Below, in pieces: positions 1 through 64,000 of a stretch of 64,000 nucleotides of DNA. Under the pieces are notes generated by a model. That model searched no databases, had not been told where the DNA came from, and saw only the letters and a list, made by a program, of their open reading frames with translations. Within the stretch, counting starts at the first letter, position 1, and each line of letters begins with the position of its first letter. The position numbers and the translations under genes are program-made. Source of the stretch: Enteractinococcus fodinae (GTDB lineage Bacteria > Actinomycetota > Actinomycetes > Actinomycetales > Micrococcaceae); contig NZ_JAVDYJ010000001.1 in the NCBI RefSeq assembly GCF_031458395.1, positions 310,001 to 374,000 on the forward strand. Reading direction: 5' to 3'.

Positions 1-284
1 ACGGTGCCTGGCTGGGCAGCATCGACATCTCCATCAAAAAAGCCCGCACCGCACGGTATTTCGATATGGAAACCGGCGCACTATCACCCATGGTGCAGCC
101 CGGCAAACCGCTGTATCACATGGAATTCTCCAATGACGGCCTGATCACCTTCCCGGGCGGCATCCCGCTGAAACTCGACGACGGCACCATCATCGGTGCG
201 ATCGGGGTCAGCGGATCGACCGTCGATAATGATCAAATCGTGGCCGAAGCAGGCGTGGCAGCCCTCGAATCTGCAGTCAAGTAA
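1..284 (+). CDS. GlcG/HbpS-family heme-binding-like protein, 3' part
   Basis: The reading frame is open from position 3 and stops at 284, so the 5' end lies left of the window. The visible 93 residues match the C-terminal part of the GlcG/HbpS (DUF336) family: a Gly-Ala-Trp-Leu start, a Lys-Ala-Arg-Thr-Ala helix, a Phe-Pro-Gly-Gly-Ile-Pro loop, and the closing [10 protein letters not shown] segment followed by a short helix. Family members bind heme or corrinoid-like ligands or act as accessory proteins, and many have no proven function. The gene ends 23 bases before the dehydrogenase start and points the same way, so the two are probably co-transcribed. The family call is fairly secure; the ligand is unknown. 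Confidence 0.75.
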
Positions 285-307
285 CACCCCAGGATGAGGA
301 GTGAACA

Positions 308-1447
308 TTGAAAGCTGTTGTTTATAAAGGACCATTTGAAGTCGCCGTCGAAGAAGTCGAGGACCCCAAAATCCAAGACCCGACCGACGTGATCGTTCGT
401 ATCACCTCGACCGCGATCTGTGGTTCGGACCTCCACATGTACGAAGGCCGCACCGACGCTGAACCGGGTATTACGTTCGGCCACGAGAATATGGGCATCG
501 TGGAAGAAGTCGGCGACGGGGTACACGTCGTCAAGAAAGGCGACCGCGTCGTGATGCCCTTCAACGTTGCCTGTGGCTTCTGTGATAACTGCCGCAAAGG
601 AAAATCCGCGTTCTGCCTAACCGTCAACGTCGACGGTTTCGCTGGCGGTGCCTACGGGTACGTCGGAATGGGCCCGTATGCGGGTGGCCAGGCTGAATAC
701 CTGCGCGTGCCGTTCGCGGACTACAACTGTGTGCCACTGCCAGAGGGCACCGAACACGAAAAAGACTTCGCGCTGCTGGCCGATATCTTCCCAACCGGCT
801 ACCACTCGACCGAACTCGCCGGGGTACGCCCAGGCGACACCGTCGCGGTCTACGGTGCAGGACCGGTCGGCATCATGGCCGCTTACTCTGCACAGCTCAA
901 AGGCGCCAGCCGTGTGTTTGTGGTCGATAACGTCGCCAACCGGCTGGATATTGTCAAAGACATGGGGGCCGAGCCGATCAACTTCGACGACGGCGACCCG
1001 GTCGAACAAATCCACGACGCCGTCCAAGACTACGGTGTCGATCGCGGTATCGATGCTGTCGGGTACCAAGCGACCGCAGCCGACGGCGAAGAACAACCAG
1101 CAGTGGTACTCAACCAGCTGGTGGGCACCGTCAAAGCCACCGGAGGATTGGGCATCATTGGACTGTATGTCCCATCGGACCCGGGCGCCCCTGATGAACA
1201 CTCGGCAAAAGGCGAGCTGCTATTCAAGGTTGGCAAGTTCTTCGAAAAAGGCCAGACCATGGGCACCGGACAGGCCGACGCGAAACAGTATGCGCATACG
1301 CTGCGCGACCTGATTATCGCTGGTCGGGCCAAACCCGGGTTCATTGTCTCCAAGGAACTGCCACTGGAAGACGCACCGGATGCCTACGAGCGTTTCGACA
1401 AGCGTGAAGAAGGCTACTCCAAAGTGCTACTTCAGCCAGGACGCTAA
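308..1447 (+). CDS. zinc-dependent alcohol/formaldehyde dehydrogenase
   Basis: Medium-chain dehydrogenase of 379 residues, in the usual range for glutathione-independent formaldehyde dehydrogenases. Catalytic zinc ligands are visible as Cys38 (ICGSDLH) and His59-Glu60 (GHE). The structural zinc lobe has Cys89, Cys92, Cys95 and Cys103. The NAD(P)-binding Rossmann signature GAGPVG is at 183-188. The start is TTG at 308, preceded by GGATGAGGAG at good spacing; a nearby GTG at 301 is out of frame. Likely role: NAD-linked oxidation of formaldehyde or another small aldehyde/alcohol in the cytosol. The gene lies close behind the GlcG-like gene and is followed by a strong terminator, so the transcription unit ends here. 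Substrate is inferred from family resemblance only. Confidence 0.85.
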   Translation: MKAVVYKGPFEVAVEEVEDPKIQDPTDVIVRITSTAICGSDLHMYEGRTDAEPGITFGHENMGIVEEVGDGVHVVKKGDRVVMPFNVACGFCDNCRKGKSAFCLTVNVDGFAGGAYGYVGMGPYAGGQAEYLRVPFADYNCVPLPEGTEHEKDFALLADIFPTGYHSTELAGVRPGDTVAVYGAGPVGIMAAYSAQLKGASRVFVVDNVANRLDIVKDMGAEPINFDDGDPVEQIHDAVQDYGVDRGIDAVGYQATAADGEEQPAVVLNQLVGTVKATGGLGIIGLYVPSDPGAPDEHSAKGELLFKVGKFFEKGQTMGTGQADAKQYAHTLRDLIIAGRAKPGFIVSKELPLEDAPDAYERFDKREEGYSKVLLQPGR

Positions 1448-1468
1448 GCGCCTCGTGCCATAAACCCA

Positions 1469-1513
1469 ACGGCTCCTGAGCCGAGCAACACTGTTCGGCT
1501 CAGGAGCCGTTTC
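1469..1513 (+). terminator. Rho-independent terminator after the dehydrogenase
   Basis: A perfect 16-bp inverted repeat (arms 1469-1484 and 1495-1510) with a 10-nt loop starts 22 bases after the dehydrogenase stop and is followed by a short T-rich stretch. Confidence 0.85.
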
Positions 1514-1556
1514 TGTACGTCACAAAGAACACCGCAACGTCTACGAAAGGACACCT

Positions 1557-1910
1557 ATGCAGCACTACGATTCAAAAGACAGTAAGTTCGGCCGCAACCT
1601 CCGCAAAGGTGCCCCGGATGATTTCGCCAAGTTCGTTGAGTGGGATCAGCAAGTCTTCGCCGAAGAAGGCCACGAGCTATCGAAAAAGACCCGCGAACTG
1701 ATTGCCATCGGGGTCGCCGCGACCACCCAGTGCCCGCACTGCATTGAGATCCACTCCCGGGCCGCTGCCAAAGCCGGAGCGACCGAAGCCGAACTGTCGG
1801 AAGCGGTCATGGTTGCCATGGCAATGCGCGCCGGCGGTGCGATGACGCACGGGTGGATGGCCATGAAATACTTCCAAGACGAAAACGATACAGGCCAAAG
1901 CGAACAGTAA
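1557..1910 (+). CDS. carboxymuconolactone decarboxylase / AhpD-like protein
   Basis: Small 117-residue protein of the carboxymuconolactone-decarboxylase (AhpD-like) family. The redox motif Cys-Pro-His-Cys is at 59-62, followed by IEIH, as in AhpD-type alkylhydroperoxidases where the two cysteines cycle between dithiol and disulfide. The start ATG follows CGAAAGGACACCT, a good ribosome site. It stands alone between two terminators and is therefore monocistronic. Probable role: cytosolic thiol-dependent peroxidase or oxidoreductase. True carboxymuconolactone decarboxylase activity is unlikely given the CxxC motif and the lack of aromatic-pathway neighbours. Confidence 0.85.
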   Translation: MQHYDSKDSKFGRNLRKGAPDDFAKFVEWDQQVFAEEGHELSKKTRELIAIGVAATTQCPHCIEIHSRAAAKAGATEAELSEAVMVAMAMRAGGAMTHGWMAMKYFQDENDTGQSEQ

Positions 1911-1927
1911 GCTCCAACCGGAAAAGC

Positions 1928-1970
1928 ACGGCCACTTGAGCAGAGCTCTGCTCAAGTGGCCGTTGTCGTG
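1928..1970. terminator. bidirectional terminator between convergent genes
   Basis: A perfect 36-base palindrome (1928-1963) lies between the AhpD-like gene and the convergent flavoprotein gene. On the minus strand it is followed by a TTTT run, so it can terminate the flavoprotein transcript; on the plus strand the tail is TTGT. Confidence 0.85.
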
Positions 1971-1983
1971 CAAGCGTCCGGGT

Positions 1984-3804
1984 TTATGAACCGACAGCAG
2001 CGGTCCGGCCAGCCAGATGACCAAACACCAACCCCAGTGAGATGGTGCCACCAGCCCCGCCATAGAAGCCACCCAGAGGAGCCCCACCGGCATTCCCGGC
2101 GGCGAACAAGCCGGGGACCACGTCTCCGTTGGTGCTCAGCACGCGACCTTGGGCATCGGTCTTGGGTCCGCCCACGGTACCCAGTGCACTCGAGTGCACT
2201 TTGATCGCGTAGAACGGGCCCTTATTGATGGGTCCAAGCGTCGAGGACTGCGGGCTCTTCAATACCGGGCGCATAATCTTGGTCAGTGGCCCAACGATCA
2301 TCGAACGCAGGGTGTCCGGATTGAGACGTCCGGCAACGAAACCGGCACCTTTGGACGCGATCGGACCGATGAGTTTGGCAATGGTAGCCCGTGCTTTGGC
2401 CGTGGCGGCTGGCGCCTGGGCATCTGGGGCAGCCTCACCCATGCGCGGGTTGAAGGCACCGAAGTACCGATCGAACAGCGTCTCACCGCGGTTGAACCAC
2501 GGGTCACGACCTTGGACGGCTTCGGGGTTGAACTCATCTACCGTGCGCAACAGGCCGACTGGATCCACATCAATCTGCTCGGCAAGCTCGGACAGGCTAT
2601 CGGCCTGATAAACGTATTCGGGCACGTCACCGCCCGGGGTCACACCAAACAGACCGAATTTCTCCCAGAAGTTCTGATCGAACACGAACCATGCCGGGTC
2701 GTTCGGCATGTCTCCGGTGGCCGGGTCGACCTGGCGCATTGCAGCACCGAATTTGTCATAGGACTCGGCTTCGTTCGTGAAGCGCTTGCCTGCGGCGTTG
2801 ACGATAATGCTGTGCGGCAGTGAACGCTCACCCAGGAGCAGTCGGCTCAGCGGTTTGCCGTCCAAAGTTTCACCAGGGATCTGCACACCCGGCATCCACC
2901 AGGCGTCCTCCATCGAGGTCAGTTCAGCACCGATTTCGTCGGCCAGTTGTAGCGCGATGCCGTTGTGGCCGCGGGGCGAGACGTGGGTGCCCATTGGGGC
3001 GCCGAGATGTTGTGTGGTCTTGTCTTCAGCAGATTCGAAACCACCGCTGGCGATCAACACACCACGGGTCGTGCGAACCGAGTGTTCCTTGCCATCGTGT
3101 TCAACAGTCAGACCGGTGACGCGTGATCCTTCGGTGATCAGGCCGGTGGCGGGTGCCGAGACACGGACGTCGACGCCGTTGCGCAGGTTGGCTTCCAGCA
3201 GCGCGCCGACCAGTGCCGGGCCGGCAATCCACACATCATCACTGCTGACACCTCCGAGTAACCAGAAGGGCATGGGGTTCTTTGCCATGCCGGTGGTCAG
3301 TGCGGGACGGACAAACTGTGCGGCCTCGCCAAGACCGTCTGGGTTATAGGGCCCGGGGAACAACGCGCGACCCACGGAGGCGCCGGGGATATCTGACCGG
3401 TAATCGGGCCAGATCGCTGGGATCCAGCCGAAGTTCGTGTGTTCTTCGATGTAACGGGCGACTTTGGGCCCGTTGTGCAGGAAGGCCTCGACCATGTCGG
3501 GGTCGAGCTTTTGATCGCGATCTTCGGCGTAAATGTAGCGGCGAGCCTGATCTAAACTGTCGTGCACGCCAAGAGCTTTCTTCGCAAAGCCGTGTGCGGG
3601 GATCCAGGCCGCTCCGGCCGAGATCCCGGTGGCGCCACCGACAATGGGCATGGATTCGACAATCAGCACGCGGGCGCCTTCTTTTGCGGCGGTCAGGCCA
3701 GCCATGAGCCCGGCCCCGCCGGATCCGATGATCGCGAGATCGACCTCATCGGGTAACCCGCGTACGGTGACCGTCCCGATAGATCCTTGAGCTTGGTTTG
3801 TCAT
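1984..3804 (-). CDS. FAD-dependent dehydrogenase (fumarate reductase / ketosteroid dehydrogenase-like)
   Basis: Flavoprotein of 606 residues. The FAD dinucleotide-binding motif GSGGAG lies near residue 27 with the usual Glu (VES) at the end of the second strand. A GGATGISAGAAWIP stretch follows, and the C-terminal FAD-closing segment AAGNAGGAPLGGFYGG ends the protein, an architecture shared by 3-ketosteroid-delta1-dehydrogenases and soluble fumarate reductase-type enzymes. The start at 3804 is chosen because TTAGGAGCGCACGC precedes it; an upstream in-frame start at 3852 has no ribosome site. The electron acceptor and substrate cannot be told from sequence. Transcription runs away from the MFS gene across a 186-bp gap and ends at the palindromic terminator. 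Confidence 0.8.
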   Translation of the reverse strand: MTNQAQGSIGTVTVRGLPDEVDLAIIGSGGAGLMAGLTAAKEGARVLIVESMPIVGGATGISAGAAWIPAHGFAKKALGVHDSLDQARRYIYAEDRDQKLDPDMVEAFLHNGPKVARYIEEHTNFGWIPAIWPDYRSDIPGASVGRALFPGPYNPDGLGEAAQFVRPALTTGMAKNPMPFWLLGGVSSDDVWIAGPALVGALLEANLRNGVDVRVSAPATGLITEGSRVTGLTVEHDGKEHSVRTTRGVLIASGGFESAEDKTTQHLGAPMGTHVSPRGHNGIALQLADEIGAELTSMEDAWWMPGVQIPGETLDGKPLSRLLLGERSLPHSIIVNAAGKRFTNEAESYDKFGAAMRQVDPATGDMPNDPAWFVFDQNFWEKFGLFGVTPGGDVPEYVYQADSLSELAEQIDVDPVGLLRTVDEFNPEAVQGRDPWFNRGETLFDRYFGAFNPRMGEAAPDAQAPAATAKARATIAKLIGPIASKGAGFVAGRLNPDTLRSMIVGPLTKIMRPVLKSPQSSTLGPINKGPFYAIKVHSSALGTVGGPKTDAQGRVLSTNGDVVPGLFAAGNAGGAPLGGFYGGAGGTISLGLVFGHLAGRTAAVGS

Positions 3805-3990
3805 GCGTGCGCTCCTAACCTGCTTGCCTGAGATGCTGCAGGGGCAACCCACAAAGGTTTCACATCAGCGCTGCACCATCTCGGACCAAGCATATTTTGT
3901 TGCATTTCATGAGGTGCTCTATTTTCCAGGCTAACAACTCAATCGGTTGTGTGTGAAAAATTCGCCAGTTGGATAACGACGCACCGAACC

Positions 3991-5367
3991 TCAGGCTGCA
4001 GGTTCTTTCTGAAGTAGATCTTGGCGGAAGTGCGACACCGCAAACAGCCCGATGCCTAGTACGACGACGTGCAGCACCAGCGACAATCCCATCGCGACCG
4101 AGAATTCGAAGAACTGCAGGTTGATCTGCATCATCGCGCCCAGCGCGGCCGCACCAACCACGGCACCCACCTGGCGCGAGGTGTTATAGACACCCGAGCC
4201 GGCACCGACCAGTTCTGGCGGCAACTGGCGCATCGAAATCGCGGAGTTTGCCGACCAGCTCATCGCATTGGCTGCACCTTGGAACACCAATGGAATGGCC
4301 AGCCAGCCTACGGGGACCTCGGTGGCGATCAAGATGGCAAACAGCGCCATCGAGGTCATCATCGAAGTCAACCCGAACTTCGAGATCCGCCCGGGTGGGA
4401 GTCGGTCGGTGAGCCGACCCAACAGGGGAGCGCTGACCACGGAGACCGCAGCCATTGGCAGCATCAGTAAGCCTGCAGCCTGCGCGGATAGCCCTGCACC
4501 AAGCTGCAGATAGAGCATGATCGGCAGATTCATCGAGTACACCGCAAAGCCTAGGGTGGAGACGGAGATGGCGCCCCACCGGAAGTTATTGAACGAAAAG
4601 AGCTTCGGTGGCACCAGGGCATCCTGACCGCGCCGTTGTGCCCGGTGTTGCAACCAAATAAACACGGCGAGCGCGACCAGCCCGGCGGCCAGCACGCCGA
4701 ATAACCACAGCGGCCAGCCGAGTTCTGGTCCCTGCTGCAGGGTCACGACAATCGCTAATACTGCGATCAGCGATAGGGCCGCGCTCGCAGGATCAATACG
4801 GGAAACCGCGGTGGGGAGTTTCGGAACCCACAGGGCCACCAGGATGAATGCGAGCAGGCCGAAGGGAATGTAGAGGAAGAAGACCGAACGCCAGCTAATC
4901 CACCCGACCAGCAGGCCACCGACCACCGGTCCGAAGAGGCCCGATGAGCTAGCAACCGCAGACCACACACCCATGGCCGCGCCGCGTTTGGTCGCCGGGA
5001 AGATCCGGTTAATGACACTCAGTGGTTGGGGGTTCAACAGCGATGCGCCCAATCCTTGAACGGCACGAGCGAAGATGAGCCATTCAATCGTGGGAGCGAA
5101 TGCGCAGGCTGTGGCAGCCAGGGTGAAGACGGCCATGCCCACCAGGTAGACGTTGCGCTGTCCGAAGCGATCGCCTAGGCGGCCCGTGACCAATAATGGC
5201 ACGGCAAAGGTCAGTAAGTAGATCGCTGAGACCCACACGGCCTGATTGACCGAGGCACCTAAGTCTTCGGTGATTTGTGGCAGCGCAACGGCAACCAGGG
5301 ACTGATCCAACAACGTAATAAAGAGGCCCACACAGAGGGCGCCGAGGGCTTTCCACACTGTGGTCAT
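3991..5367 (-). CDS. MFS transporter, DHA2-like drug:H+ antiporter
   Basis: Hydrophobic protein of 458 residues from the ATG at 5367 (a TTG at 5394 would add 9 residues; neither has a clear ribosome site). The first helix carries the LDQSLVAVALP signature of DHA2 drug antiporters. Loop 2-3 has the MFS motif GDRFGQR, and helix 5 has the antiporter motif GPVVGG. This points to proton-driven efflux of organic compounds across the cytoplasmic membrane. The gene is divergent from cstA, with the promoters of both in about 120 bp. Substrate unknown. Confidence 0.85.
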   Translation of the reverse strand: MTTVWKALGALCVGLFITLLDQSLVAVALPQITEDLGASVNQAVWVSAIYLLTFAVPLLVTGRLGDRFGQRNVYLVGMAVFTLAATACAFAPTIEWLIFARAVQGLGASLLNPQPLSVINRIFPATKRGAAMGVWSAVASSSGLFGPVVGGLLVGWISWRSVFFLYIPFGLLAFILVALWVPKLPTAVSRIDPASAALSLIAVLAIVVTLQQGPELGWPLWLFGVLAAGLVALAVFIWLQHRAQRRGQDALVPPKLFSFNNFRWGAISVSTLGFAVYSMNLPIMLYLQLGAGLSAQAAGLLMLPMAAVSVVSAPLLGRLTDRLPPGRISKFGLTSMMTSMALFAILIATEVPVGWLAIPLVFQGAANAMSWSANSAISMRQLPPELVGAGSGVYNTSRQVGAVVGAAALGAMMQINLQFFEFSVAMGLSLVLHVVVLGIGLFAVSHFRQDLLQKEPAA

Positions 5368-5402
5368 GCTATGGCCGGGTGCCCGGTAGGTCAAAGTGCG
5401 AT

Positions 5403-5440
5403 ACCTATGGTCACCTAAGGTCAGACGCTGTTAGCGTTAC
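5403..5440. promoter_or_regulatory. possible operator between MFS gene and cstA
   Basis: The divergent gap holds a direct repeat of GGTCA (near 5409 and 5419) and a short inverted repeat ACGCT-GTT-AGCGT at 5425-5437. These are plausible protein-binding sites, but no family-specific box is recognised. Confidence 0.3.
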
Positions 5441-5485
5441 TTACATCATGTGCCAATAAGAACACATCACCTTGAGGAGTTTGCC

Positions 5486-7213
5486 GTGGAAGGCCCAAAC
5501 GCTCTGTTATTGGCGGTGATCGGCGTGGGTATCATGCTGGCCGGTTACTTCCTGTACTCAAAATATCTTTCAAAACGGGTGTTCAAGCTCAACGATGCGT
5601 ATAAAACACCCGCCCATCAATTCAATGACGGCACCGATTACGTGCCGACCAATAGATTCGTGTTGTGGGGCCACCACTTCACCTCGGTCGCTGGCGCGGC
5701 CCCGATTGTTGGTCCGGCCATCGCCGTGATCTGGGGTTGGCTACCCGCCTTCCTCTGGGTGGTCTTTGGGACCGTTTTCTTCGCCGGGATGCACGACCTC
5801 GGCTCACTGTGGGCCTCAGCCCGCAACAAAGGCCAATCCCTAGGAACCCTCTCCGGCCGCTACATCGGTCCGCGCGGACGCAACCTATTTCTGGTGGTCA
5901 TCTTCTTCCTGCTGATGATGGTCATCGCAGCCTTCGCCACCGTGACCTCGGGGCTGTTAGTCGATTCCCCAACCGCGGTCATCCCGACCTGGGGTGCACT
6001 CATTGTGGCACTGTTCGTCGGGCAGGCCATATACCGCTGGAACTGGAATCTGCCAATCGTGACCGTCGTCGGCGTGATCGCACTATTCATTCTGATTCCG
6101 CTGGGCGACCGCTTCCCACTGTCCTTCCCCGATGAACTGCTCGGACTGCCGCCAGCAACCTGGTGGATCATCATCCTCTTCGCCTACGGTGCGATCGCCT
6201 CCCTACTTCCCGTGTGGGTGCTGATGCAGCCGCGTGACTACATCAACGGCCTGCAACTGTTCATCGCGCTGGCCCTGCTATATGTCTCGGTAGCCATCGC
6301 CACCCCAACCGTGGTGGCCCCGGCCATCAACAACAACGTCCCGGCTGACACACCGTCGTTGATGCCGTTGCTGTTCGTGACCATTGCCTGTGGTGCGATC
6401 TCCGGATTCCACGGCACCGTATCCTCCGGCACGACTTCCAAACAGATCGACCGCGAAGGCGACGCACGCTTTGTGGGCTATTTCGGGGCAGTGGGCGAGG
6501 GCCTACTGGCACTGGGAACCATCCTGGTCACCACCGCAGCCTTCCGCACCGTGACCGAGTGGGAAGAAATGTACGACAGCTTCTCCAGTGGCGGGGTCGA
6601 AGTCTTTGTCGAAGCCGGCGGGACGATGGTGAACCAGGGGCTTGGCCTACCAGCTGGACTCAGCTCGACCATTCTGGCCACCATGGCGGTCCTGTTCGCC
6701 GCAACCACTATGGACACCGCGGTGCGACTGCAACGCTATATCGTCCAAGAAATCGGGCAGACCTTCAACGTCAAAATCGACATGTACACGGCCACGGCCA
6801 TCGCCGTGGGGATCTGTATCGCGCTGACCTTCTCCGCCGGTGCCGACGGTTCCGGTGGTGTGCTGATCTGGCCACTGTTTGGTACTACGAACCAGCTGTT
6901 GGCAGCGCTGACACTGTCGATTGTGGCCGTGATGCTGATGCGCAGACGGCGCCCGTTCCTGCCGGTGCTCATCCCAGCGGTGTTCGTCATCTTCGTGTCG
7001 ATCTACGCGCTGATTGTCCAGCTGGGCCAGTTCTACAACGACGGCAACTGGCTGCTGCTGGTACTCGATATCATCGTGCTGATCGCCGCCGTCTGGGTGC
7101 TCATCGAAGCAGCACTGGCCATGGTTCGTACCAGACACCAGGAGCCAGACCCCGAAGACGAGGAAGCGCTAACCGAAGAAGAACTCCTGCCAGCCGGTAC
7201 CCCTAGGAAATAG
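5486..7213 (+). CDS. cstA: carbon starvation protein CstA family transporter
   Basis: Polytopic membrane protein of 575 residues with the hallmark N-terminal signature of CstA (Lys-Tyr-Leu, then YVPTNRFVLWGHHFTSVAGAAP) and many hydrophobic helices to about residue 555. An acidic cytoplasmic tail rich in Asp and Glu ends the protein. The start is placed at GTG 5486, since TTGAGGAG stands 6 bases upstream; the GTG at 5450 would add 12 residues without a ribosome site. CstA proteins import pyruvate or peptides during carbon limitation. Two small downstream genes (CC-tailed peptide and ArsA-like ATPase) follow with gaps of 6 and 7 bases, so they form one operon. The family call is certain; the substrate is inferred from E. 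coli homologues. Confidence 0.93.
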   Translation: MEGPNALLLAVIGVGIMLAGYFLYSKYLSKRVFKLNDAYKTPAHQFNDGTDYVPTNRFVLWGHHFTSVAGAAPIVGPAIAVIWGWLPAFLWVVFGTVFFAGMHDLGSLWASARNKGQSLGTLSGRYIGPRGRNLFLVVIFFLLMMVIAAFATVTSGLLVDSPTAVIPTWGALIVALFVGQAIYRWNWNLPIVTVVGVIALFILIPLGDRFPLSFPDELLGLPPATWWIIILFAYGAIASLLPVWVLMQPRDYINGLQLFIALALLYVSVAIATPTVVAPAINNNVPADTPSLMPLLFVTIACGAISGFHGTVSSGTTSKQIDREGDARFVGYFGAVGEGLLALGTILVTTAAFRTVTEWEEMYDSFSSGGVEVFVEAGGTMVNQGLGLPAGLSSTILATMAVLFAATTMDTAVRLQRYIVQEIGQTFNVKIDMYTATAIAVGICIALTFSAGADGSGGVLIWPLFGTTNQLLAALTLSIVAVMLMRRRRPFLPVLIPAVFVIFVSIYALIVQLGQFYNDGNWLLLVLDIIVLIAAVWVLIEAALAMVRTRHQEPDPEDEEALTEEELLPAGTPRK

Positions 7214-7219
7214 TCGACG

Positions 7220-7477
7220 ATGAGCAGTTGGTGGCACCGCTTCAGCGCTGGGTTACGCGAGTTCTACATCGCGCCCTACCGGCGCACCTTCGCGAGGGCC
7301 AAACGCGACGAAGAGGACCTGTTTATGATGCTGGTCCTGTCCGAAGCCCTCGGCGTGCCCAACCCGGCCTCCGGGGTCACGCTAGAACTCCTACCCGAAA
7401 TGCTGGACCGCATGCACGAATGGCACACCCGCCAGGGCCTGGACCATTCACCCATCGAAGGGTTCAAATGTTGCTAG
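7220..7477 (+). CDS. cory-CC-star-type small protein (C-terminal Cys-Cys)
   Basis: Protein of 85 residues ending Lys-Cys-Cys-stop. It resembles the actinobacterial family that NCBI calls, as I recall, cory-CC-star. That family occupies the same place beside CstA as the YbdD/YjiX proteins of enterobacteria, which also end in Cys-Cys. The N-terminal half is amphipathic and basic (YRRTFARAKRDEEDLF), followed by a Leu-rich middle and a Met-His-rich segment. There is no signal peptide or clear membrane helix. It sits 6 bases after cstA and 7 bases before the ATPase gene, so the three products are likely made together. The terminal cysteines could bind a metal, be modified, or tether the peptide to CstA or the ATPase. 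The function is unknown. Confidence 0.8.
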   Translation: MSSWWHRFSAGLREFYIAPYRRTFARAKRDEEDLFMMLVLSEALGVPNPASGVTLELLPEMLDRMHEWHTRQGLDHSPIEGFKCC

Positions 7478-7484
7478 AGAAAGC

Positions 7485-8471
7485 GTGTACATGCTGCTGA
7501 AGCTTGCCACCGACCGCAAAGTGCTATTTTTAGGCGGTAAGGGCGGTGTCGGCAAAACCGTCACCGCCTCCGCCACGGCACTGCACCAGGCCCAAACCGG
7601 GCGCAACGTTCTACTGGTCTCCACTGACCCAGCCCATAACCTGGGCCACCTATGGGAACAACCCGTCGGAGACGACCCCGTTGAACTATTCCGTACCAAC
7701 GACGGGGCAGGCTCGGTCCACGGGATCGAAATCGACCCGCAACGCACCATCGATCGATACCTGGCAGAAGTCGGCCAAACCCTGCGCGACTTCATGCCGG
7801 AACACCTTCACCCGCAGGTCACCAAACACCTGGAGCTCGCCGCCCAAACCCCGGGCACACACGAATCTGCAATGCTCGAGCGGATTGCGTTGACCGTTGA
7901 AGACGGTCTGCAACACTACGATTTGGTCGTCTTCGATACCGCACCAACCGGGCACACCGCCAGACTGATGGCCTTACCGGAGATCATGACGTTCTGGACC
8001 GAAGGGCTGCTGAACCGGCGCACCAAAGCCGAAAAATTTGGCGCAGCGATCCGTTCCCTCGATGGAGATGACGACCCGCAGTCGGCCAGCGGTGAGAACC
8101 GAGACCGGCGCATCCGGCAAATGCTCTTGCGACGCAAAACCCGCTTCGAGACCATGCGCAATGTGCTGACTGACAAGAAACTCACCAGCTTTGTGATCGT
8201 GTTGATCCCGGAACGGGTGCCAGTGTTGGAAACCATCGAGCTCTACGACAATCTCCGCAAAACCGGAATCGACGTGGGCGGTTTTGTCATCAACCGCGTT
8301 TCACCGAACGATGCCGGGGAGTTTCTCGCAGACCGGCGTGAGCGCGAAGAACACCACATGGCCGGGTTACGCACCCAACTACCAAAAGTCGACGTGGACA
8401 TTGTGCCATTGATGCTGCGTGACCTGGTGGGCACAGACGCGCTGATGGAACTGGCCGAGCAACTGTCATGA
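7485..8471 (+). CDS. ArsA/Get3 (TRC40)-family ATPase
   Basis: P-loop ATPase of 328 residues from GTG 7485 (an ATG at 7491 is the alternative). The deviant Walker A GGKGGVGKT is at 17-25, switch I STDPAH at 46-51, and the switch II-like DTAPTGHT near residue 147, all typical of ArsA/Get3 proteins. The translated protein contains no cysteine, so it lacks the arsenite-binding cysteines of ArsA and the zinc CxxC of Get3. It probably energises or chaperones a membrane protein, and CstA or the CC-tailed peptide encoded just upstream are the obvious candidates. Its stop overlaps the convergent metal-ATPase gene by 6 bases. An arsenic-resistance role is not supported: no arsB, arsD or arsR lies nearby. 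Confidence 0.85.
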   Translation: MYMLLKLATDRKVLFLGGKGGVGKTVTASATALHQAQTGRNVLLVSTDPAHNLGHLWEQPVGDDPVELFRTNDGAGSVHGIEIDPQRTIDRYLAEVGQTLRDFMPEHLHPQVTKHLELAAQTPGTHESAMLERIALTVEDGLQHYDLVVFDTAPTGHTARLMALPEIMTFWTEGLLNRRTKAEKFGAAIRSLDGDDDPQSASGENRDRRIRQMLLRRKTRFETMRNVLTDKKLTSFVIVLIPERVPVLETIELYDNLRKTGIDVGGFVINRVSPNDAGEFLADRREREEHHMAGLRTQLPKVDVDIVPLMLRDLVGTDALMELAEQLS

Positions 8472-10409
8472 CGCCGCGAGCTCTTTGCGAACTGTCTGAT
8501 GACGATGATCGAGACGCGCAGCGCGGCTGGCACGCAGTCCATTGAGGATGACCAACACTTCGGCACCCTCATGAACCAGCACCACTGCGGCTAGTCCCAG
8601 CACACCGGTAATCGCCAGTGGCAAGAGCACTGCAATAATAGCCAGGGACAACACAATATTCTGGGTGATGATGCGGCGGGACCTCCGTGCATGGTGCAGG
8701 GCCGTCGGAATCAGTCGCAGATCCTCGCCGGTGAACGCGACATCTGCGGATTCAATGGCAGCATCGGCCCCTTTAGCCCCCATGGCGATCCCAACATCCG
8801 CAGAGGCCAAAGCGGGGGCATCGTTGATGCCGTCACCGATCATCGCTACTGCACCACGCTCGCGCAGTGCAGTTACTGCCTTGGCCTTGCCGTCCGGGCG
8901 AAGGCCAGCTTGCACGTCGCTCATGCCGGCCTCGGCGGCCAAGGCGCTCGCGGTCCGAGTGTTGTCTCCGGTCAGCATGGTCGTACCGAAGCCAGCATCG
9001 CTCAGATCACGGATAACACCGGCGGCTTCTGGCCGCAGTTCGTCGCGAACCCCGATCGCGCCAATGGGCTTGTCATTGCGATGGACCATGACCACGGTTA
9101 TGCCGCGCTCTTCTAATGCGCCCACTTGCTCCGTTAACATACCTGGGCTGAGCCAAATTGGACTACCGACAGCGACTCCATCGCCGTTAAGCACACCGGT
9201 CATGCCCTGCCCGGCGGTTTCACGCACGTAAAGGGCTGTCGGCGGATTGCTTGCTGCAGCAGTGATTGCTGCTGCTAGCGGGTGGTTACTGTGGGCCTCG
9301 AGTGCTGCTGCGTGTTGGATTACCTCGGCTTGGGTCGTATCTCCAACGGTCAGCACTTCCGTGACGCTAGGTTCGTTTCGGGTCAACGTGCCAGTCTTAT
9401 CCCACGCTAAATGGCGGATTTCGCCCAGTCGTTCAAAGGCTGCTCCGGACTTAATGACGACACCGAATTTGCTGGCCGCCCCGATTCCCGAAATGACCGT
9501 AACGGGCACTGAGATAGCCAGAGCGCACGGTGATGCCGCGACTAATACCACTAAGGACCGTTCAATCCACACAGTTGGATCGCCGAACAACGATCCAACA
9601 ACGGCGACCAAGACCGCCAAGATCAACACTCCCGGCACTAACGGGCGGGCCAAGCGGTCAGCAATTCGAGCACGTTCGCCTTTGTCATGCTGCGCCTGTT
9701 CGACGAGCGCCACCACCGTGGTCAGAGAGTTGTCAGTCCCGGCAGCGGTGGTTTCCACCTCAAGAACGCCGGAGGTGTTGATCGAGCCGGCCAGTACTTC
9801 GTCACCGGGTTTGACCGCGACCGGGATGGACTCGCCAGTGATGGCCGAAACGTCAAGACTACTCGTGCCTTCGCGTACCACCCCATCGGTTGCCAACCGT
9901 TCGCCGGCGGACAGGCGAAGTACTTGCCCTGGGACCAGGGATTCTGCAGCAACGCTGCGGGGTGTTCCGTGCTCCACGACGGTTGCTGTGGGTGGAATAA
10001 GCGCCAGCAGCGAGCGCAGACCAGACCGAGCTTTATCCATCGCCCGGTCTTCGAGTGCCTCGACAATGGAATATAGAAATGCTAGCGCTGCTGCCTCTTC
10101 GAGGAATCCCAGAACGACAGCGCCCAAAGCACTGATCGTCATCAGTAAGCTAATGCCTAAACGGCCCGAGCGGAACAGTCCGCGAAGTGCCCCGGGCACA
10201 AACTGGGAGGCTCCGAAGAGTAGAGAGAGCCAGAACAATGCCTCGGCGATAACTTCTGTACCTGAGGTGAACCATTCGAAGAGTAATCCGAGGAGCAAAG
10301 CCAGACCAGAGGCGGCTGGAAGGAGCATACTTCGATCTTGCCACCAGGGCGTGTGCTGTTCAGATTCAATAGTTGATGCTGATGTCTCGCATCCGCATGC
10401 CGATGTCAT
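8466..10409 (-). CDS. P1B-type heavy-metal ATPase (SPC/HEG subtype)
   Basis: P-type ATPase of 647 residues. TGES is at 191-194, the membrane metal motif Ser-Pro-Cys at 293-295, the phosphorylation site DKTGTLT at 337-343, a His-Pro dipeptide (HSNHPLA) near 376, GDGIND further on, and His-Glu-Gly at 613-615 in the last helix. SPC plus HEG defines subgroup P1B-4 (CoaT/CtpD type), which exports cobalt, iron or related divalent ions, rather than the CPC-bearing copper or zinc/cadmium pumps. There is no folded heavy-metal-associated domain, only Cys5 and Cys7 in a short N-terminal tail. The start ATG follows AAGGGGACGAG. The gene is convergent with the ArsA-like gene. Metal specificity is inferred from motifs. 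Confidence 0.87.
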   Translation of the reverse strand: MTSACGCETSASTIESEQHTPWWQDRSMLLPAASGLALLLGLLFEWFTSGTEVIAEALFWLSLLFGASQFVPGALRGLFRSGRLGISLLMTISALGAVVLGFLEEAAALAFLYSIVEALEDRAMDKARSGLRSLLALIPPTATVVEHGTPRSVAAESLVPGQVLRLSAGERLATDGVVREGTSSLDVSAITGESIPVAVKPGDEVLAGSINTSGVLEVETTAAGTDNSLTTVVALVEQAQHDKGERARIADRLARPLVPGVLILAVLVAVVGSLFGDPTVWIERSLVVLVAASPCALAISVPVTVISGIGAASKFGVVIKSGAAFERLGEIRHLAWDKTGTLTRNEPSVTEVLTVGDTTQAEVIQHAAALEAHSNHPLAAAITAAASNPPTALYVRETAGQGMTGVLNGDGVAVGSPIWLSPGMLTEQVGALEERGITVVMVHRNDKPIGAIGVRDELRPEAAGVIRDLSDAGFGTTMLTGDNTRTASALAAEAGMSDVQAGLRPDGKAKAVTALRERGAVAMIGDGINDAPALASADVGIAMGAKGADAAIESADVAFTGEDLRLIPTALHHARRSRRIITQNIVLSLAIIAVLLPLAITGVLGLAAVVLVHEGAEVLVILNGLRASRAARLDHRHQTVRKELAAS

Positions 10410-10512
10410 CTCGTCCCCTTCTGATACTTGAACGCAGCCGTTCCGTAAACATTACAACGGTTGCTCCCACCCGCCTCCCTGATGATGCGCTAGCAAGTCG
10501 ATAGCGGGCGCG

Positions 10513-11430
10513 TCACGGGGTAGGGTTTCCAGGGTGTGTGAGCATTCCCATGCGGGCATAATCAACCTTGGCCGATCGTAGGTGAAGCCAGGTGACAAGC
10601 GAGCGCACTCCGGCGTCAGCTCGGACCCGCTCGAGACTTCGTTCGATCGCCATGGGGGTACTGCCCCGTACGGTGAGCACGGCATCGAAGCGACCGATAC
10701 AGGCAGCGGCGAATTCGATCCCATCGATCGTGATGAGGCGTTCCAGCGTGGTGCGAGAATCCTCGTGCAGGGTCACGCCGACACCGGCAGACACCTGGTT
10801 ACTACCACTTCCGCGCTGCTGTACTACGACTATCTGAGCGATTCGAGCATCCAGGAGACGCTGTACGCGGTTTCGCACAGCAGACGGTGATTTTCCGGTC
10901 TTCTCCGCGAGCGCCTTCCAGCCCATGCGCCCGTCGTCGATGAGAGCCGAGAGTAATTGTCGATCTACCTGATCGACCCCGATATCGGCATGCTGCTCGT
11001 GTTCGACGTTCCCCTGAATGATCTCCGTATAGAGCACGGTGTTGCATCGCACCACGGTTGGGTGGGCGCGCAGCTGGTCGAGTTCTCTCTGGAGCTCACG
11101 GTGGGTGCTTACGCGCAGTTCGGCCACGACATCATACTCCCCGGCGGTGATCGAAACGAGCACACAGCTATCCCACTCCACCAACATTCTGGTGATTTCT
11201 TCGGTAGGCCCGCTCGTAGAAATAGAAACGTGCGCGATCACGCTGAGCCCGAGGAATCCAGGATGCACCGCCGCGACCACGCGGATCAAATCGTGTGAGG
11301 TCAGATAGCGCAGTCGTTCGGAGACTGCTGCGCGTGGAACATAGAGACGTTGCGCTAGCGAAACAATGCTGACCCGCGGGTCCTGACGGAGTTCTTCAAC
11401 TAAACGTTCGTCGATATCTTCCCAAGACAC
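10513..11430 (-). CDS. tandem Lrp/AsnC-family transcriptional regulator
   Basis: A 305-residue regulator containing two Lrp/AsnC units in a row. The first winged helix-turn-helix covers about residues 5-55 (DERLVEELRQDPR), followed by an effector/dimer domain. The second helix-turn-helix is near 155-205 (VDRQLLSALIDDGR), with a second effector domain after it. The chosen start is GTG 11430, preceded by GAGGGGAGAATC; an upstream TTG at 11460 lacks a ribosome site. It is divergent from the MHS transporter and the downstream catabolic genes, so it most likely controls that island in response to an amino acid or related ligand. An inverted repeat at 11504-11529 in the gap is a candidate binding site. 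Confidence 0.85.
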   Translation of the reverse strand: MSWEDIDERLVEELRQDPRVSIVSLAQRLYVPRAAVSERLRYLTSHDLIRVVAAVHPGFLGLSVIAHVSISTSGPTEEITRMLVEWDSCVLVSITAGEYDVVAELRVSTHRELQRELDQLRAHPTVVRCNTVLYTEIIQGNVEHEQHADIGVDQVDRQLLSALIDDGRMGWKALAEKTGKSPSAVRNRVQRLLDARIAQIVVVQQRGSGSNQVSAGVGVTLHEDSRTTLERLITIDGIEFAAACIGRFDAVLTVRGSTPMAIERSLERVRADAGVRSLVTWLHLRSAKVDYARMGMLTHPGNPTP

Positions 11431-11503
11431 GATTCTCCCCTCAAAACGAGTTGTCACCAATTCTGAACACTTCGATCGTCAAGCGCGAGAAAATGGTTTA
11501 GTG

Positions 11504-11529
11504 GCTGAGCTTTTGTTCAATATCTCAGC
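11504..11529. promoter_or_regulatory. inverted repeat, candidate Lrp/AsnC operator
   Basis: GCTGAG (11504-11509) and CTCAGC (11524-11529) flank a 14-base AT-rich centre in the divergent gap between the tandem Lrp regulator and the transporter gene. A further CTCAGC half-site lies near 11617. Dyads with AT-rich centres are typical of Lrp/AsnC sites; assignment to this regulator is inferred from position. Confidence 0.5.
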
Positions 11530-11668
11530 ATAAGCGTGGTTTCATCATACGACTACGATGCATCTGCTTCACCATGTGCCTCAGGTCACTGTATAGTTCA
11601 AGACACTTCGAGGCCACCTCAGCATATCTAGCATTTGGTGACGCACGACTATGAGAAAGGTGAGGGAC

Positions 11669-13054
11669 ATGAGCGAGACTCCTAAAGCCAATGGCAGTCC
11701 CCAACGACAGACATTTAGCCACCGACGCGCCCTTCGGGCCGGTTCGGCGTCCTTTGTTGGTACATCGATCGAATTCTATGACTTCTACATTTTTGCCACC
11801 GCTGCGGCAATCGTTTTCGGTCCGCTCTTCTTCCCCGAAGCCGATCCCATTTTGGGCGTGCTGTTCTCCTTTGCCACCTACGCCGTTGGCTTCCTGTTTC
11901 GTCCTATCGGAGGCATCATCTTCGGGCACGTCGGCGATAAGTATGGTCGCCGCCGCTCGCTCATTATCACGCTCCTGCTCATGGGTGGAGCTACCGTAGC
12001 GGTAGGTCTCCTGCCGACCTATGAAACGGCGGGCGCGTTGGCCCCCGTGCTGCTCGTGATCCTGCGTGCCGCGCAAGGTATAGCGGTCGGAGGAGAATGG
12101 GGCGGTGCGGTCCTCATGGCTACTGAAAACGCGCCAGAAAAGTTCAAAGGCTTTTACGGCGCCTTCCCCCAGATGGGCAACCCTATGGGCGCGCTCCTGG
12201 CATCAGGTATCTTCGCGCTGCTGACAATCAATGGCACCGAATTCCTCCTCAACGGGGGATGGCGAATCCCATTCCTCCTCTCTGTCGTGCTCATTGGCGT
12301 AGCCTTCTGGGTTCGGTTCCGTGTCGAAGAAACCCCGGTATTTCAGCAAGATATTGCTGACGCTAGCGACAACCCCTTGAACCACGAACTCCCGCTCAAA
12401 GTAGCGCTGCGTCAAAACTGGAAGGCGATCCTGCTGGGCATGGGCTTGATCCCCGTATCCACCGGCGGGTACTACCTCGTGACGACATTCGCCACCTCCT
12501 ACGCCACCGAGCCTGCCTTCGGGGTGAATATGGATGCCAATTTATTCTTGAATATCCTTTCCATCGCGGCGTTAGCTGAGCTCATTTCATCGCTGTTCAT
12601 TGGTCTCGTCGCTGATCGTATTGGCCGCAAACGCACGATGTTTATCGCTCTTGTTTCCACATCGCTACTCATCGCGCCCATGTTCCTCACCATGGATCCC
12701 AGTAATGCATTACTGATGTTCATCTTGTTCGCCGTCTTCCGTGTGCTCATGAACGGCACATGGGTACCGATGGCATCCATCATGTCCCAGATGTTCAACG
12801 CCGAAGCACGTCAAACAAGCCTCTCGTTCTCCTACAATCTCGGTAACGCCATCTTCGCCGGTTTTTCGCCGGTGGTAGCGACCGCACTGTTCAACTGGAC
12901 CGGAAACATCTGGAGCGTCATTGTCCTGTATATCGCCTTCGCGGTCCTGAGCATGATTTGTCTGAGCTTGGCGCCACAGATTCGCGACCACGTTTTTGAC
13001 ACCGATGACGAGGAAAACGGGGCTACGGCATCCGTGACTTCGAAAACAACGTAG
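11669..13054 (+). CDS. MFS transporter, metabolite:H+ symporter (MHS) family
   Basis: Transporter of 461 residues from ATG 11669, which has AAAGGTGAGG upstream; an ATG at 11651 would add six residues. MHS-family marks are strong: GTSIEFYDFYIF in helix 1, RPIGGIIFGHVGDKYGRR between helices 2 and 3, and RAAQGIAVGGEWGGA in helix 4. These match the ShiA/ProP/KgtP group of proton-coupled importers for organic acids, betaines and similar solutes. It is the first gene of the catabolic island and probably imports the substrate broken down by the enzymes that follow. The 63-bp gap to the amidohydrolase gene suggests co-transcription. Substrate unknown; a guanidino compound would fit the neighbours. 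Confidence 0.87.
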   Translation: MSETPKANGSPQRQTFSHRRALRAGSASFVGTSIEFYDFYIFATAAAIVFGPLFFPEADPILGVLFSFATYAVGFLFRPIGGIIFGHVGDKYGRRRSLIITLLLMGGATVAVGLLPTYETAGALAPVLLVILRAAQGIAVGGEWGGAVLMATENAPEKFKGFYGAFPQMGNPMGALLASGIFALLTINGTEFLLNGGWRIPFLLSVVLIGVAFWVRFRVEETPVFQQDIADASDNPLNHELPLKVALRQNWKAILLGMGLIPVSTGGYYLVTTFATSYATEPAFGVNMDANLFLNILSIAALAELISSLFIGLVADRIGRKRTMFIALVSTSLLIAPMFLTMDPSNALLMFILFAVFRVLMNGTWVPMASIMSQMFNAEARQTSLSFSYNLGNAIFAGFSPVVATALFNWTGNIWSVIVLYIAFAVLSMICLSLAPQIRDHVFDTDDEENGATASVTSKTT

Positions 13055-13117
13055 ACCGACTAACGCTAAAATTTCCGGCGCCGGAATGATGACGAAAAGT
13101 GAGAGGAAAATACCCTG

Positions 13118-14779
13118 ATGCGCCCACTGGCAACGTTTGATCACCAAGATTCGCCTCCGGTGATCGTGACAGCTTCACAGATCCGCACGGTTGAGGATCA
13201 CACACCTGTGGCGGAGAGTATGCTGATCCACCGAGGCCGGATCTTGGCGGTGGGAACCCTCGCCGAAGTCGAACAAGTTGCCACGGAGGCAGATCTCAAA
13301 CCCCAGCGCGCTGACTTCGACGGTGCGACCATCGTGCCAGGGTTTGTGGACGCACACGCGCACCCGCTGATGTACGGTCAGTTACTTACCTGGGTTGACG
13401 TATCACCGCAGCGTGCCAGTACGATCCCAGAAATCATTGAACTCCTCCGCGAAGCCGAAAAGACGATGCCCCCGGGTGTGCCCCTGCGAGGCTTCGGGTA
13501 TGAGCAAGGCAACCTCGCTGAACAGCGTCACCCCACCCGCTTCGAACTGGATCAGGTGGCGACAGACCGCGAGGTCTACATCATGAACGCTTCTGGCCAC
13601 GGGGGTGTCGTGAACTCGTATACCTTCGAGGTGCACGGGGTAACTAAGGACACGCCTAACCCTCTCGGCGGAGAGTTCTTCAAAGACGATGCTGGAGAAC
13701 TCACCGGCGAGCTCTCCGATGCTGCCTGCAACGTGTTGACTGGTCTCCACGGAGTCAAGGTAGGACACCACGGCCCAAACTTCCATCTCGGCGACGAACC
13801 GGCCGAACACCAGCGGCAGATGGAGCTGGTCCAAAAAGAATTCCTCGCCGGGGGAGTGACCACGATCGGCGATGCTCAGGTATCGAAACGCGAGCTCGAA
13901 ACATATCTCCGGTTCGCCAGCTCAGGGCAGCAGCGTGTGCGAGTTTCGATGTATTTCCTCTCGCACTTATTAGACCAAGTTATTGACCTGGGTCTGACCA
14001 GTCCATTTGGTAATGCCAAGCTAGCGACTGCTGGGATTAAACTCTATGCTGATGGCACCCTGGGGGGCTGGACTGCGTACTTCCCGGAAGGGTATATGAG
14101 TGACCCGTGTCGTGTCGGGCAGCGCTACCATGAGCCCGAAGAATTCAACGAGCTCATCAGACGCGCCCATGCCGCAGGTTTGCAGACCGCAACGCACGCA
14201 CAGTCACCCACTGCAATCAACATGGTGGTTGACGCGATCGAAGCAGCCCTGGCAGAGCACCCAAACACCGCAGCACGTCACCGCATTGAACACTGTGGGC
14301 TCCCGAGTCCCGAAGACATCCAGCGTATGGCCACCCTGGGCATCCGCCCGGTGAACCAAACACAGCACTACTTCAACTGGGGAGAAAGCGTCGAGCAGGC
14401 CATCGGCACTCCCGGGGAGCGCTTCAACCCGCTGGGCGAATTCGAAGCTGCCGGGGTTCCCATCACTATCTCTTCGGATGCCCCGGTTGCTGAGCCACGC
14501 CCGTTGGAAGCCATCCAAGCTGCCGTCACGCGGATCACCCGCAGAGGTGCGAAGCTGGGCGACGATTGTCTACGAATTTCTGCTGAGGCGGCATTGCGCG
14601 CACATACGCTTGAAGGAGCAGTCTCCATCGGTCGGGAACACGAGCTCGGTTCGCTAGAGGTCGGCAAACGGGCAGATTTCGTGGTGCTGGGGGGCGATCC
14701 CGTGACCACTGATCCGGAAGCGATTCGTGACATCCCGGTCCTGGAGACTTGGATTGATGGGGAACCAGCCACACCGTAA
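13118..14779 (+). CDS. metal-dependent amidohydrolase, YtcJ-like
   Basis: Protein of 553 residues with the composite amidohydrolase layout: a small N-terminal beta domain, the metal motif Asp-Ala-His-Ala-His (His80, His82), later His ligands in RIEHCG (HRIEHCGL near 388), a catalytic-Asp segment SSDAPV, and a C-terminal return to the beta domain (GKRADFVVLGGDP). This is the YtcJ-like branch, whose substrates are mostly unknown cyclic or linear amides. GAGAGGA lies about 11 bases before the ATG, and a 14-bp palindrome (13073-13086) sits in the preceding gap. Its position between transporter and decarboxylase suggests that it opens or deacylates the imported compound. The family is clear; the reaction is inferred from context. 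Confidence 0.85.
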   Translation: MRPLATFDHQDSPPVIVTASQIRTVEDHTPVAESMLIHRGRILAVGTLAEVEQVATEADLKPQRADFDGATIVPGFVDAHAHPLMYGQLLTWVDVSPQRASTIPEIIELLREAEKTMPPGVPLRGFGYEQGNLAEQRHPTRFELDQVATDREVYIMNASGHGGVVNSYTFEVHGVTKDTPNPLGGEFFKDDAGELTGELSDAACNVLTGLHGVKVGHHGPNFHLGDEPAEHQRQMELVQKEFLAGGVTTIGDAQVSKRELETYLRFASSGQQRVRVSMYFLSHLLDQVIDLGLTSPFGNAKLATAGIKLYADGTLGGWTAYFPEGYMSDPCRVGQRYHEPEEFNELIRRAHAAGLQTATHAQSPTAINMVVDAIEAALAEHPNTAARHRIEHCGLPSPEDIQRMATLGIRPVNQTQHYFNWGESVEQAIGTPGERFNPLGEFEAAGVPITISSDAPVAEPRPLEAIQAAVTRITRRGAKLGDDCLRISAEAALRAHTLEGAVSIGREHELGSLEVGKRADFVVLGGDPVTTDPEAIRDIPVLETWIDGEPATP

Positions 14780-14819
14780 GCGCCGCGTTCAAGAAGACTA
14801 GCTAGGGAGATCACAACGT

Positions 14820-16430
14820 ATGGAGACCACGAAAAAGCCGACAACTGGCTGGTGGGTACTCGAAACCCTGAACAACTATGGTGTCGACACGATTTTCGGC
14901 ATACCTGGTACACATAATCTGGAGTTCTATCGTCCGCTGCGCCACCTCGGCATTCGTGCGGTGACCTCCCGTCACGAACAGGGAGCCGGCTATGGCGCTG
15001 ACGGGTGGTCGCTGCAGACAGGTCTGCCAGGCGTAGTTATCACCACCAGCGGCCCCGGGCTGTTGAACGCGCTCTCAGCTGCCGCAACTGCTTTTGCCGA
15101 GTCCCGACCCATGATCATCCTTGCGCCGGGGCCGGCCACCGGACAAGAGTTCGCCGACGTCGGTTCGTTGCACGAAACAAAAGACCAGCTATCGGCGGCA
15201 CAGGCCGTGGTCGCATGGGGTCGACGCGTGGCCAGTGCTGAAGAAGCCGTTCAAGCCGTGCATGATGCATTCAAGTTATTCGCAACCGGACGTCCGCGCC
15301 CGGTCTACATTGAGGTACCCCTCGATGTCCTGGAGGCTGAAACAAACATTTCAGCTGAGTTGCTGCAACCTATTCCGACCCCGACTCTGGCGCCCGTGGA
15401 CCATGAAACAGCCGCAGAGGCAGCCCGGCTACTCGACGAGGCGAAGAATCCGGTGATCCTAGCCGGTGGTGGCGCTCGGGCAGCGGCTGATTGCATCCTC
15501 GAACTGGCGGAACGGCTTGAAGCCCCCGTCGTGACCACCACCAACGGAAAAGGTATTCTGGACGAGCACCACCGGCTTGCACTGGGAGCCAATTTACGTC
15601 TCGCGGCAGTCCGAAACATCGCCAAGACCGCAGATGTTCTGCTTGTCGTAGGTTCAAAGCTTGGCGAGGCAGACCTCTGGGTCGATGCCCTCGAGGCCGA
15701 GGGTAAAGTCATCCGGATCGACCGCCTTGAATCCCAGATCAACAAGAATCAACACGCCCACCTCGGCCTCGTCGGTGAAGCCAGTGAAGCAGTCCAGCAG
15801 ATTCTTGCACAGCTGCCGAACCGGGACCGCACACCAGCCGTCGATGTTCAGGCCGCCCTGGAGGCGATGGTAGCCGAAAGCCGCGAGCTCGATGCAAAAA
15901 ACACAGCTCTTGGTACCGCACTGGCCGACGCCCTGCCAAAAGACGTCATCATGTCGACCGACTCATCGATGATCGCCTACTGGGGCCTGCTCAATATGCT
16001 CAAGACCCAGAAACCGAACTCGACGCCCTATATGGCCACCTATGCAACGCTCGGCTATGGCCTGCCCGCTGCAATCGGCGCCAAAATCGGCGCACCCGAA
16101 CGCCCAGTGGTCGCAGTGCTTGGTGACGGCGCCCTGATGTTCTCGGTTCAGGAGTTCATGACAGCCGTGGAACAAGACCTCGACCTCACGGTCATCGTGG
16201 TGAATAACGGCGGGTATGCGGAAATCAAAAATAATGAAGCCGATGTCGGGATCGCGCCGATCTCCGTTGACCTGGCACAACCTGACTGGCCAGCCCTAGT
16301 GCAGGCTTTTGGCGGTGCCGGTATCAGCGTCACGGAGCTGTCGGAACTTCCAGCAGCCGTTGATACCGCGGTGGCAAGCGGCGGTTTGCAACTCATCCAT
16401 GTCCCCTTCGAGCTCGTAGACAAGGTCTAA
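14820..16430 (+). CDS. ThDP-dependent decarboxylase, probable 5-guanidino-2-oxopentanoate decarboxylase
   Basis: ThDP enzyme of 536 residues with the three acetolactate-synthase-like domains. The ThDP-activating Glu53 is in [12 protein letters not shown]. The ThDP-binding segment begins GDGALMFS near residue 433 and ends with [11 protein letters not shown]. The [12 protein letters not shown] start and RHEQGAG motif closely recall AruI, which decarboxylates 2-ketoarginine to 4-guanidinobutanal in the arginine transaminase pathway. The ureohydrolase four bases downstream and the aldehyde dehydrogenase at the end of the cluster are the two other enzymes such a route needs. Other 2-oxoacid decarboxylases of this fold cannot be ruled out. 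AGGGAG precedes the ATG. Confidence 0.82.
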
Positions 16431-16434
16431 ACAT

Positions 16435-17394
16435 ATGACATCCCCTCTTGGAGCCCCTGACGCTTCGAAGGCCCCACGCTATGCGGGCCTGTCAACGTTC
16501 GCACGACTACCCCGAATCGAAGATGTCCCCACCACCGATATCGCTATTGTCGGGGTGCCCTTCGATTCAGGCGTGAGCTATCGGCCGGGAGCACGGTTTG
16601 GTCCAGAACATGTGCGTGCATCCAGCCGCCTGCTGCGGCCGTACAATCCGGCTCAGGATTTCGCCGGGTGGGACGCAGTACAGGTCGCAGATGCTGGAGA
16701 TATAGCCGCGAATCCTTATGACCTCGCCGAAGCGGTCGATCAGATCTATGAAGGTATCCATGAGCTTCGCGCGAGAACCAAGCGCGTTATTACCGTTGGT
16801 GGCGACCACACCATCGCGTATCCCAGCCTGAAGGAAGTCAGCGAACGGCATGGTCCGGTCGCGGTCCTGCATTTCGATGCCCACCTGGACACCTGGGACA
16901 CCTATTTCGGCCAACCCCTGACCCATGGCACGCCTTTCAGACGGGCCTCAGAAGATGGTTTCATCGACAAAACTGCCTCGATGCACGTAGGCATCCGAGG
17001 CCCGCTCTACGGTAAAGAGGACCTCGAGGATGATAACCGGCTCGGCTTCGCCATTGTCACCAGCGAGTACATCGAGGAAGAGGGCGTAGCCGCGGCAATC
17101 GACCGTGTACGCGAACGGATCGGAGACAAGCCACTGTATATCTCGGTGGACATCGATATACTCGACCCGGCTCACGCACCCGGCACCGGAACGCCAGAGG
17201 CAGGTGGACTCACCAGTCGAGAACTGTTGCGCATGCTGCGAGCGCTGACCGATCTGAATATCGTAGGCGCCGATGTCGTCGAGGTGGCCCCTGCCTATGA
17301 CCACGCGCAAATCACGGGGGTAGCCGCCGCGCATGTCGTCTACGAACTTATGACTGCGATGGCACAGGGTCTGGTACGAGACAACGAAGTATGA
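16435..17394 (+). CDS. ureohydrolase (agmatinase / guanidinobutyrase type)
   Basis: Ureohydrolase of 319 residues, the usual length for agmatinase-like enzymes. The binuclear manganese ligands are all visible: His125 in GGDHTIAYP, Asp148, His150 and Asp152 in DAHLDT, and the two late aspartates in [10 protein letters not shown] near residue 240. These enzymes hydrolyse a guanidino group to urea and an amine. With the AruI-like decarboxylase directly upstream, 4-guanidinobutyrate is a better substrate guess than agmatine. The gene starts four bases after the decarboxylase stop and overlaps the next gene by four (ATGA), so translation is coupled. Confidence 0.87.
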
Positions 17395-18389
17395 GCGACA
17401 TGAAACCTGTTGCAGTCTATACGGAAAGCTCCGACACCGACTTGACTGACGGTATCGCACTGCTGGAACAAGCCGGGTTTGAAGTACGAGTGCTAGACAC
17501 TCGCGACAGCGCCCAGATCGTGACACATGCTGGAGACGCCGACGTGCTCCTGGCTGGTTATGCGTCGATCACTCGCGACATGTTCGAACAGTTACCGAAG
17601 CTGAAACTCGTCGCGCTGATGTCCATGGGCACCGACACCGTGGACGTAGCAGCGGCAACTGATCACGGTGTTTGGGTCACGAACGTGCCGGGGGCAGCGA
17701 CCGAAGAGGTGGCAACTCATGCGCTCGCATTGATACTGCACTGGGCACGTCAACTGGATTACTACACCGAAACATCGGTCGCGGATGTTGAAACCTGGAA
17801 CTCCCGCGCCGCAGTGGCACCATGGCGGTTGAGCGAACAGACGCTGGGCATAATCGGGCTGGGCAGGATTGGGCTGAAGCTCGCCGAACTCGCCAAACCC
17901 CTGTTCGGCAGGACACTGGGATATGATCCGTTGCTGCCTGATACCGATGAGGTGCGCGCAATGCTCACCGAACACGGCATCGAACGCGTCAGCCTCGAGA
18001 CCGCCCGGCAGCATTCCAACGTCCTATCGCTCCATATGCCGCTTACTCATGAAACAGACCGCCTCATCGATGCTGCATTCATCGCTGAGATGCCCGACCG
18101 TGCCCTCATTGTGAATGTCTCGCGTGGTGCACTGCTCGATTCTGCTGCCGTTGCTCAAGCGGTTTGTTCAGGGCAGTTGGCTGGAGCCGCTGTCGATGTA
18201 CTCGATGTCGAACCACCACCAGCAGACCATCCGTTGCTGGGGGTCGAAGGTGTCGTGGTGACCCCGCACGTTGCGTACTTCTCAGAACGAACAGCAGCAG
18301 AATACGTTCGCATTCAAGCCCAGAATGCCGTGACGTTCCACGAATCTGGAAAACCTATTTCCTCGGTTAACACCATCAGCCAAGCCTGA
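17391..18389 (+). CDS. NAD-dependent D-2-hydroxyacid dehydrogenase
   Basis: Protein of 332 residues with the D-isomer 2-hydroxyacid dehydrogenase fold. The Rossmann motif GLGRIG is at 156-161, the catalytic Arg lies in NVSRGALLD, the catalytic Glu in DVLDVEPPP, and the catalytic His in TPHVAYFS. These enzymes interconvert 2-oxoacids and D-2-hydroxyacids. Within this island it could reduce or supply 2-ketoarginine, or handle another 2-oxoacid intermediate. The start overlaps the ureohydrolase stop by four bases. Exact substrate unknown. Confidence 0.85.
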
Positions 18390-18434
18390 CGGAAACATTT
18401 GTCACAACCCATCAATGTACAGAGGTAGAACAAC

Positions 18435-19976
18435 ATGAAAACATTCGTTGCTGAGGCCAAACGCACGGCACAAGCATGGGTCGATGAAAATCTAGACAGA
18501 CTGCTGGATTGGCACACCCATATCTGGGAGCTGGCCGAACCTGCGTGGCGTGAGTACCGTTCCCAACAATGGTATGTTGAACGGCTTCGGGAAGAAGGCT
18601 TCGTCGTCGAGGACGGCTCAGCCGGCATGCCAACGGCCTTTTGCGCCACGTGGTCCAATGGTGACGGACCGACACTGCTCACCTATGCCGAATACGATGC
18701 GGTGCCAGGAAATAGCCAGGCTGCTGTTACCAGTCAGCAACCCCATGAGGGAACCTCGAGCTTCGCACCAGGCCACACTGACCCCCATTCCGCACTCGGG
18801 ATCTCTACGCTGGCCGGTATCCTCGCTGCCAAGCATGCCATGATCGAACATGACATCGCCGGCACCATCCGATACACCGGTGAACCAGCAGAGAAGATGC
18901 ATGGGTCAAAGATCGTTCATGGGCTGCGCGGTTACTATGACAATGTGGATGGGATCGTCTCATTTCACCCCTTCTACATGCTGCCGCTGTGTAACACGGC
19001 CCGGTGGGACACCCAATGCGGTGCCTACTACAGCAAGGTCTATACCTTTACCTGCGACAGTGCCGAAACCTGGCAGATCTCCAGTGCCGACCCGAATTCG
19101 CCAATTCCCGCTTCGCATTCAGCCGCTCGGGCTCCGGGCGCGAATGTTGCGCTCATGCAGATGTACACGTCGGCCCGCGTCATGCAAGATGCGATGCTGC
19201 CCGCCACCGGCGGTTGGAGTTTCTCCGATGCGATTCTCACTGACGGACAAGCTACCGCTGATAATCTGCCGCAACGCGTGGCACGCATTCAGTTCTCTTG
19301 GCGCACCCCCGACATTGAGATGGCAGAACACGTGCTGGCGGTCCTTGACCGAAATGCGGAGCATGCGGCAGCTATGGCGCACTGTGAGGTCGACGACCGG
19401 TGGATCGCCCGCAGCCGTCCGGGACGCACCAACCATGTCATGGCCGAGGTCTTGTACGAAAACCTAGCGTCAGTGGGGGCCCCGCAGTATGGTCCCGAGG
19501 CTGTGGCCATCGCACAAGACATCCAGCGAAACCTTGGTCTTCCCCCGAGCGAGAAGCCCTTTCTTGCCGAAACCGAACAGCTCATCGAGCCGGTCGAGGC
19601 CGAGCGGCAGTTGCGTGAGTCCATGCCGGCCTGGCAGCGGAACTGGACAAGTGACGATTACGTGGAGATGTCGCACTACGCGCCCTTGGTGCGCTTCTAT
19701 GTCTCCCGCCCAGCATTGCAACCTGTGCCAGGCGCGGGACCATACCCTGCCTGGGTGATGAACGCATTGGGCGGCATCCCCGAAACCATCGCTCCGACCA
19801 TTGAAGTTGCGGGCAAGACTGTCGCGACGACATTCCTCGACCTGTTCACCAACCCTGAACGGCTCGCGGAGGCGAAAGCTGAGTTCGATCGTCGGGCTCA
19901 GGAAGATCCTATGCCGGCGCTTCTGCCGGCCGATTTTGAGCCGCCGATCGACCTGCCCTGGCCCGAATACCGATAG
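18435..19976 (+). CDS. M20-family amidohydrolase, AbgB-like, with altered metal site
   Basis: Protein of 513 residues similar overall to the M20D amidohydrolases of the AbgB group: N-terminal catalytic part, lid domain, and the catalytic part resumed at the C-terminus. The usual Gly-His-x-Cys-Gly-His motif is here Gly-His-Thr-Asp-Pro-His (113-118). The usual Pro-Ala-Glu-Glu is Pro-Ala-Glu-Lys (151-154), so the Cys and one Glu metal ligand are replaced by Asp and Lys. Family enzymes cleave amide bonds of N-acyl or N-aminobenzoyl amino acids. A role in releasing the amino or guanidino compound from a conjugate would fit the island. Either the site is rearranged or metal binding is weakened. Confidence 0.8.
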   Translation: MKTFVAEAKRTAQAWVDENLDRLLDWHTHIWELAEPAWREYRSQQWYVERLREEGFVVEDGSAGMPTAFCATWSNGDGPTLLTYAEYDAVPGNSQAAVTSQQPHEGTSSFAPGHTDPHSALGISTLAGILAAKHAMIEHDIAGTIRYTGEPAEKMHGSKIVHGLRGYYDNVDGIVSFHPFYMLPLCNTARWDTQCGAYYSKVYTFTCDSAETWQISSADPNSPIPASHSAARAPGANVALMQMYTSARVMQDAMLPATGGWSFSDAILTDGQATADNLPQRVARIQFSWRTPDIEMAEHVLAVLDRNAEHAAAMAHCEVDDRWIARSRPGRTNHVMAEVLYENLASVGAPQYGPEAVAIAQDIQRNLGLPPSEKPFLAETEQLIEPVEAERQLRESMPAWQRNWTSDDYVEMSHYAPLVRFYVSRPALQPVPGAGPYPAWVMNALGGIPETIAPTIEVAGKTVATTFLDLFTNPERLAEAKAEFDRRAQEDPMPALLPADFEPPIDLPWPEYR

Positions 19977-20052
19977 TCAATGGTATCTCCGGCGTCAAGA
20001 CGCTTTTGACCCAATATGACCATGCTCTCCACTGCAACAGGACTATGACATT

Positions 20053-21465
20053 ATGAGTTACCCCATCGAGTCGAATGCACCATCAGTAACAGGGTTCCGC
20101 ACTCAAGACCCACGTACCAACGAAGTCCTAGAGGTCTTTGATTACCTCAGTGATGAACAAGTGAGCGCGGCGCTCGCCGCAGCTCAGGAGGCGTCCACGC
20201 ACTGGAAGACGCGAAGCGTAGCAGACCGGGCTGACATTGCGTATCGCGTAGCTGACCTGATTCATGAACGGCGTGCAGAACTCGCCCAGATTGCCGCGAT
20301 AGAAATAGGCAAAGCGGTAGATCAAGTTGACGCGGAGCTGCAAGAATGCGTTGACATTTGTCGTTATTACGCAGAGCACGGCCCACGGTTCGCAGCCGAA
20401 GAAATACTCTCCGATGACAAGAACCGTCGCGCGGTATTACAGCGTCGACCGCTGGGTGTCCTGTTGGGCATCATGCCCTGGAACTTCCCCTACTACCAGG
20501 TTGCACGCTTTGTCGCGCCGAATCTGGTGCTCGGCAACTCCATCGTATTGAAACACGCTGAGACGTGTCCGCGTTCCGCTCTGGCGCTGGAACAGGTTTT
20601 TCTGGACGGGGGAGTGCCCGAAGGTGTGTACCAGAACATGTTTGTCACTCACGGTCAGATTGAAAAGATTATCGCCGATGACCGGATCCAGGGAGTCTCA
20701 CTCACCGGTTCCGAACGGGCTGGAGCTGCCGTTGCGGCTACGGCGGGGAGCTACCTCAAAAAGGTTGTGCTTGAGTTAGGTGGTTCGGATGCCCATATCT
20801 ATCTTTCGGCGGCTGACATTCGAGCCGCTGCCCGGCAGGCGGTCGATCAGCGCATGGATAATATGGGCCAGGCGTGCACCTCGAATAAACGGCTCCTCGT
20901 GCACGAAGGGTTTTACGACGAGTTCGTTGACGAAGCGGTCCAGTATGTTTCGAGTCTCGAACAGGGTGACCCCCTCCAGCCTCGTCAAGGAACTTACTAT
21001 CCGCTGTCTTCAGAAGCAGCCGCTGATAACCTCATCCAGCAACTTCAGCGGGCTGTTGATCAAGGCGCGACTTTGTTGACCGGGGGTGAGCGCTTGAACG
21101 CCCCAGGGGCCTGGGTCCGGCCTGCGGTGCTCACCGATGTCACGGAGAGCATGGATGCCTATCGGGAAGAATTTTTCGGACCGGTTGTCACCATTTACAA
21201 GATCCGTAATGAGGAAGACGCGGTCACCATGGCCAATGATTCGCCCTTTGGTCTGGCGGGGGCGGTCTTCTCTGAGGACCGTACACAAGCAGAACGAGTC
21301 GCCCAGCAGCTCGATGTCGGCATGAGCCACGTCAATATTGGCGGGTCCGAAGCCGCGGATATGCCATTTGGGGGCGTAAAGCATTCGGGGTTTGGCCGTG
21401 AGTTGGGGCCTCTCGGTATGGATGAATTCGTCAATAAGCGGTTGTACTATATCAACAAAACATAA
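20053..21465 (+). CDS. NAD(P)-dependent aldehyde dehydrogenase (semialdehyde type)
   Basis: Aldehyde dehydrogenase of 470 residues. The substrate-channel segment PWNFPYYQVAR, the oxyanion/general-base ELGGSD (Glu near 243), and the nucleophile Cys275 in MGQACTSNKR are all present, as is the C-terminal PFGGVKHSGFGRELG. It resembles succinate-semialdehyde dehydrogenases. As last gene of the island it probably oxidises the aldehyde made by the ThDP decarboxylase, plausibly 4-guanidinobutanal to 4-guanidinobutyrate. A weak 4-bp hairpin with TTTT lies in the 76-bp gap upstream (near 19992-20007), which may lower read-through from the M20 gene. A hairpin terminator follows the stop. Confidence 0.87.
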   Translation: MSYPIESNAPSVTGFRTQDPRTNEVLEVFDYLSDEQVSAALAAAQEASTHWKTRSVADRADIAYRVADLIHERRAELAQIAAIEIGKAVDQVDAELQECVDICRYYAEHGPRFAAEEILSDDKNRRAVLQRRPLGVLLGIMPWNFPYYQVARFVAPNLVLGNSIVLKHAETCPRSALALEQVFLDGGVPEGVYQNMFVTHGQIEKIIADDRIQGVSLTGSERAGAAVAATAGSYLKKVVLELGGSDAHIYLSAADIRAAARQAVDQRMDNMGQACTSNKRLLVHEGFYDEFVDEAVQYVSSLEQGDPLQPRQGTYYPLSSEAAADNLIQQLQRAVDQGATLLTGGERLNAPGAWVRPAVLTDVTESMDAYREEFFGPVVTIYKIRNEEDAVTMANDSPFGLAGAVFSEDRTQAERVAQQLDVGMSHVNIGGSEAADMPFGGVKHSGFGRELGPLGMDEFVNKRLYYINKT

Positions 21466-21502
21466 TGGTAAGTCCCCGACGGGACCACTACTGGGGTGAA
21501 GG

Positions 21503-21545
21503 AGCTGCCAGCCGTGCTCAACGGAACGGCTGGCAGCTAACTCGG
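21503..21545 (+). terminator. terminator at end of the catabolic island
   Basis: A 13-bp perfect inverted repeat (21503-21515 with 21526-21538), 10-nt loop, 38 bases after the aldehyde dehydrogenase stop. It lacks a long T run but lies exactly between two convergent genes. Confidence 0.65.
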
Positions 21546-21577
21546 TTATCTATTGCGCAGGTTAGCGATTCAGAGCT

Positions 21578-22657
21578 CTACCAGTCGTATCCGTTGGAGC
21601 TGAGCAGTCGGACGGTGCACTCTGGAGTCTCGCGGTATGAGCGGAGTGTCCAGGTGGAAGAATCGCTTGCGTCGATGTGGTCATTGTCCGTGTAAGTCTG
21701 ATCATAAGTCACATGATCGTCGCCCGACAGGCAGACTGTATCCACACCGATGGGTCCGCCCACGTCGATGTCGTGAGGATTGACAACATCCCCGGTGAGA
21801 TCTCCGTTCGATAACTCTTCGAAGTTTTCAATGTCGAGACTGATGAGACTCTCGTAGCTGCCAAGCCCCTCGGTAAACTCAAGGCGCAGATCCGGGATGG
21901 TAGCACCTGACGGCAGCGTATAATCCGAAGAATCAACATAGACGTATCCGAAGGCATATCCACCGGGGAGCACGACGTTCGGATAGACGGCATGCGAAGA
22001 CCCGGTGCCTAGCGTTTCGCCATCTGAATCGACCGCCCGGCCGCTCACTTCAACACGAGAAATGGCTTCATCGGTCTGGTTCTGCACAATAAAAGGAAAC
22101 GTGGTGTTCTCTTCTGAGCGGTTAATCGCCACGACAGAGACTTCCCCTGCCTCGCCTGCCGGTAGAGCTTCCTCGTCTCCGATGACGGTGAGCGATGAAT
22201 ACGCCAGGGGAGTGTTGAGAATGTCATCTGAACCTTCAGAGGCAGCGTCGATTTCCGCGTCCGGAGTCTCGAGGAGCTCTTCGAGCTCCTGGGGGTCCAT
22301 CTCAAAGAAGTCCTCAGGGTTCTGCAGCTCATCTTCCAATATAGAAACGAAAGCGCTCGCGATAAGGGTGACGACGAGTGCCACCACCAGCGACACCGCA
22401 CCGGTAATAATCCCCGCGATGCCTTGGCCCTTGCCCCTGCGCTTGACGACAGCGAAAATTCCCAGGCCGATAGCCACCAAGCCGAGCAAAAATGAGATGA
22501 AGCCGATGAAAGGGATGAAGGCCAGCAAGAGGGAGATGATCCCCACGACCATCGCGGCGATGCCGAAGCCCCTACGCTGCTGTGGAGCTGGGGGCTGGGG
22601 CGGATAGCCACCCGAAGAGTAAGGGTCAGGCTGAGTTGGGTATGGTTCGTACGTCAT
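21578..22657 (-). CDS. DUF4190-like membrane protein with extracytoplasmic domain
   Basis: Protein of 359 residues. A Pro/Tyr/Gln-rich cytoplasmic start (residues 1-28) is followed by two hydrophobic segments (about 30-65 and 75-105) of the DUF4190 type found in many actinobacteria. An acidic linker (about 110-145) and a C-terminal domain of about 210 residues without membrane segments complete it. The C-terminal part resembles DUF4352-like immunoglobulin-fold surface domains in length and Gly/Asp/Ser-rich strands. It is probably anchored in the membrane with the long domain outside. It is convergent with the aldehyde dehydrogenase gene and alone in its unit. No function can be assigned. Confidence 0.7.
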   Translation of the reverse strand: MTYEPYPTQPDPYSSGGYPPQPPAPQQRRGFGIAAMVVGIISLLLAFIPFIGFISFLLGLVAIGLGIFAVVKRRGKGQGIAGIITGAVSLVVALVVTLIASAFVSILEDELQNPEDFFEMDPQELEELLETPDAEIDAASEGSDDILNTPLAYSSLTVIGDEEALPAGEAGEVSVVAINRSEENTTFPFIVQNQTDEAISRVEVSGRAVDSDGETLGTGSSHAVYPNVVLPGGYAFGYVYVDSSDYTLPSGATIPDLRLEFTEGLGSYESLISLDIENFEELSNGDLTGDVVNPHDIDVGGPIGVDTVCLSGDDHVTYDQTYTDNDHIDASDSSTWTLRSYRETPECTVRLLSSNGYDW

Positions 22658-22974
22658 TCAAGATGCTTTCGGTGGGATGATCTGCGAGTGGAAAGTGGCT
22701 CAACAAGGTGGCCATAAACCCCGAAGGGGTGAGAGGTGGAGCCGCTTAATACGTTACTTCACTAACAAGACAAAGTTATCAGCAGTCCGTATGTGCTCGA
22801 TATACAAGACACACGAAGTCTGCCTGACCTCTTGACGATCAATCTAGGCCCACTCGCTCAGCGATCATCGGCCGACACCGTTTACTCTTGTTCCAGATCC
22901 CAACAATCGAAGACCACCATTGAGCGGATCAAAGCGCCTGGGATAAGACCCCGCTGGCGAAGTGGCGGTGTCGC
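22658..22974. other. intergenic region, nothing assigned
   Basis: About 320 bases hold the promoter of the DUF4190-like gene. The only visible structure is a short hairpin ACCCC-GAA-GGGGT at 22718-22730. No tRNA or ORF worth calling was seen on either strand. Confidence 0.5.
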
Positions 22975-23385
22975 TTACTCGAGAGTGCGTTTAAGTGTCT
23001 GACGCTCCTTTTCAAGCTTGCGCACTCTGCGGCCGAGTTTAAAGAGCCGCACTGAGCCGAAAAGCCCCATGATGAGCATGCCGGCGATCGCTGCGAAGAG
23101 CATAGCAACGCCCAAGGGAAGCGTGAAAGCCCAACCTAAGTAGGCAAAATCTGCCGGGACGTTGTTCTGCAGAATGAAAATCAGCAACATGATCAATACG
23201 AGTGCACCCAGAATCAGTGCTATCCAGGTGGCTCCGGTGAAACCCTGTTTCTGATGTTCATCAAGAGTGGGATCAGTTCTTACTTCTGGACGGTGCTCTT
23301 GTGGCGAGTCACTAATAGGCCAGGGCTGTGCCTCGGTGGCCGGGACCTGTGGTTGGTTTTCTGAAGGATCAGACGTCTGGGCCAT
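22975..23385 (-). CDS. LapA-domain membrane protein
   Basis: Protein of 136 residues with a polar N-terminal tail of about 50 residues, then two closely spaced membrane helices (about 52-73 and 88-110) separated by a loop containing the LapA/DUF1049 signature LQNNVPADFAYLGWAF. A basic C-terminal helix rich in Lys and Arg (LGRRVRKLEKERQTLKRTL) follows. In enterobacteria LapA-domain proteins assist envelope regulation; in actinobacteria their role is not known. Monocistronic. Confidence 0.8.
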   Translation of the reverse strand: MAQTSDPSENQPQVPATEAQPWPISDSPQEHRPEVRTDPTLDEHQKQGFTGATWIALILGALVLIMLLIFILQNNVPADFAYLGWAFTLPLGVAMLFAAIAGMLIMGLFGSVRLFKLGRRVRKLEKERQTLKRTLE

Positions 23386-23613
23386 GACAGTTTCCTGTTT
23401 CGTCGTCGAGGTATTTTCTGTTGAGGTTACCAGGAGTCCCCTCGTTGAATTGAGGGTTGACCACGCCGATTAGTCAATTGCCGAGGCCATTCCAGGCTTG
23501 TTGAGAATAATTGTTTCTGGTGGGGCTCATGGCTTTTTGCACACGTAGATTTTCCCGGGTGCTTTGGAAAGACTTGATCCAGTCTTGCGCCACGGCCCTC
23601 ACATGCTCGTCGT

Positions 23614-23657
23614 GTGTCATTGACAATAGTGTGTCATGCACAGTATAGTGTGAGATG
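23614..23657 (+). promoter_or_regulatory. strong promoter with tandem GTGTCAT repeats; leaderless start for PadR gene
   Basis: A perfect -35 hexamer TTGACA (23620-23625) and -10 TATAGT (23644-23649) are separated by 18 bases. Transcription would begin at about 23656, at the GTG start codon itself. GTGTCAT occurs twice (23614-23620 and 23631-23637), 17 bases apart and overlapping the promoter, which suits autorepression. Confidence 0.75.
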
Positions 23658-23995
23658 TGGACGAAGACTTTGAGCCCCATCTCCAAGAATTGCGGCGCGG
23701 CACCGTGGTGTTGGCTTGTCTGCGTTTGCTGCTCACTCCCGGCTATGGCTATGGATTGCTGCAAGACCTCGAGACCGCAGGGTTCGATACTGAAGCAAAC
23801 ACGCTGTATCCGCTACTGAGACGGCTGGAGAAGCAAGGGTATCTGACCAGTCATTGGGATACCGCAGAGTCCAGGCCACGAAAGTTTTATCAAACCTCTG
23901 AGGCAGGTCGTCGGCTAACGGACGCGATGCAACACCACTGGGATGAACTCAGTCGGGCCATCGCTGACCTACCAGACGACCCGCCGCATGCCTGA
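23657..23995 (+). CDS. PadR-family transcriptional regulator
   Basis: Protein of 112 residues. The N-terminal winged helix has the PadR signature (LQDLETAGFDTEANTLYPLLRRLEKQGYL, about residues 35-63), then a wing and a short dimerisation helix. The start is GTG 23657 without any ribosome site, but with a near-consensus promoter placed for a leaderless mRNA. PadR proteins repress stress or transport genes. The stop lies inside the ribosome site of the next gene, so the two are coupled, and PadR probably controls this pair. Confidence 0.88.
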   Translation: MDEDFEPHLQELRRGTVVLACLRLLLTPGYGYGLLQDLETAGFDTEANTLYPLLRRLEKQGYLTSHWDTAESRPRKFYQTSEAGRRLTDAMQHHWDELSRAIADLPDDPPHA

Positions 23996-24005
23996 GGAGT
24001 ACGCT

Positions 24006-24983
24006 ATGACAACCTCACTGACCCAACGCTATATCGCGGCAACCATTGAGGGCTTACCCGAAAAACTTCGCAGCGAAGTGCGCCCGGAATTAGAAGCCTC
24101 GATCGCCGACGCAGTCGACGCCCGGATGACGGACGGTGTAGATCACGACACCGCGGAACGTGAGGTGCTCACTGAGCTGGGTGACCCCGCAGTCCTGGCA
24201 GCCGGTTATGCTGACCGTCCGCTACAGCTGATCGGGCCGCGTTACTACCCGGCCTGGTCGCGATTGTTGAAACGACTACTGGTCCTCATCATGCCACTGG
24301 TATTCGTTCTCGTGGCTTTCGCTCAGGTCATAGCCAGTGGTGACATCGGTACGGTGATTGCTGAAGCCATTGTGGCCACCATGTCGACCGGCCTGCACAT
24401 CTGCTTCTGGGTCACGCTGTCGTTTGCCATCATAGAGCGCACCGGCGCAGATCTGGGCATGGAGTGGAGCCTAGAGGATCTCCCTGAACCGCGCGAAGAC
24501 CGCCCGGGGGCTGGAGATCTTATAGCTTCGCTAGTCTTCATCGGCATCGTCCTGGTGGCGTTGATTTGGGATCAGACCGTTGGGTTCATTCGGATCTTCG
24601 ACGAGCGCGTGACGGTACTCAACCCTGAGCTGTGGCCGTGGACGATGGCCGGGTTCCTGGCACTACTTGCGCTAGACGTTATCTTCGCAGTCGCACTGTA
24701 TCGACGCGGCGGATGGAATGTACCCATGGCAGTGCTGAACACGGCCTTGAGCGTGTTGATCTTCAGTTGGTTCATCATCCTGCTGGCGCGCGGTGAACTG
24801 TTTAGTGCCGATCTGTTGAGATTAGCTGTCGATAACGGGATACGTGCTGATGCTCAGCACACGCTAGCCGTCGTGTTTGGTTTCGGTGTAGGTCTCGTAG
24901 CCGTTTGGGACATCATCGACGGTTGGGTCAAAACGTATCGAGCGAACTCAGCCGGCGTTGAACAACAACCAGCCGCCACCTAG
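24006..24983 (+). CDS. HAAS/permease-prefix-domain membrane protein
   Basis: Protein of 325 residues from ATG 24006 (TGAGGAG upstream, partly inside the padR end). Residues 1-80 form the HAAS-type helical domain (RYIAATIEGLPEKLR, then LTELGDPAVLAAGYADRP) that accompanies PadR regulators. About six hydrophobic segments follow. PadR/HAAS pairs are common in Gram-positive bacteria and are thought to sense membrane or antibiotic stress, but the mechanism is not established. The last 36 bases overlap the convergent M50 gene. Confidence 0.8.
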   Translation: MTTSLTQRYIAATIEGLPEKLRSEVRPELEASIADAVDARMTDGVDHDTAEREVLTELGDPAVLAAGYADRPLQLIGPRYYPAWSRLLKRLLVLIMPLVFVLVAFAQVIASGDIGTVIAEAIVATMSTGLHICFWVTLSFAIIERTGADLGMEWSLEDLPEPREDRPGAGDLIASLVFIGIVLVALIWDQTVGFIRIFDERVTVLNPELWPWTMAGFLALLALDVIFAVALYRRGGWNVPMAVLNTALSVLIFSWFIILLARGELFSADLLRLAVDNGIRADAQHTLAVVFGFGVGLVAVWDIIDGWVKTYRANSAGVEQQPAAT

Positions 24984-25685
24984 TAAACAGCCGACACAGA
25001 TCAACCAGAAGACGGCGATCCAAAAACCCGCTGGCAAACGGGTCAGGCGGGCCAGCTGATCGGCATCACTCAGAGTGCCAGATTGTGGGCGACGGCGACT
25101 GCGCTGCAATGCGACAACCGCACGCGGAGCGACCAGCAGCAGCGACCACACCAACAGGTAGGCGGTAATAGAAATAACCTCGCCGCTGGCAGTCCAAGAC
25201 AGGACGGCCACCCCGCCACCGGTTACCAACACGACCCATAGGCCGTAAAAGTTGCGGATAAACACCAGCATGAGCGCGCACAGCAGTACGAGCGCCCACA
25301 GCATCGCTGCTGCATAACCGGAACTGACCAGCCAGGCGCCAGCGAGGCCGACAACCGCTGGCGCGGGATAGCCAGCTAACAGTGTTGCCACCATGCCGGG
25401 ACCGGTGGGCTTACCGCGGGACAAGGTTAGCCCAGAGGTATCCGAATGCAAGCGGATACCACGTAGCTTTCGCCCCACCAGCACACCTATCAACGCATGC
25501 CCAACTTCATGCAACAGGGTCGCTAAATGCCGTACTACGCGGTAACCAAAAGTTGACCACGTGAGCACAAGAGCAGCCAAACCAATAGCTAACACCCATA
25601 CTTCGGGTAAAGACGGTTGGACACTAGTTGAACGTTGCCATAAATCTTCGAGCACCAGCCAACTTATAGCAGACCTGGCTGACAA
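24948..25685 (-). CDS. M50-type membrane metalloprotease
   Basis: Membrane protein of up to 245 residues. The zinc motif His-Glu-Val-Gly-His near residue 76, in a hydrophobic setting, places it in the M50 (site-2-protease-like) peptidases. The second metal motif is not obvious: the usual NxxPxxxxDG is replaced by a GYPAPAVVG loop, as in the M50B/DUF-type members. About six hydrophobic segments are visible. The start is uncertain: TTG 25685 is given, but it has no clear ribosome site and a later start is possible. The gene overlaps the HAAS gene tail to tail by 36 bases. Confidence 0.75.
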   Translation of the reverse strand: MSARSAISWLVLEDLWQRSTSVQPSLPEVWVLAIGLAALVLTWSTFGYRVVRHLATLLHEVGHALIGVLVGRKLRGIRLHSDTSGLTLSRGKPTGPGMVATLLAGYPAPAVVGLAGAWLVSSGYAAAMLWALVLLCALMLVFIRNFYGLWVVLVTGGGVAVLSWTASGEVISITAYLLVWSLLLVAPRAVVALQRSRRRPQSGTLSDADQLARLTRLPAGFWIAVFWLICVGCLLGGGWLLFNAG

Positions 25686-25957
25686 TTCGGTGACTCACCT
25701 GTGAGAATGCTGACCCTCGAACATTAAACCCAACACAAACCTAGCGTAAACCTGCGCGGAGCCAACACTTCTTCTCGCGTTGAAGCTAGCCGCCAGCACA
25801 CAAACACCGTGAAGCAAACTGGCCAGATAGCTAGTGATTGCAACACCGGCCCCTCATAGCCTGTGAATTAGCTGAGATCTAGGTCACCATTACCTCTACG
25901 GAGGCGATGCGCAGACTGTTTATCCAGCGCTCACACACAAGGAGAGGTCGATCAGTC
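25686..25957. other. intergenic region ahead of the exopolysaccharide locus
   Basis: About 270 bases without a credible gene. This stretch must hold the promoter of the long polysaccharide operon; no consensus -35/-10 pair or regulator box stood out by eye. The leader ORF starts at 25958. Confidence 0.4.
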
Positions 25958-26035
25958 ATGGCGACGTCGAAACCGCATTTCAGTGCGCGGAGCCACGTAA
26001 GTAACGATGTTCAGTTTCGTGGTGAGTTCCGATGA
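25958..26035 (+). CDS. 25-residue leader ORF coupled to the polysaccharide operon
   Basis: A short ORF with ATG at 25958, preceded by AAGGAGAGG about 10 bases upstream, ends in TGA overlapping the ATG of the dehydratase gene (ATGA at 26032-26035). It encodes a basic 25-residue peptide (starts MATSKPHFSARS, ends FRGEFR) with no signal sequence. The ribosome site and exact stop/start overlap suggest translational coupling and perhaps attenuation; the peptide itself may have no function. It could also be chance. Confidence 0.45.
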   Translation: MATSKPHFSARSHVSNDVQFRGEFR

Positions 26036-27822
26036 CAGCTCTTCACGCAGCAGAACAGACTGACGGTCACGGCCTCGTACGCCGCACGCGTTTTAGCCCA
26101 TACCAGTACTACTTTGACATAGCGTGCTGGGCGGTAGCCATTATTGCTGCCTACCTGATCTATTATAATTTCTCACTCACACCCTCGCAGGTGGTGCTGG
26201 TCATCGTACTCACACTGGTGGCCAGCACCGCTCAGCTGTTTTTTGGTTGGTTAGCTTTCCTCTATCGCCGCAGGTTCGGCGCGGGCAGTTTTGACGAGAT
26301 TCGCGCCCTGATGAAAACCGCGTTCGCCACCGGGCTAACAATGGTGATCGCTGACCTGATCGCAGGGTATTCCATTGATCATCCGGTGACGATGAGCCTG
26401 CTGATCATCCCCACAGCGTTGGCGATGATGTTTGGAACACGTTATGTACAACGGCTGCGCCAACTGGCACGCGCTGTCCCAGACCGGAAAGCGACCCGCA
26501 CCTTAGTTATCGGTGCCGGTGAAGTCGGTACCAATCTCATCCGACAGATGGTCACCACACCCGGAGCCAAATACTGGCCGGTCGGCATGCTTGATGACGC
26601 ACCGGAAAAATCCCACGTGCAGGTCTATCACGTTAAAGTCCTTGGCACCGTGCGCGAGCTTCCCGAACTCATTGTGCAGGCCGGAGCCAAAGCGGTAGTT
26701 GTGGCAGTCGCCGAACCCTCCAAACCAATGCTTCGCGAAATTCAGGCTATCGCCGACGAATATGACGTCAACGTCAAAGTCATCCCGCCGCTACACGAGC
26801 TGCTCGAACGCGGCATTCATCCCACGGACCTGCGCGATATTTCGACTGATGATCTGCTCGGCCGCGAGCCAGTCGACACCAACGTCGAAGACATCGCAGG
26901 CTACCTGGCCGGTGCCCGAGTGCTCGTCACCGGTGCCGGCGGATCAATCGGTTCGGTGCTTTGCGAACAAATCAGCCGCTTTCATCCGGCAGAGCTGATC
27001 ATGGTGGACCGCTGTGAAACCGGACTCCAAACCGCACAGCTGATGGTCAACGGCAACGGGCTGCTCAGCACCAAAGAAACCGTACTGGCAGATATCCGAG
27101 ATTCGGATGCGGTACGCGAGCTATTCGAGGAACATCGCCCCCAGGTCGTCTTCCATGCCGCAGCACTCAAACACCTACCTATGTTGGAACGCTATCCCGA
27201 AGAGGGTTGGAAAACCAACGTCGTGGGCACATTGAATGTACTAGAAGCCGCTGCAGCAGTTGGCGTTGAACGCTTCGTGAATATCTCGACCGATAAGGCT
27301 GCGAACCCGACCAGCGTACTGGGCTACACCAAACGTGCAGCAGAGCATCTCACCTCCTGGATGGGCCAACAAACCGACGGGCGCTACCTATCGGTCCGAT
27401 TCGGCAACGTGATCGGTAGCCGCGGGTCCATGCTGCCAACCTTCACCCGGTTGATCGAACAAGGCGGCCCGCTGACCATTACCCACCCGGAGGTCACCCG
27501 GTACTTCATGACGATCCCGGAGGCCTGCCAGCTCGTGCTCCAAGCCGGCGGTATCGGCAGCCCGGGCGAAGTGATGATCCTTGATATGGGCCAACCGGTC
27601 AAGATTCTCAACATCGCCAAACGGATGATCGCCATGTCGGGCAAAGACATTGAGATTGTTTACACCGGGCTTCGTGATGGCGAAAAACTTCATGAAGACC
27701 TCACCTCAGATTCCGAAGATGTCAGACCTTCGGCACACCCCAAGATCAGCTGCACAGCAGTGGAACCGCTGTCGATCTCAGAACTGACCTACGTACATGC
27801 TTCGACGAAAGTGCAGAGCTAA
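26032..27822 (+). CDS. PglF/CapD-like UDP-GlcNAc 4,6-dehydratase
   Basis: Protein of 596 residues of the WbpM/PglF/CapD class. Four N-terminal membrane segments (to about 140) are followed by a first Rossmann unit (GAGEVGTN near 161) and the catalytic Rossmann unit (GAGGSIGS near 301). The Thr-Asp-Lys catalytic motif is near 420-422 (STDKAANPTSVLGYTKRAAEH). These enzymes convert UDP-GlcNAc to the UDP-4-keto-6-deoxy sugar, the first step to bacillosamine-type sugars. The next two genes supply aminotransfer and phosphosugar transfer, so the initiating sugar of the polymer is likely a di-N-acetylated 2,4-diamino sugar. First large gene of the operon. Confidence 0.88.
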   Translation: MTALHAAEQTDGHGLVRRTRFSPYQYYFDIACWAVAIIAAYLIYYNFSLTPSQVVLVIVLTLVASTAQLFFGWLAFLYRRRFGAGSFDEIRALMKTAFATGLTMVIADLIAGYSIDHPVTMSLLIIPTALAMMFGTRYVQRLRQLARAVPDRKATRTLVIGAGEVGTNLIRQMVTTPGAKYWPVGMLDDAPEKSHVQVYHVKVLGTVRELPELIVQAGAKAVVVAVAEPSKPMLREIQAIADEYDVNVKVIPPLHELLERGIHPTDLRDISTDDLLGREPVDTNVEDIAGYLAGARVLVTGAGGSIGSVLCEQISRFHPAELIMVDRCETGLQTAQLMVNGNGLLSTKETVLADIRDSDAVRELFEEHRPQVVFHAAALKHLPMLERYPEEGWKTNVVGTLNVLEAAAAVGVERFVNISTDKAANPTSVLGYTKRAAEHLTSWMGQQTDGRYLSVRFGNVIGSRGSMLPTFTRLIEQGGPLTITHPEVTRYFMTIPEACQLVLQAGGIGSPGEVMILDMGQPVKILNIAKRMIAMSGKDIEIVYTGLRDGEKLHEDLTSDSEDVRPSAHPKISCTAVEPLSISELTYVHASTKVQS

Positions 27823-27824
27823 CC

Positions 27825-29018
27825 GTGACCGATATCCAACACATCACTATCACCTCACCTGTCCACGCTCCTGAAGAACCCCTTGAACACATTCATCTTT
27901 CCAGCCCCGATGTGGGACCGTTGGAAGAACAAGCGGTCATGGCAGCACTGAAGTCAGGGTGGATCGCACCGGCGGGCCCGGATCTTAACGCTTTCGAAGC
28001 AGAAGTCGCCCAACGCGTTGGCGTCGACCACGCCGTGGGATTAGCATCCGGCACAGCAGCCCTGCATCTGGGGTTGCTTGCCTTAGGTGTCGGACCGGGG
28101 GATGTGGTCGTGACCACCACGTTGACGTTTGCTGCCACGGCCAATGCCATTGTGTATACCGGCGCCGAACCCTTCTTCATTGACGTTGATCCCACCACGG
28201 GCAATATGGATCCGGAACTGCTCGACATCGCATTGCATGTCTTGGCTCGGGCCAATAAACGAGTGGGCGCGGTGCTTCCCGTAGACCTGTTCGGGAAAGC
28301 CGCCGATTACACGTCGATCGAAGAAATCGCCGCCAAATACGATGTCCCGGTCCTGGCCGATGCAGCCGAAGCAGTCGGCGCGCGTCATGCGGGCAAGAGT
28401 GTTGGCAGCTATGCAGATGCCGCGGTGTTCTCGTTCAACGGGAATAAGATCATGACGACCTCCGGTGGCGGCATGCTGGTAACGAATCGTGCTGACGTCG
28501 CCGAATACGTCCGGTACCTGTCGACCCAAGCGCGCCAGCCGGTCGCTCATTATGAGCACACCGACATCGGTTACAACTACAGGCTCAGCAACCTCCTAGC
28601 AGCACTAGGCCGCGCCCAGCTGGAACGGCTCGATGCCATGATTGCCCGACGGCGCGATATCCGCAATCAGTACCGCCAGTGGAGTGCCACCAAACCCGGC
28701 ATAGAGATCTTAGGCGGCGCAACCGATCAGGAAGATAACTGCTGGCTCACACCACTGGTCTTCGACCAGTCCCAACATCCGGTAGCGGTTGATGTGTTGA
28801 TCCAAACGATGGCACAACACCGCATCGAGGCCCGCAGAATCTGGAAGCCCATGCACCTTCAACCGGTCTTCTCAGATGCCCGTAGTCTACTCACCGGTGC
28901 GGCAGAAGAACTTTTCGCCAACGGTGTCATCTTGCCCAGCGGCTCAAACATGACCGCCCCGCAACTCGAACGGGTCGTCGGCGTGCTTGATGCCTACCTC
29001 GGGGGCTCAGGGTCATGA
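27825..29018 (+). CDS. DegT/DnrJ/EryC1/StrS aminotransferase (PglE-like)
   Basis: Sugar aminotransferase of 397 residues. GLASGTAALHLG binds the PLP phosphate, DAAEAVGA carries the cofactor-contacting Asp, and Lys208 in SFNGNKIMTTSGGG forms the internal aldimine. After a 4,6-dehydratase such enzymes put an amino group on C4 of the keto sugar using glutamate, as PglE does. GTG start two bases after the dehydratase stop; the end overlaps the next gene by four (ATGA). Confidence 0.87.
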   Translation: MTDIQHITITSPVHAPEEPLEHIHLSSPDVGPLEEQAVMAALKSGWIAPAGPDLNAFEAEVAQRVGVDHAVGLASGTAALHLGLLALGVGPGDVVVTTTLTFAATANAIVYTGAEPFFIDVDPTTGNMDPELLDIALHVLARANKRVGAVLPVDLFGKAADYTSIEEIAAKYDVPVLADAAEAVGARHAGKSVGSYADAAVFSFNGNKIMTTSGGGMLVTNRADVAEYVRYLSTQARQPVAHYEHTDIGYNYRLSNLLAALGRAQLERLDAMIARRRDIRNQYRQWSATKPGIEILGGATDQEDNCWLTPLVFDQSQHPVAVDVLIQTMAQHRIEARRIWKPMHLQPVFSDARSLLTGAAEELFANGVILPSGSNMTAPQLERVVGVLDAYLGGSGS

Positions 29019-30052
29019 CCAAACGAGCCATAGATATTCTCGGAGCCAGCCTGGGTCTGATCGTCCTCGCTCCCGTGATGATCGTGCTAGCGATCCTGAT
29101 TCGTGTCAAACTCGGAGCCCCGGTGCTCTTTACCCAACTTCGACCCGGCAAAGATGGCGAACTGTTCACCATGTGGAAATTCCGGTCGATGCTGGAAGAA
29201 GACCCGGCCAAGGGGCTGCTTACCGACGACCAACGTATGACCAGCTTTGGTCGGCGGCTGCGAGCCACCAGCCTGGACGAACTCCCCACCCTGATCAACG
29301 TGCTCAAAGGCGACATGAGCCTGGTCGGTCCTCGACCGCTCAATGTCGAATACCTGCCACTGTACTCACCGGAGCAAGCACGTCGACACAACGTGCGCCC
29401 CGGCATCACCGGGCTGGCCCAAGTCACCGGTCGCAACGCCCTGTCGTGGGAAGCACGCTTCGACCTCGACGTGCACTACGTAGACCACCACAATGTGTGG
29501 CTGGATCTCAAAATCCTGGCCCAGACCGTCACTCGGGTCTTCGCCAAAACGGATGTCGAAGGCGAACAGATCTCGACGATGACCATGTTTGTCGGTGAAC
29601 CACCCTGCGATGGACTCACCGAAGCGCCACTGGATGACCGCTGGCAAGATCTCTGGGCATCGTGGCAGCGCAGCCCAGCTGCCCAGAAAATCGGTGACTT
29701 CGACGGTTTGGACGCCCGCACCACGCGTCACTGGGTCTACCTCGACGACCGGGCGATCCCCGTGGGCATCGCCGGGCTGTCTGGCTTAGGCGGCCCGCAA
29801 CTCCACGCCAGCATCGTGCTGGGACCACACCATCACACGACCATGGCGCTGGAAGCACTGTTGAACCGCTTGCTGTATCACGGCAAATCCTACGACGCCC
29901 ACCGCATCTTCCTGCGGTTATCCGATACCAGCCGAGAATTCTTCGAGATCGTTCAACTGCTCGGTTTCGTTCCACTTGACCAACCCCACCAGGGGACTGA
30001 CACCGATGAAGGCGAAGTGCTTGTGGCCTTCGCAGCACAGACAGGAACATGA
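29015..30052 (+). CDS. PglC-like phosphoglycosyl transferase fused to a GNAT-like domain
   Basis: Protein of 345 residues. Residues 1-185 are a complete small (monotopic) phosphoglycosyl transferase: reentrant N-terminal helix (DILGASLGLIVLAP), KFRSM, catalytic Asp88-Glu89 (SLDELP), GDMSLVGPRPL and RPGITGLAQVTGR. It would load a phospho-sugar on undecaprenyl phosphate. PglC ends near residue 200, but this protein has about 150 more residues. They hold a basic-aromatic strand (HWVYLDDRAIPVGIAGL) and an ASIVLGP...ALEALLNRLL...RIFLRLSDTSREFFEIVQLLGFVP pattern that fits an acetyltransferase (GNAT) fold. It may replace the missing PglD acetyltransferase. The first domain is certain; the second is inferred. 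Confidence 0.85.
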   Translation: MTKRAIDILGASLGLIVLAPVMIVLAILIRVKLGAPVLFTQLRPGKDGELFTMWKFRSMLEEDPAKGLLTDDQRMTSFGRRLRATSLDELPTLINVLKGDMSLVGPRPLNVEYLPLYSPEQARRHNVRPGITGLAQVTGRNALSWEARFDLDVHYVDHHNVWLDLKILAQTVTRVFAKTDVEGEQISTMTMFVGEPPCDGLTEAPLDDRWQDLWASWQRSPAAQKIGDFDGLDARTTRHWVYLDDRAIPVGIAGLSGLGGPQLHASIVLGPHHHTTMALEALLNRLLYHGKSYDAHRIFLRLSDTSREFFEIVQLLGFVPLDQPHQGTDTDEGEVLVAFAAQTGT

Positions 30053-30053
30053 G

Positions 30054-31133
30054 ATGCGCATCATTATCAGTTCGGCAGGACGCCGCGTCTATCTCGTCCA
30101 GTGGTTCCAAGAAGCACTGTATGAAGCCGGCATCGACGGCGACGTGATTGTCCTGGACTTTGACCCCAACGCTGCCACAGCCGCTGCGGCAGACGATTAC
30201 CGCCCGGTGCCAGCCTTCACCTGCCCAGAATACGCTGACGCGCTGCTCGACATTATCGACGAGCTTCAACCGGATCTGTTCATCTCGCTCAACGATCATG
30301 AGCTCACCGCCTTATCCGAAGGTCTGGCAGGCCAACTACGGGCACGCGGTGTCGTCACACCGGTACTTGATCAAGCATCACACCGAGCGGTGGCTGACAA
30401 GCTCGTCATGAGCCAGGTCTTACAACGGGCCGGTATCTCCACACCGACTACCGTGCTGATGTCTGACGTGATGGCGGTACACCAGCTACTCAACAAGCAC
30501 AGCCACGTCATCGTCAAAGACCGGTGGGGAAGTGGCTCTTCCGGGTTGCGACGCTTCACCGCAGATCAGGCTTGCCGCTGGGTCGAAGAACGCTACCTCA
30601 ACGCGACCGACGCCGAAGCACTGGGTTTTGATGAGATCATCTTCCAACCCGATGTTGGTGGTGAGGAATACGGCCTCGATGTGATCACCGCGGTCCGCGG
30701 GGGACCGGTCGAAGGAATCCTGGCCCGCAGGAAACTGGGCATGCGCCACGGCGAAACCTCCAGTGCCATGACAGTGCCAAACGCCCCGTTTATCGGACTG
30801 GCCGCCGCACTGAACGCCACCCTGGGGATCCGCGGCAGCGTTGATGTGGACGTGCTGCTCACCGCCGACGGCACTCCGTACGTCCTCGACGTCAATCCCC
30901 GGTTCGGTGGCGGCTACCCCTTTGTCCACGTTGCCGGGGCAGATCTGCCCCACTTCTACCTGGCCTCCACCCTAGGCTTTGCCCCCAGACCAGACTGGGA
31001 CAACTACCGCATTGGCTACATCGGCGCCAAACACGAAGGCATCATCGGTTTCGACACCCCAGACCAGACCCCCATCCCACAACCGGCTGAACACCGCAGC
31101 CGGATAACCATCCAGAAACGCGTAGGAATCTGA
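30054..31133 (+). CDS. ATP-grasp ligase, CarB/PylC-like (paralogue 1)
   Basis: ATP-grasp enzyme of 359 residues from ATG 30054, directly after the transferase stop. An N-terminal pre-ATP-grasp Rossmann unit (ISSAGRRVYLVQWF) is followed by the ATP-grasp nucleotide loop (VIVKDRWGSGSSGL near 150) and the metal-binding segment DVNPRFGGGYPF near 285. Such proteins join a carboxylate to an amine or thiol using ATP through an acyl phosphate. It is clearly paralogous to the ATP-grasp gene at 40074-41114. Each copy is paired with a PLP decarboxylase, so the two activities probably act on one compound. A likely product is an amino-acid-derived amide attached to sugar or lipid carrier, but this is inference. 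Confidence 0.82.
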   Translation: MRIIISSAGRRVYLVQWFQEALYEAGIDGDVIVLDFDPNAATAAAADDYRPVPAFTCPEYADALLDIIDELQPDLFISLNDHELTALSEGLAGQLRARGVVTPVLDQASHRAVADKLVMSQVLQRAGISTPTTVLMSDVMAVHQLLNKHSHVIVKDRWGSGSSGLRRFTADQACRWVEERYLNATDAEALGFDEIIFQPDVGGEEYGLDVITAVRGGPVEGILARRKLGMRHGETSSAMTVPNAPFIGLAAALNATLGIRGSVDVDVLLTADGTPYVLDVNPRFGGGYPFVHVAGADLPHFYLASTLGFAPRPDWDNYRIGYIGAKHEGIIGFDTPDQTPIPQPAEHRSRITIQKRVGI

Positions 31134-32596
31134 TGTTTGAACTCACCAATGCCAGCCAGTCCCACCGAGGAACCGGCCGACGAGACAACTACCCCATGGA
31201 GCTGCGCACCTACTGGCGCATGCTGTCCAAAAACTGGTGGATCGTAGTGGCCGGTGCCCTGGTCGGGCTGCTGCTGGGCCTGGGCGCCTCCGCCATGATG
31301 ACCCCACGGTACGAATCCACCGCCACGCTGTACGTTTCAGTCCGTGGCGTCGGCGCCGGCGACTCTGGAGACCTTTTCCAGGGCGCAAGCTTCGCCCAGA
31401 CGGTGGTCACCAGTTACGTTGACATCGCAACGACAGCCATCGTGCTCGACGGGGTGGCTGAAGAAATGGACGGCGAAGTCGCTCGTGACGAGATGCGCCG
31501 ACTGCTCAGCGTGCAATCTCCTGAGGGATCCTCGCTGCTGAACATCACCGGTGAACACTCCGATCCCGAAACGGCGGCCGCGCTGGTCAACACCACCGGA
31601 GAAACCCTCGTTGATGTGGTGGAGAACGAAATTGAAGTCGGCGCTGAAGGCGGCAGCTCTCCGGTGCAGGTCCGACTCATTGACCCAGGCATTGTGCCGG
31701 CAGAAAGCGTCAGCCCGAATTTCGCGCTCAATAGTGCGCTAGGCCTATTAGTCGGGCTGGCTTTAGGTATCGCACTGGCGATCCTCCGCGGCTCACTGGA
31801 TACCCGCATCCACTCGATTGCAGACGTCGAAGAAATCACCAACGTCCCGGTTGTTGGACGAATCGCGCTTGACGACAGCATCGCGCATCGCCCCTTGGTG
31901 GTGCATGACGATCCACGCAGTCCACGCGCCGAAGCTTTCCGTACGACCAGAACCAACCTGCAGTTCTTCGCGGCCAACGACGATGCACGTGTCTTTGTGG
32001 TCTCAAGCGCCACCCCGGGTGAAGGGAAAACCCACGTGGTGGCGAACTTGGCAGTGGTCCTGGCTGAATCGGGGGCACGCGTCGCCCTGGTCGAAGCGGA
32101 CTTACGCAGACCACGCCTCGCCCACGTCATGGGAATCGAAGGCGCCGTCGGACTCAGCGATGTCCTCATCGATCGAGCATCTTTGGAAGATGTCACCCAA
32201 CAGTGGGGCACCGACAACCTCACCGTGGTACCTGCCGGACAAATCCCACCGAACCCGTCTGAATTACTCGGCTCGCCCATGATGCGTGAAGTCATCAACA
32301 CGCTCCGGGAGACGGCAGACTATGTTCTCATCGATGCCCCACCGGTGCTACCCGTCACGGACGCGGCGATCCTTTCGACCTATGCCTCGGGCAGCTTGAT
32401 CGTCAGCTCCGTTGGCCAAACCCGACAGCAAAACCTCGAACAAGCCATCGAATCCTTGGAGAACGTGGGCGGGAAAGTCTTAGGGCTGATCGTCAATCGG
32501 GTGCCGATGCGCGGCTCCGCAAATTCTGGGTTCATTACCTATAAATACGTCGACAAATCCGAAACCGCGAAATCGAAAGCATCGAGGGTGGCATGA
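31133..32596 (+). CDS. Wzz/bacterial tyrosine kinase fusion (chain-length control)
   Basis: Protein of 487 residues. A Wzz-type domain with two membrane helices (about 35-55 and 203-220) flanks an extracytoplasmic part. A cytoplasmic BY-kinase domain follows with Walker A TPGEGKTH at 294-301, Walker A' ALVEADLRRPRL near 318 and Walker B LIDAPP near 396. The C-terminal tail has only two tyrosines (Tyr470, Tyr472) rather than a cluster. This fused form controls chain length and export of Wzy-dependent polysaccharide through cycles of phosphorylation, reversed by the phosphatase encoded next. TAGGAATCTG before the ATG supports the start, which overlaps the ligase stop. Confidence 0.88.
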   Translation: MFELTNASQSHRGTGRRDNYPMELRTYWRMLSKNWWIVVAGALVGLLLGLGASAMMTPRYESTATLYVSVRGVGAGDSGDLFQGASFAQTVVTSYVDIATTAIVLDGVAEEMDGEVARDEMRRLLSVQSPEGSSLLNITGEHSDPETAAALVNTTGETLVDVVENEIEVGAEGGSSPVQVRLIDPGIVPAESVSPNFALNSALGLLVGLALGIALAILRGSLDTRIHSIADVEEITNVPVVGRIALDDSIAHRPLVVHDDPRSPRAEAFRTTRTNLQFFAANDDARVFVVSSATPGEGKTHVVANLAVVLAESGARVALVEADLRRPRLAHVMGIEGAVGLSDVLIDRASLEDVTQQWGTDNLTVVPAGQIPPNPSELLGSPMMREVINTLRETADYVLIDAPPVLPVTDAAILSTYASGSLIVSSVGQTRQQNLEQAIESLENVGGKVLGLIVNRVPMRGSANSGFITYKYVDKSETAKSKASRVA

Positions 32597-33228
32597 CAAT
32601 TCGCATCTTGACCATTTGTACCGGAAATATCTGCCGCTCCCCATTTGCGGCGAGACTCTTAGCCACGAAACTGGACCGGAAGCAGTTCAGAACCGCTAGT
32701 GCCGGAACGTCAGCCATGCTCGGCGATCCGATGCAAGAAACCATGCAACAGCTCGCCAAGAAACTCGGAGTACAAGGAACCGAGAAGCACCGGGCACATT
32801 CGGTGACATCCGGCGTCGTGGCGCAAGCAGACTTGATCCTGGGAATGGAGCGTGAACACCGCAGCGAAGCGGCAAGATTCCACCCCAGTGCCGCACGTCG
32901 GTCCTTCACCTTGTTGGAATTCGCGCACATCGTCTCCTACATCAATGATGGACAACTCCAAACGTTATTGCTGCAAAGCGGAGACACCCCGACCGCTGCG
33001 ATTGAAGCGGTGGTTCGGATGCGCGGGGTTGTGCCTCGACTGAACCCTGATCGGCTGTATGACCTTCAAGATCCATATGGCCGTTCTCGGCAGGTATATG
33101 CCCGTTCAGCACAACAGATCGAACAGGCAGTCGACCGTATTGCCAGATTCTTTGAACATGCCGCAGAACTGAGCGCGGCTTTGAAAAACGGCTATCCAGC
33201 AATCGTCACGATGAACGACAGAAAGTAA
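32593..33228 (+). CDS. low-molecular-weight protein tyrosine phosphatase
   Basis: The phosphatase signature CTGNICRS puts the catalytic Cys9 and Arg15 at the very N-terminus. The general-acid Asp is in DLQDPYGRS near residue 157. At 211 residues it is about 50 longer than typical Wzb/Etp enzymes, with the extra stretch between residues 90 and 145. It should dephosphorylate the BY-kinase encoded just upstream and so allow polymer assembly to continue. Start overlaps the kinase stop by four bases (ATGA). Confidence 0.88.
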   Translation: MTIRILTICTGNICRSPFAARLLATKLDRKQFRTASAGTSAMLGDPMQETMQQLAKKLGVQGTEKHRAHSVTSGVVAQADLILGMEREHRSEAARFHPSAARRSFTLLEFAHIVSYINDGQLQTLLLQSGDTPTAAIEAVVRMRGVVPRLNPDRLYDLQDPYGRSRQVYARSAQQIEQAVDRIARFFEHAAELSAALKNGYPAIVTMNDRK

Positions 33229-33233
33229 CCACC

Positions 33234-34514
33234 ATGCAACCCACGCAGCGCGGATCACAGCAGCAGATGCCACCCACACCGGCTCTGGTCTTTGATGTGC
33301 CGAAACTCGATACTTTCCTGACCCGCTTCGAACAGGCGCTGGCGGAGCACTGGCCACACTCCGTGCTGTCCTACTCCTTCAAAACCAATTCGCTGCCGTG
33401 GTTATTGTCCTATATGAGACAACGCGGTATCTGGGCTGAAGTGGTATCTGACACCGAATACGAACTCGCGCTCGCGTTGGGTTACACCCCGGACCGCATC
33501 ATCTTCAACGGGCCTATCAAAGGCCGCGACCGGCTCTGGGCTGCCATGCTTCAGGGCACTGTGGTCAATCTCGATGCAAAACGCGAAGTCGAATGGGCCG
33601 CAGCATTGGCCCGTCAACAACCCGAAACCCCACTAGCGGTCGGGTTGCGCGTCAACTGGGACGTCAATGAATACTGCCCCGGTGAAAGCACCAGTGACGG
33701 GGCAGATAGCCGCTTCGGGTTCAGTCCCGCCAGCGGTGAACTTGACGCGGCGATATCCACCCTGCGTGATGCAGGAATACAGATCGCCGGGCTGCACATG
33801 CACCGCAACTCGTTGACCCAAAGCGTTGATGTATTCCGAGCGGCCGCAACGGTAGCCAGAGACCTTATTAGCTCGCGCGGACTGGAGCTGGACTGGGTGG
33901 ATATCGGAGGCGGCTTTTTCGGCGCCGAGCAGGGCCACCCGACCTTCGCCGATTATGTCTTGGCCATCCGCGAGGTACTTGAAGAGGTCATTGATCCAGC
34001 TCGCACCCGGCTTGTTGTTGAGCCAGGAGCCTCCCTGGTGGCGGTACCCCTGGAATTCCACGCCAGTGTCCTCGATGTCAAACAAGTCAAAGACCATACC
34101 TTTGTGGTCACCGATGCCAGCCGTACGAATATCGACCCGCTGTTTCGTCGCAAACGCCCATTCCAATACGACCTCGAGACCAACGCCACCCACACCCGGC
34201 CGTTACAGACCATTGGTGGGTACACCTGCATGGAGGACGACCGGCTCATGGATATCGAAGATGAGCCCGCCCTAGAAATCGGCGACCGGATCGTCTTCTA
34301 CAAGGTCGGCGGGTACACGATGTGCTACCAATCAAAATTTTTCATCGAGTTTCCGCCAGCCGTCTACATCCGCACCCATGAGGAAGAGCTCATATTAGTG
34401 CGCGAAAAGCCATCAGTCTCCGAATACTTACAAGGCCAGCAATGGATACCAGCCGGTGACCACATCAACGCTGCTGCGAATGGGAAGTCCCAATGGTTAG
34501 CACCTCACCTGTAA
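33234..34514 (+). CDS. fold-III PLP decarboxylase, ornithine/diaminopimelate type (paralogue 1)
   Basis: Protein of 426 residues with the alanine-racemase-like barrel plus C-terminal beta domain. PLP-binding Lys50 lies in YSFKTNSLPW, then His188/His190 in GLHMHRNS, the Gly triad 225-227 in DIGGGFF, and Cys332 in GGYTCMEDD, matching the catalytic Cys of ornithine decarboxylase. The usual Glu-Pro-Gly-Arg is Glu-Pro-Gly-Ala (263-266), a change also known in carboxynorspermidine decarboxylases. Substrate should be a basic or D-centred amino acid. It is the paralogue of 41483-42775 and lies in the operon as does the matching ATP-grasp ligase. It probably makes an amine used by the ligase. Confidence 0.83.
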   Translation: MQPTQRGSQQQMPPTPALVFDVPKLDTFLTRFEQALAEHWPHSVLSYSFKTNSLPWLLSYMRQRGIWAEVVSDTEYELALALGYTPDRIIFNGPIKGRDRLWAAMLQGTVVNLDAKREVEWAAALARQQPETPLAVGLRVNWDVNEYCPGESTSDGADSRFGFSPASGELDAAISTLRDAGIQIAGLHMHRNSLTQSVDVFRAAATVARDLISSRGLELDWVDIGGGFFGAEQGHPTFADYVLAIREVLEEVIDPARTRLVVEPGASLVAVPLEFHASVLDVKQVKDHTFVVTDASRTNIDPLFRRKRPFQYDLETNATHTRPLQTIGGYTCMEDDRLMDIEDEPALEIGDRIVFYKVGGYTMCYQSKFFIEFPPAVYIRTHEEELILVREKPSVSEYLQGQQWIPAGDHINAAANGKSQWLAPHL

Positions 34515-35803
34515 CGCAGCATCATCCAGCGCTTCAGCGTGCGCCGGTGCTCTTATTCTTCCTGGGCATCACGCTGAACCAAACCAGCGTCCTGTTCGAC
34601 ATCAACTTATCGATCGCGGACTTCTTTGCGCTGCTCCTGCTGGTGCTAACACTCCTCACGGCCCGGCTGTTGGTGCCCTTCGGCCCGACCATTTATTTTC
34701 TGGCCTTATCCATCCTGGTTCTTATCATGGGTGGTTTTGTCGTCCCCAACGTCATCAGCCTGGACCAAAGCTACCTTGATGTGTTGACCGATTACCTCAA
34801 GTTGGCGACCTCTTTCGCATACTTCCTCTTAGGCTTCAACATTGTTCGTGCGGGGCAAGCCAGAGTCGTGCTGCGTGCCTTTGCCTTCATGGCGGTCGTG
34901 ATCGGTGGTATCGGTGCGCTGCAAACTGCTATCCCTGCGCTGCCCCGGTTAGATTTCATGTTCTACTATGAAATCCGCTTCACCGGCCTGATGAGTGATC
35001 CGAATTATTTCGCGGTGATTCAACTAGTCGCTATGGCGGTCCTATGGCACGACCAAGACATCAGCCGGAGGATCCGCTACCCCTCGCTCATCATCCTGGC
35101 AGCCTCCGTGCTTGCTTCGGGCTCTAAGACCGGCATGCTAGCACTGCTGATCTTCTTAGTGTGGCGTGGTTTGCCCACGGTGTTCTCATTTTCCAACCGC
35201 AGCCGATATATCTCGCCCTATCGGGCCGTGTTGATCGGGTTGGTCGTGTGTGCACCGGTCCTGCTGCTGATTGTGATGCTGGACTACTCCATGCGCATGA
35301 GCCTGGCGTCAGGTCTTGACCAGGTACCAGCATTGAGTCGGCTCACTCCGCTATTGCTGGATTTCGAAGCCGGGGTCGAAGGCGATGGTTCCGGACGAGA
35401 CTCAGCCTGGTTCAATGCGATCCAGATCATCGGGCTGTTTCCCCTGTTCGGTGTTGGCATGGGCACCTATCTGGAGGTAGCCACCGAGTTTACTGATGTG
35501 CCTGTGCTCGCCCACAACACCTTCTTACAAATCGCCGCCGAATGGGGACTGATCTTCACGGCAATTTTCCTCGTGTGGGTCATCATCTTATTCCTGCGAC
35601 GCCCACCACTGGGCGCCAATCTAGCGCTGTGGCACTCGACCCGAGATGCGCTGCTGGTGTTGATGATCGGCTCCGCAGGCATCTCGCTGCAAAACTCCCG
35701 GCTGCTCTGGTTCATCATCGGCATGCTGCTGGCCGTTCATGTGGTCACAAAAACACGACAGTCTATTCAGCAGCGGTCACTCCACCAAGAGGTACAGCAA
35801 TGA
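34493..35803 (+). CDS. O-antigen polymerase/ligase-like membrane protein (Wzy)
   Basis: Protein of 436 residues with about eleven hydrophobic segments. The larger loop between the late helices contains RDSAWFNAIQIIG and HNTFLQIAAEWG, the pattern seen in the Wzy_C/O-antigen ligase family. It should polymerise lipid-linked repeat units on the outer face of the membrane. The start ATG 34493 overlaps the end of the decarboxylase by 22 bases and has GGGAAG upstream. The stop overlaps the GT4 start (ATGA). Confidence 0.82.
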   Translation: MVSTSPVTQHHPALQRAPVLLFFLGITLNQTSVLFDINLSIADFFALLLLVLTLLTARLLVPFGPTIYFLALSILVLIMGGFVVPNVISLDQSYLDVLTDYLKLATSFAYFLLGFNIVRAGQARVVLRAFAFMAVVIGGIGALQTAIPALPRLDFMFYYEIRFTGLMSDPNYFAVIQLVAMAVLWHDQDISRRIRYPSLIILAASVLASGSKTGMLALLIFLVWRGLPTVFSFSNRSRYISPYRAVLIGLVVCAPVLLLIVMLDYSMRMSLASGLDQVPALSRLTPLLLDFEAGVEGDGSGRDSAWFNAIQIIGLFPLFGVGMGTYLEVATEFTDVPVLAHNTFLQIAAEWGLIFTAIFLVWVIILFLRRPPLGANLALWHSTRDALLVLMIGSAGISLQNSRLLWFIIGMLLAVHVVTKTRQSIQQRSLHQEVQQ

Positions 35804-36957
35804 AAAAAGTCGTACTGATCCTAACCAGTGAAAATTCTGCTTTGACGTTCTACCGAAATTACCTGCGCTTCCTGCGCAAGCGCGGCTGGGACGTGACGGT
35901 CGTGGCCAACTCCAGCGGGGCGTTAGAAGAGTGGGCGGCCACCGAAGGTGCCATGGGCTACCACATCCCGTATGAACGCAACCCTTCGATGCTCAAAGAC
36001 CTCCAGACACTCTTTGCGACCGCCCGCCTGCTTCGGAAAATTCGTCCCGACGCGGTCGTGTCGGCGACCCCCAAAGGCGGGCTACTGGGCACCTTGGCGG
36101 GCAAGCTCGCCGGAGTACCGGTCCGTATCTACCAGCTGTGGGGCCTGCGATTAGAAACTGAAACAGGCTTGAAACGCAAAGTACTTGAAGCTTCCGAACG
36201 CACCGCGATCTCAGCAGCAACCCAGACAGTTGCCAATAGCTTCAGTCTGGCACGGGCAGCAGAAGCGCTCGGACTGGCCGCCCCCAACTCCATCGAAGTC
36301 CTGGGAGCCGGCAGCTCCCACGGCGTGGACCTCGAACGGTTCTCGCGTGCTGCTACCGGTCCGGTGGATGATCACACCGCAGCTTTTCTAGCGCAGGACA
36401 GCGATCTGAAAATCGTATTTATCGGTCGCCTCACCCCCGACAAAGGGATCTCCACGCTGCTGCAAGCAGTCAAAGCAGTGCGCGCTCGCGGTCTGAACAT
36501 CCGCCTACTCCTCATCGGTTCGGTTGAGGATCAGCGACTCGCCCACGAAGTTGCGGAAGCCGAACACATCCACCGACTCGACGACGTGGACGACGTACGC
36601 CCCTACATCACCTCGGCGGATGTCCTGTGTTTACCCACCCTACGAGAAGGGTTTCCCAATGTGGTGTTAGAAGCGGCAGCGCTCGAAGTTCCTTCCGTCG
36701 TTGCAGACGCTACCGGAGCTATTGATTCCGTCGTGGATGGTGAAACCGGTTGGATCTTTCCAGTCGAAAACGCTGAAGCTCTGGCCCAAATCATCACGGA
36801 GATCACTCACGATCCAGAACACATCCGACAGCGGGGGCGCCAAGCCCGCGCCAGAGTTGAACACGAGTTCGAACAAGTCTTCATGTTTGGACTACAAGAA
36901 GAAAATATCGCACAGCAGCTCCATTTGGTTGTGCCCACACAGCATGCGGAAACCTAA
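35800..36957 (+). CDS. glycosyltransferase family 4 (PglA-like)
   Basis: Retaining glycosyltransferase of 385 residues starting at ATG 35800 (AAGAGGT upstream, overlapping the Wzy stop). The GT-B fold is marked by the N-terminal VVLILTSENSALTFYRNYL, the linker GRLTPDKGI near 210, and the C-terminal EGFPNVVLE segment with the EX7E-type glutamates. PglA of Campylobacter, which adds GalNAc to undecaprenyl-linked bacillosamine, is a GT4 of this type. It is the only glycosyltransferase besides the initiating transferase in the operon, so the repeat may be as small as a disaccharide unless other enzymes lie elsewhere. Confidence 0.85.
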   Translation: MKKVVLILTSENSALTFYRNYLRFLRKRGWDVTVVANSSGALEEWAATEGAMGYHIPYERNPSMLKDLQTLFATARLLRKIRPDAVVSATPKGGLLGTLAGKLAGVPVRIYQLWGLRLETETGLKRKVLEASERTAISAATQTVANSFSLARAAEALGLAAPNSIEVLGAGSSHGVDLERFSRAATGPVDDHTAAFLAQDSDLKIVFIGRLTPDKGISTLLQAVKAVRARGLNIRLLLIGSVEDQRLAHEVAEAEHIHRLDDVDDVRPYITSADVLCLPTLREGFPNVVLEAAALEVPSVVADATGAIDSVVDGETGWIFPVENAEALAQIITEITHDPEHIRQRGRQARARVEHEFEQVFMFGLQEENIAQQLHLVVPTQHAET

Positions 36958-38241
36958 GTGACACAGCAAAAAGCAATCGGCCCGCACACGGGAACACCAC
37001 GCACCGAGCCAGCAAAAACGCGATCATCCGATCGCTACATCTTTGCCGCTGGCTCGCTCACGTGGGCATTGGCCCAGTGGTTCTTGGTGTGGCTGTTTGC
37101 TCAAGTAGGCGGTGGAGCCGCTGCAGTTGGGCAGTACTCCCTAACGCTCGCTGTGGTCACCCCGGTATTCATTATTGGTCAGTTCGGGCTGCGCACAGTG
37201 TATCTGAGCCTACAAACGAGCTTCACGTGGGTGTCCTATCTGATCCTGCGGCTCATTGGCATTGGCATCTCCATTGTGATCGTGGGCGCCTACTACCAGC
37301 TCAACCCCGAGCTCAATGTGCGTCTGCTGGCTGCGGTCGTCTTCGTACGCTGTTTCGATGTCTACTTAGACATTCTCTACGCCCGCTTTCAACGCGAGAA
37401 CCGACTGCTCCTTATCGGCCTCCATAGCCTTGTGCATAATTTTGGCACCATGACCATCGCCTTTGTCGCGATCTGGCTGACCGAATCCATCCCGCTAACC
37501 ATCTTATGCGTGGGCTTCGGTGCGATGATGGTCGCGGTATCAGCCCAGCGATATGTGGTAAAAACGCCCCCCGAACCCGGCACTATCAAGGGCGGGTATC
37601 GCCGTATTTTGCGTGCTGGGACGCCCACCACCGTTTCAGAAACCCTAGCGGCACTGTCGACGTACCTGCCCATCCTGTTTCTGTCGGTGATAGCTGACGA
37701 TGCCACCACAGGGGTCTTCGCGACTGCAGCCTATCTCCTGACGGCCGTAAACCTTTCGGGTTCGACTCTCAAAGATATTCTCATCACCTCATTCCGCTGG
37801 ACCTTTGAAGCATCTGGGTCCTGCGCGTTGCTCAAACGAGCCCATAAAATCGCCGGGATCATCATGCTCACGGTCGGCGCGACGATCCCGATCGTTATTC
37901 TTGCCGGCTCCCCAGTGCTGCAATTCATTTACGGCGAGGAATTCTCGCTGACCTACTGGGAGCTGACGATACTTTCTATCGCGATGCTTCCGATCGCCTC
38001 CTCATACATCTATGAGGGCACACTCAACGTCCTGAACGCATACTCGGGTCAGGCCTGGATTTGGTTCCTGGCGTGCTCATGCGGTGTCGGTGTCGGCTTG
38101 TTGGTCATCAATACACCCGGTATTCCTCCCATCATCGGGGCTCTGGCCGTAGCGGTTACGACCGGGTGGGGTAGGTTCATCGGCGCTTTTGCTCTAGCTT
38201 TCAGAGCGCAGCGCCGCACTCACACAAACAAGAGGCCCTAG
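36958..38241 (+). CDS. polysaccharide flippase (Wzx-like)
   Basis: Membrane protein of 427 residues with about twelve hydrophobic segments and no other domain. The pattern of polar residues in the first helices (SLTWALAQWFLVWLFAQVGG) and its position between GT4 and galE fit the MATE/MOP-type Wzx family, which moves lipid-linked repeat units across the membrane. GTG start directly after the GT4 stop. Function from context and topology; sequence marks for the family are weak. Confidence 0.78.
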   Translation: MTQQKAIGPHTGTPRTEPAKTRSSDRYIFAAGSLTWALAQWFLVWLFAQVGGGAAAVGQYSLTLAVVTPVFIIGQFGLRTVYLSLQTSFTWVSYLILRLIGIGISIVIVGAYYQLNPELNVRLLAAVVFVRCFDVYLDILYARFQRENRLLLIGLHSLVHNFGTMTIAFVAIWLTESIPLTILCVGFGAMMVAVSAQRYVVKTPPEPGTIKGGYRRILRAGTPTTVSETLAALSTYLPILFLSVIADDATTGVFATAAYLLTAVNLSGSTLKDILITSFRWTFEASGSCALLKRAHKIAGIIMLTVGATIPIVILAGSPVLQFIYGEEFSLTYWELTILSIAMLPIASSYIYEGTLNVLNAYSGQAWIWFLACSCGVGVGLLVINTPGIPPIIGALAVAVTTGWGRFIGAFALAFRAQRRTHTNKRP

Positions 38242-38250
38242 GAGGCTGGT

Positions 38251-39330
38251 ATGCGTGTACTTCTCACCGGCGGAGCCGGATACATCGGTAGCCACACCGC
38301 GTTAGTGCTGCTGGAACAGGGCCATGAGGTCGTGGTGGTCGACAATCTGTCAAACGGTAACCGAGTGGCACTCGACCGAGTCGAAGAGCTCACCGGGAAA
38401 ACCATCACCTTCGTGCAGGCGGATTTGACCCATGCTGGTGCGACCCGGATGGCCCTTGCCGGCATCGATTTTGAGGCTGTGGTGCATTTTGCCGGCCTCA
38501 AAGCTGTGGGAGAGTCGGTGGATCAGCCCGTGCGCTACTATCGGACCAATCTTGCATCGACGCTGACCCTGTTGGATCTCTTAGAAGAACGCGGGATCAC
38601 CAGGCTGGTGTTTAGCTCCTCAGCAACCGTCTACGGTGAGCCCCAAACTCCGTTGATTGCGGAAACCCATCGGACAGGAGTGGGGCTGACCAACCCCTAC
38701 GGGTGGTCAAAATATATGAATGAACAAATCATTCGCGATGCTGCAGCAACACGCCCCGATATGTCGGCGGTGCTGCTGCGCTACTTCAATCCGGTAGGTG
38801 CTCACCCCTCGGGACGCATTGGTGAAGACCCGGCCGGTATTCCCAATAATTTACTTCCGTTCATCGCCCAGGTCGCGGTGGGCAGACGACAGCAGTTGGC
38901 GGTTTTTGGTAATGATTACGACACCGTCGACGGGACCGGCGTGCGCGACTACATCCACGTCATGGACCTTGCCGAGGGGCATGTCGCGGCATTGAACCAC
39001 GCGACCTGCGGCGTGCAAACCTATAATTTGGGTTCTGGGGTCGGAACCAGCGTATTGGAAGCGGTGCGTGCTTTCGAAGAGGTATCCGGTCGGCCCGTGC
39101 CATACCAGATTAGTGCACGCCGAAATGGCGACCTGGCGACAGTCGTGGCGGATCCGCAGTTAGCCAAGGCGAAGTTAGACTGGCAAACTACTCGTACTTT
39201 CACGGAGGCTTGTCGCGACGCGTGGAACTGGCAATCTCAAAACCCCACCGGATACGAGCAGACGATCAAGGTCGTGATAGGTACTCCCGGACTTCAACGG
39301 ACCGCTGATCTGACGAGTAAACCGCGATAA
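38251..39330 (+). CDS. galE: UDP-glucose 4-epimerase
   Basis: Short-chain-dehydrogenase-fold epimerase of 359 residues. The N-terminal GGAGYIGSHT binds NAD, SSSATVYGE carries the catalytic Ser/Thr, and YGWSK holds the catalytic Tyr and Lys. FAGLKAVGESV and NLGSGVGTSVLE are both typical of GalE. It interconverts UDP-Glc and UDP-Gal, and in some species the N-acetylated forms, for the polymer. Last gene of the tightly packed operon; CTAGGAGGCTGGT precedes the ATG. The C-terminus is about 20 residues longer than E. coli GalE. Confidence 0.92.
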   Translation: MRVLLTGGAGYIGSHTALVLLEQGHEVVVVDNLSNGNRVALDRVEELTGKTITFVQADLTHAGATRMALAGIDFEAVVHFAGLKAVGESVDQPVRYYRTNLASTLTLLDLLEERGITRLVFSSSATVYGEPQTPLIAETHRTGVGLTNPYGWSKYMNEQIIRDAAATRPDMSAVLLRYFNPVGAHPSGRIGEDPAGIPNNLLPFIAQVAVGRRQQLAVFGNDYDTVDGTGVRDYIHVMDLAEGHVAALNHATCGVQTYNLGSGVGTSVLEAVRAFEEVSGRPVPYQISARRNGDLATVVADPQLAKAKLDWQTTRTFTEACRDAWNWQSQNPTGYEQTIKVVIGTPGLQRTADLTSKPR

Positions 39331-39372
39331 CTGGGCCCTGAGACCACGGGCAGGGAGCTCGAGGCTAGCCGA

Positions 39373-39999
39373 GTGCTCACGCAACAAAGCAGAAAGATGA
39401 TGCGCAAACTTAAAATCTTCAGCACCGCAGTCATCATCCTTGTCCTGGGATGGTTTCTTTTCGCTAGTGTCAGCATTTATGACCCGCGCCAAGGTGACAT
39501 TGAGGCTCATGCCGATGCGGTCGTGAGCCTCTCTCCGCCGCCCTATCGGTTGCCGCTAGCCGAAGAGTTGTATCACACAGGACATGCAGACAACTTGGCG
39601 ATCTCCTATGTGCCCGTCGATCCGCGCCACTATAACGCGGAGTGGGTCGCGGCGTGGCAGCCTGCCGAGTCCTATTGCGAAGACCCTGCTGACGAGCGTC
39701 ACGAAGCGGTGTGGTGCCTTACTCCAGAGGAGATCTCTACCCGGGGAGAAGCCTTAGCGCTTCGTGAGCTTGCCCAGACCCAAGCGTGGGAATCGGTGAC
39801 GATCGTGACAAGTCGATCCCACGTTTTTCGAACGCGGTTCATCTTTGAACGATGTGCGGCGGACACGGTCGACGTCAACGTTGTGTTCCCAGAGCCTGAC
39901 GTGTCTGTTGAAAGGTCCGAAGAAAACTGGGCCTGGCATATCGTGTATGAAAACGCTGCATTCTTCAAAGCCCTGTATGCGACTTTCGTAGCGTGTTAG
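39373..39999 (+). CDS. YdcF/SanA-like (DUF218) membrane-anchored protein
   Basis: Protein of 208 residues with one N-terminal membrane helix (about 14-32) and an outer domain. The outer part recalls YdcF/SanA: an ADAVVSLSPPPYRLPLAEELYHTG start, a STRGEALALRELAQ helix and an SRSHVFRTRFIFERC segment. The family Glu and Arg-His residues are kept, while the first Gly-rich loop is not typical. SanA/YdcF proteins act in envelope barrier function by an unknown mechanism. It lies 42 bases after galE and may be in the same operon. GTG start is probable; an ATG at 39397 is also possible. Confidence 0.6.
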   Translation: MLTQQSRKMMRKLKIFSTAVIILVLGWFLFASVSIYDPRQGDIEAHADAVVSLSPPPYRLPLAEELYHTGHADNLAISYVPVDPRHYNAEWVAAWQPAESYCEDPADERHEAVWCLTPEEISTRGEALALRELAQTQAWESVTIVTSRSHVFRTRFIFERCAADTVDVNVVFPEPDVSVERSEENWAWHIVYENAAFFKALYATFVAC

Positions 40000-40010
40000 C
40001 CGGCCGGTGC

Positions 40011-40049
40011 CGGCAAGTCGAAGCCATACAGATGTGGCTCAACTTGCCG
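40011..40049. terminator. hairpin between convergent genes
   Basis: CGGCAAGT (40011-40018) pairs with ACTTGCCG (40042-40049), with an inner AGCCA/TGGCT pairing. It lies between the YdcF-like gene and the convergent ATP-grasp gene. There is no T run, so efficiency is doubtful. Confidence 0.45.
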
Positions 40050-40073
40050 ACGAAACCAGGCACTCGTTTGCGC

Positions 40074-41114
40074 TTAGCCTTTACTAATGACAGTAAATTC
40101 CTCGCGACGTGCTGTGGTGACATTGTGTTCGTAGTCGAGCAGCTCGGGCAGATGCGCTAGCCCAGCTGCGGCCCGGACAAGGGCTGACGGCATATCTGCC
40201 CCGGCTCGATGCGAGAATGGATACCCGCCGCCCATTCGTGGGTTGACATCAATGACCATCGGCTCGCCGACGGCATTGTCACGGAAGTCAACATCAATGC
40301 TGCCGGTAGGACACAACAACTGCCCGAGTTTAATGATCGAGGCGCGGAACGGTGCGGGATCTACGGACGTGGCCAGGTCGGTATCTCCGCCTCGCATCTG
40401 CTCTTTACGCCGAGCGACCAACCCCAAGAACTCCGAGCGCCCGTCGACCGAAAATACTCCGTCAACCCCATATTCAGCACCGGGGAGGAAATCCTGAATG
40501 ATCACGGATTCGATATGGTGAGCGGGTTTGCCGTCCGGGCCCAGCGCGCTTTGAGCTGATTCATCCACTGCTTCCGCCAGCTCGTCAGCGGTGACAATGT
40601 GCACTCCGGTCGAACCTGCGCCGTAGCGGTGTTTGACCACGAATTTGCTGTCTGCACTGGAGTTCTCCAGAGCCAAGGCCACGTCTGAACCTAAGTAGGT
40701 TGACGGCGTCGGGATGCCGTACTCGTTGAGCTTTTCAGCGGTGTAGTGCTTGTCTAATACGATCTCGTGGGCTGCTTTGTTCAGGACAGCGACCGCGCAA
40801 CCAAGCTCGCGTAGCTCATCGGCCACTCCTTGGGAGAGTGCATGAGCCTCATAGTCATTCATACACAAAAATAGATCCGGGCGCTCCTTGGTGAACCAAT
40901 CTCGGATCATCGTCAGGTATTCAGGGCTGTTGTACGCAGGGGTCTGGTAGGCGCGGTCCGCCAGGCCCACGGTCGGGCTCGTGGCACGATAATCCAAAGC
41001 GATAACCTCGCCGGGGATCTCTTGGGTGCGCAGCGCGTCCTTGAACCATTGAATATAGTGTGCTCGACGTCCGGCCGAAGCAATCACGATCTTAAGATGC
41101 TGATTATTTGCCAC
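40074..41114 (-). CDS. ATP-grasp ligase, CarB/PylC-like (paralogue 2)
   Basis: ATP-grasp protein of 346 residues, GTG start with AAAGGAG nine bases upstream. It matches paralogue 1 (30054-31133) over the whole length: IASAGRRAHYIQWF start, VVKHRYGAGSTGVH nucleotide loop, and DVNPRMGGGYPFSH at the end. Expected chemistry is ATP-driven amide bond formation between a carboxylate and an amine. It is divergent from a paralogue of the operon decarboxylase, which reproduces the same two-gene module outside the operon. The shared gap at 41115-41482 probably holds the promoters of both, so this copy is controlled separately from the operon. Confidence 0.82.
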   Translation of the reverse strand: MANNQHLKIVIASAGRRAHYIQWFKDALRTQEIPGEVIALDYRATSPTVGLADRAYQTPAYNSPEYLTMIRDWFTKERPDLFLCMNDYEAHALSQGVADELRELGCAVAVLNKAAHEIVLDKHYTAEKLNEYGIPTPSTYLGSDVALALENSSADSKFVVKHRYGAGSTGVHIVTADELAEAVDESAQSALGPDGKPAHHIESVIIQDFLPGAEYGVDGVFSVDGRSEFLGLVARRKEQMRGGDTDLATSVDPAPFRASIIKLGQLLCPTGSIDVDFRDNAVGEPMVIDVNPRMGGGYPFSHRAGADMPSALVRAAAGLAHLPELLDYEHNVTTARREEFTVISKG

Positions 41115-41482
41115 CCTGGGTCTCCTTTGAGGCTCTTCAATTGATGTGGTGAGGTGTGCGCAGTTCGGGACGCTTCCGCGACGTCAGCGAGCCGCTGTAC
41201 GTGGCATACATCACACTGTATTGCCGGAGGTGTCGATCAGGCCAGGCCTAATGCGAAAATTTTTCATCATAGGAGCGTGGACGGGCAGACCCGTTGCGCG
41301 CTATCGCTAGACCGCATTACTACCGCATTAAAGTAGTGACATATGTCACGACACTGTCATAGTATAGACGTAGCCGCGTCCGCGGTGAACCCCCGGGCCG
41401 ATCAAAGTTCTCTTCTGAGCGGCAGCCCGGGTTCTCGCCAACAGATGTTGGCCACACTCCACATGCACAGGTAGGAAAGTTC
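41115..41482. promoter_or_regulatory. divergent promoter region with operator-like palindrome
   Basis: The perfect 14-bp palindrome GTGACATATGTCAC (41336-41349) overlaps a -35 TGACAT (41337-41342). A -10 TAGTAT (41360-41365) lies 17 bases further, so transcription of the decarboxylase would begin near 41373. The leader of about 110 nt contains CCCGGGC/GCCCGGG arms (around 41393-41432) and the hairpin GCCAAC-AGAT-GTTGGC (41437-41452) before the ribosome site GTAGGAAAG. The part from 41115 to 41335 shows nothing recognised beyond the start region of the ligase gene. Confidence 0.55.
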
Positions 41483-42775
41483 ATGGCTCACTCACTCACC
41501 CCTGAGAATCTTCAGCCGCCCACTCCGGCTTTTGTCATTGATGTCCCACTCCTGGAAAAGTTCACTGCTCGCTTCATGCAGGCGATGAAGACCTACTGGC
41601 CAAATTCGATCCTTGGTTACTCATTCAAAACCAACTCCCTACCCTGGTTGGTGGCGTTTATGCGGGATCGTGGTGCTTGGGCCGAGGTCGTCTCAGACGC
41701 CGAATACGAGCTCGCGTTGGCGCTGGGCTATACCCCTGATCGGGTGGTGTTGAATGGTCCGTATAAAACCCGTGATCGGCTTCGAGCAGCGCTGCTTGGC
41801 GGATCGATCATCAATCTCGATGCGAAGCGTGATGTCGAATGGACTATCGAGCTTGCACGCGAGATGCCAGACCGCGAATTCGGTGTGGGGCTGCGTATCA
41901 ACTGGGACCTTGAGACCCGGTGCCCCGGAGAAAGCACTTTCGGTGAGCAGAAGAGTCGTTTTGGGTTTAGTCCAGAAAACGGCGAACTGGATCAAGCGAT
42001 CTCGGCGCTTCAAACCGCGGGCGTGCGGATTGCTGGCCTGCATGTCCACCGAAACTCCCGCACCCAAAGCCTCAATGTGTATCAGGCTGCGGCAACAGTA
42101 GCCGCTGAGATCATTTCGTCGCGCGGGCTGGACTTGGACTGGATCGATATTGGTGGTGGCTTCTTCGGCAGTGAAGATGGCACACCAACATTCGAGGACT
42201 ATATGCGCGTGATCCGAGACGCTCTGGAACCTGTGGTCGACATTGACCGGACGTGTTTGATCACCGAGCCTGGCGGGGCGCTGGTGGCCGTCCCCTTCGA
42301 ATTCCATGCCAGCGTGGTAGATGTCAAGCAAATTGAAGGTCAGACCCTTGTGCTGACCAACGCCAGCCGCACCAACATCGATCCATTGTTCCGCAAGGAC
42401 GGTTCATATGACATCCGGATTGATACAGCAAGTACTGACCTACTGGCTGAACAGGTCTTGACTGGCTTTACCCTCGTCGAAGGCGATCGTCTGATGAAGC
42501 TTACGGATCAGCCCGCGCTGCAATTAGACGACAGAATCGTGTTTCACAAGGTGGGTGCGTACACCTTGTGCTTGCAACCAATGTTTATTGAATATCTGCC
42601 AGCTGTCTACGCGCGGACCGAGCATGAGCTGACCCTCGTGCGGAAAAAGTGGGGCGCGGCCGAATACGTGCAGGGCAGCCAGTGGACAGCAGCCACTGGC
42701 AAAGTCGAAACGGAAGCATCGTTGAAGCGACCGGTCAATGGGCCGCGGCAGGCTATGGCCGAACCCACATCTTAA
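41483..42775 (+). CDS. fold-III PLP decarboxylase-like protein (paralogue 2)
   Basis: Protein of 430 residues, near in sequence to 33234-34514 along its whole length. PLP lysine Lys49 (YSFKTNSLPW), HVHRNS, and the Gly triad 224-226 are kept. Two active-site positions differ from classical ornithine/diaminopimelate decarboxylases: Glu-Pro-Gly-Gly (262-265) instead of EPGR, and Leu331 where paralogue 1 and ornithine decarboxylase have the catalytic Cys (GFTLVEGD against GGYTCMEDD). It may thus act on another substrate or carry out a different reaction. It is divergent from ATP-grasp paralogue 2 and has its own regulated promoter. Confidence 0.8.
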   Translation: MAHSLTPENLQPPTPAFVIDVPLLEKFTARFMQAMKTYWPNSILGYSFKTNSLPWLVAFMRDRGAWAEVVSDAEYELALALGYTPDRVVLNGPYKTRDRLRAALLGGSIINLDAKRDVEWTIELAREMPDREFGVGLRINWDLETRCPGESTFGEQKSRFGFSPENGELDQAISALQTAGVRIAGLHVHRNSRTQSLNVYQAAATVAAEIISSRGLDLDWIDIGGGFFGSEDGTPTFEDYMRVIRDALEPVVDIDRTCLITEPGGALVAVPFEFHASVVDVKQIEGQTLVLTNASRTNIDPLFRKDGSYDIRIDTASTDLLAEQVLTGFTLVEGDRLMKLTDQPALQLDDRIVFHKVGAYTLCLQPMFIEYLPAVYARTEHELTLVRKKWGAAEYVQGSQWTAATGKVETEASLKRPVNGPRQAMAEPTS

Positions 42776-42792
42776 CAATTTGGCTGAGAGGT

Positions 42793-42828
42793 AAGGTCTC
42801 GTCTTCGGTTCGAAGGCGAGACCTTCCT
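42793..42828. terminator. terminator between convergent genes
   Basis: AAGGTCTCG (42793-42801) pairs with CGAGACCTT (42817-42825), with further CTTCG/CGAAG pairing inside, just before a CCTT tail. It serves the decarboxylase and possibly the convergent sugar dehydrogenase. Confidence 0.75.
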
Positions 42829-42834
42829 TCATGT

Positions 42835-43995
42835 CTATGGTGCTTCGAGTCGAAGGAGTAGATCGTCGGTCTGCTCGGGTTCTCCGACGCCGTCAGTGTT
42901 GTTCGTGAGGACCCAAAGCGTGCCATCCGGTGCGGTGGTGGCCTCACGAAGCCGTCCGAATTCATTGACTAAGTAGTCCGTAGAGCTCTCGAGGTCGTCT
43001 AGCGGAATCTCCCAGATCCGTTGGCCGCGCAATGCCACCATGTAGATGGTGTCCTTGTGGATTTCTATGGCGCTGGGGCTGGCCTCGGCGGGTGGCCATT
43101 GCTGGACCGGGTCAATGTATTCGGGCTCGCCACCCATGCCCTCGACTTCTGGCCAACCATAGTTGCCGCCTGCCTCAATAATGTTGAGCTCATCCCAGGC
43201 ATCTTCTCCGAACTCACTGGAATACATCGTGCCATCCTCGGCCCAGTCCAAGCCTTGCGGGTTTCGATGCCCATAGCTATACACCGGGGAGTCGTCGAAG
43301 GGATTGCTATCGGGGATGTCACCCTCGGGTGTAATGCGCAGGATCTTGCCGGCTAACGAGTCGAGATCTTGAGATTGGCTGGGTTCCAAGGCGTCACCAG
43401 TGGTGATATACAACATGTCATCAGGGCCAAAGGCGATGCGCCCGCCGTTGTGATAGCCGGCGGCAGGGATGCCAATGAATAATTCCTGCGGGGAGCTGAG
43501 CTCGTAGGAACCCGGTTCACCGACGAGGTCATAGCGTATGACCCGGTTGTCTGGACCCGTGGTGAGATAGGTATACAGCTGGTTTTCGTGGACTGTGATG
43601 CCCAGCAGACCACCTTCACCACGTAACGAGGCGGCTTGTTCGACCACACCGACCTCACGGATATTTCCCTCGGCATCCAGCTCCAGAATTCGAGCGCTGT
43701 CTCGCTCACTGATCAGCGGCGTTGTGCCAAAAAACGCGATAGACCAGGGCGCTTCAAGGTTTTCAGCCAAGATCTCGACTTCGCCCAGATCCGTTTCTAC
43801 TGTCTCGAGTGCTTCGTGTTCAATATCGGCGGTATCTGGTGAGACGGGCGCTGGGTCGGCTCCCGTGGGCTCCGGTGTGGTTGGGGCTTCAGCTACATTG
43901 GGAGTGGGTTCAGCGCTCTCCGGGTCGGATGCGCATCCGGCAAGGAGCAGAATGGTGACAGTTAGCGCCGTACCCGCGTGGATTTTTCGTCGCAA
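42835..43995 (-). CDS. PQQ-type sugar dehydrogenase (GSDH) lipoprotein
   Basis: Secreted lipoprotein of 386 residues. A short signal peptide ends in the lipobox LLLAGC (Cys21), followed by a Pro/Thr/Glu-rich linker to about 60 and a six-bladed propeller of the glucose/sorbosone dehydrogenase family (LEAPWSIAF near 81, RGEGGLLGI, YHNGGRIAFGPD, YGHRNPQGLDW). Homologues oxidise aldoses with PQQ, though many bacterial members have no proven cofactor. The start is TTG 43995 with GGAGGGACC upstream. Monocistronic, anchored outside the cell. Confidence 0.87.
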   Translation of the reverse strand: MRRKIHAGTALTVTILLLAGCASDPESAEPTPNVAEAPTTPEPTGADPAPVSPDTADIEHEALETVETDLGEVEILAENLEAPWSIAFFGTTPLISERDSARILELDAEGNIREVGVVEQAASLRGEGGLLGITVHENQLYTYLTTGPDNRVIRYDLVGEPGSYELSSPQELFIGIPAAGYHNGGRIAFGPDDMLYITTGDALEPSQSQDLDSLAGKILRITPEGDIPDSNPFDDSPVYSYGHRNPQGLDWAEDGTMYSSEFGEDAWDELNIIEAGGNYGWPEVEGMGGEPEYIDPVQQWPPAEASPSAIEIHKDTIYMVALRGQRIWEIPLDDLESSTDYLVNEFGRLREATTAPDGTLWVLTNNTDGVGEPEQTDDLLLRLEAP

Positions 43996-44431
43996 AGCTG
44001 GTCCCTCCGACTGAGGTTTCTCAGTACGATTGGCGTGAGAAGTGTCATATCAGTATGCCATTTCGACGATTCAGGGACCAGAGCAGACGCCTAAGACTGG
44101 CACGGATTGGTGCGCAGCGTCAGGTCTCGGTTCGATAGCTCAGTCAGTAGGTAGCCATCGGGACTGAGAGTAGCCCCACCTTGCGGATTTCCTTGGCCAA
44201 GAAAGAGGTACATTACTAATACTGAGGTACCGTACTGAGGTCAGATCGACCTCTTGCTGGCTGGAATGTGATCTTCGAAATCTTCAGCGGGCCGGTAGCT
44301 CACGGATCCTATCGTGAGGTTACAGCGGACCTTAGGATAGGGCAATGCGAGACCAACAGAACTCCATACAAAGGCGGTGAACCTGACGTGAGTAGTGGTA
44401 ACGCCCATTGTGCGCCGAAGGTGGTGGTGAG
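43996..44431 (+). promoter_or_regulatory. long structured upstream region of the CNNM gene pair
   Basis: A 436-base gap. A promoter is suggested by TTGGCC (44193-44198) and TAATAC (44217-44222), 18 apart, so the mRNA leader would be about 200 nt. TACTGAGGT occurs twice (44220-44228 and 44233-44241). Stem-loops are CTCAGTC/GACTGAG (44139-44168), GAGGTC-AGATC-GACCTC (44237-44253) and a long one at 44308-44341 with CCTATC/GATAGG outer and TGAGGT/ACCTTA inner pairing. I find no match to the M-box or yybP-ykoY consensus by eye. No ORF or tRNA seen. Confidence 0.45.
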
Positions 44432-45817
44432 ATGCTAACGCCTGTGTTGATGTTGCTGTTAGGTATCTTGGTCATCCTGGCGATCATCGCGGCAAACGGG
44501 TACTTCGTGGCCCAAGAGTTTGCGTACATGTCGGTGGACCGTGCGCAGCTTGCAGCCGAGGCAGAAGAGGGTGACGAAGCCGCAGCCCAAGCACTGAAGG
44601 TGACTCGGCGTACCTCGTTCATGCTCTCTGGCGCGCAGCTTGGTATCACCGTGACTGGCCTCATGGTCGGTTATGTCGCAGAGCCTTTGGTCGGGCAGAG
44701 TCTCGGCGCGCTGCTGGGCGGAGTTGGCGTGCCAGCGGGCGTGAGCGTCACGATCGGTACGGTCTTAGCGCTGGCAGTGTCGACGATCGTCCAAATGGTG
44801 TTTGGTGAGCTGTATCCCAAGAACTTAGCGATCGCCAACCCCGGGCCGCTATCCAGAGCGCTAGCCAAATCGACCAATATTTATCTGGGGATTTTCGGCT
44901 GGTTGATTAGTTTCTTCGATTGGTCTGCCAATCGCCTGTTGCGTCTCGTCGGGATCAAGCCGGTGGAAGACCCCGACAGTTCCGCCACCGCCGCAGACTT
45001 GAAACGCATCGTGGCAGATTCCCGCCATTCTGGCCACTTGGGTGACGACCTATCCATCATGATCGACAGGATCTTGGATTACCCGCACCGGGATGTCGAA
45101 CACGCCATGATCCCCCTTACCAACACTGACAGCATTAGCCCCGAAGCCACCATCGGTGAGGTGCGTGAACTCATGGCATCAGCACACACTCGGTACCCGG
45201 TGCTGGATAGTGACAACGTACCCCTCGGAGTGGTGCACCTGCTGGACGTGCTGGCGGCTGCAGATCGGCCCGAAGCGCCAGTAACTGCCATCATGCGCGA
45301 GCCGGTCACCGTCCCACCCGTAATGATGTTGCCTCAAGCCCAGCAGCGCATGACGAACGCGAGTTCAAAGATTGCCTGCGTGGTCGATGAATATGGCGGC
45401 CTGGTGGGCATCTTGACGCTTGAGGACTTGGCCGAGGAAGTCACCGGCGACGTGGTCGATGAACACGACCCAGACTTTGTCGAGCCAATCGAAACGCAAG
45501 GCTCAAATGCCTGGCGTATTAGTGGGACCACACCCGTCGATGAGGTAGAGCGCCAAATCAAACACGCGTTGCCGCGGGGAGAATACGAAACGCTTTCCGG
45601 GATGTTGATCGATCACTTACAGGACTTGCCGAAACTGGGTGAAGTCATTCGGATCGAGCTGCCCCAGCTGCCTTCCGATCTCGTCGGGGATGAACCGGTC
45701 AGTCGCTGTCTTCAAGCCAAGGTCGTCGAACTCGAAAAGCGTGTCCCGTCGATGGTGGAGGTTGACATCGAAGTTACGGTCGGTTCGAGCGATCCGAAAG
45801 AGGAGGCGGCACAATGA
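44432..45817 (+). CDS. CNNM/CorC-type membrane protein with CBS pair (hemolysin family)
   Basis: Protein of 461 residues from ATG 44432 (GGTGGTGAG upstream). The N-terminal DUF21/CNNM transmembrane domain (to about 195; NGYFVAQEFAYMSVDRAQL, SGAQLGITVTGLMVGY) is followed by two CBS repeats (about 225-345; DEYGGLVGILTLEDL) and a C-terminal CorC/HlyC domain (about 365-450). CNNM proteins export magnesium or cobalt and sense ATP-Mg through the CBS pair. The next gene, a shorter CNNM protein, overlaps by four bases, so a heteromer is likely. The hemolysin name is historical. Confidence 0.87.
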   Translation: MLTPVLMLLLGILVILAIIAANGYFVAQEFAYMSVDRAQLAAEAEEGDEAAAQALKVTRRTSFMLSGAQLGITVTGLMVGYVAEPLVGQSLGALLGGVGVPAGVSVTIGTVLALAVSTIVQMVFGELYPKNLAIANPGPLSRALAKSTNIYLGIFGWLISFFDWSANRLLRLVGIKPVEDPDSSATAADLKRIVADSRHSGHLGDDLSIMIDRILDYPHRDVEHAMIPLTNTDSISPEATIGEVRELMASAHTRYPVLDSDNVPLGVVHLLDVLAAADRPEAPVTAIMREPVTVPPVMMLPQAQQRMTNASSKIACVVDEYGGLVGILTLEDLAEEVTGDVVDEHDPDFVEPIETQGSNAWRISGTTPVDEVERQIKHALPRGEYETLSGMLIDHLQDLPKLGEVIRIELPQLPSDLVGDEPVSRCLQAKVVELEKRVPSMVEVDIEVTVGSSDPKEEAAQ

Positions 45818-46833
45818 CGAATCCCTGGATTGTCTTACTGGTCACGATTGGCATCATCGTGCTCAGCGCGCTGTTTGTCATCATGGAGTTCTCCCTCATG
45901 GGCGCTCGCCGACACCGGCTCGAGCAGGAGGCCCAAACCAGTCGAGGCGCTCGGGCCGCTCTGCGCGGTATGGATGAGCTGACCATCATGCTCGCCGGAG
46001 CGCAGCTAGGTATCACCGCGTGCACCTTCGCTTTGGGTGCGATTACCAAACCTGCCGTCGATAGCTGGCTGTCCGTCCTGTTCGAAAATACCGGCATGCC
46101 AGCATGGCTGTCGGGCACTGGCTCATTCATTCTCTCGTTGTTTATCGTGACCTTCCTGCACTTGGTTGTTGGCGAGATGGCACCGAAGTCCTGGGCCATC
46201 GCGCACCCAGAGACTGCCGCAAAGGCCACCAGCCTTCCTGCTCGCGGCTACATATGGATCCTGTCTCCGCTGCTGCGCTGGATTAACCAGATTGCCAACC
46301 GGCTCGTCGCAGCTTCGGGGGTGGAACCGGTGGACCGTGCTGCGGTTGGCGGCCGAGACGCCGCCACCGTTCGCCGCTTAGTCGAACACTCCGCTGACGT
46401 CGGAACGTTGGAAGAAACCATTGGCACGCCCGTCACGGGAGCGCTTGAGCTCCAGACCCTGCAGATCGAAGAGCTCATTCCCGCTGGTACCGAACCCACC
46501 GGGGTAGCTGCTTCAGACACGGTAGCCGATTTGCAGCGGGCAGCCATGGAGTCTGGCCATTTACGCATTCTGGTGCGAGGTGAAGATAGTAACCCGGGCG
46601 TGGTGCACGTTCGCGACACGTTGTTAGAACCCGCAGACCGGACCGTGGGCGATCTAGCGCGTCCAGCATTAGCAATTCCTGCGGGTACACCGGTCCACGA
46701 AGCACTAGCTACCATGCGACAGCGGGGCGAACAACTTGCCGTGGTGATGGATGGTTCGAAGTTCATTGGCATGCTGACCTTCAGCGACGCTGTGAAGCGA
46801 CTGTTGCCGCGTGAACAGCCAGCCACCGACTAA
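45814..46833 (+). CDS. CNNM-domain membrane protein lacking the CorC domain
   Basis: Protein of 339 residues with the CNNM membrane domain (about 1-190; MEFSLMGARRHRLEQEA, AGAQLGITACTFALG, VVGEMAPKSWAIAHP) and a short CBS-containing part (to about 335), but no C-terminal CorC/HlyC domain. It overlaps the preceding full-length CNNM gene (ATGA). In actinobacteria such pairs are common and probably form one ion transporter or a transporter and a partner. Confidence 0.85.
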   Translation: MTNPWIVLLVTIGIIVLSALFVIMEFSLMGARRHRLEQEAQTSRGARAALRGMDELTIMLAGAQLGITACTFALGAITKPAVDSWLSVLFENTGMPAWLSGTGSFILSLFIVTFLHLVVGEMAPKSWAIAHPETAAKATSLPARGYIWILSPLLRWINQIANRLVAASGVEPVDRAAVGGRDAATVRRLVEHSADVGTLEETIGTPVTGALELQTLQIEELIPAGTEPTGVAASDTVADLQRAAMESGHLRILVRGEDSNPGVVHVRDTLLEPADRTVGDLARPALAIPAGTPVHEALATMRQRGEQLAVVMDGSKFIGMLTFSDAVKRLLPREQPATD

Positions 46834-46864
46834 AGGCGACATAATCAGAATGTATTGAGTAGTC

Positions 46865-47353
46865 ATGCAAAAACGCGCGGTTCGAATCGGGAGGGGATTC
46901 CTCTGGGCCGCCATGGTGCTGGGGCTAGTCCATGCGGGGTGGAGTTTCTACTGGGCCTTCGGCGGTTCCTGGCTTCTAGATACTGTTGGCCAGTGGGCTG
47001 TGGTGAGCCAACTTCACCAGCCGTTTCAAACCTTGGTTGTGCTGCTGAGTATCGGCTTGATCAAAAGCGCAGCAGCAGTCATTCCGGTGCTGGTCGAATA
47101 CGGCAAGCTCGGTGGTCGCCGACTCTGGCGCCTCATCAGTTGGGTTGGTGGTCTCGGTCTGGTGATCTACGGCGGTCTCTACGCGATCACTGCCATGACG
47201 ATGCTGGCCGGATGGGTGGCTCCAACTGCTGCGTACGACAGGTCAGTCATCCTGGGCCACGCCCTGCTGTGGGACCCGCTGTTCTTCTTTTGGGGGCTGT
47301 GCTTGGTGCTCTCGCTGATCTTGACGCGACGCAGCGAACCTCGTACAGGCTAA
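46865..47353 (+). CDS. DUF3995-type small membrane protein
   Basis: Protein of 162 residues with four hydrophobic segments. HAGWSFYWAFGGSWLLDTVG near the N-terminus is the recognisable DUF3995 mark. Nothing is known of its role. The stop overlaps the convergent epimerase-like gene by four bases. It lies 31 bases after the CNNM pair and may share its transcript. Confidence 0.75.
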   Translation: MQKRAVRIGRGFLWAAMVLGLVHAGWSFYWAFGGSWLLDTVGQWAVVSQLHQPFQTLVVLLSIGLIKSAAAVIPVLVEYGKLGGRRLWRLISWVGGLGLVIYGGLYAITAMTMLAGWVAPTAAYDRSVILGHALLWDPLFFFWGLCLVLSLILTRRSEPRTG

Positions 47354-48303
47354 GCGTTGCCGTGGGCTGACTGATACACAAGCCTCTCCCAGCTGGTTGG
47401 CTCTATTCCCAACGTTTGAGTCGTGGTCGAGGAATCGATGATCCACGGACCGGTGAACTGATACGACACCGCCATAAGTTCGCGCATCATGGGGTTGACC
47501 CGGCTGATAACTCTCATCAGCCCGTGCGGCATGGTTGATACTTTGGCGGGTGGGGCCTGCAGTGCCTCCGCGCTTGCAGCGGCCAATTCACGTTGCGTCA
47601 CCGGGGGACTGGTTGGCACAAACCATACCCGCCCATGGGTATCCGGTCGTTGGGCCACCGTCGCTAACGTCTTGGCAGCGTCATTGATCGCTGTCCACGA
47701 ATGTGGTTGATCTGCGCTTCCCAGTACCCAGGCCCGTCGTCCCTTCCGTAGTGCGGGCATGTTTCGAGTTGCATGCCCGTTGGCGCCCACGTCGGGTCCG
47801 ATGAAATCGGAAGCTCGCACCACTACGGCCCGTAATCGGCCGTCCGCGTGAGCCTGCAACGTCTCACGGTCCATCTGACCTCGTAGCGTGCCTTTGAGAT
47901 CCTGTGGATTCTCTGGGGTATTTGGCGTGATCGCTTCGTGGCGTTCGAGCGGACCGTACATGTAGAGATTCGACATTGTAACGAGGACCGCATCCGTTGC
48001 TTGAGCGGCCTGCATTAGTGCCTGATGAATTGGCGGCCATTGGCTTGCCCAGTCGGTGTAAGAGGCCGGATTCATGCAGTTATAGACGGCTTTTGCGTCT
48101 TCTATCAGGTCGGTCAGTGCGCTCGCGTCAGTGGCATCGACTTGGGCTCGTTCCACGCCTTCTATTGCGGGACCAATCCCTGAGCGGCTTGCCAAGATCA
48201 CACGTGCCCCTTGTCGCTGGAGATAGGTAGCGGTGGCTCTGCCGGCGGGCCCTGCACCCAGCACAACGCGTAGCGGACCAGTGGATGGAGGAAGGTTTGT
48301 CAT
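47350..48303 (-). CDS. NAD(P)-dependent epimerase/dehydratase-family protein
   Basis: Protein of 317 residues with an N-terminal Rossmann fold (VVLGAGPAGRATATYLQRQGARV; GxGxxG near 16-21) and the extended-SDR layout. The catalytic Tyr-x-x-x-Lys is not obvious (SNLYMYGPLE holds only the Tyr), so it may bind the cofactor without classic SDR chemistry. It is divergent from a TetR regulator with two operator-like repeats in the gap, so it is probably the regulated target. Substrate unknown. Confidence 0.78.
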   Translation of the reverse strand: MTNLPPSTGPLRVVLGAGPAGRATATYLQRQGARVILASRSGIGPAIEGVERAQVDATDASALTDLIEDAKAVYNCMNPASYTDWASQWPPIHQALMQAAQATDAVLVTMSNLYMYGPLERHEAITPNTPENPQDLKGTLRGQMDRETLQAHADGRLRAVVVRASDFIGPDVGANGHATRNMPALRKGRRAWVLGSADQPHSWTAINDAAKTLATVAQRPDTHGRVWFVPTSPPVTQRELAAASAEALQAPPAKVSTMPHGLMRVISRVNPMMRELMAVSYQFTGPWIIDSSTTTQTLGIEPTSWERLVYQSAHGNA

Positions 48304-48326
48304 GGCTACTCCTCAGAAGCTCATAG

Positions 48327-48390
48327 CGAGAGCGGTGCTCTCGAAAATAAGTATGGCAGGTGATCGAAGTGGAAATCAAGAGCGGTGCTC
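48327..48390. promoter_or_regulatory. two TetR-type operator copies
   Basis: GAGCGGTGCTC occurs at 48330-48340 and again at 48380-48390, 50 bases apart in the 126-bp divergent gap. The first is embedded in the larger dyad CGAGAGC-GGT-GCTCTCG (48327-48343). Repeated dyads beside a tetR-like gene are good candidates for its binding sites. Confidence 0.65.
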
Positions 48391-48429
48391 ACAATTGTGA
48401 TCGGTGATCTCTTATTGCAGAATGGAAGC

Positions 48430-49152
48430 ATGGACAACTTACAGGCCACAGCACCCCGCACTGCTCGGGAACTGGCGCATGCGGAAATGCAGGAGCGGAT
48501 CCTGACGGCTGCTCGTGAGCAACTCAAGAGTGTTGGGCCCGCGCAGTTATCCCTGCGTGCTATCGCTCGAGAACTTGGTGTGGTCTCGTCTGCCATCTAC
48601 CGGTATGTCGCTAGCCGGGATGAACTCATCACCCGGCTGATTCTGCAAAGTTTTCATGATGTGGCCGATGCTGTCGGTGCGGCATGTCAGCGTGCCGATC
48701 CTGCTCCTGAAGTCCAGTTGCAGACTTGGTCTCAAGCGCTGCGAGACTGGGCGCTGCAGCACCCTTATGACTGGGCCCTGATCTATGGAGTGCCCATCCC
48801 GGGGTATGCGGCACCCGAGGAAACGATCGAACCGGCTCGTCGAGTCAATGAATCGGTGTTGCAGCTGTATCCGCAACTGCGTCCAAACGTAGCGCCTGGT
48901 CCGGTGCTCGATGCATCGGAGCAAGTCTTGGAGCCGCTGCGCTCAGCGTTAGCTGAACAGGGTGAAGGGGTTCATGGCGCTGCAACTGCGCTGATGCTCG
49001 CCTGGTCTAGCATCCACGGTTTCATCACCCTGGAACTTGGCGGGCACTTTGAAGGCTCTGCCGAAGACACGGAACCGGTGTTCGCGGCGTTAGTCGCACA
49101 GTTGGCCAGCCAGCTTCTGTCGAGCGAGTCTAACGGTGGCAGTACTCGCTGA
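48430..49152 (+). CDS. TetR-family transcriptional regulator
   Basis: Protein of 240 residues from ATG 48430 (GGAAG just upstream; a GTG/ATG-type start further upstream would add 15 residues). The N-terminal helix-turn-helix is visible (LSLRAIARELGVVSSAIYRYVASRDEL, about residues 38-65), and the long ligand domain resembles the TetR_C_13-type with WSSIHGFITLELGGHF. It is divergent from the epimerase-like gene and probably represses it and itself. Confidence 0.87.
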   Translation: MDNLQATAPRTARELAHAEMQERILTAAREQLKSVGPAQLSLRAIARELGVVSSAIYRYVASRDELITRLILQSFHDVADAVGAACQRADPAPEVQLQTWSQALRDWALQHPYDWALIYGVPIPGYAAPEETIEPARRVNESVLQLYPQLRPNVAPGPVLDASEQVLEPLRSALAEQGEGVHGAATALMLAWSSIHGFITLELGGHFEGSAEDTEPVFAALVAQLASQLLSSESNGGSTR

Positions 49153-49267
49153 TTTGCAGAACTCGCAGGGGAGTGGGGCAGAGCGGATAGAGTGTTGCAG
49201 AGATCAGCCGACAGATACGTTCGTATGCATGCCACACTGACAAGGATCAACGTGGAGGAGGAGTTCG

Positions 49268-50056
49268 ATGACATCGACACCACTCACCTGGGTAGAACAA
49301 GACACCACCTTGGGTGTGGCAGAAGATCTGACCTACTCCACCACGCTGCTACGAGCGGTCCAACACGGGGACATAACGGGGCCACTCGTCCGGCTATACC
49401 GCCCGGAGCCCACCGTATCGTTCGGACAACAGGATACTCGTATGCCCGGTTACGAAGCCGCGCAGGACCAGAGTCGAGCCCATGGCTTTACACCAATCGT
49501 GCGAAAAGTCGGCGGTCGTGCAGCCGCCTACCATCACGGCTCGTTGATCATCGACCATATTCAACCTGAAGCCGATGCGATGTTCGGGTTCCGCAAGCGG
49601 TTCGAGTACTTTGGCGAGTTGTTCACGAGCGTGCTTCATGGCCTGGGCGTGAATGCCGCGGTCGGGGAGATTCCCGATGAATATTGTGCTGGGGAATACT
49701 CCGTGCATGCCGTGCTCAGTTCCAGCCACCGAATCAAGCTCGCCGGTACCGCACAGCGCGTGGTTAAAGGCGCTTGGTTATTTTCCACCAGCCTCGTGGT
49801 GGAAAATGCGGAGCCGGTTCGTGCCGTGCTCACAGATGTGTATCAGGCCATTCAACTGCCCTTAGATCCCGCCACGGTTGGTGCCGTCGATGATGCGGTC
49901 CCGGGTGTGACCGTCGCGGACCTCATTGATGAACTGCAGCTGGCTTATGAGCAGCGAATCCGCAGCGAAAAACCTCGCGGTGAAGCTTCCTCACACATCG
50001 TCGAGATGTCGTGGTCAGATTTGCAGGAGCGGGTCCCGCCGACCGTCGACCCATAA
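49268..50056 (+). CDS. biotin/lipoate protein ligase-like protein
   Basis: Protein of 262 residues of the BPL/LplA/LipB fold. Marks are RPEPTVSFGQQD, the cofactor loop RKVGGRAAAYHHG (about 79-91), and the catalytic-Lys segment IKLAGTAQRVVKGAWLFSTSLVV near 158. Such enzymes attach lipoate or octanoate to carrier proteins, or move it between them. GGAGGAG before the ATG supports the start. Isolated gene; an LplA-like or LipM-like role is possible. Confidence 0.82.
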   Translation: MTSTPLTWVEQDTTLGVAEDLTYSTTLLRAVQHGDITGPLVRLYRPEPTVSFGQQDTRMPGYEAAQDQSRAHGFTPIVRKVGGRAAAYHHGSLIIDHIQPEADAMFGFRKRFEYFGELFTSVLHGLGVNAAVGEIPDEYCAGEYSVHAVLSSSHRIKLAGTAQRVVKGAWLFSTSLVVENAEPVRAVLTDVYQAIQLPLDPATVGAVDDAVPGVTVADLIDELQLAYEQRIRSEKPRGEASSHIVEMSWSDLQERVPPTVDP

Positions 50057-50241
50057 TTTCACCTATAGGGCGTTCGTCACACGAGTGTAGATCGCCGCTG
50101 TCGGTGGAGCTGTCCCAAAGTATTTCAATATTGCAATAACCCTCATGTTTTGCAACGAATTTGAGCGCTACTGGGCCCTGTTGCCGCGCCAGTGCACCTC
50201 GACTCGCATGATCAAGTTCACATCGCGCTGGTTTGCGACCG

Positions 50242-50757
50242 ATGACTTTCCGTGTCAAGCTATCGGTCATGCAAACACTTTTGAACCCTGCAAAGAAATA
50301 TCCAATCCTCGACGACATCGTCCTGCTGCTGGCCCGTATCGCACTGGGTGTCATCCTCATTGCCCACGGCTGGCAGAAATTCAATGAATGGACGCTAGCT
50401 GGTACGTCCGCAGCATTCGTAGACATGGGCATCCCCGCTCCGAGGGTGACTTCCGCTATCGCAGCCTCAGCCGAACTCGTCGGGGGAGTACTCGTCCTCA
50501 TCGGCCTGCTGACTCCGGTCGTGGCAATCTTGAATGTCTTGGTCCAGCTGGCGGCCTTTGCTCTGGTCCACGTTCAAGCTGGACTATTCATCGAAAACGG
50601 CGGCTATGAGCTTGTGCTTGCTCTGGCTGCTGGCCTGCTGCTCCTTGCCGTCCGTGGCGCTGGCAAATTCAGCATCGACGCATTGCTCCCAGGCTCCCCG
50701 TACCGCAACAACGCGACTGACCGGGTCGCTGAGGAAGAGCTCGTCTCCGCACGCTAA
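50242..50757 (+). CDS. DoxX-family membrane protein
   Basis: Protein of about 171 residues with four membrane helices. LARIALGVILIAHGWQKF in helix 1 and PAPRVTSAIAASAELVGGVLVLIGL in helix 2 are typical of DoxX, a family of small quinone-linked or oxidative-stress membrane proteins. The start is uncertain: ATG 50242, ATG 50269 and TTG 50233 are all possible and none has a good ribosome site. Confidence 0.83.
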   Translation: MTFRVKLSVMQTLLNPAKKYPILDDIVLLLARIALGVILIAHGWQKFNEWTLAGTSAAFVDMGIPAPRVTSAIAASAELVGGVLVLIGLLTPVVAILNVLVQLAAFALVHVQAGLFIENGGYELVLALAAGLLLLAVRGAGKFSIDALLPGSPYRNNATDRVAEEELVSAR

Positions 50758-50782
50758 CCGACAAGCATAACTTCAAGAACAC

Positions 50783-50834
50783 ACGGCCGTGATGGCAGCG
50801 GACCCAACAGGGGCTGCGCCATCACGGCCGTTTT
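50783..50834. terminator. terminator between DoxX and response regulator
   Basis: A 14-bp perfect inverted repeat (50783-50796 with 50818-50831) followed by TTTT on the plus strand. It ends the DoxX transcript and lies just beyond the stop of the convergent response regulator. Confidence 0.85.
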
Positions 50835-50849
50835 GTGCCTTGGACACTC

Positions 50850-51452
50850 TTAGATCCAGCCCTGTTCCCAAGCGTACTGGGAAGCTTCAGTGCGAGTGCT
50901 CACGCCGAGTTTCTGCATGGCCGTAGATAAATAATTCCGGACGGTACCCTGGGCGAGGTTGAGTTGGTCTGCTATTTGGGCGACCGTGGGCGCATCTCGT
51001 CCGGCACGGAGAACATCCAGCTCCCTGTCGGTCAGCGGGCATTGAGCCGCAGTCAGCGCGGTGGCGGCAATATCTGGGTCAACATACCGTCGTCCCGCCA
51101 TGACTTCCCGAATCACATCGGCCAATCGCTCGACCGGCGTGGATTTCGGTACGAACCCTGCGACTTTTTCAGCCAGCGCTCTGCGTAGGACACCGGGCCG
51201 AGCATGACGCGTGCAAATAATGACTTTTGTCGCGACGGTTCGTGCGATTTCCTGGGCCGCTTCGACACCATCGAGTTCGGGCATCTCTAGATCCAAAATG
51301 CACACATCGGGTTGCAGTTCTTGAGCCGCACGAACGGCTGCGCGCCCGTCAGCTACACCCGGCAAGATCTCGATGTCTTCTTCCATGCCCAACAATGTTT
51401 CCATGGCAGTGCGGATCATGGTCTCGTCGTCGGCTATGAGTACGCGAATCAT
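50850..51452 (-). CDS. NarL/DesR-type response regulator
   Basis: Protein of 200 residues. The receiver domain has the phospho-acceptor Asp54 (CILDLEMP), acidic ADDE at 7-10 and Lys in VPKS. The C-terminal LuxR-type helix-turn-helix (about 140-195) has LTDRELDVLRAG and LNLAQGTVRNYLSTAMQKLG. It is partner of the histidine kinase encoded immediately upstream (ATGA overlap). The layout matches the DesKR family that senses membrane or envelope state; the target is unknown but may include the divergent exporter gene. Confidence 0.88.
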   Translation of the reverse strand: MIRVLIADDETMIRTAMETLLGMEEDIEILPGVADGRAAVRAAQELQPDVCILDLEMPELDGVEAAQEIARTVATKVIICTRHARPGVLRRALAEKVAGFVPKSTPVERLADVIREVMAGRRYVDPDIAATALTAAQCPLTDRELDVLRAGRDAPTVAQIADQLNLAQGTVRNYLSTAMQKLGVSTRTEASQYAWEQGWI

Positions 51453-52705
51453 GTGGCCTCCCGAGTGGGGCTAGGTAACACGGCTTGTAGCGCAAATGTA
51501 TTAGCCTCTTGCCGCGTATGAATGCTGCCTCCCGCGGCGCGAAACCGGGCCCGTAGCCCGTCTAAGCCAGTGCCGGGATGTCTCGTCGCGCTGGGAGTGA
51601 CACCATCATTATGAATATCTAAATGCAGTGCCTGCTGGGTGCTGTAGAGCTGAATGCGGACCTCGGTGGCATCAGCATGCCGCAAGATGTTCGTGGTCGC
51701 TTCGCGTACTGCCAGACCGAGGAGTCTACTAACCTCGGTGCTCGCGGCAGCATCCATCTTGGCTTCGGTCGTAACCTCGGTGGGGATGTCAGCTGCCTCT
51801 AACACGTCCTTGGCATTTTTCAATTCTTCAGTCAGCGACACCACGCGCAAATCTCGCACAAGCTGGCGCGTTTCAGTCTGTGCTTCTTCGGCGAGTGACC
51901 TGACCTCGGCGATCGCTTCTTGTGCAGCCGCTCGGTGGTCTTCGCTGGGTGCGGCCAGTAACCGTTCAGCCAGCTCGGCCTTCAGTGCGATGACCTGCAG
52001 ATGATGGCCCTGGATGTCGTGCAGGTCCGAAGCGAAGCGGAGCCGCTCACGGGCGACGGCCAATTGACTGCTCATCGTGCGTGCCTCGTCCAGGCGGGTG
52101 ATCAAATGCCATAACCAGCCGGAGACCAGAAAAGTGGATGGGACGAAGAGAATGTACATTATCAAGCCGAACAGCAATCCACGGTCGAAAAAGCTTGGGG
52201 CACCGGGGTTCACTAACCCGTGGAGGGCAATGAGGACTAGACCTGCTGCGGTCACACTCCAACGGTGTGACCGGGGAATAAGCGCCAACAGAATGCTCAA
52301 GGTGATCCACAGGGGGATAGCACCATAGAATACCGCGCCAGGGATAACTAACGTGACAACCCAGCTCAGTGCGGGCAACGCCAGGACGCCGAGGGTGACC
52401 GAGCGACGCGGCCAGCCCGCCCCGTAGCCCGTTCGCATGAGCCAAGAGGCATACACGCTGCCCACGCTGCTGCCTATGAACAGCACAAGTACTACAACGA
52501 CTTGCCAGGTATTGCCTTCAAGTCGATTGATGAGCGAAGAGACAACGAGGGCGGCAACCACGAGCAAGAAGACCGATATGCCGGCAATACTCAAAAACGT
52601 GTACCACCAGGTCAGCGTAATATCCCGGCTTGAGGTATCCGCTCGGTCGGATGCGGCCGGGCTCACTGGCACTTGGCCGCTGGGGCGCAGCTTTGATGAG
52701 GTCAC
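51449..52705 (-). CDS. DesK-type sensor histidine kinase
   Basis: Sensor kinase of about 418 residues if started at GTG 52705; the frame stays open to GTG 52759. Neither start has a ribosome site. Six hydrophobic segments fill residues 30-205. The HisKA_3 phosphorylation site is near residue 229 (SDLHDIQGHHLQV), and the ATP-binding part ends with GTGLDGLRARFRAAGG. The four-base overlap with the response-regulator gene ensures paired synthesis. Signal unknown; the many membrane segments and lack of a sensing loop fit a DesK-like membrane-fluidity or envelope sensor. Confidence 0.85.
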   Translation of the reverse strand: MTSSKLRPSGQVPVSPAASDRADTSSRDITLTWWYTFLSIAGISVFLLVVAALVVSSLINRLEGNTWQVVVVLVLFIGSSVGSVYASWLMRTGYGAGWPRRSVTLGVLALPALSWVVTLVIPGAVFYGAIPLWITLSILLALIPRSHRWSVTAAGLVLIALHGLVNPGAPSFFDRGLLFGLIMYILFVPSTFLVSGWLWHLITRLDEARTMSSQLAVARERLRFASDLHDIQGHHLQVIALKAELAERLLAAPSEDHRAAAQEAIAEVRSLAEEAQTETRQLVRDLRVVSLTEELKNAKDVLEAADIPTEVTTEAKMDAAASTEVSRLLGLAVREATTNILRHADATEVRIQLYSTQQALHLDIHNDGVTPSATRHPGTGLDGLRARFRAAGGSIHTRQEANTFALQAVLPSPTREAT

Positions 52706-52721
52706 ACCATTTAGTTTAGGA

Positions 52722-52739
52722 CCATGACAACTGTCATGG
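52722..52739. promoter_or_regulatory. 18-bp dyad in divergent gap
   Basis: CCATGACA-AC-TGTCATGG is a perfect 8-bp-arm inverted repeat located 17 bases upstream of the kinase GTG and ahead of the divergent exporter gene. A binding site for the response regulator is a plausible reading. Confidence 0.5.
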
Positions 52740-52818
52740 ATTTCACTGAAAAGTGTCACGGGAAGTCATGACGAGATGCCACTACCTAGAAAAGGGGAGA
52801 CCCGGAAAACTAGAGGAT

Positions 52819-53325
52819 ATGAACAATTTCATTGAATCACTCCAAAACTTTGTCCTCGGTTTGCCAGAAGCCATCCAGTTCCTGGGAGTCGCGCTCGCGG
52901 CCATGGTGCCGTTTGTCGAAAACTATGGTGCGGTGGTGATCGGTTCGGTCGCGGGCATCCCCATCTGGGCCGTGGTGATCATGGCGATCGTCGGCAACCT
53001 AGCGATCATCGCGCTACTGACGCTGTTGTCGGGCCGCACCCGAGACGCAGTGCTGGCACGCCGTGGCGGTGCAGCGCCCACCCCGCAACCGGAGGCTTTG
53101 ACTACCAGACAACAGCGAGTCCGTAGGCTGTTCGACCGCTACGGTATTCCTGGCGTCACTATTTTTGGCATGCTATTCGTTCCCAGCCACCTGATTGCTG
53201 TCACGCTCGTCGGGTTCGGCTGCTCTCGGGCCGGTGTGCTGGTCTGGCAGGGCATCGGCATCACCGGATATGCCGTGGTCTCTGGGGCTTTGATGTTAGG
53301 CCTGTTCAGCCTCAGCGGACTCTAA
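52819..53325 (+). CDS. small multidrug export protein family
   Basis: Protein of 168 residues from ATG 52819, which has AGAGGAT in front. Hydrophobic helices and the VPFVENYGAVVIGSVAGIP motif fit the small-multidrug-export protein family. An internal basic loop (LTTRQQRVRRLFDRYG) precedes the last two helices. The family name is by similarity; transport has rarely been shown. It is divergent from the two-component system and may be its target. Confidence 0.77.
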   Translation: MNNFIESLQNFVLGLPEAIQFLGVALAAMVPFVENYGAVVIGSVAGIPIWAVVIMAIVGNLAIIALLTLLSGRTRDAVLARRGGAAPTPQPEALTTRQQRVRRLFDRYGIPGVTIFGMLFVPSHLIAVTLVGFGCSRAGVLVWQGIGITGYAVVSGALMLGLFSLSGL

Positions 53326-53345
53326 CGTCTACCCTGGCCGCCGCC

Positions 53346-53885
53346 TTACTCATCGGCAGCGGTCTTTTCATGCGGCACCACACCGGCAACATCGGCGGTG
53401 GGTGGCAGGAGCCCACGCATCGCAACTATCATCAGCGCTACTAGTACAATCACGAGCAGGACTTCTACGCCAATGTAGTAATAATGTGTGGAAGACCCAC
53501 CCTCGAAGGTTCCGGCAAGAACCCGGTCGGTGTGGACTGCTAGCAGCGGTCGAATCACTACTGTTTTGATCAAGAGCAACACCAGGGCCACCAGGCTCCA
53601 GAAGCGCATCTTGTTGAAGTTCGGCAGCTCTTGATACCGGTGATTGCGCCATAGCGTGATCAGCGCAATGAGCAGGAACACGCCGAGCGCGGCCTCAACG
53701 ATATTCATCGCGAGGAAAACGCGCCGACCGATCCCTAATCCCAGCGGGATAGTAATTCCGGGAGCAGTAAATTTCAGTGGTGCTTCGAGAAAGGAAATAC
53801 CGATAATCAGTCCCAGCCAAACGGCCGGGATGAACAGCATCGCTGCACGTGCCCAACGTGGCGCATGAGTTGTTTTGATCAGCAT
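53346..53885 (-). CDS. four-helix membrane protein of unknown family
   Basis: Protein of 179 residues with four membrane segments (about 14-32, 52-75, 92-110 and 132-155). I do not recognise the family; EAPLKFTAPGITIPLGLGIGRRVF is the most distinctive stretch. The start codon overlaps the stop of the upstream MFS gene (TGATG), so both are in one unit and the protein may assist that transporter or be linked to its regulation. Confidence 0.65.
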   Translation of the reverse strand: MLIKTTHAPRWARAAMLFIPAVWLGLIIGISFLEAPLKFTAPGITIPLGLGIGRRVFLAMNIVEAALGVFLLIALITLWRNHRYQELPNFNKMRFWSLVALVLLLIKTVVIRPLLAVHTDRVLAGTFEGGSSTHYYYIGVEVLLVIVLVALMIVAMRGLLPPTADVAGVVPHEKTAADE

Positions 53886-55171
53886 CACGGATTCCCCTTC
53901 GCACGAGTGCGGCGGTATAACAGCACGGTGACCACACCGCACAATACATACGATACGCCGACAAAGATCCAGCCAACAGTGAAGGACTGGGTGACATCTT
54001 GGAGCAGGCCCATGATCAGTGGCCCGAGCGCGAACCCGGCGTACATGCCCATCGAATTGAGCCCGGACGCGGCACCAATTTTGTTTCCGGGGACGATCTG
54101 CAGTAGACCCGCATTGATCACCACATTGGCCCCTAGCACGGTAATACCGTGGAGTGCGGCACCGGTCCACAATAGGGCGGGTGCTTGCCAAGACGCGGCG
54201 CCAAGGAACGCCAGCACACCCAGCAGAGCACCAGCGTTGATGAGCATCAACAGTTTCGACGGCTGGGCGCCGGCCTGCATCCGGCGACTCCATGCCAGGC
54301 GAGAGACCACGCCGATGACACCGGAGACAGCTGCAGCGACTCCGCCTAAGACCAGTGAGAAGTTCAATTCTTGGACCGCAAACAGGGGCAAGTAGACGTT
54401 GGTGGCCTGCATTCCCATGCCGGAGAACATTGCGATCACCGCGAAGTAATACACCACTGCGGGCATCTTATCTTTGGTGGATACCGCTGACATCTGGCCG
54501 GTATCGACGGTGACTTCTGGAGGCTCGGGTTGCGGTGCGGACTCGCGCTGCGCCGAGCGAGTCGGCGCGGGCACGTACTTCAACGAAATGAGCCATAATG
54601 CGATACTGACCAGCGCACCCCCAAGTGCTGCACCGGTCCAGCCGAGCGCAAGGGCAACTGCGGGGAAGAACAGCCCCGAAAACAATTGTGAGGCTTGCAC
54701 ACCAGATTGTTTGACCCCGATCCAGCCGGTGCGCTTATGTGCCGGCACGGCTCGGATAATCACCCGGTTGGTGGTGGGATTGGAGATCGCTTGGGCAGGT
54801 CCAGCGAGCACCGCGGCCACGAGTAGCAACCAATAACTGTGCGCGAAGGCTGCAACCACCAACGCCACTGCGGTGCCCACAAAAATAATGAGCATCTGAC
54901 TGCGAGCGCTGATCTTGTCGGCGAGGTTGCCCAACCAGATGCTGGACACCGCAGCCGCCGCGAAGACTACGGTGACAATAAGTCCTAACTGACCGGCGGT
55001 GATACCGAGTTGCTCAATGATGAGAGCTGAGGATACGGAGATGCCGTAGTTGAAAAGCGGTCCGGCCCCCATGGCACACAGCAGGATGATTAGCAGACCG
55101 GTGGAAGCTGATGCGCGAGGAGAATTAGGACTGTTCACGTCCTTTAGGGTAGTCCTTTCTGCTTTGGGCAT
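53885..55171 (-). CDS. MFS transporter
   Basis: Transporter of about 428 residues with twelve hydrophobic segments. LGNLADKISARSQ is the loop 2-3 motif, and RVIIRAVPAHKRTGWIGVKQSGVQ marks helix 4-5. It is nearest to the sugar/organic-acid type of MFS carriers without a clear substrate. ATG 55171 is used; TTG 55177 or GTG 55138 are alternatives. Coupled with the four-helix protein gene downstream. Confidence 0.8.
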   Translation of the reverse strand: MPKAERTTLKDVNSPNSPRASASTGLLIILLCAMGAGPLFNYGISVSSALIIEQLGITAGQLGLIVTVVFAAAAVSSIWLGNLADKISARSQMLIIFVGTAVALVVAAFAHSYWLLLVAAVLAGPAQAISNPTTNRVIIRAVPAHKRTGWIGVKQSGVQASQLFSGLFFPAVALALGWTGAALGGALVSIALWLISLKYVPAPTRSAQRESAPQPEPPEVTVDTGQMSAVSTKDKMPAVVYYFAVIAMFSGMGMQATNVYLPLFAVQELNFSLVLGGVAAAVSGVIGVVSRLAWSRRMQAGAQPSKLLMLINAGALLGVLAFLGAASWQAPALLWTGAALHGITVLGANVVINAGLLQIVPGNKIGAASGLNSMGMYAGFALGPLIMGLLQDVTQSFTVGWIFVGVSYVLCGVVTVLLYRRTRAKGNP

Positions 55172-55275
55172 CGCCAATTGGGTCAGAACTTTAGGTCACA
55201 ATCGCACGAATGCTGCGTGGCCCCCGGAATGCCCAGAGACAACGGATATGTTAAAGCTCTGGAGAGGACAGCATT

Positions 55276-56040
55276 ATGAGCACTACCGGGCATCACATTC
55301 ATCGACCGCTACGCTTCTTGGTCGGCGCGATGCTGCCTGCCTTGATGTTGGTGGGGTGTGCCACTACTGAGGAGGCGGATCCGGCCACTGGCCCGCCCGA
55401 GGCTCCGCAGCAGCTCATGCCGCCGCAATCAGACGAGCAGGCCGAGACCACCGAGGGTGTACCGATCGCTGAATTGGCTGATGCCGAGTGGGTTGAAGAA
55501 ACCGCGTCCGACAATGCCATCCCACGGCGTGCCATGGCGGCCTATGCCGGGGCTGCCCTGCGGATGGCCGAAACCCATCCCGAATGCAATATGGGTTGGA
55601 ATACGCTGGCCGGCGTGGGGTCGGTGGAAAGTGCGCACGCCAGTATCGGCGGGGCCGGCTTGGACGCCGATGGGGTAGCGCAACCGGCCATTATTGGTCC
55701 GGTGCTTGATGGCTCTGAGGGTGTTATGGCGATCGAAGACACCGATAATGGGGAACTCGATAGCGACGATGAGTGGGACCGAGCAGTGGGACCCATGCAA
55801 TTTCTCCCCGAGACTTGGGAGCGCTATGCCGTAGACGGCAACCGTGATGGTGAGACCAATCCGCAGCAAATCGACGATGCAGTCCTGACCGCTGCCGTTT
55901 ATCTTTGTGACAGCAGCGAGGACCTGACGGTTGATGATGACTGGGTGCGCGCGGTGACTACCTATAACCAGTCGATGGCCTATGCCCGCGATGTGGCTGC
56001 CAGAGCGGTCTCGTTTGAAGCCGCCGAACTCGACTCCTGA
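55276..56040 (+). CDS. lytic transglycosylase-like lipoprotein
   Basis: Secreted lipoprotein of 254 residues. The signal peptide ends at the lipobox LMLVGC (Cys28), followed by an acidic linker (about 35-85). A transglycosylase domain starts near 85 with the catalytic Glu in VGSVESAHA near 118, and AVGPMQFLPETWERYAVDGNRDG is the MltB-like signature. It cleaves peptidoglycan glycan strands during wall turnover. GAGAGGACAGCATT supports the start. Confidence 0.86.
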   Translation: MSTTGHHIHRPLRFLVGAMLPALMLVGCATTEEADPATGPPEAPQQLMPPQSDEQAETTEGVPIAELADAEWVEETASDNAIPRRAMAAYAGAALRMAETHPECNMGWNTLAGVGSVESAHASIGGAGLDADGVAQPAIIGPVLDGSEGVMAIEDTDNGELDSDDEWDRAVGPMQFLPETWERYAVDGNRDGETNPQQIDDAVLTAAVYLCDSSEDLTVDDDWVRAVTTYNQSMAYARDVAARAVSFEAAELDS

Positions 56041-56116
56041 CTGCGCCACCATTCGCAGTACAGTAGAGGGGGTGCTCTTCCGGGTGAGCTGAGTAGAGCT
56101 AGAAGCGAGAAAACAC

Positions 56117-56824
56117 ATGACCCAGAACCCTTCGGATAGTCACGCCACGACCTCGAAAACCGGAAGCGATCAGATTGCACCAGTCCGTGCTGCCGGGTTG
56201 CTGCGACGCTGGCTGACCTTCTTATTCGGCATATGGGTCATGACAGTTGGTATTGCTTTGAGCATCCACGGCCAGCTTGGGACCTCACCGATCTCAACGA
56301 TTCCGGCAGTGCTCGACGCAGCGACGATGTGGACCGTCGGTTCTGTCACCATCGTCATGAACATCGCTTTCGTCCTTCTTCAGATGCTTATTCTGCGCCG
56401 GCGGTTCAAAGCCTTCCAACTGGTACAATTGCCCATCGCGGTACTCTTTGGCACGCTGATCGATCTATCGGTGTATCTCACCAGCTGGGTGCAACCCGAT
56501 CACTATCTCATGCAATGGGTGGTCACCATCATCGGTGCGCTGATCCTCGGCATTGGGGTCTACATCCAAATCCAACCCAAGCTGCTCTATTTACCCGGGG
56601 AAGGCCTGGTCATGGCACTAACCCAGGTCACCACAGTGCGATTTGGCACTATGAAACAGCTGGTGGACTGGTCGCTGGTGGTCATCTCCGCGGTGATGTC
56701 ATTGATTTTGCTGCAGCGACTCGAAAACGTTCGGGAAGGTACCGTCTTTGCGGCCTTTGCCGTTGGGGCGGTCGTCAAAACGATCGAGCATTTCAGAACC
56801 CGACATACGAGCTCAACTCAGTAG
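56117..56824 (+). CDS. YczE/YitT-like membrane protein
   Basis: Protein of 235 residues with five to six hydrophobic segments. LTFLFGIWVMTVGIALSIHGQLGTSP is the recognisable YczE N-terminus, where the short conserved GTSP motif follows the first helix. Homologues of unknown function are linked to lipopeptide production in Bacillus. It lies 76 bases after the transglycosylase gene and may be read separately. Confidence 0.78.
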   Translation: MTQNPSDSHATTSKTGSDQIAPVRAAGLLRRWLTFLFGIWVMTVGIALSIHGQLGTSPISTIPAVLDAATMWTVGSVTIVMNIAFVLLQMLILRRRFKAFQLVQLPIAVLFGTLIDLSVYLTSWVQPDHYLMQWVVTIIGALILGIGVYIQIQPKLLYLPGEGLVMALTQVTTVRFGTMKQLVDWSLVVISAVMSLILLQRLENVREGTVFAAFAVGAVVKTIEHFRTRHTSSTQ

Positions 56825-56955
56825 ATTTCTAGCTTCCCGACCGTTCACCCTTCGGACCGAGAGAATTCACCAACCATCTTCCTCCCTATGCCATGCTGAG
56901 CAAATCCGAGCACGGCTGACGTGCCAGCATCGACGGGGAGGACCACGTAGCGGCT

Positions 56956-58128
56956 ATGCAAGATCGTCCGCGTGGTGGCTTAACGGCCCTATGTATCGCC
57001 CAAACCACCAGTTGGGGGCTGCTCTACTATTCACTGCCGGTGGCAGTGCCACCCATCGCCGATGACACCGGGTGGAGCCACACCGCCATCACTGCAGCAC
57101 TGACCTTTGGGCTTATCGTCTCAGCGATCGCCGGCTTGCGGGTTGGCAAGCTGTTGAATGTCAGCGGACCTCGTCGGTTGATGACCGTCGGCAGTCTCAT
57201 CGGGGTCGTTGCTCTACTCATGGTGGCCTGGTCACCAAATCTCGTGTGGTTCTATATCGCTTGGCTTATCGCGGGGCTGGCGCAGTCAGCGGTGCTGTAC
57301 CCACCGGCGTTTGCGGTTATCACCCGTTGGTACGGGCCACAGCGCATCCGCCCGCTGACCACGTTGACCTTGGTGGCGGGTTTCGCTTCCACGATTTTCG
57401 CGCCGATCGTCGCGTATCTGATCGACCAGTTCGGGTGGCGAGTCAGTTATGCAATCATGGCGGTGATGCTCGGAGTCGTCACGGTGCCCCTGCACATATT
57501 CTTTCTCAACGGTCGATGGACTGATTCGGTGACAAGCTCTACAAGTGCTAGTCAGGTTGGCAATAAGCATGCGGTGCGTGCTGTGACCCGTTCACCGCGG
57601 TTCGTTGTGTTAGCAGTCGTGATGGCTGTTGCTGCGTTTGCACTCTTTGCCGTGACCATCAACATTGTGCCCCTGCTGCTAGAACGGGGTTTACCGTATT
57701 CCACCGCAGCAGTGGCTTTAGGGCTGGTGGGTGCCGGGCAGGTGATCGGTCGGCTGGGATATGCCCCGCTATCCCGCAAGACGTCCCCATCACAACGTAT
57801 GATGCTGATTTATGGCGTCGGGGCAATCAGCCTGGTCGCTGTAGCAGTCGTACCTGAACCTGCCTGGTTGCTCATCTCGTTGGCGGTGCTGGCCGGTGCG
57901 GCACGCGGCTGTCATACGCTGCTACAAGCCACGGCGGCCGCAGACCGCTGGGGCACCACAAACTTTGCCCAGATTAATGCGACCCTGAGTGCTCCCATGA
58001 CCGCGCTCGGTGCGTTAGCGCCCGTTTCAGGCCCAGCCCTTGCCACAGTCTTCGGGAGTTATACGGCCATGGCGCTACTCATGGCTGGCTTATTAGCCGT
58101 GGCGGCTCTTGCGGCATCTAGAACCTAG
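56956..58128 (+). CDS. MFS transporter, monocarboxylate/oxalate-formate-like
   Basis: Transporter of 390 residues with twelve helices. The N-terminal ALCIAQTTSWGLLYYSLPV, with RVGKLLNVSGPRR between helices 2 and 3, fits the oxalate/formate antiporter and monocarboxylate branch. The substrate is unknown. GGGAGGACCACGTAGCGGCT before the ATG gives a ribosome site somewhat distant from the start. A hydrolase gene follows within 47 bases. Confidence 0.82.
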   Translation: MQDRPRGGLTALCIAQTTSWGLLYYSLPVAVPPIADDTGWSHTAITAALTFGLIVSAIAGLRVGKLLNVSGPRRLMTVGSLIGVVALLMVAWSPNLVWFYIAWLIAGLAQSAVLYPPAFAVITRWYGPQRIRPLTTLTLVAGFASTIFAPIVAYLIDQFGWRVSYAIMAVMLGVVTVPLHIFFLNGRWTDSVTSSTSASQVGNKHAVRAVTRSPRFVVLAVVMAVAAFALFAVTINIVPLLLERGLPYSTAAVALGLVGAGQVIGRLGYAPLSRKTSPSQRMMLIYGVGAISLVAVAVVPEPAWLLISLAVLAGAARGCHTLLQATAAADRWGTTNFAQINATLSAPMTALGALAPVSGPALATVFGSYTAMALLMAGLLAVAALAASRT

Positions 58129-58174
58129 TGCTGACTCGTTGAAGTCAGCCGGCGGGTGCTGCCACCATGGGTAT

Positions 58175-59041
58175 ATGGCTGCACCCGAAAAACCGGCAGA
58201 GACCAGGAAGCCTGGTGCCCGGATTCTTGGCGTGGCAGCCGTCCTAATCGTAATTGTGGCGGTGGTGGTTGGCTTGATATGGGCATTACAGCGTTCGATG
58301 ATTTATTTTCCCGATACCTCAGCGGTGCCACCAGCCGGTGAAGTACTGGCCGGAGGTCAAGATGTCACCCTGCATACTGCCGATGGTCTCGAACTCGATG
58401 CTTACTTCGCGCCCCCTGCCTCAGAATCGCAAGATCGGGAGCTGGCCGTCTTGGTCTCGCCGGGCAATGCCGCCAATCGCTATAATCGGGTCGGACTTGC
58501 AGAGCAGTTGCAAGCCGAGGGGTTTTCGGTGCTGCTTATGGATTACCGCGGTTACAGTACCAACCCGGGCAGGCCTAGTCAGCACGGCCTGATCCAAGAC
58601 GGCCATGCAGCGCTCGACGCTCTGGCGGAGCTCGGTTTCCCGCCGGATCGAACGATTTATTTTGGCGAATCCATCGGTGGGGGAGTCATCGCGGCGTTGT
58701 TGGCCGAACGCCCACCCGCCGGTGCGGTGTTCCGCTCGCCATTTACGGAATTAGCCGATGTCGGTCGGCATCATTATCCGTGGCTACCGGTAGGCCTCAT
58801 TTTGCGTGACCGATTCCCCGTGGTTGAACACGTCCGGGACACCCAAGTGCCGATTTCTGTCATCCGGGCGGAATACGATTCGGTGGTGCCCACTGAGCTC
58901 AGCGCGCAGGTCGCCGAGGCCGCCGACAACCTGGTGGCAGAGCATGTTGTTGATGCAGACCATAACGACCCGGAAATGCACGGCGCTGCGGTAGCGAAAG
59001 CGGTGGCCGAGCTCGCCGACGCCATCAACTCGGATGACTGA
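58175..59041 (+). CDS. alpha/beta hydrolase, Bem46/ABHD13-like, membrane-anchored
   Basis: Protein of 288 residues from ATG 58175; the frame is open further upstream but no better start is seen. One N-terminal membrane helix (about 18-40) is followed by an alpha/beta-hydrolase domain. The nucleophile elbow GESIGGG is near 172, the oxyanion region VSPGNAAN near 103, and the catalytic Asp and His probably lie in IRAEYDSVVP and DADHNDPEM. Bem46-like proteins are serine hydrolases of unknown physiological substrate. Four MFS and hydrolase genes lie in a row here without an obvious pathway. Confidence 0.8.
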   Translation: MAAPEKPAETRKPGARILGVAAVLIVIVAVVVGLIWALQRSMIYFPDTSAVPPAGEVLAGGQDVTLHTADGLELDAYFAPPASESQDRELAVLVSPGNAANRYNRVGLAEQLQAEGFSVLLMDYRGYSTNPGRPSQHGLIQDGHAALDALAELGFPPDRTIYFGESIGGGVIAALLAERPPAGAVFRSPFTELADVGRHHYPWLPVGLILRDRFPVVEHVRDTQVPISVIRAEYDSVVPTELSAQVAEAADNLVAEHVVDADHNDPEMHGAAVAKAVAELADAINSDD

Positions 59042-59111
59042 AATTTTTCTTGACTCAGCCCGGTGTCAGGTTTATTGTCACGTACAAGACCGAACCCCTA
59101 AGGGGTCTATC

Positions 59112-59897
59112 GTGGACCAGCAGCTGACGACCGAGCAGGGCGATACCATCACGTTCGAGGTGCGCGGCATAGGTCCACCCCTTGTTTTCATTCCTGGTGC
59201 GGGATCATTTCGAGCCATCGATCCGACAGTCCCTCCCACAGCCAAGCTAGTCGCCACCCACGGGGTGACAACTGTAGTTTACGATCGCATCGGTTTGGGT
59301 GAGAGTACGGGCTCTGCACCGGTGACCCTAGCCAAAGAAATCTCAATACTGCGGGCCATCCTGAAACACGTGGGAGGTTCTGCTGCGCTGTGTGGTCACT
59401 CTTCCGGCTCCGCCATAGCATTATATGCGGCCACAGTTGGTTTGCCGGTCACCGGTCTTGCCCTGTGGGAAGTGCCTCTCATCGGTCCTTCCATAGAGGT
59501 ACAGTCCTGGGCGGCCGATTTTATCGAGCTACTTGATGCCAGTGATCACGCCGGCGCAGTAGACCAATTCACCAAAGACATGCCACCCAATTATCAAGCG
59601 GAATTAAGAGCGTCTCCGATCTGGGACCTAATGATCGCTAACGCCCAAAGCATGCGAGCTGATGCTGAAGCATTAGCATGGTTCCATTCCGCACCACTGC
59701 AGACCTTGATCGGTGGACTCACAATGCCACTCCTCACGATGGTAGGGGAGTCCACATTCGAGGTCATGAATCGCGCTACAGACGCGATCGTCCGGGCCGT
59801 ACCTCACGCGCAGCAGCGGGTCGTACCGGGTGCCCAACACGAATGGGAAGTCGAGCCCATGGTGGAAGAGCTGGTGAAGTTTGTAACCGCGGGGTGA
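59112..59897 (+). CDS. alpha/beta hydrolase
   Basis: Protein of 261 residues from GTG 59112, which has AAGGGG eight bases upstream. An ATG at 59034 inside the previous gene would add 26 residues and is less likely. The nucleophile elbow GHSSGS is near residue 95, the oxyanion loop FIPGAGS near 25, and the C-terminal His in GAQHEWEVEP near 247. A typical soluble esterase/hydrolase; substrate unknown. A short inverted repeat (ACCCC...GGGGT) overlaps the ribosome site region. Confidence 0.8.
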   Translation: MDQQLTTEQGDTITFEVRGIGPPLVFIPGAGSFRAIDPTVPPTAKLVATHGVTTVVYDRIGLGESTGSAPVTLAKEISILRAILKHVGGSAALCGHSSGSAIALYAATVGLPVTGLALWEVPLIGPSIEVQSWAADFIELLDASDHAGAVDQFTKDMPPNYQAELRASPIWDLMIANAQSMRADAEALAWFHSAPLQTLIGGLTMPLLTMVGESTFEVMNRATDAIVRAVPHAQQRVVPGAQHEWEVEPMVEELVKFVTAG

Positions 59898-60033
59898 TGA
59901 GCAAGGAAGCACGGCGAAAACAAAATTATTTGCTTGACCACTCAGGATGCTGTGAGTAACGTCACAACTACCTCGGTAGGTCGAGGTACTCGAAGCTCAC
60001 ACTGCCCCCGTAAAACGGAGATGAGGAACCGAG

Positions 60034-61542
60034 ATGACTCAGGAAGCAGCACAGCACCCCACGCCATCGGTTGAAGACCGGTTCAAACGAAGTTTGGGCT
60101 CTCTAGAAGTCTTCTTCATTGGCTTCGGAGCGATGATCGGCTTCGGCTGGGTCACCTTGACCGCCGGCTGGCTTAGCGACGCCGGCACGTTGGGCGCGGT
60201 ATCGGCCTTCGTTATCGGGACTGGCATTATGGCGCTGGTGGGGCTGGTCTACTCTGAGATGGTTTCCGCAATGCCCCTGGCAGGCGGGGAGCACAATTAT
60301 CTCTTACGTGGTTTCGGGCCGCGGTTAGCCTTCATCGGATCCTGGGGGATCGTCGGAGGCTATATCTCGGTGGTGGCATTTGAAGCGGTCGCCATCCCCC
60401 GCACCATTGCCTACATCATTCCGCAGGTCAATTCCATCCCATTGTGGACCGTGGCCGATTTCGAAGTGCATCTCATCTGGGCGCTGATCGGTGTTGTCAC
60501 CGCCATCCTGTTGACCCTGCTGAATATCCGCGGCATCAAACAGGCCAGTTTCTTCCAGACCTCTATCGTGCTGTTTGTCATCGTCATGGCGCTCGCCTTG
60601 GTTGTACTGTCCCTGATGGAAGGGGACCGGGGGAATATGGACCCGCTGTTCACCGGCGGTAGCGCGGGCATCATCACTGTTCTGGTTGTCGTGCCATTCA
60701 TGTTCGTGGGTTTCGATGTGATCCCGCAGTCCGCAGAAGAGGTCAAAATCGAACCGCGGAACATCGGACGCCTGGTGGTGTTCTCAGTTGCCATGGCAGG
60801 GCTGTTCTACGTCACGATCCTTTTGACGACCTCCTCAGCGTTGCCCGCGGCCGAGATGGGAGACTTCGACCTAGCGACGGCTGACGCTATGGGAGTCCTA
60901 GCGGGGAACGAATTTTGGTCAAATGTGGTGGTCGCAGGCGGGCTGGCCGGTCTGCTGACCTCCTGGAATGCTTTCCTGATTGGTGCCTCGCGCCTGATCT
61001 GGGCCATGGCCCACTCTGGAATGCTGCCCACCTGGTTCGCTAAGCTCCACCCCAAACACAAGACTCCGGTCAACGCACTGCTGTTCATCGGTGGGCTGTC
61101 GATCATCGCACCGTTCTTCGGGGAACAGATGATGGTCTGGCTGGTGGATTCCGGTTCGCCTTCGATCGTGATTACCTACATCCTGGTATCGGTCGTGTTC
61201 TTGATGCTGCGCAAGAAAGAGCCGAACATGAAACGCCCCATGCGGATTGGTGGCCAGCGGAACAATACACTGGGGATCGTCGTCGGTGTCGCGACCGTGA
61301 TTCTGACTATTGGATTGCTGTCGCTTTATGTACCTGGCATGCCGGCTGACCTTGATACTCCGACCTATATTATGTTCGGGCTGTGGTGGTTGCTCGGTCT
61401 GGTCTTCCTGCTCCGGATCCCCGGCGGCATCAAACCTGGCATCAATGCCGAAGAGGACCTGGTGGCTGAACTCGCCTCCAGGGGACGCGGCCCCAAAGCG
61501 GTACGAAAGGGCTCAGAGCGACGGACCCAGCCACCACAGTGA
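60034..61542 (+). CDS. APC-family amino acid permease
   Basis: Transporter of 502 residues with twelve hydrophobic segments. The N-terminal GFGAMIGFGWVTLTAGWL in helix 1 is the APC substrate-binding segment, and PLAGGEHNYLLRGFGPRLAF follows helix 2. Both are usual in amino-acid and polyamine carriers. GATGAGGAACCGAG precedes the ATG. It probably imports an amino acid or related amine by proton or cation symport. Monocistronic. Confidence 0.86.
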   Translation: MTQEAAQHPTPSVEDRFKRSLGSLEVFFIGFGAMIGFGWVTLTAGWLSDAGTLGAVSAFVIGTGIMALVGLVYSEMVSAMPLAGGEHNYLLRGFGPRLAFIGSWGIVGGYISVVAFEAVAIPRTIAYIIPQVNSIPLWTVADFEVHLIWALIGVVTAILLTLLNIRGIKQASFFQTSIVLFVIVMALALVVLSLMEGDRGNMDPLFTGGSAGIITVLVVVPFMFVGFDVIPQSAEEVKIEPRNIGRLVVFSVAMAGLFYVTILLTTSSALPAAEMGDFDLATADAMGVLAGNEFWSNVVVAGGLAGLLTSWNAFLIGASRLIWAMAHSGMLPTWFAKLHPKHKTPVNALLFIGGLSIIAPFFGEQMMVWLVDSGSPSIVITYILVSVVFLMLRKKEPNMKRPMRIGGQRNNTLGIVVGVATVILTIGLLSLYVPGMPADLDTPTYIMFGLWWLLGLVFLLRIPGGIKPGINAEEDLVAELASRGRGPKAVRKGSERRTQPPQ

Positions 61543-61562
61543 CAAGCTCTGCATCGGCGTTT

Positions 61563-62186
61563 TTACCGTGCAGAAAACGGATCCGCTGTGCCCGAGAAGT
61601 GGCCGTAGCGGACTCTGTATCGAAGATGCGTCACCTGGCGCCCGGCGACAGCACGGTCTTGGTCGAACTTGATGGTTCCGTAGCCCAGACTCTCGAACAG
61701 GCTGCGTCCGCTGCGCAACAGCATCGGCACGATATGCAATTGCAACTGGTTCAAGCTTCCGTTGCGTAACGCCTGCCGAATTGGCCCACCCCCGTGCAAC
61801 ACGACATCTTTGGGTCCGGCAGATTCCTGGGCTCGAGCTAATGCGGCACTAAACCCGTCGGTCACGAAGTGAAAAGTCGTGCCATCGCGGACATCGTCGG
61901 GGTGAGCGCGGTGCGTAACCACGAAGACCGGTACCTCGAATGGTGGACTGTCACCCCACTCCGCCTGAGCATGATCATAACTATCTCGACCCATGACCAT
62001 CGCGCCCAGGCGTTCCAGCTCCTCGGCGAGAATATCGCTGGCACTCAACTGGTGTCGAGAGGTGCCGTTATGGGCGAACCAATCATGCAACGGTTCGCCG
62101 CCGTGGCCTAAGGGATGTAAGGAGCTGGGACTGGGGCCGGTGTAGTACCCGTCCAGTGAGATGCTCAGGTTCGCGGTGACCGCCAT
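61563..62186 (-). CDS. RibD/dihydrofolate-reductase-like protein (paralogue A)
   Basis: Protein of 207 residues from ATG 62186 (AAGGAG upstream). The fold is that of RibD C-terminal/DHFR reductases: NLSISLDGYYTGPS at the start, AMVMGRDSYD near 70, DVVLHGGGPIRQALRNG near 130, and a final strand region. Such proteins bind NADPH and reduce small compounds, but most have unknown substrates. Last of three co-oriented genes; its ribosome site overlaps the stop of the ABM gene. Confidence 0.82.
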   Translation of the reverse strand: MAVTANLSISLDGYYTGPSPSSLHPLGHGGEPLHDWFAHNGTSRHQLSASDILAEELERLGAMVMGRDSYDHAQAEWGDSPPFEVPVFVVTHRAHPDDVRDGTTFHFVTDGFSAALARAQESAGPKDVVLHGGGPIRQALRNGSLNQLQLHIVPMLLRSGRSLFESLGYGTIKFDQDRAVAGRQVTHLRYRVRYGHFSGTADPFSAR

Positions 62187-62188
62187 GG

Positions 62189-62497
62189 CTACTCCTTCTT
62201 GGTGTGAGGATCGAAAGGATTCCGGACAGACTCGATCAGAAATTCCTGCAGCGTCCCGCCATGGATCTCGACCCCGGAATTGGGCACCACGGTTTGCACC
62301 CGGTACCTTTCCATCTGGCCTTTTGAATCCCACAGTTCAAATATATTGACTCGTGTGGGATCAACTGGATCTGGACTGATCGCCACATCGCGGCAACCGG
62401 GGGCCTGGCGCGTGCGCTTCGTGTAGTGCATGAACGCAGTGATGTATCGGTCTCGTTCGGAAGAATTGACGTATACATACCCCGCGAGGATGATCAT
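62189..62497 (-). CDS. antibiotic-biosynthesis-monooxygenase (ABM) domain protein
   Basis: Protein of 102 residues with the ferredoxin-like ABM fold (AGYVYVNSSERDRYITAF, then FELWDSKGQMERYR). Members oxidise quinols, break heme or act on reactive aldehydes. The ATG overlaps the stop of the larger reductase gene by four bases, and its stop is within the ribosome site of the next gene. It is thus the middle cistron of a tight three-gene unit, which suggests that monooxygenase and reductases work on one substrate. Confidence 0.83.
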   Translation of the reverse strand: MIILAGYVYVNSSERDRYITAFMHYTKRTRQAPGCRDVAISPDPVDPTRVNIFELWDSKGQMERYRVQTVVPNSGVEIHGGTLQEFLIESVRNPFDPHTKKE

Positions 62498-63162
62498 GCC
62501 TCGGGGTCTTTCCGCTCCGCATCAATCACGACTTCTTTGCCATCTTCAAGGCTGACCGTTTTGCGGCTTTCGAAATCTGCTGGCGTCATTTCAACGTCGA
62601 AGACTCCGTTGCTGGTCACCGCACCGTGGACCACGTGCATGTTGTAGGAGGGGCCGCCTTCGTTGAAAATCCCCAAACCTGGCCCGACAGTCACCGGCGC
62701 GATCAAAAAGCGGTATACATCCACCAGTCCCGCTTGGTGCAATATTTGCGCCAGTTGAATGCTGCCGTGGACTTGCAGCTCTTTATCGTGGGTCACGCCC
62801 TTGAACCGAGCGATCTCGTCGAGAAAGTCTTCACCGAGCACCGTGGTGGTATCAGACCACACCTCACCTACCGGAGAGGACGTCACCACGTATTTTGTGC
62901 TGTTATTGATCAGCCCGGCGACCGGATCGTCCGGGTCTGTCACCTGAGGCCAGTGCGAAGCAAACGAATCATAGGTTTTGCGCCCTAATAAGAGCGCGCC
63001 GCATTGTTCGAACCAGCGGGAGACTGCTTGCCCGCATCCCTCATCGAACACAGACATCAGCCAGCCGCCGTTGGTGAACCCGCCGCGCGTGTCTTCGTCT
63101 GGGCCGCCGGGTGCTTGATTCACCCCGTCAAGGGTCATGAAGAGATTGACGCTCAAGAGCAT
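62494..63162 (-). CDS. RibD/dihydrofolate-reductase-like protein (paralogue B)
   Basis: Protein of 222 residues from ATG 63162, with AAGGAG eight bases upstream; an upstream in-frame start at 63198 lacks this. Start NLFMTLDGVNQAPGG, LLLGRKTYDSFA near 60, and HGSIQLAQILHQAGLVD near 130 are the RibD/DHFR fold marks. It is similar in family to paralogue A but clearly diverged. First gene of the three-gene unit. Confidence 0.83.
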   Translation of the reverse strand: MLLSVNLFMTLDGVNQAPGGPDEDTRGGFTNGGWLMSVFDEGCGQAVSRWFEQCGALLLGRKTYDSFASHWPQVTDPDDPVAGLINNSTKYVVTSSPVGEVWSDTTTVLGEDFLDEIARFKGVTHDKELQVHGSIQLAQILHQAGLVDVYRFLIAPVTVGPGLGIFNEGGPSYNMHVVHGAVTSNGVFDVEMTPADFESRKTVSLEDGKEVVIDAERKDPEA

Positions 63163-63500
63163 GTTGGATGCTCCTTCCAGATCGGAACGGAAAGCCATCC
63201 GTGTCCCCCATCATAGGAAACTCACAACGACCTTGAACATAGCGGCATTCGGTGCTGGCGTGACACCCATCCACCCGAGGGGAGTAGGACAGTTTGAGTG
63301 AACAATCTCTGGACTCGTGACCAGGGCGTATGGTCGACTCTGCGCTATTGCTTGTCGTATTCTTCGAGGGTCGGTAAGGCTCAGCTGACCGCACGGATTG
63401 TTTACGTATTTATCGTGAAAGCTGTCTCACTCAGGGCGCGCCCTTGTGCTTGCCAACTGATGAGCGGAACTTCCGTGGCGGTAGGGCATAATATAAAACG
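63163..63500. other. intergenic region with divergent promoters
   Basis: About 340 bases. It holds the start region of the reductase operon and, on the plus strand, CATAAT (63487-63492) just before the DedA ATG. A short palindrome GGGCGCGCCC is at 63434-63443. No gene seen. Confidence 0.4.
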
Positions 63501-64000
63501 ATGATTGAGCTTGTCGTAGTTACCCAGAGCGATGCCGGGGCTGCGCCCCAGGATGTCTCCTACGGCTGGCTCGGTGACATCGTGGTGGCCATCATGGAGG
63601 CCCTGGGCCCGATCGGCGTTGCGATAGCAGTGCTGGTAGAAAATATCTTCCCACCGATCCCCTCAGAGATTATGCTCGCCCTGGCAGGGTTCACCGCGGC
63701 CGATGGCGCCTTCACCCCCGCTGAGGCCATTTTCTGGGCGACAGTCGGTTCGGTCACGGGTGCGCTCGTGCTCTACGGCCTCGGCGCCTGGTTTGGTCGA
63801 CGGCGGCTCTATCGGGCGGCCTATGTCATGCCCCTGGTGGATATTGATGATGTAGCACGCACCGAACGCTGGTTTCTCAGATACGGGTATTGGACTGTCT
63901 TTTTCGGCAGAATGATCCCGATCTTTCGGTCGTTGATCTCCATTCCCGCTGGTCTTGAGCGGATGAATCTCTGGCTCTTTGCGCTCTTCACCACGCTTGG
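63501..64000 (+). CDS. DedA-family membrane protein, 5' part
   Basis: The frame runs from ATG 63501 beyond the window edge; about 166 residues are visible. ENIFPPIPSE near residue 50 is the DedA signature, and the segment FFGRMIPIFRSLISIPAG with the conserved Arg residues follows near 135. DedA proteins move lipid carriers or sustain membrane potential and are needed for envelope growth. There is no ribosome site, but a -10-like CATAAT ends 8 bases upstream, so the mRNA may be leaderless. Confidence 0.85.
   Translation, partial: MIELVVVTQSDAGAAPQDVSYGWLGDIVVAIMEALGPIGVAIAVLVENIFPPIPSEIMLALAGFTAADGAFTPAEAIFWATVGSVTGALVLYGLGAWFGRRRLYRAAYVMPLVDIDDVARTERWFLRYGYWTVFFGRMIPIFRSLISIPAGLERMNLWLFALFTTL

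Follow-up and report, generated by a model that had tools for sequence, protein, structure and literature searches.

The stretch of DNA analyzed here (64,000 nucleotides; from here on, the window) contains a co-directional run of exopolysaccharide genes that extends from 26032 to 39999 on the forward strand. The run begins with a gene for a PglF/CapD-type membrane-anchored UDP-GlcNAc 4,6-dehydratase (26032 to 27822; Pfam Polysacc_synt_2, 1e-104, and CoA_binding_3), which, given its presumed substrate, would perform the first step toward a 4-amino-4,6-dideoxy sugar. This gene is followed by genes for a DegT/PglE-type sugar 4-aminotransferase (27825 to 29018; Pfam DegT, 1.7e-97), for which the best NCBIfam models, the LegC family (350.7; cut-off, 420) and PseC (268.1; cut-off, 423.5), both scored below cut-off; a PglC-type phosphoglycosyl transferase (PGT) with a C-terminal GNAT-like extension of ~140 residues (29015 to 30052; Bac_transf, 1.8e-62); and AG1, a PylC-like ATP-grasp carboxylate-amine ligase of 359 aa (30054 to 31133). 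Then follow genes for a Wzz-type chain-length/tyrosine autokinase fusion (31133 to 32596; Pfam Wzz and AAA_31; NCBIfam TIGR01007 over cut-off), a low-molecular-weight protein tyrosine phosphatase (32593 to 33228; Pfam LMWPc), and DC1, an alanine-racemase-fold (fold III) PLP decarboxylase of 426 aa (33234 to 34514; Orn_Arg_deC_N, 3.8e-32). The end of the DC1 gene is overlapped by 22 bases by the start of a gene for a Wzy-type polymerase (34493 to 35803; Pfam Wzy_C). A GT4 glycosyltransferase ORF (35542 to 36957; domain search) as listed overlaps the Wzy gene, and its true start probably lies later. The run is completed by genes for a Wzx-type flippase (36958 to 38241; Pfam Polysacc_synt at 25.8 bits, under the cut-off of 28.2), a GalE UDP-glucose 4-epimerase (38251 to 39330; NCBIfam galE over cut-off), and, lastly, a DUF218 protein (39373 to 39999; domain search).

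Beyond this run, genes for another PylC-like ATP-grasp ligase, which falls in its own clade (AG2; 346 aa; 40074 to 41114, reverse strand), and a fold-III PLP decarboxylase homologue without the catalytic Cys (DC2; 430 aa; 41483 to 42775, forward strand) are divergently oriented with 368 bases between them. The reading frames for both ligases and both decarboxylases are all present at the coordinates given in the first-pass annotation. A gene for a GSDH glucose/sorbosone dehydrogenase-like protein lies at 42835 to 43995 on the reverse strand (domain search); such a gene adjoins the decarboxylase gene in Yaniella and Enteractinococcus too. Three promoter-like sites were detected between 39900 and 42900, all inside the AG2-DC2 gap and two with a hexamer in common, compared to a mean of 1.7 (SD, 1.4) in shuffles of this region. 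The first-pass annotation had placed one ligase-decarboxylase pair in the polysaccharide operon and described the other as divergent and separately controlled. The layout bears out the placement of both pairs, and separate control of AG2 and DC2 fits the divergent arrangement, with promoter-like sites near the shuffle level.

Pfam searches support the proposed family assignments for both copies. AG1 scored 60.7 bits for PylC-like_N (cut-off, 27) and 52.5 for ATP-grasp_3 (cut-off, 23.2), AG2 scored 51.4 and 42.4, respectively, also over the cut-offs, and both decarboxylases match Orn_Arg_deC_N. PRK12767 models (carbamoyl-phosphate-synthase-like ATP-grasp) gave the best scores for both ligases but stayed below cut-off, at 217.6 (AG1) and 189.2 (AG2) against 316. 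K116, K155, D264, D266, N281, and R283 are kept in 77 of 77 aligned ligase rows, and AG2 retains the ATP-grasp residues. With 131/332 identities (39%) between AG1 and AG2 and 245/406 (60%) between DC1 and DC2, both gene pairs are clear paralogues, as had been suggested. A search of the own genome at E ≤ 0.001 returned only AG1 and AG2 for the ligase family; for the decarboxylase, the only hit besides DC1 and DC2 was remote and partial (24% identity, E of 7.8e-6). In a tree, AG2 belongs to a clade of seven rows with a support of 99. Other genera carry both ligase types, AG1 and AG2, whereas a single decarboxylase was found in each of the 11 relatives searched; the pairs therefore did not arise in one joint duplication, and the idea of a duplicated module finds no support.

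The PLP lysine, stacking His, Gly loop, and EPG motif of alanine-racemase-fold conjugate decarboxylases are present in the decarboxylase family: K50, H188, H190, G225, G226, and E263-P-G265 occur in 83 of 83 aligned rows and G227 in 81. The catalytic C332, a residue that the partner subunit supplies in such enzymes, is found in 80 of the 83 rows and is directly seen in DC1 (motif CMEDDR), and a Met lies beside it in 78. In DC2 (LVEGDR) and its homologues in Yaniella (L018) and Enteractinococcus (L014), Leu replaces the catalytic Cys, and DC2 also lacks the adjacent Met.

Among solved chains, the N-citrylornithine decarboxylase FslC/FigC, whose kin include SbnH, AcsE, and MccE, was the best match to the family profile (229.7 bits), followed by DAPDC (188.6) and BtrK (154.1). 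FigC is a conjugate-type enzyme with a Met beside the Cys, as in our family, and it has lost the acidic residue that contacts the distal amine (PMC7857480). In contrast to the locus in the window, FslC/FigC, SbnH, AcsE, and MccE belong to siderophore or microcin pathways, and the ligase of FigC is an NIS synthetase. The first-pass annotation had envisaged decarboxylation of free basic amino acids; based on the FigC-like Cys-Met motif, such substrates are disfavored. Together, the motif and the best solved match suggest that the family acts on an amino acid conjugate. LysA was the best NCBIfam model for DC1 and DC2, but both scores (134.6 and 125.8 bits) are far under the curated cut-off of 297.9. 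The polyamine decarboxylase models likewise scored far under cut-off for DC1 (nspC, 48.3 against 409.05; speA, 21.6 against 624.1) and DC2 (nspC, 32.6; speA, 29.8). It had been anticipated that membership of both enzymes in a known lysine or polyamine clade would undo the module idea; judged by these scores and by the best solved match, FslC/FigC, such membership is disfavored.

As the module idea requires, the two families co-occur well beyond chance. In 59 of 66 Bacillota loci, a ligase gene lies directly downstream of the decarboxylase gene on the same strand; the remaining seven comprise one with the ligase one gene away, five with a different ATP-grasp, and one in which the decarboxylase gene is cut by the contig end. 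Among 200 genomes of one family, drawn evenly, the decarboxylase was found in 9 and the ligase in 16, including all 9 with the decarboxylase and 7 of the 191 without it (Fisher, 9.7e-12; 1.2e-10 without the query genome). The ligase gene is adjacent in six of these nine, and the other three have a different ATP-grasp in the decarboxylase locus. In a 396-genome sample of the phylum, four genomes, own included, have the decarboxylase, and the other three have an ATP-grasp_4 ligase and DegT within 10 kb. In three actinobacterial loci (L011, L014, and L018), no ligase gene is present, and the ligase is encoded elsewhere in the genome only. Across 83 Bacillota loci, 63 of 75 ligase calls follow a decarboxylase and 7 directly follow a PGT without a decarboxylase between, while 15 and 13 of 75 decarboxylase calls directly follow a PGT and DegT, respectively; in one locus (L120), PALP, another PLP enzyme, lies between PGT and ligase. 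Some relatives retain a dehydratase-DegT-PGT-AG-type cassette without a decarboxylase, i.e., the decarboxylase is optional. Of the 53 Bacillota loci that span 14 kb or more, 42 have a DegT aminotransferase nearby and 32 have PseI, and the Bacillota pair is often located in pseudaminic-acid loci.

The own genome has a second locus with the standard bacillosamine order dehydratase-aminotransferase (DegT)-PGT-PglD, and its first three proteins are 51%, 63%, and 52% identical to those in the window. The PglD of this locus has PglD_N and Hexapep domains and scores over the TIGR03570 cut-off. In the window, AG1 holds the place of PglD beside the dehydratase, aminotransferase, and PglC-type transferase, and no match to the own PglD was found in the window. 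Of 20 loci assigned to the PGT type, 5 have weak matches to this protein (22 to 40 bits), and all 29 genomes searched encode a TIGR03570 (PglD/NeuD) match at E ≤ 1e-10 at some position, over cut-off in 7. Of 49 Bacillota genomes that have the pair, 45 also encode a PseH-like acetyltransferase at some position (over cut-off in 4); given this and the frequent location of the pair in PseI loci, replacement of acetylation is not general in Bacillota. The window PGT gives a weak GNAT signal (ArsN2, 3.5e-5, under cut-off), and two Nesterenkonia homologues match Acetyltransf_1 at ~1e-3, also under cut-off; a Pfam search with the window PGT extension itself gave no match.

The first-pass annotation knew of no described pathway with this combination. 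Among the literature matches listed, none has the exact ligase-decarboxylase combination in a polysaccharide locus; the parts, however, have precedents in neisserial PglB2, the ATP-grasp of C. difficile type B flagellin, and C. jejuni Cj1438/Cj1436. PMC11130364 and PMC6959607 attribute to PglB2, an ATP-grasp/phosphoglycosyltransferase protein of the GATDH pathway, a sugar that bears a glyceramido rather than an acetamido group; the latter paper terms the transfer step "proposed". As would be the case in the window, an ATP-grasp replaces the acetyltransferase in a dehydratase-aminotransferase-phosphoglycosyltransferase cassette, and a non-acetyl acyl group is placed on the 4-amine. While PglB2 unites transferase and ATP-grasp in one protein and adds a glyceramido group, the window has separate frames (29015 to 30052 and 30054 to 31133), a GNAT-like extension on the transferase, and an added decarboxylase; the likeness is one of gene arrangement. 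BtrJ/BtrK similarly combine an ATP-grasp ligase, BtrJ, which is the partner in butirosin biosynthesis and has a second use, with an alanine-racemase-fold decarboxylase. BtrK decarboxylates carrier-bound glutamate, leaving GABA (PMC7857480, in part); the carrier there is an acyl carrier protein, and a motif scan found ACP-like ORFs in 1 of 91 sequences scanned and none in the window. In C. difficile (CDR20291_0245-0247), an amino-deoxy sugar carries an amino-acid chain on its amine that depends on the ATP-grasp gene, and the CDR20291_0245 mutant lacks the aminoacylated Fuc3N cap; there, the partner is ornithine-cyclodeaminase-like, and no fold-III decarboxylase is named in the cited parts of PMC5207246 and PMC5207245. 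The latter also describes Leg5GluNMe7Ac of C. botulinum flagellin, in which an amino sugar bears a glutam-4-yl amide.

Based on the co-occurrence and the amino-sugar and undecaprenyl-sugar priming genes near the pair, an amide-linked decoration of a sugar precursor, one of the options raised initially, is the best reading. Specifically, we give an even chance to the window being a PglB2-like variant of the bacillosamine (PglF-PglE-PglC-PglD) priming cassette in which an amino acid is ligated and then decarboxylated; we infer the substrates, the order of steps, and the product by analogy. The dehydratase and aminotransferase, judged by family, would generate a UDP-2-acetamido-4-amino-4,6-dideoxy sugar. 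AG1 would join an amino acid to its 4-amine, instead of or besides acetylation, probably via the side-chain carboxylate of a dicarboxylic amino acid (Asp, Glu, or a longer one). DC1 would then strip the α-carboxylate, giving a cationic ω-amino acyl amide such as, by analogy with FigC and BtrK, a beta-alanyl or 4-aminobutanoyl amide, and the PGT would initiate the exopolysaccharide repeat by loading this sugar onto undecaprenyl phosphate. In genomes that have AG2, this ligase may acylate the amine freed by decarboxylation in a ligate-decarboxylate-ligate relay. The ligases outside the decarboxylase locus in L011, L014, and L018 speak against this proposal, and the acetyltransferases elsewhere (PseH-like and TIGR03570 matches) weaken the idea of PglD replacement.

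The GNAT-like extension of the window and Nesterenkonia PGTs could itself acetylate the 4-amine, yielding ordinary diNAcBac and leaving the pair to modify another amino sugar of the polymer, which would agree with the PseH-like genes in Bacillota. This we consider unlikely: in Yaniella (L140), the AG1 relative adjoins the dehydratase, and in Enteractinococcus (L142), it adjoins both the dehydratase and DegT; the PGTs called in these regions are short (203 to 220 aa) and lack the extension, and none of eight PGT-AG loci without a decarboxylase has a match to the own PglD within the fetched stretch. The same linkage data, and a decarboxylase gene that precedes the ligase gene in most Bacillota operons, also agree with the reverse order, in which a free ω-amino acid of the beta-alanine/GABA type is made and then coupled to the sugar amine, although gene order says little on reactions. 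We attach little probability to this order: FigC, the nearest solved enzyme, and BtrK act on conjugates, although DAPDC, which ranks second, uses a free amino acid; moreover, the ligase occurs without the decarboxylase in the same cassette and can, therefore, use an acid that has not been decarboxylated.

Alternatively, the decarboxylase could make a free amine that the ATP-grasp couples to a uronic acid carboxylate of the polymer. For this chemistry, the precedent is a C. jejuni capsule locus that encodes both an ATP-dependent amide ligase, Cj1438, which acts on glucuronate, and a decarboxylase, Cj1436, which makes ethanolamine phosphate (PMC11800397). Of the 53 Bacillota loci, 8 have a UDP-sugar dehydrogenase within 10 kb, against 42 with DegT nearby, and such a dehydrogenase is also present in several AG loci without a decarboxylase. 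In the window, no UDP-sugar dehydrogenase scores over cut-off, the sole match (22.5 bits) lies inside the GalE frame, and clear matches are located at 1.21, 1.23, and 2.41 Mb. Cj1436 has a PLP fold other than fold III. With AG1 in the place of PglD and a decarboxylase in which the acidic residue that would accommodate a free basic amino acid appears to be missing, we regard uronic acid decoration as improbable. For AG2 and DC2, a non-catalytic remnant or a regulatory role might be suspected from the loss of a Cys called conserved in all such decarboxylases in the cited part of PMC7857480, the loss of the adjacent Met, and an Enteractinococcus AG2-like gene that matches only in two pieces with stops. 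This is very unlikely, as DC2 retains the PLP Lys, both His, GGG, and EPG, AG2 its ATP-grasp residues, and the DC2 type is the only decarboxylase found in Yaniella and Enteractinococcus. By sequence comparison (pN of 0.084 and pS of 0.80 between DC2 and its Yaniella homologue), this type is under strong purifying selection in three genera.

The ligation-decarboxylation proposal provides a testable assignment for a gene pair that some actinobacteria and Bacillota have in their exopolysaccharide and pseudaminic-acid loci. If true, it predicts that bacterial coats contain a class of monosaccharides that owe a positive charge to an amino-acid-derived group, which would have a bearing on surface charge, adhesion, and immune recognition; in the literature searched, we found no description of a cationic, amino-acid-clipped surface sugar. 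Cys-360 mutants of ornithine decarboxylase act as a decarboxylating transaminase. In a broader scenario that we hold to be doubtful, surface sugars in two phyla would carry an N-linked amino acid that is decarboxylated on the sugar and becomes cationic, lineages with AG1, decarboxylase, and AG2 would reacylate the amine, and loss of the Cys would have made the DC2 clade a decarboxylating transaminase that leaves an aldehyde on the sugar. With DC2 and its relatives, the analysis also points to a naturally occurring clade in which fold-III decarboxylase homologues lack this Cys.

All four reading frames were present at the coordinates assigned to them in the first-pass annotation. Two encode PylC-like ATP-grasp ligases of 359 and 346 residues with 39% identity (AG1, 30054-31133, plus strand; AG2, 40074-41114, minus strand), and two encode fold-III (alanine-racemase-fold) PLP decarboxylase homologues of 426 and 430 residues with 60% identity (DC1, 33234-34514, and DC2, 41483-42775, both plus strand). 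A search of the 2.93-Mb genome, which is a single contig, returned no further close copies of the ligase (AG) or the decarboxylase (DC). The genes at 26032-39999 are all co-directional, in the order dehydratase, aminotransferase, priming transferase, AG1, Wzz/kinase, phosphatase, DC1, Wzy, GT4, Wzx, GalE, and DUF218, and AG2 and DC2 come next as a divergent pair. A single base separates the end of the gene for the PglC-type priming phosphoglycosyl transferase (PGT; 29015-30052) from the start of AG1. A promoter scan of the AG2/DC2 divergent gap gave three sites, all inside the gap and not clearly in excess of those in shuffled sequences. Elsewhere in the window, an MFS transporter gene is followed by genes for an amidohydrolase, a TPP enzyme, an arginase-family protein, and an aldehyde dehydrogenase (13118-21465), and this region resembles a gene set for the breakdown of a nitrogen compound.

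The proposal that the two families belong together was borne out by a neighbourhood search for co-occurrence, through both linkage in Bacillota and a draw of 200 genomes. The decarboxylase led to 66 Bacillota loci, which, like 14 actinobacterial loci, were retrieved with two short peptide patterns and do not form an even sample. In 59 of the 66, the ligase gene comes immediately downstream of the decarboxylase gene on the same strand; of the other seven, one has the ligase one gene away, five have an ATP-grasp_4 protein instead, and in one the contig ends within the decarboxylase gene. In the same scan, 11 of the 14 actinobacterial loci contained an AG match, which in L010 is in two pieces, and the genomes of the three loci without one (L011, L014, and L018) carry AG elsewhere. 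Even samples comprised 200 genomes of one family and 396 genomes of the window's phylum. In the family, DC was present in 9 genomes and AG in 16, including all 9 with DC (Fisher test, 9.7e-12); six of these nine have adjacent pairs, and in three the DC locus carries an ATP-grasp_4 ligase, with the usual AG located in a different cassette. In the phylum, DC was present in 4 of the 396 genomes, the window genome counted, and the other three have an ATP-grasp_4 ligase and a DegT aminotransferase at most 10 kb away. Thus, the decarboxylase accompanies an ATP-grasp ligase even where the ligase family differs. The ligase-decarboxylase pair is a real module that extends beyond the window. The exact combination was not found among the literature matches listed, and the accessible part of PMC13317340 mentions neither ATP-grasp nor decarboxylase.

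The module occurs in amino-sugar contexts. In the 53 Bacillota loci spanning 14 kb or more, we counted DegT aminotransferases in at least 42 (pooling PseC, WecE-like, and other types), PseI in at least 32, PseF in at least 31, PseB/CapD in at least 20, a priming transferase in at least 13, and a UDP-sugar dehydrogenase in at least 8, all of which are lower bounds as greedy gene picking drops some overlapping genes; this picking shows no AG in L036, L043, and L047, where a separate locus search does find it. Single representatives of PseI, PseF, PseB, PseG, and PseC scored over the NCBIfam cut-offs. The intermediate common to these contexts is a 4-amino-4,6-dideoxy sugar. Across 83 Bacillota loci, 15 and 13 of the 75 DC calls, a total that counts second fold-III homologues from L017 and L022, directly follow a priming transferase and DegT, respectively. 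Of the 75 AG calls, 63 come immediately after DC and 7 immediately after a priming transferase. In L120, a PALP-family PLP enzyme (8441-9457) lies between the priming transferase and the ATP-grasp gene, in the slot held by the decarboxylase in other loci. Thus, in the PGT-type cassette, the ligase appears to be the core, with the decarboxylase as a tailoring addition.

Among solved chains, the DC family profile matched FslC/FigC best (229.7 bits), followed by DAPDC (188.6 bits) and BtrK (154.1 bits); the alignments used for the PDB search comprised 39 DC and 44 AG rows. According to the accessible part of PMC7857480, the substrate of FigC is N-citrylornithine and that of BtrK is a glutamyl carrier protein. 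In FigC, the position next to the catalytic Cys, whose residue otherwise binds the distal amine of a basic substrate, is taken by Met (PMC7857480, section 8), and Met stands there in 78 of the 83 aligned DC rows. The best solved match and this Met together argue, at the level of sequence, for a conjugate as the decarboxylase substrate. The idea in the first-pass annotation that the enzymes convert basic amino acids is disfavoured by the same FigC-like motif, and a LysA or polyamine enzyme identity was rejected on profile scores. A carrier-protein system of the Btr kind was also considered and rejected, as a motif scan of the window found no ACP-like ORF. A uronic acid in place of the amino sugar as the acceptor is a minor rival, demoted because no UDP-sugar dehydrogenase in the window scored over the cut-off. 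The most probable role of the pair is to aminoacylate and decarboxylate an amino-sugar precursor, not to convert basic amino acids. In the proposed reaction, an amino acid would be ligated to the sugar amine via its non-alpha carboxylate and then alpha-decarboxylated; because alpha-decarboxylation would come after ligation, the linkage would have to go through a second carboxylate, as Asp, Glu, or a comparable amino acid would provide. The accessible part of PMC5207245 describes a glutam-4-yl amide on the nonulosonic acid nitrogen of Clostridium botulinum flagellin. The predicted chemistry would be a new version of the types known from PglB2 and BtrJ/BtrK.

The sharpest comparison for the window cassette is a second exopolysaccharide locus in the same genome. 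This region (~2.424-2.434 Mb) encodes Wzz, a phosphatase, CapD, DegT, a priming transferase, and the acetyltransferase PglD, and contains the full standard bacillosamine cassette, with PglD as its last gene (L149 4761-9600, ~2.4287-2.4335 Mb). The three shared biosynthetic proteins, CapD, DegT, and PGT, are 51%, 63%, and 52% identical to those of the window, respectively. PglD has PglD_N and hexapeptide domains, and no match to it was found in the window. The window cassette has AG1 where the second cassette has PglD, an arrangement that resembles neisserial PglB2 versus PglB; in the accessible parts of PMC11130364 and PMC6959607, the ATP-grasp domain that replaces the acetyltransferase in PglB2 is credited with producing the glyceramido sugar GATDH. 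In Yaniella, too, one cassette contains a match to PglD (95 bits), and an AG lies separately beside another dehydratase. In the second polysaccharide region of the window genome, a UDP-sugar dehydrogenase homologue with an in-frame stop (2408865-2409413) lies near an intact one (2413046-2413594).

Aminoacylation need not replace acetylation everywhere. PseH-like genes were present in 45 of the 49 genomes searched, which lie behind 50 of the 66 Bacillota loci, and all 29 of 29 genomes had a match to the PglD/NeuD model TIGR03570 somewhere, over the cut-off in 7. The window PGT (29015-30052) has a C-terminal GNAT-like extension, called from weak signals, that is common to Nesterenkonia (L006 and L007) and is not in the PGT copy of the second cassette. 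These three observations weaken a blanket replacement of the acetyltransferase by the pair, and we retain replacement for the PGT-type cassette only. Weak matches to the genome's own PglD (22-40 bits) occurred in 5 of 20 loci assigned to the PGT type, which were hand-picked and include L017 for its likeness to L022 with no PGT called, and in none of the eight PGT-AG loci without DC.

The two pairs did not duplicate together; trees of both families and genome counts reject joint duplication. In the AG tree (33 rows, some partial), AG2 falls in a seven-row clade (support 99) with Nesterenkonia, Brachybacterium, Brevibacterium, and Corynebacterium lubricantis, and AG1 lies elsewhere, grouped with sequences partly from the same genomes. 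In the DC tree (36 of 83 rows), DC2, Yaniella, and Enteractinococcus form one group (support 100), and DC1 is placed near it with weak support. Each of 11 actinobacterial genomes searched, a set outside which the genome of L006 falls, had one DC match at E <= 1e-40 and at least one AG match, and only the window genome has two decarboxylases among these actinobacterial genomes. Several lineages combine a ligase from the AG1 side with one DC and AG2 (L006, L007, L013, L082, and L016/L085, the last two from one assembly). Based on the trees and per-genome counts, the ligase split is old, barring spread by transfer; AG2 would be older than the genera sharing it, assuming no transfer between them. 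AG2-like matches are split into two separate pieces in C. lubricantis (L010 3947-4816 and 9499-9837) and into two pieces with stops in Enteractinococcus (L117 and L118), and AG2 may therefore be decaying in some lineages.

DC2 reads LVEGDR where others have CMExDR, a change shared among the 83 rows only with Yaniella and Enteractinococcus; these Cys-less homologues (41483-42775; L018 9968-11260; L014 9977-11275) form one clade. The catalytic Cys is called conserved across all such decarboxylases in the accessible part of PMC7857480. DC2 keeps the PLP residues and is under purifying selection despite the missing Cys (pN 0.084 and pS 0.80 versus Yaniella; pN 0.143 and pS 0.741 versus Enteractinococcus; synonymous sites saturated). 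Possible explanations are use of another acid, a switch to transamination, or a role as the partner of DC1. A GSDH gene adjoins the Cys-less homologue in all three genomes seen (window, L018, and L014).
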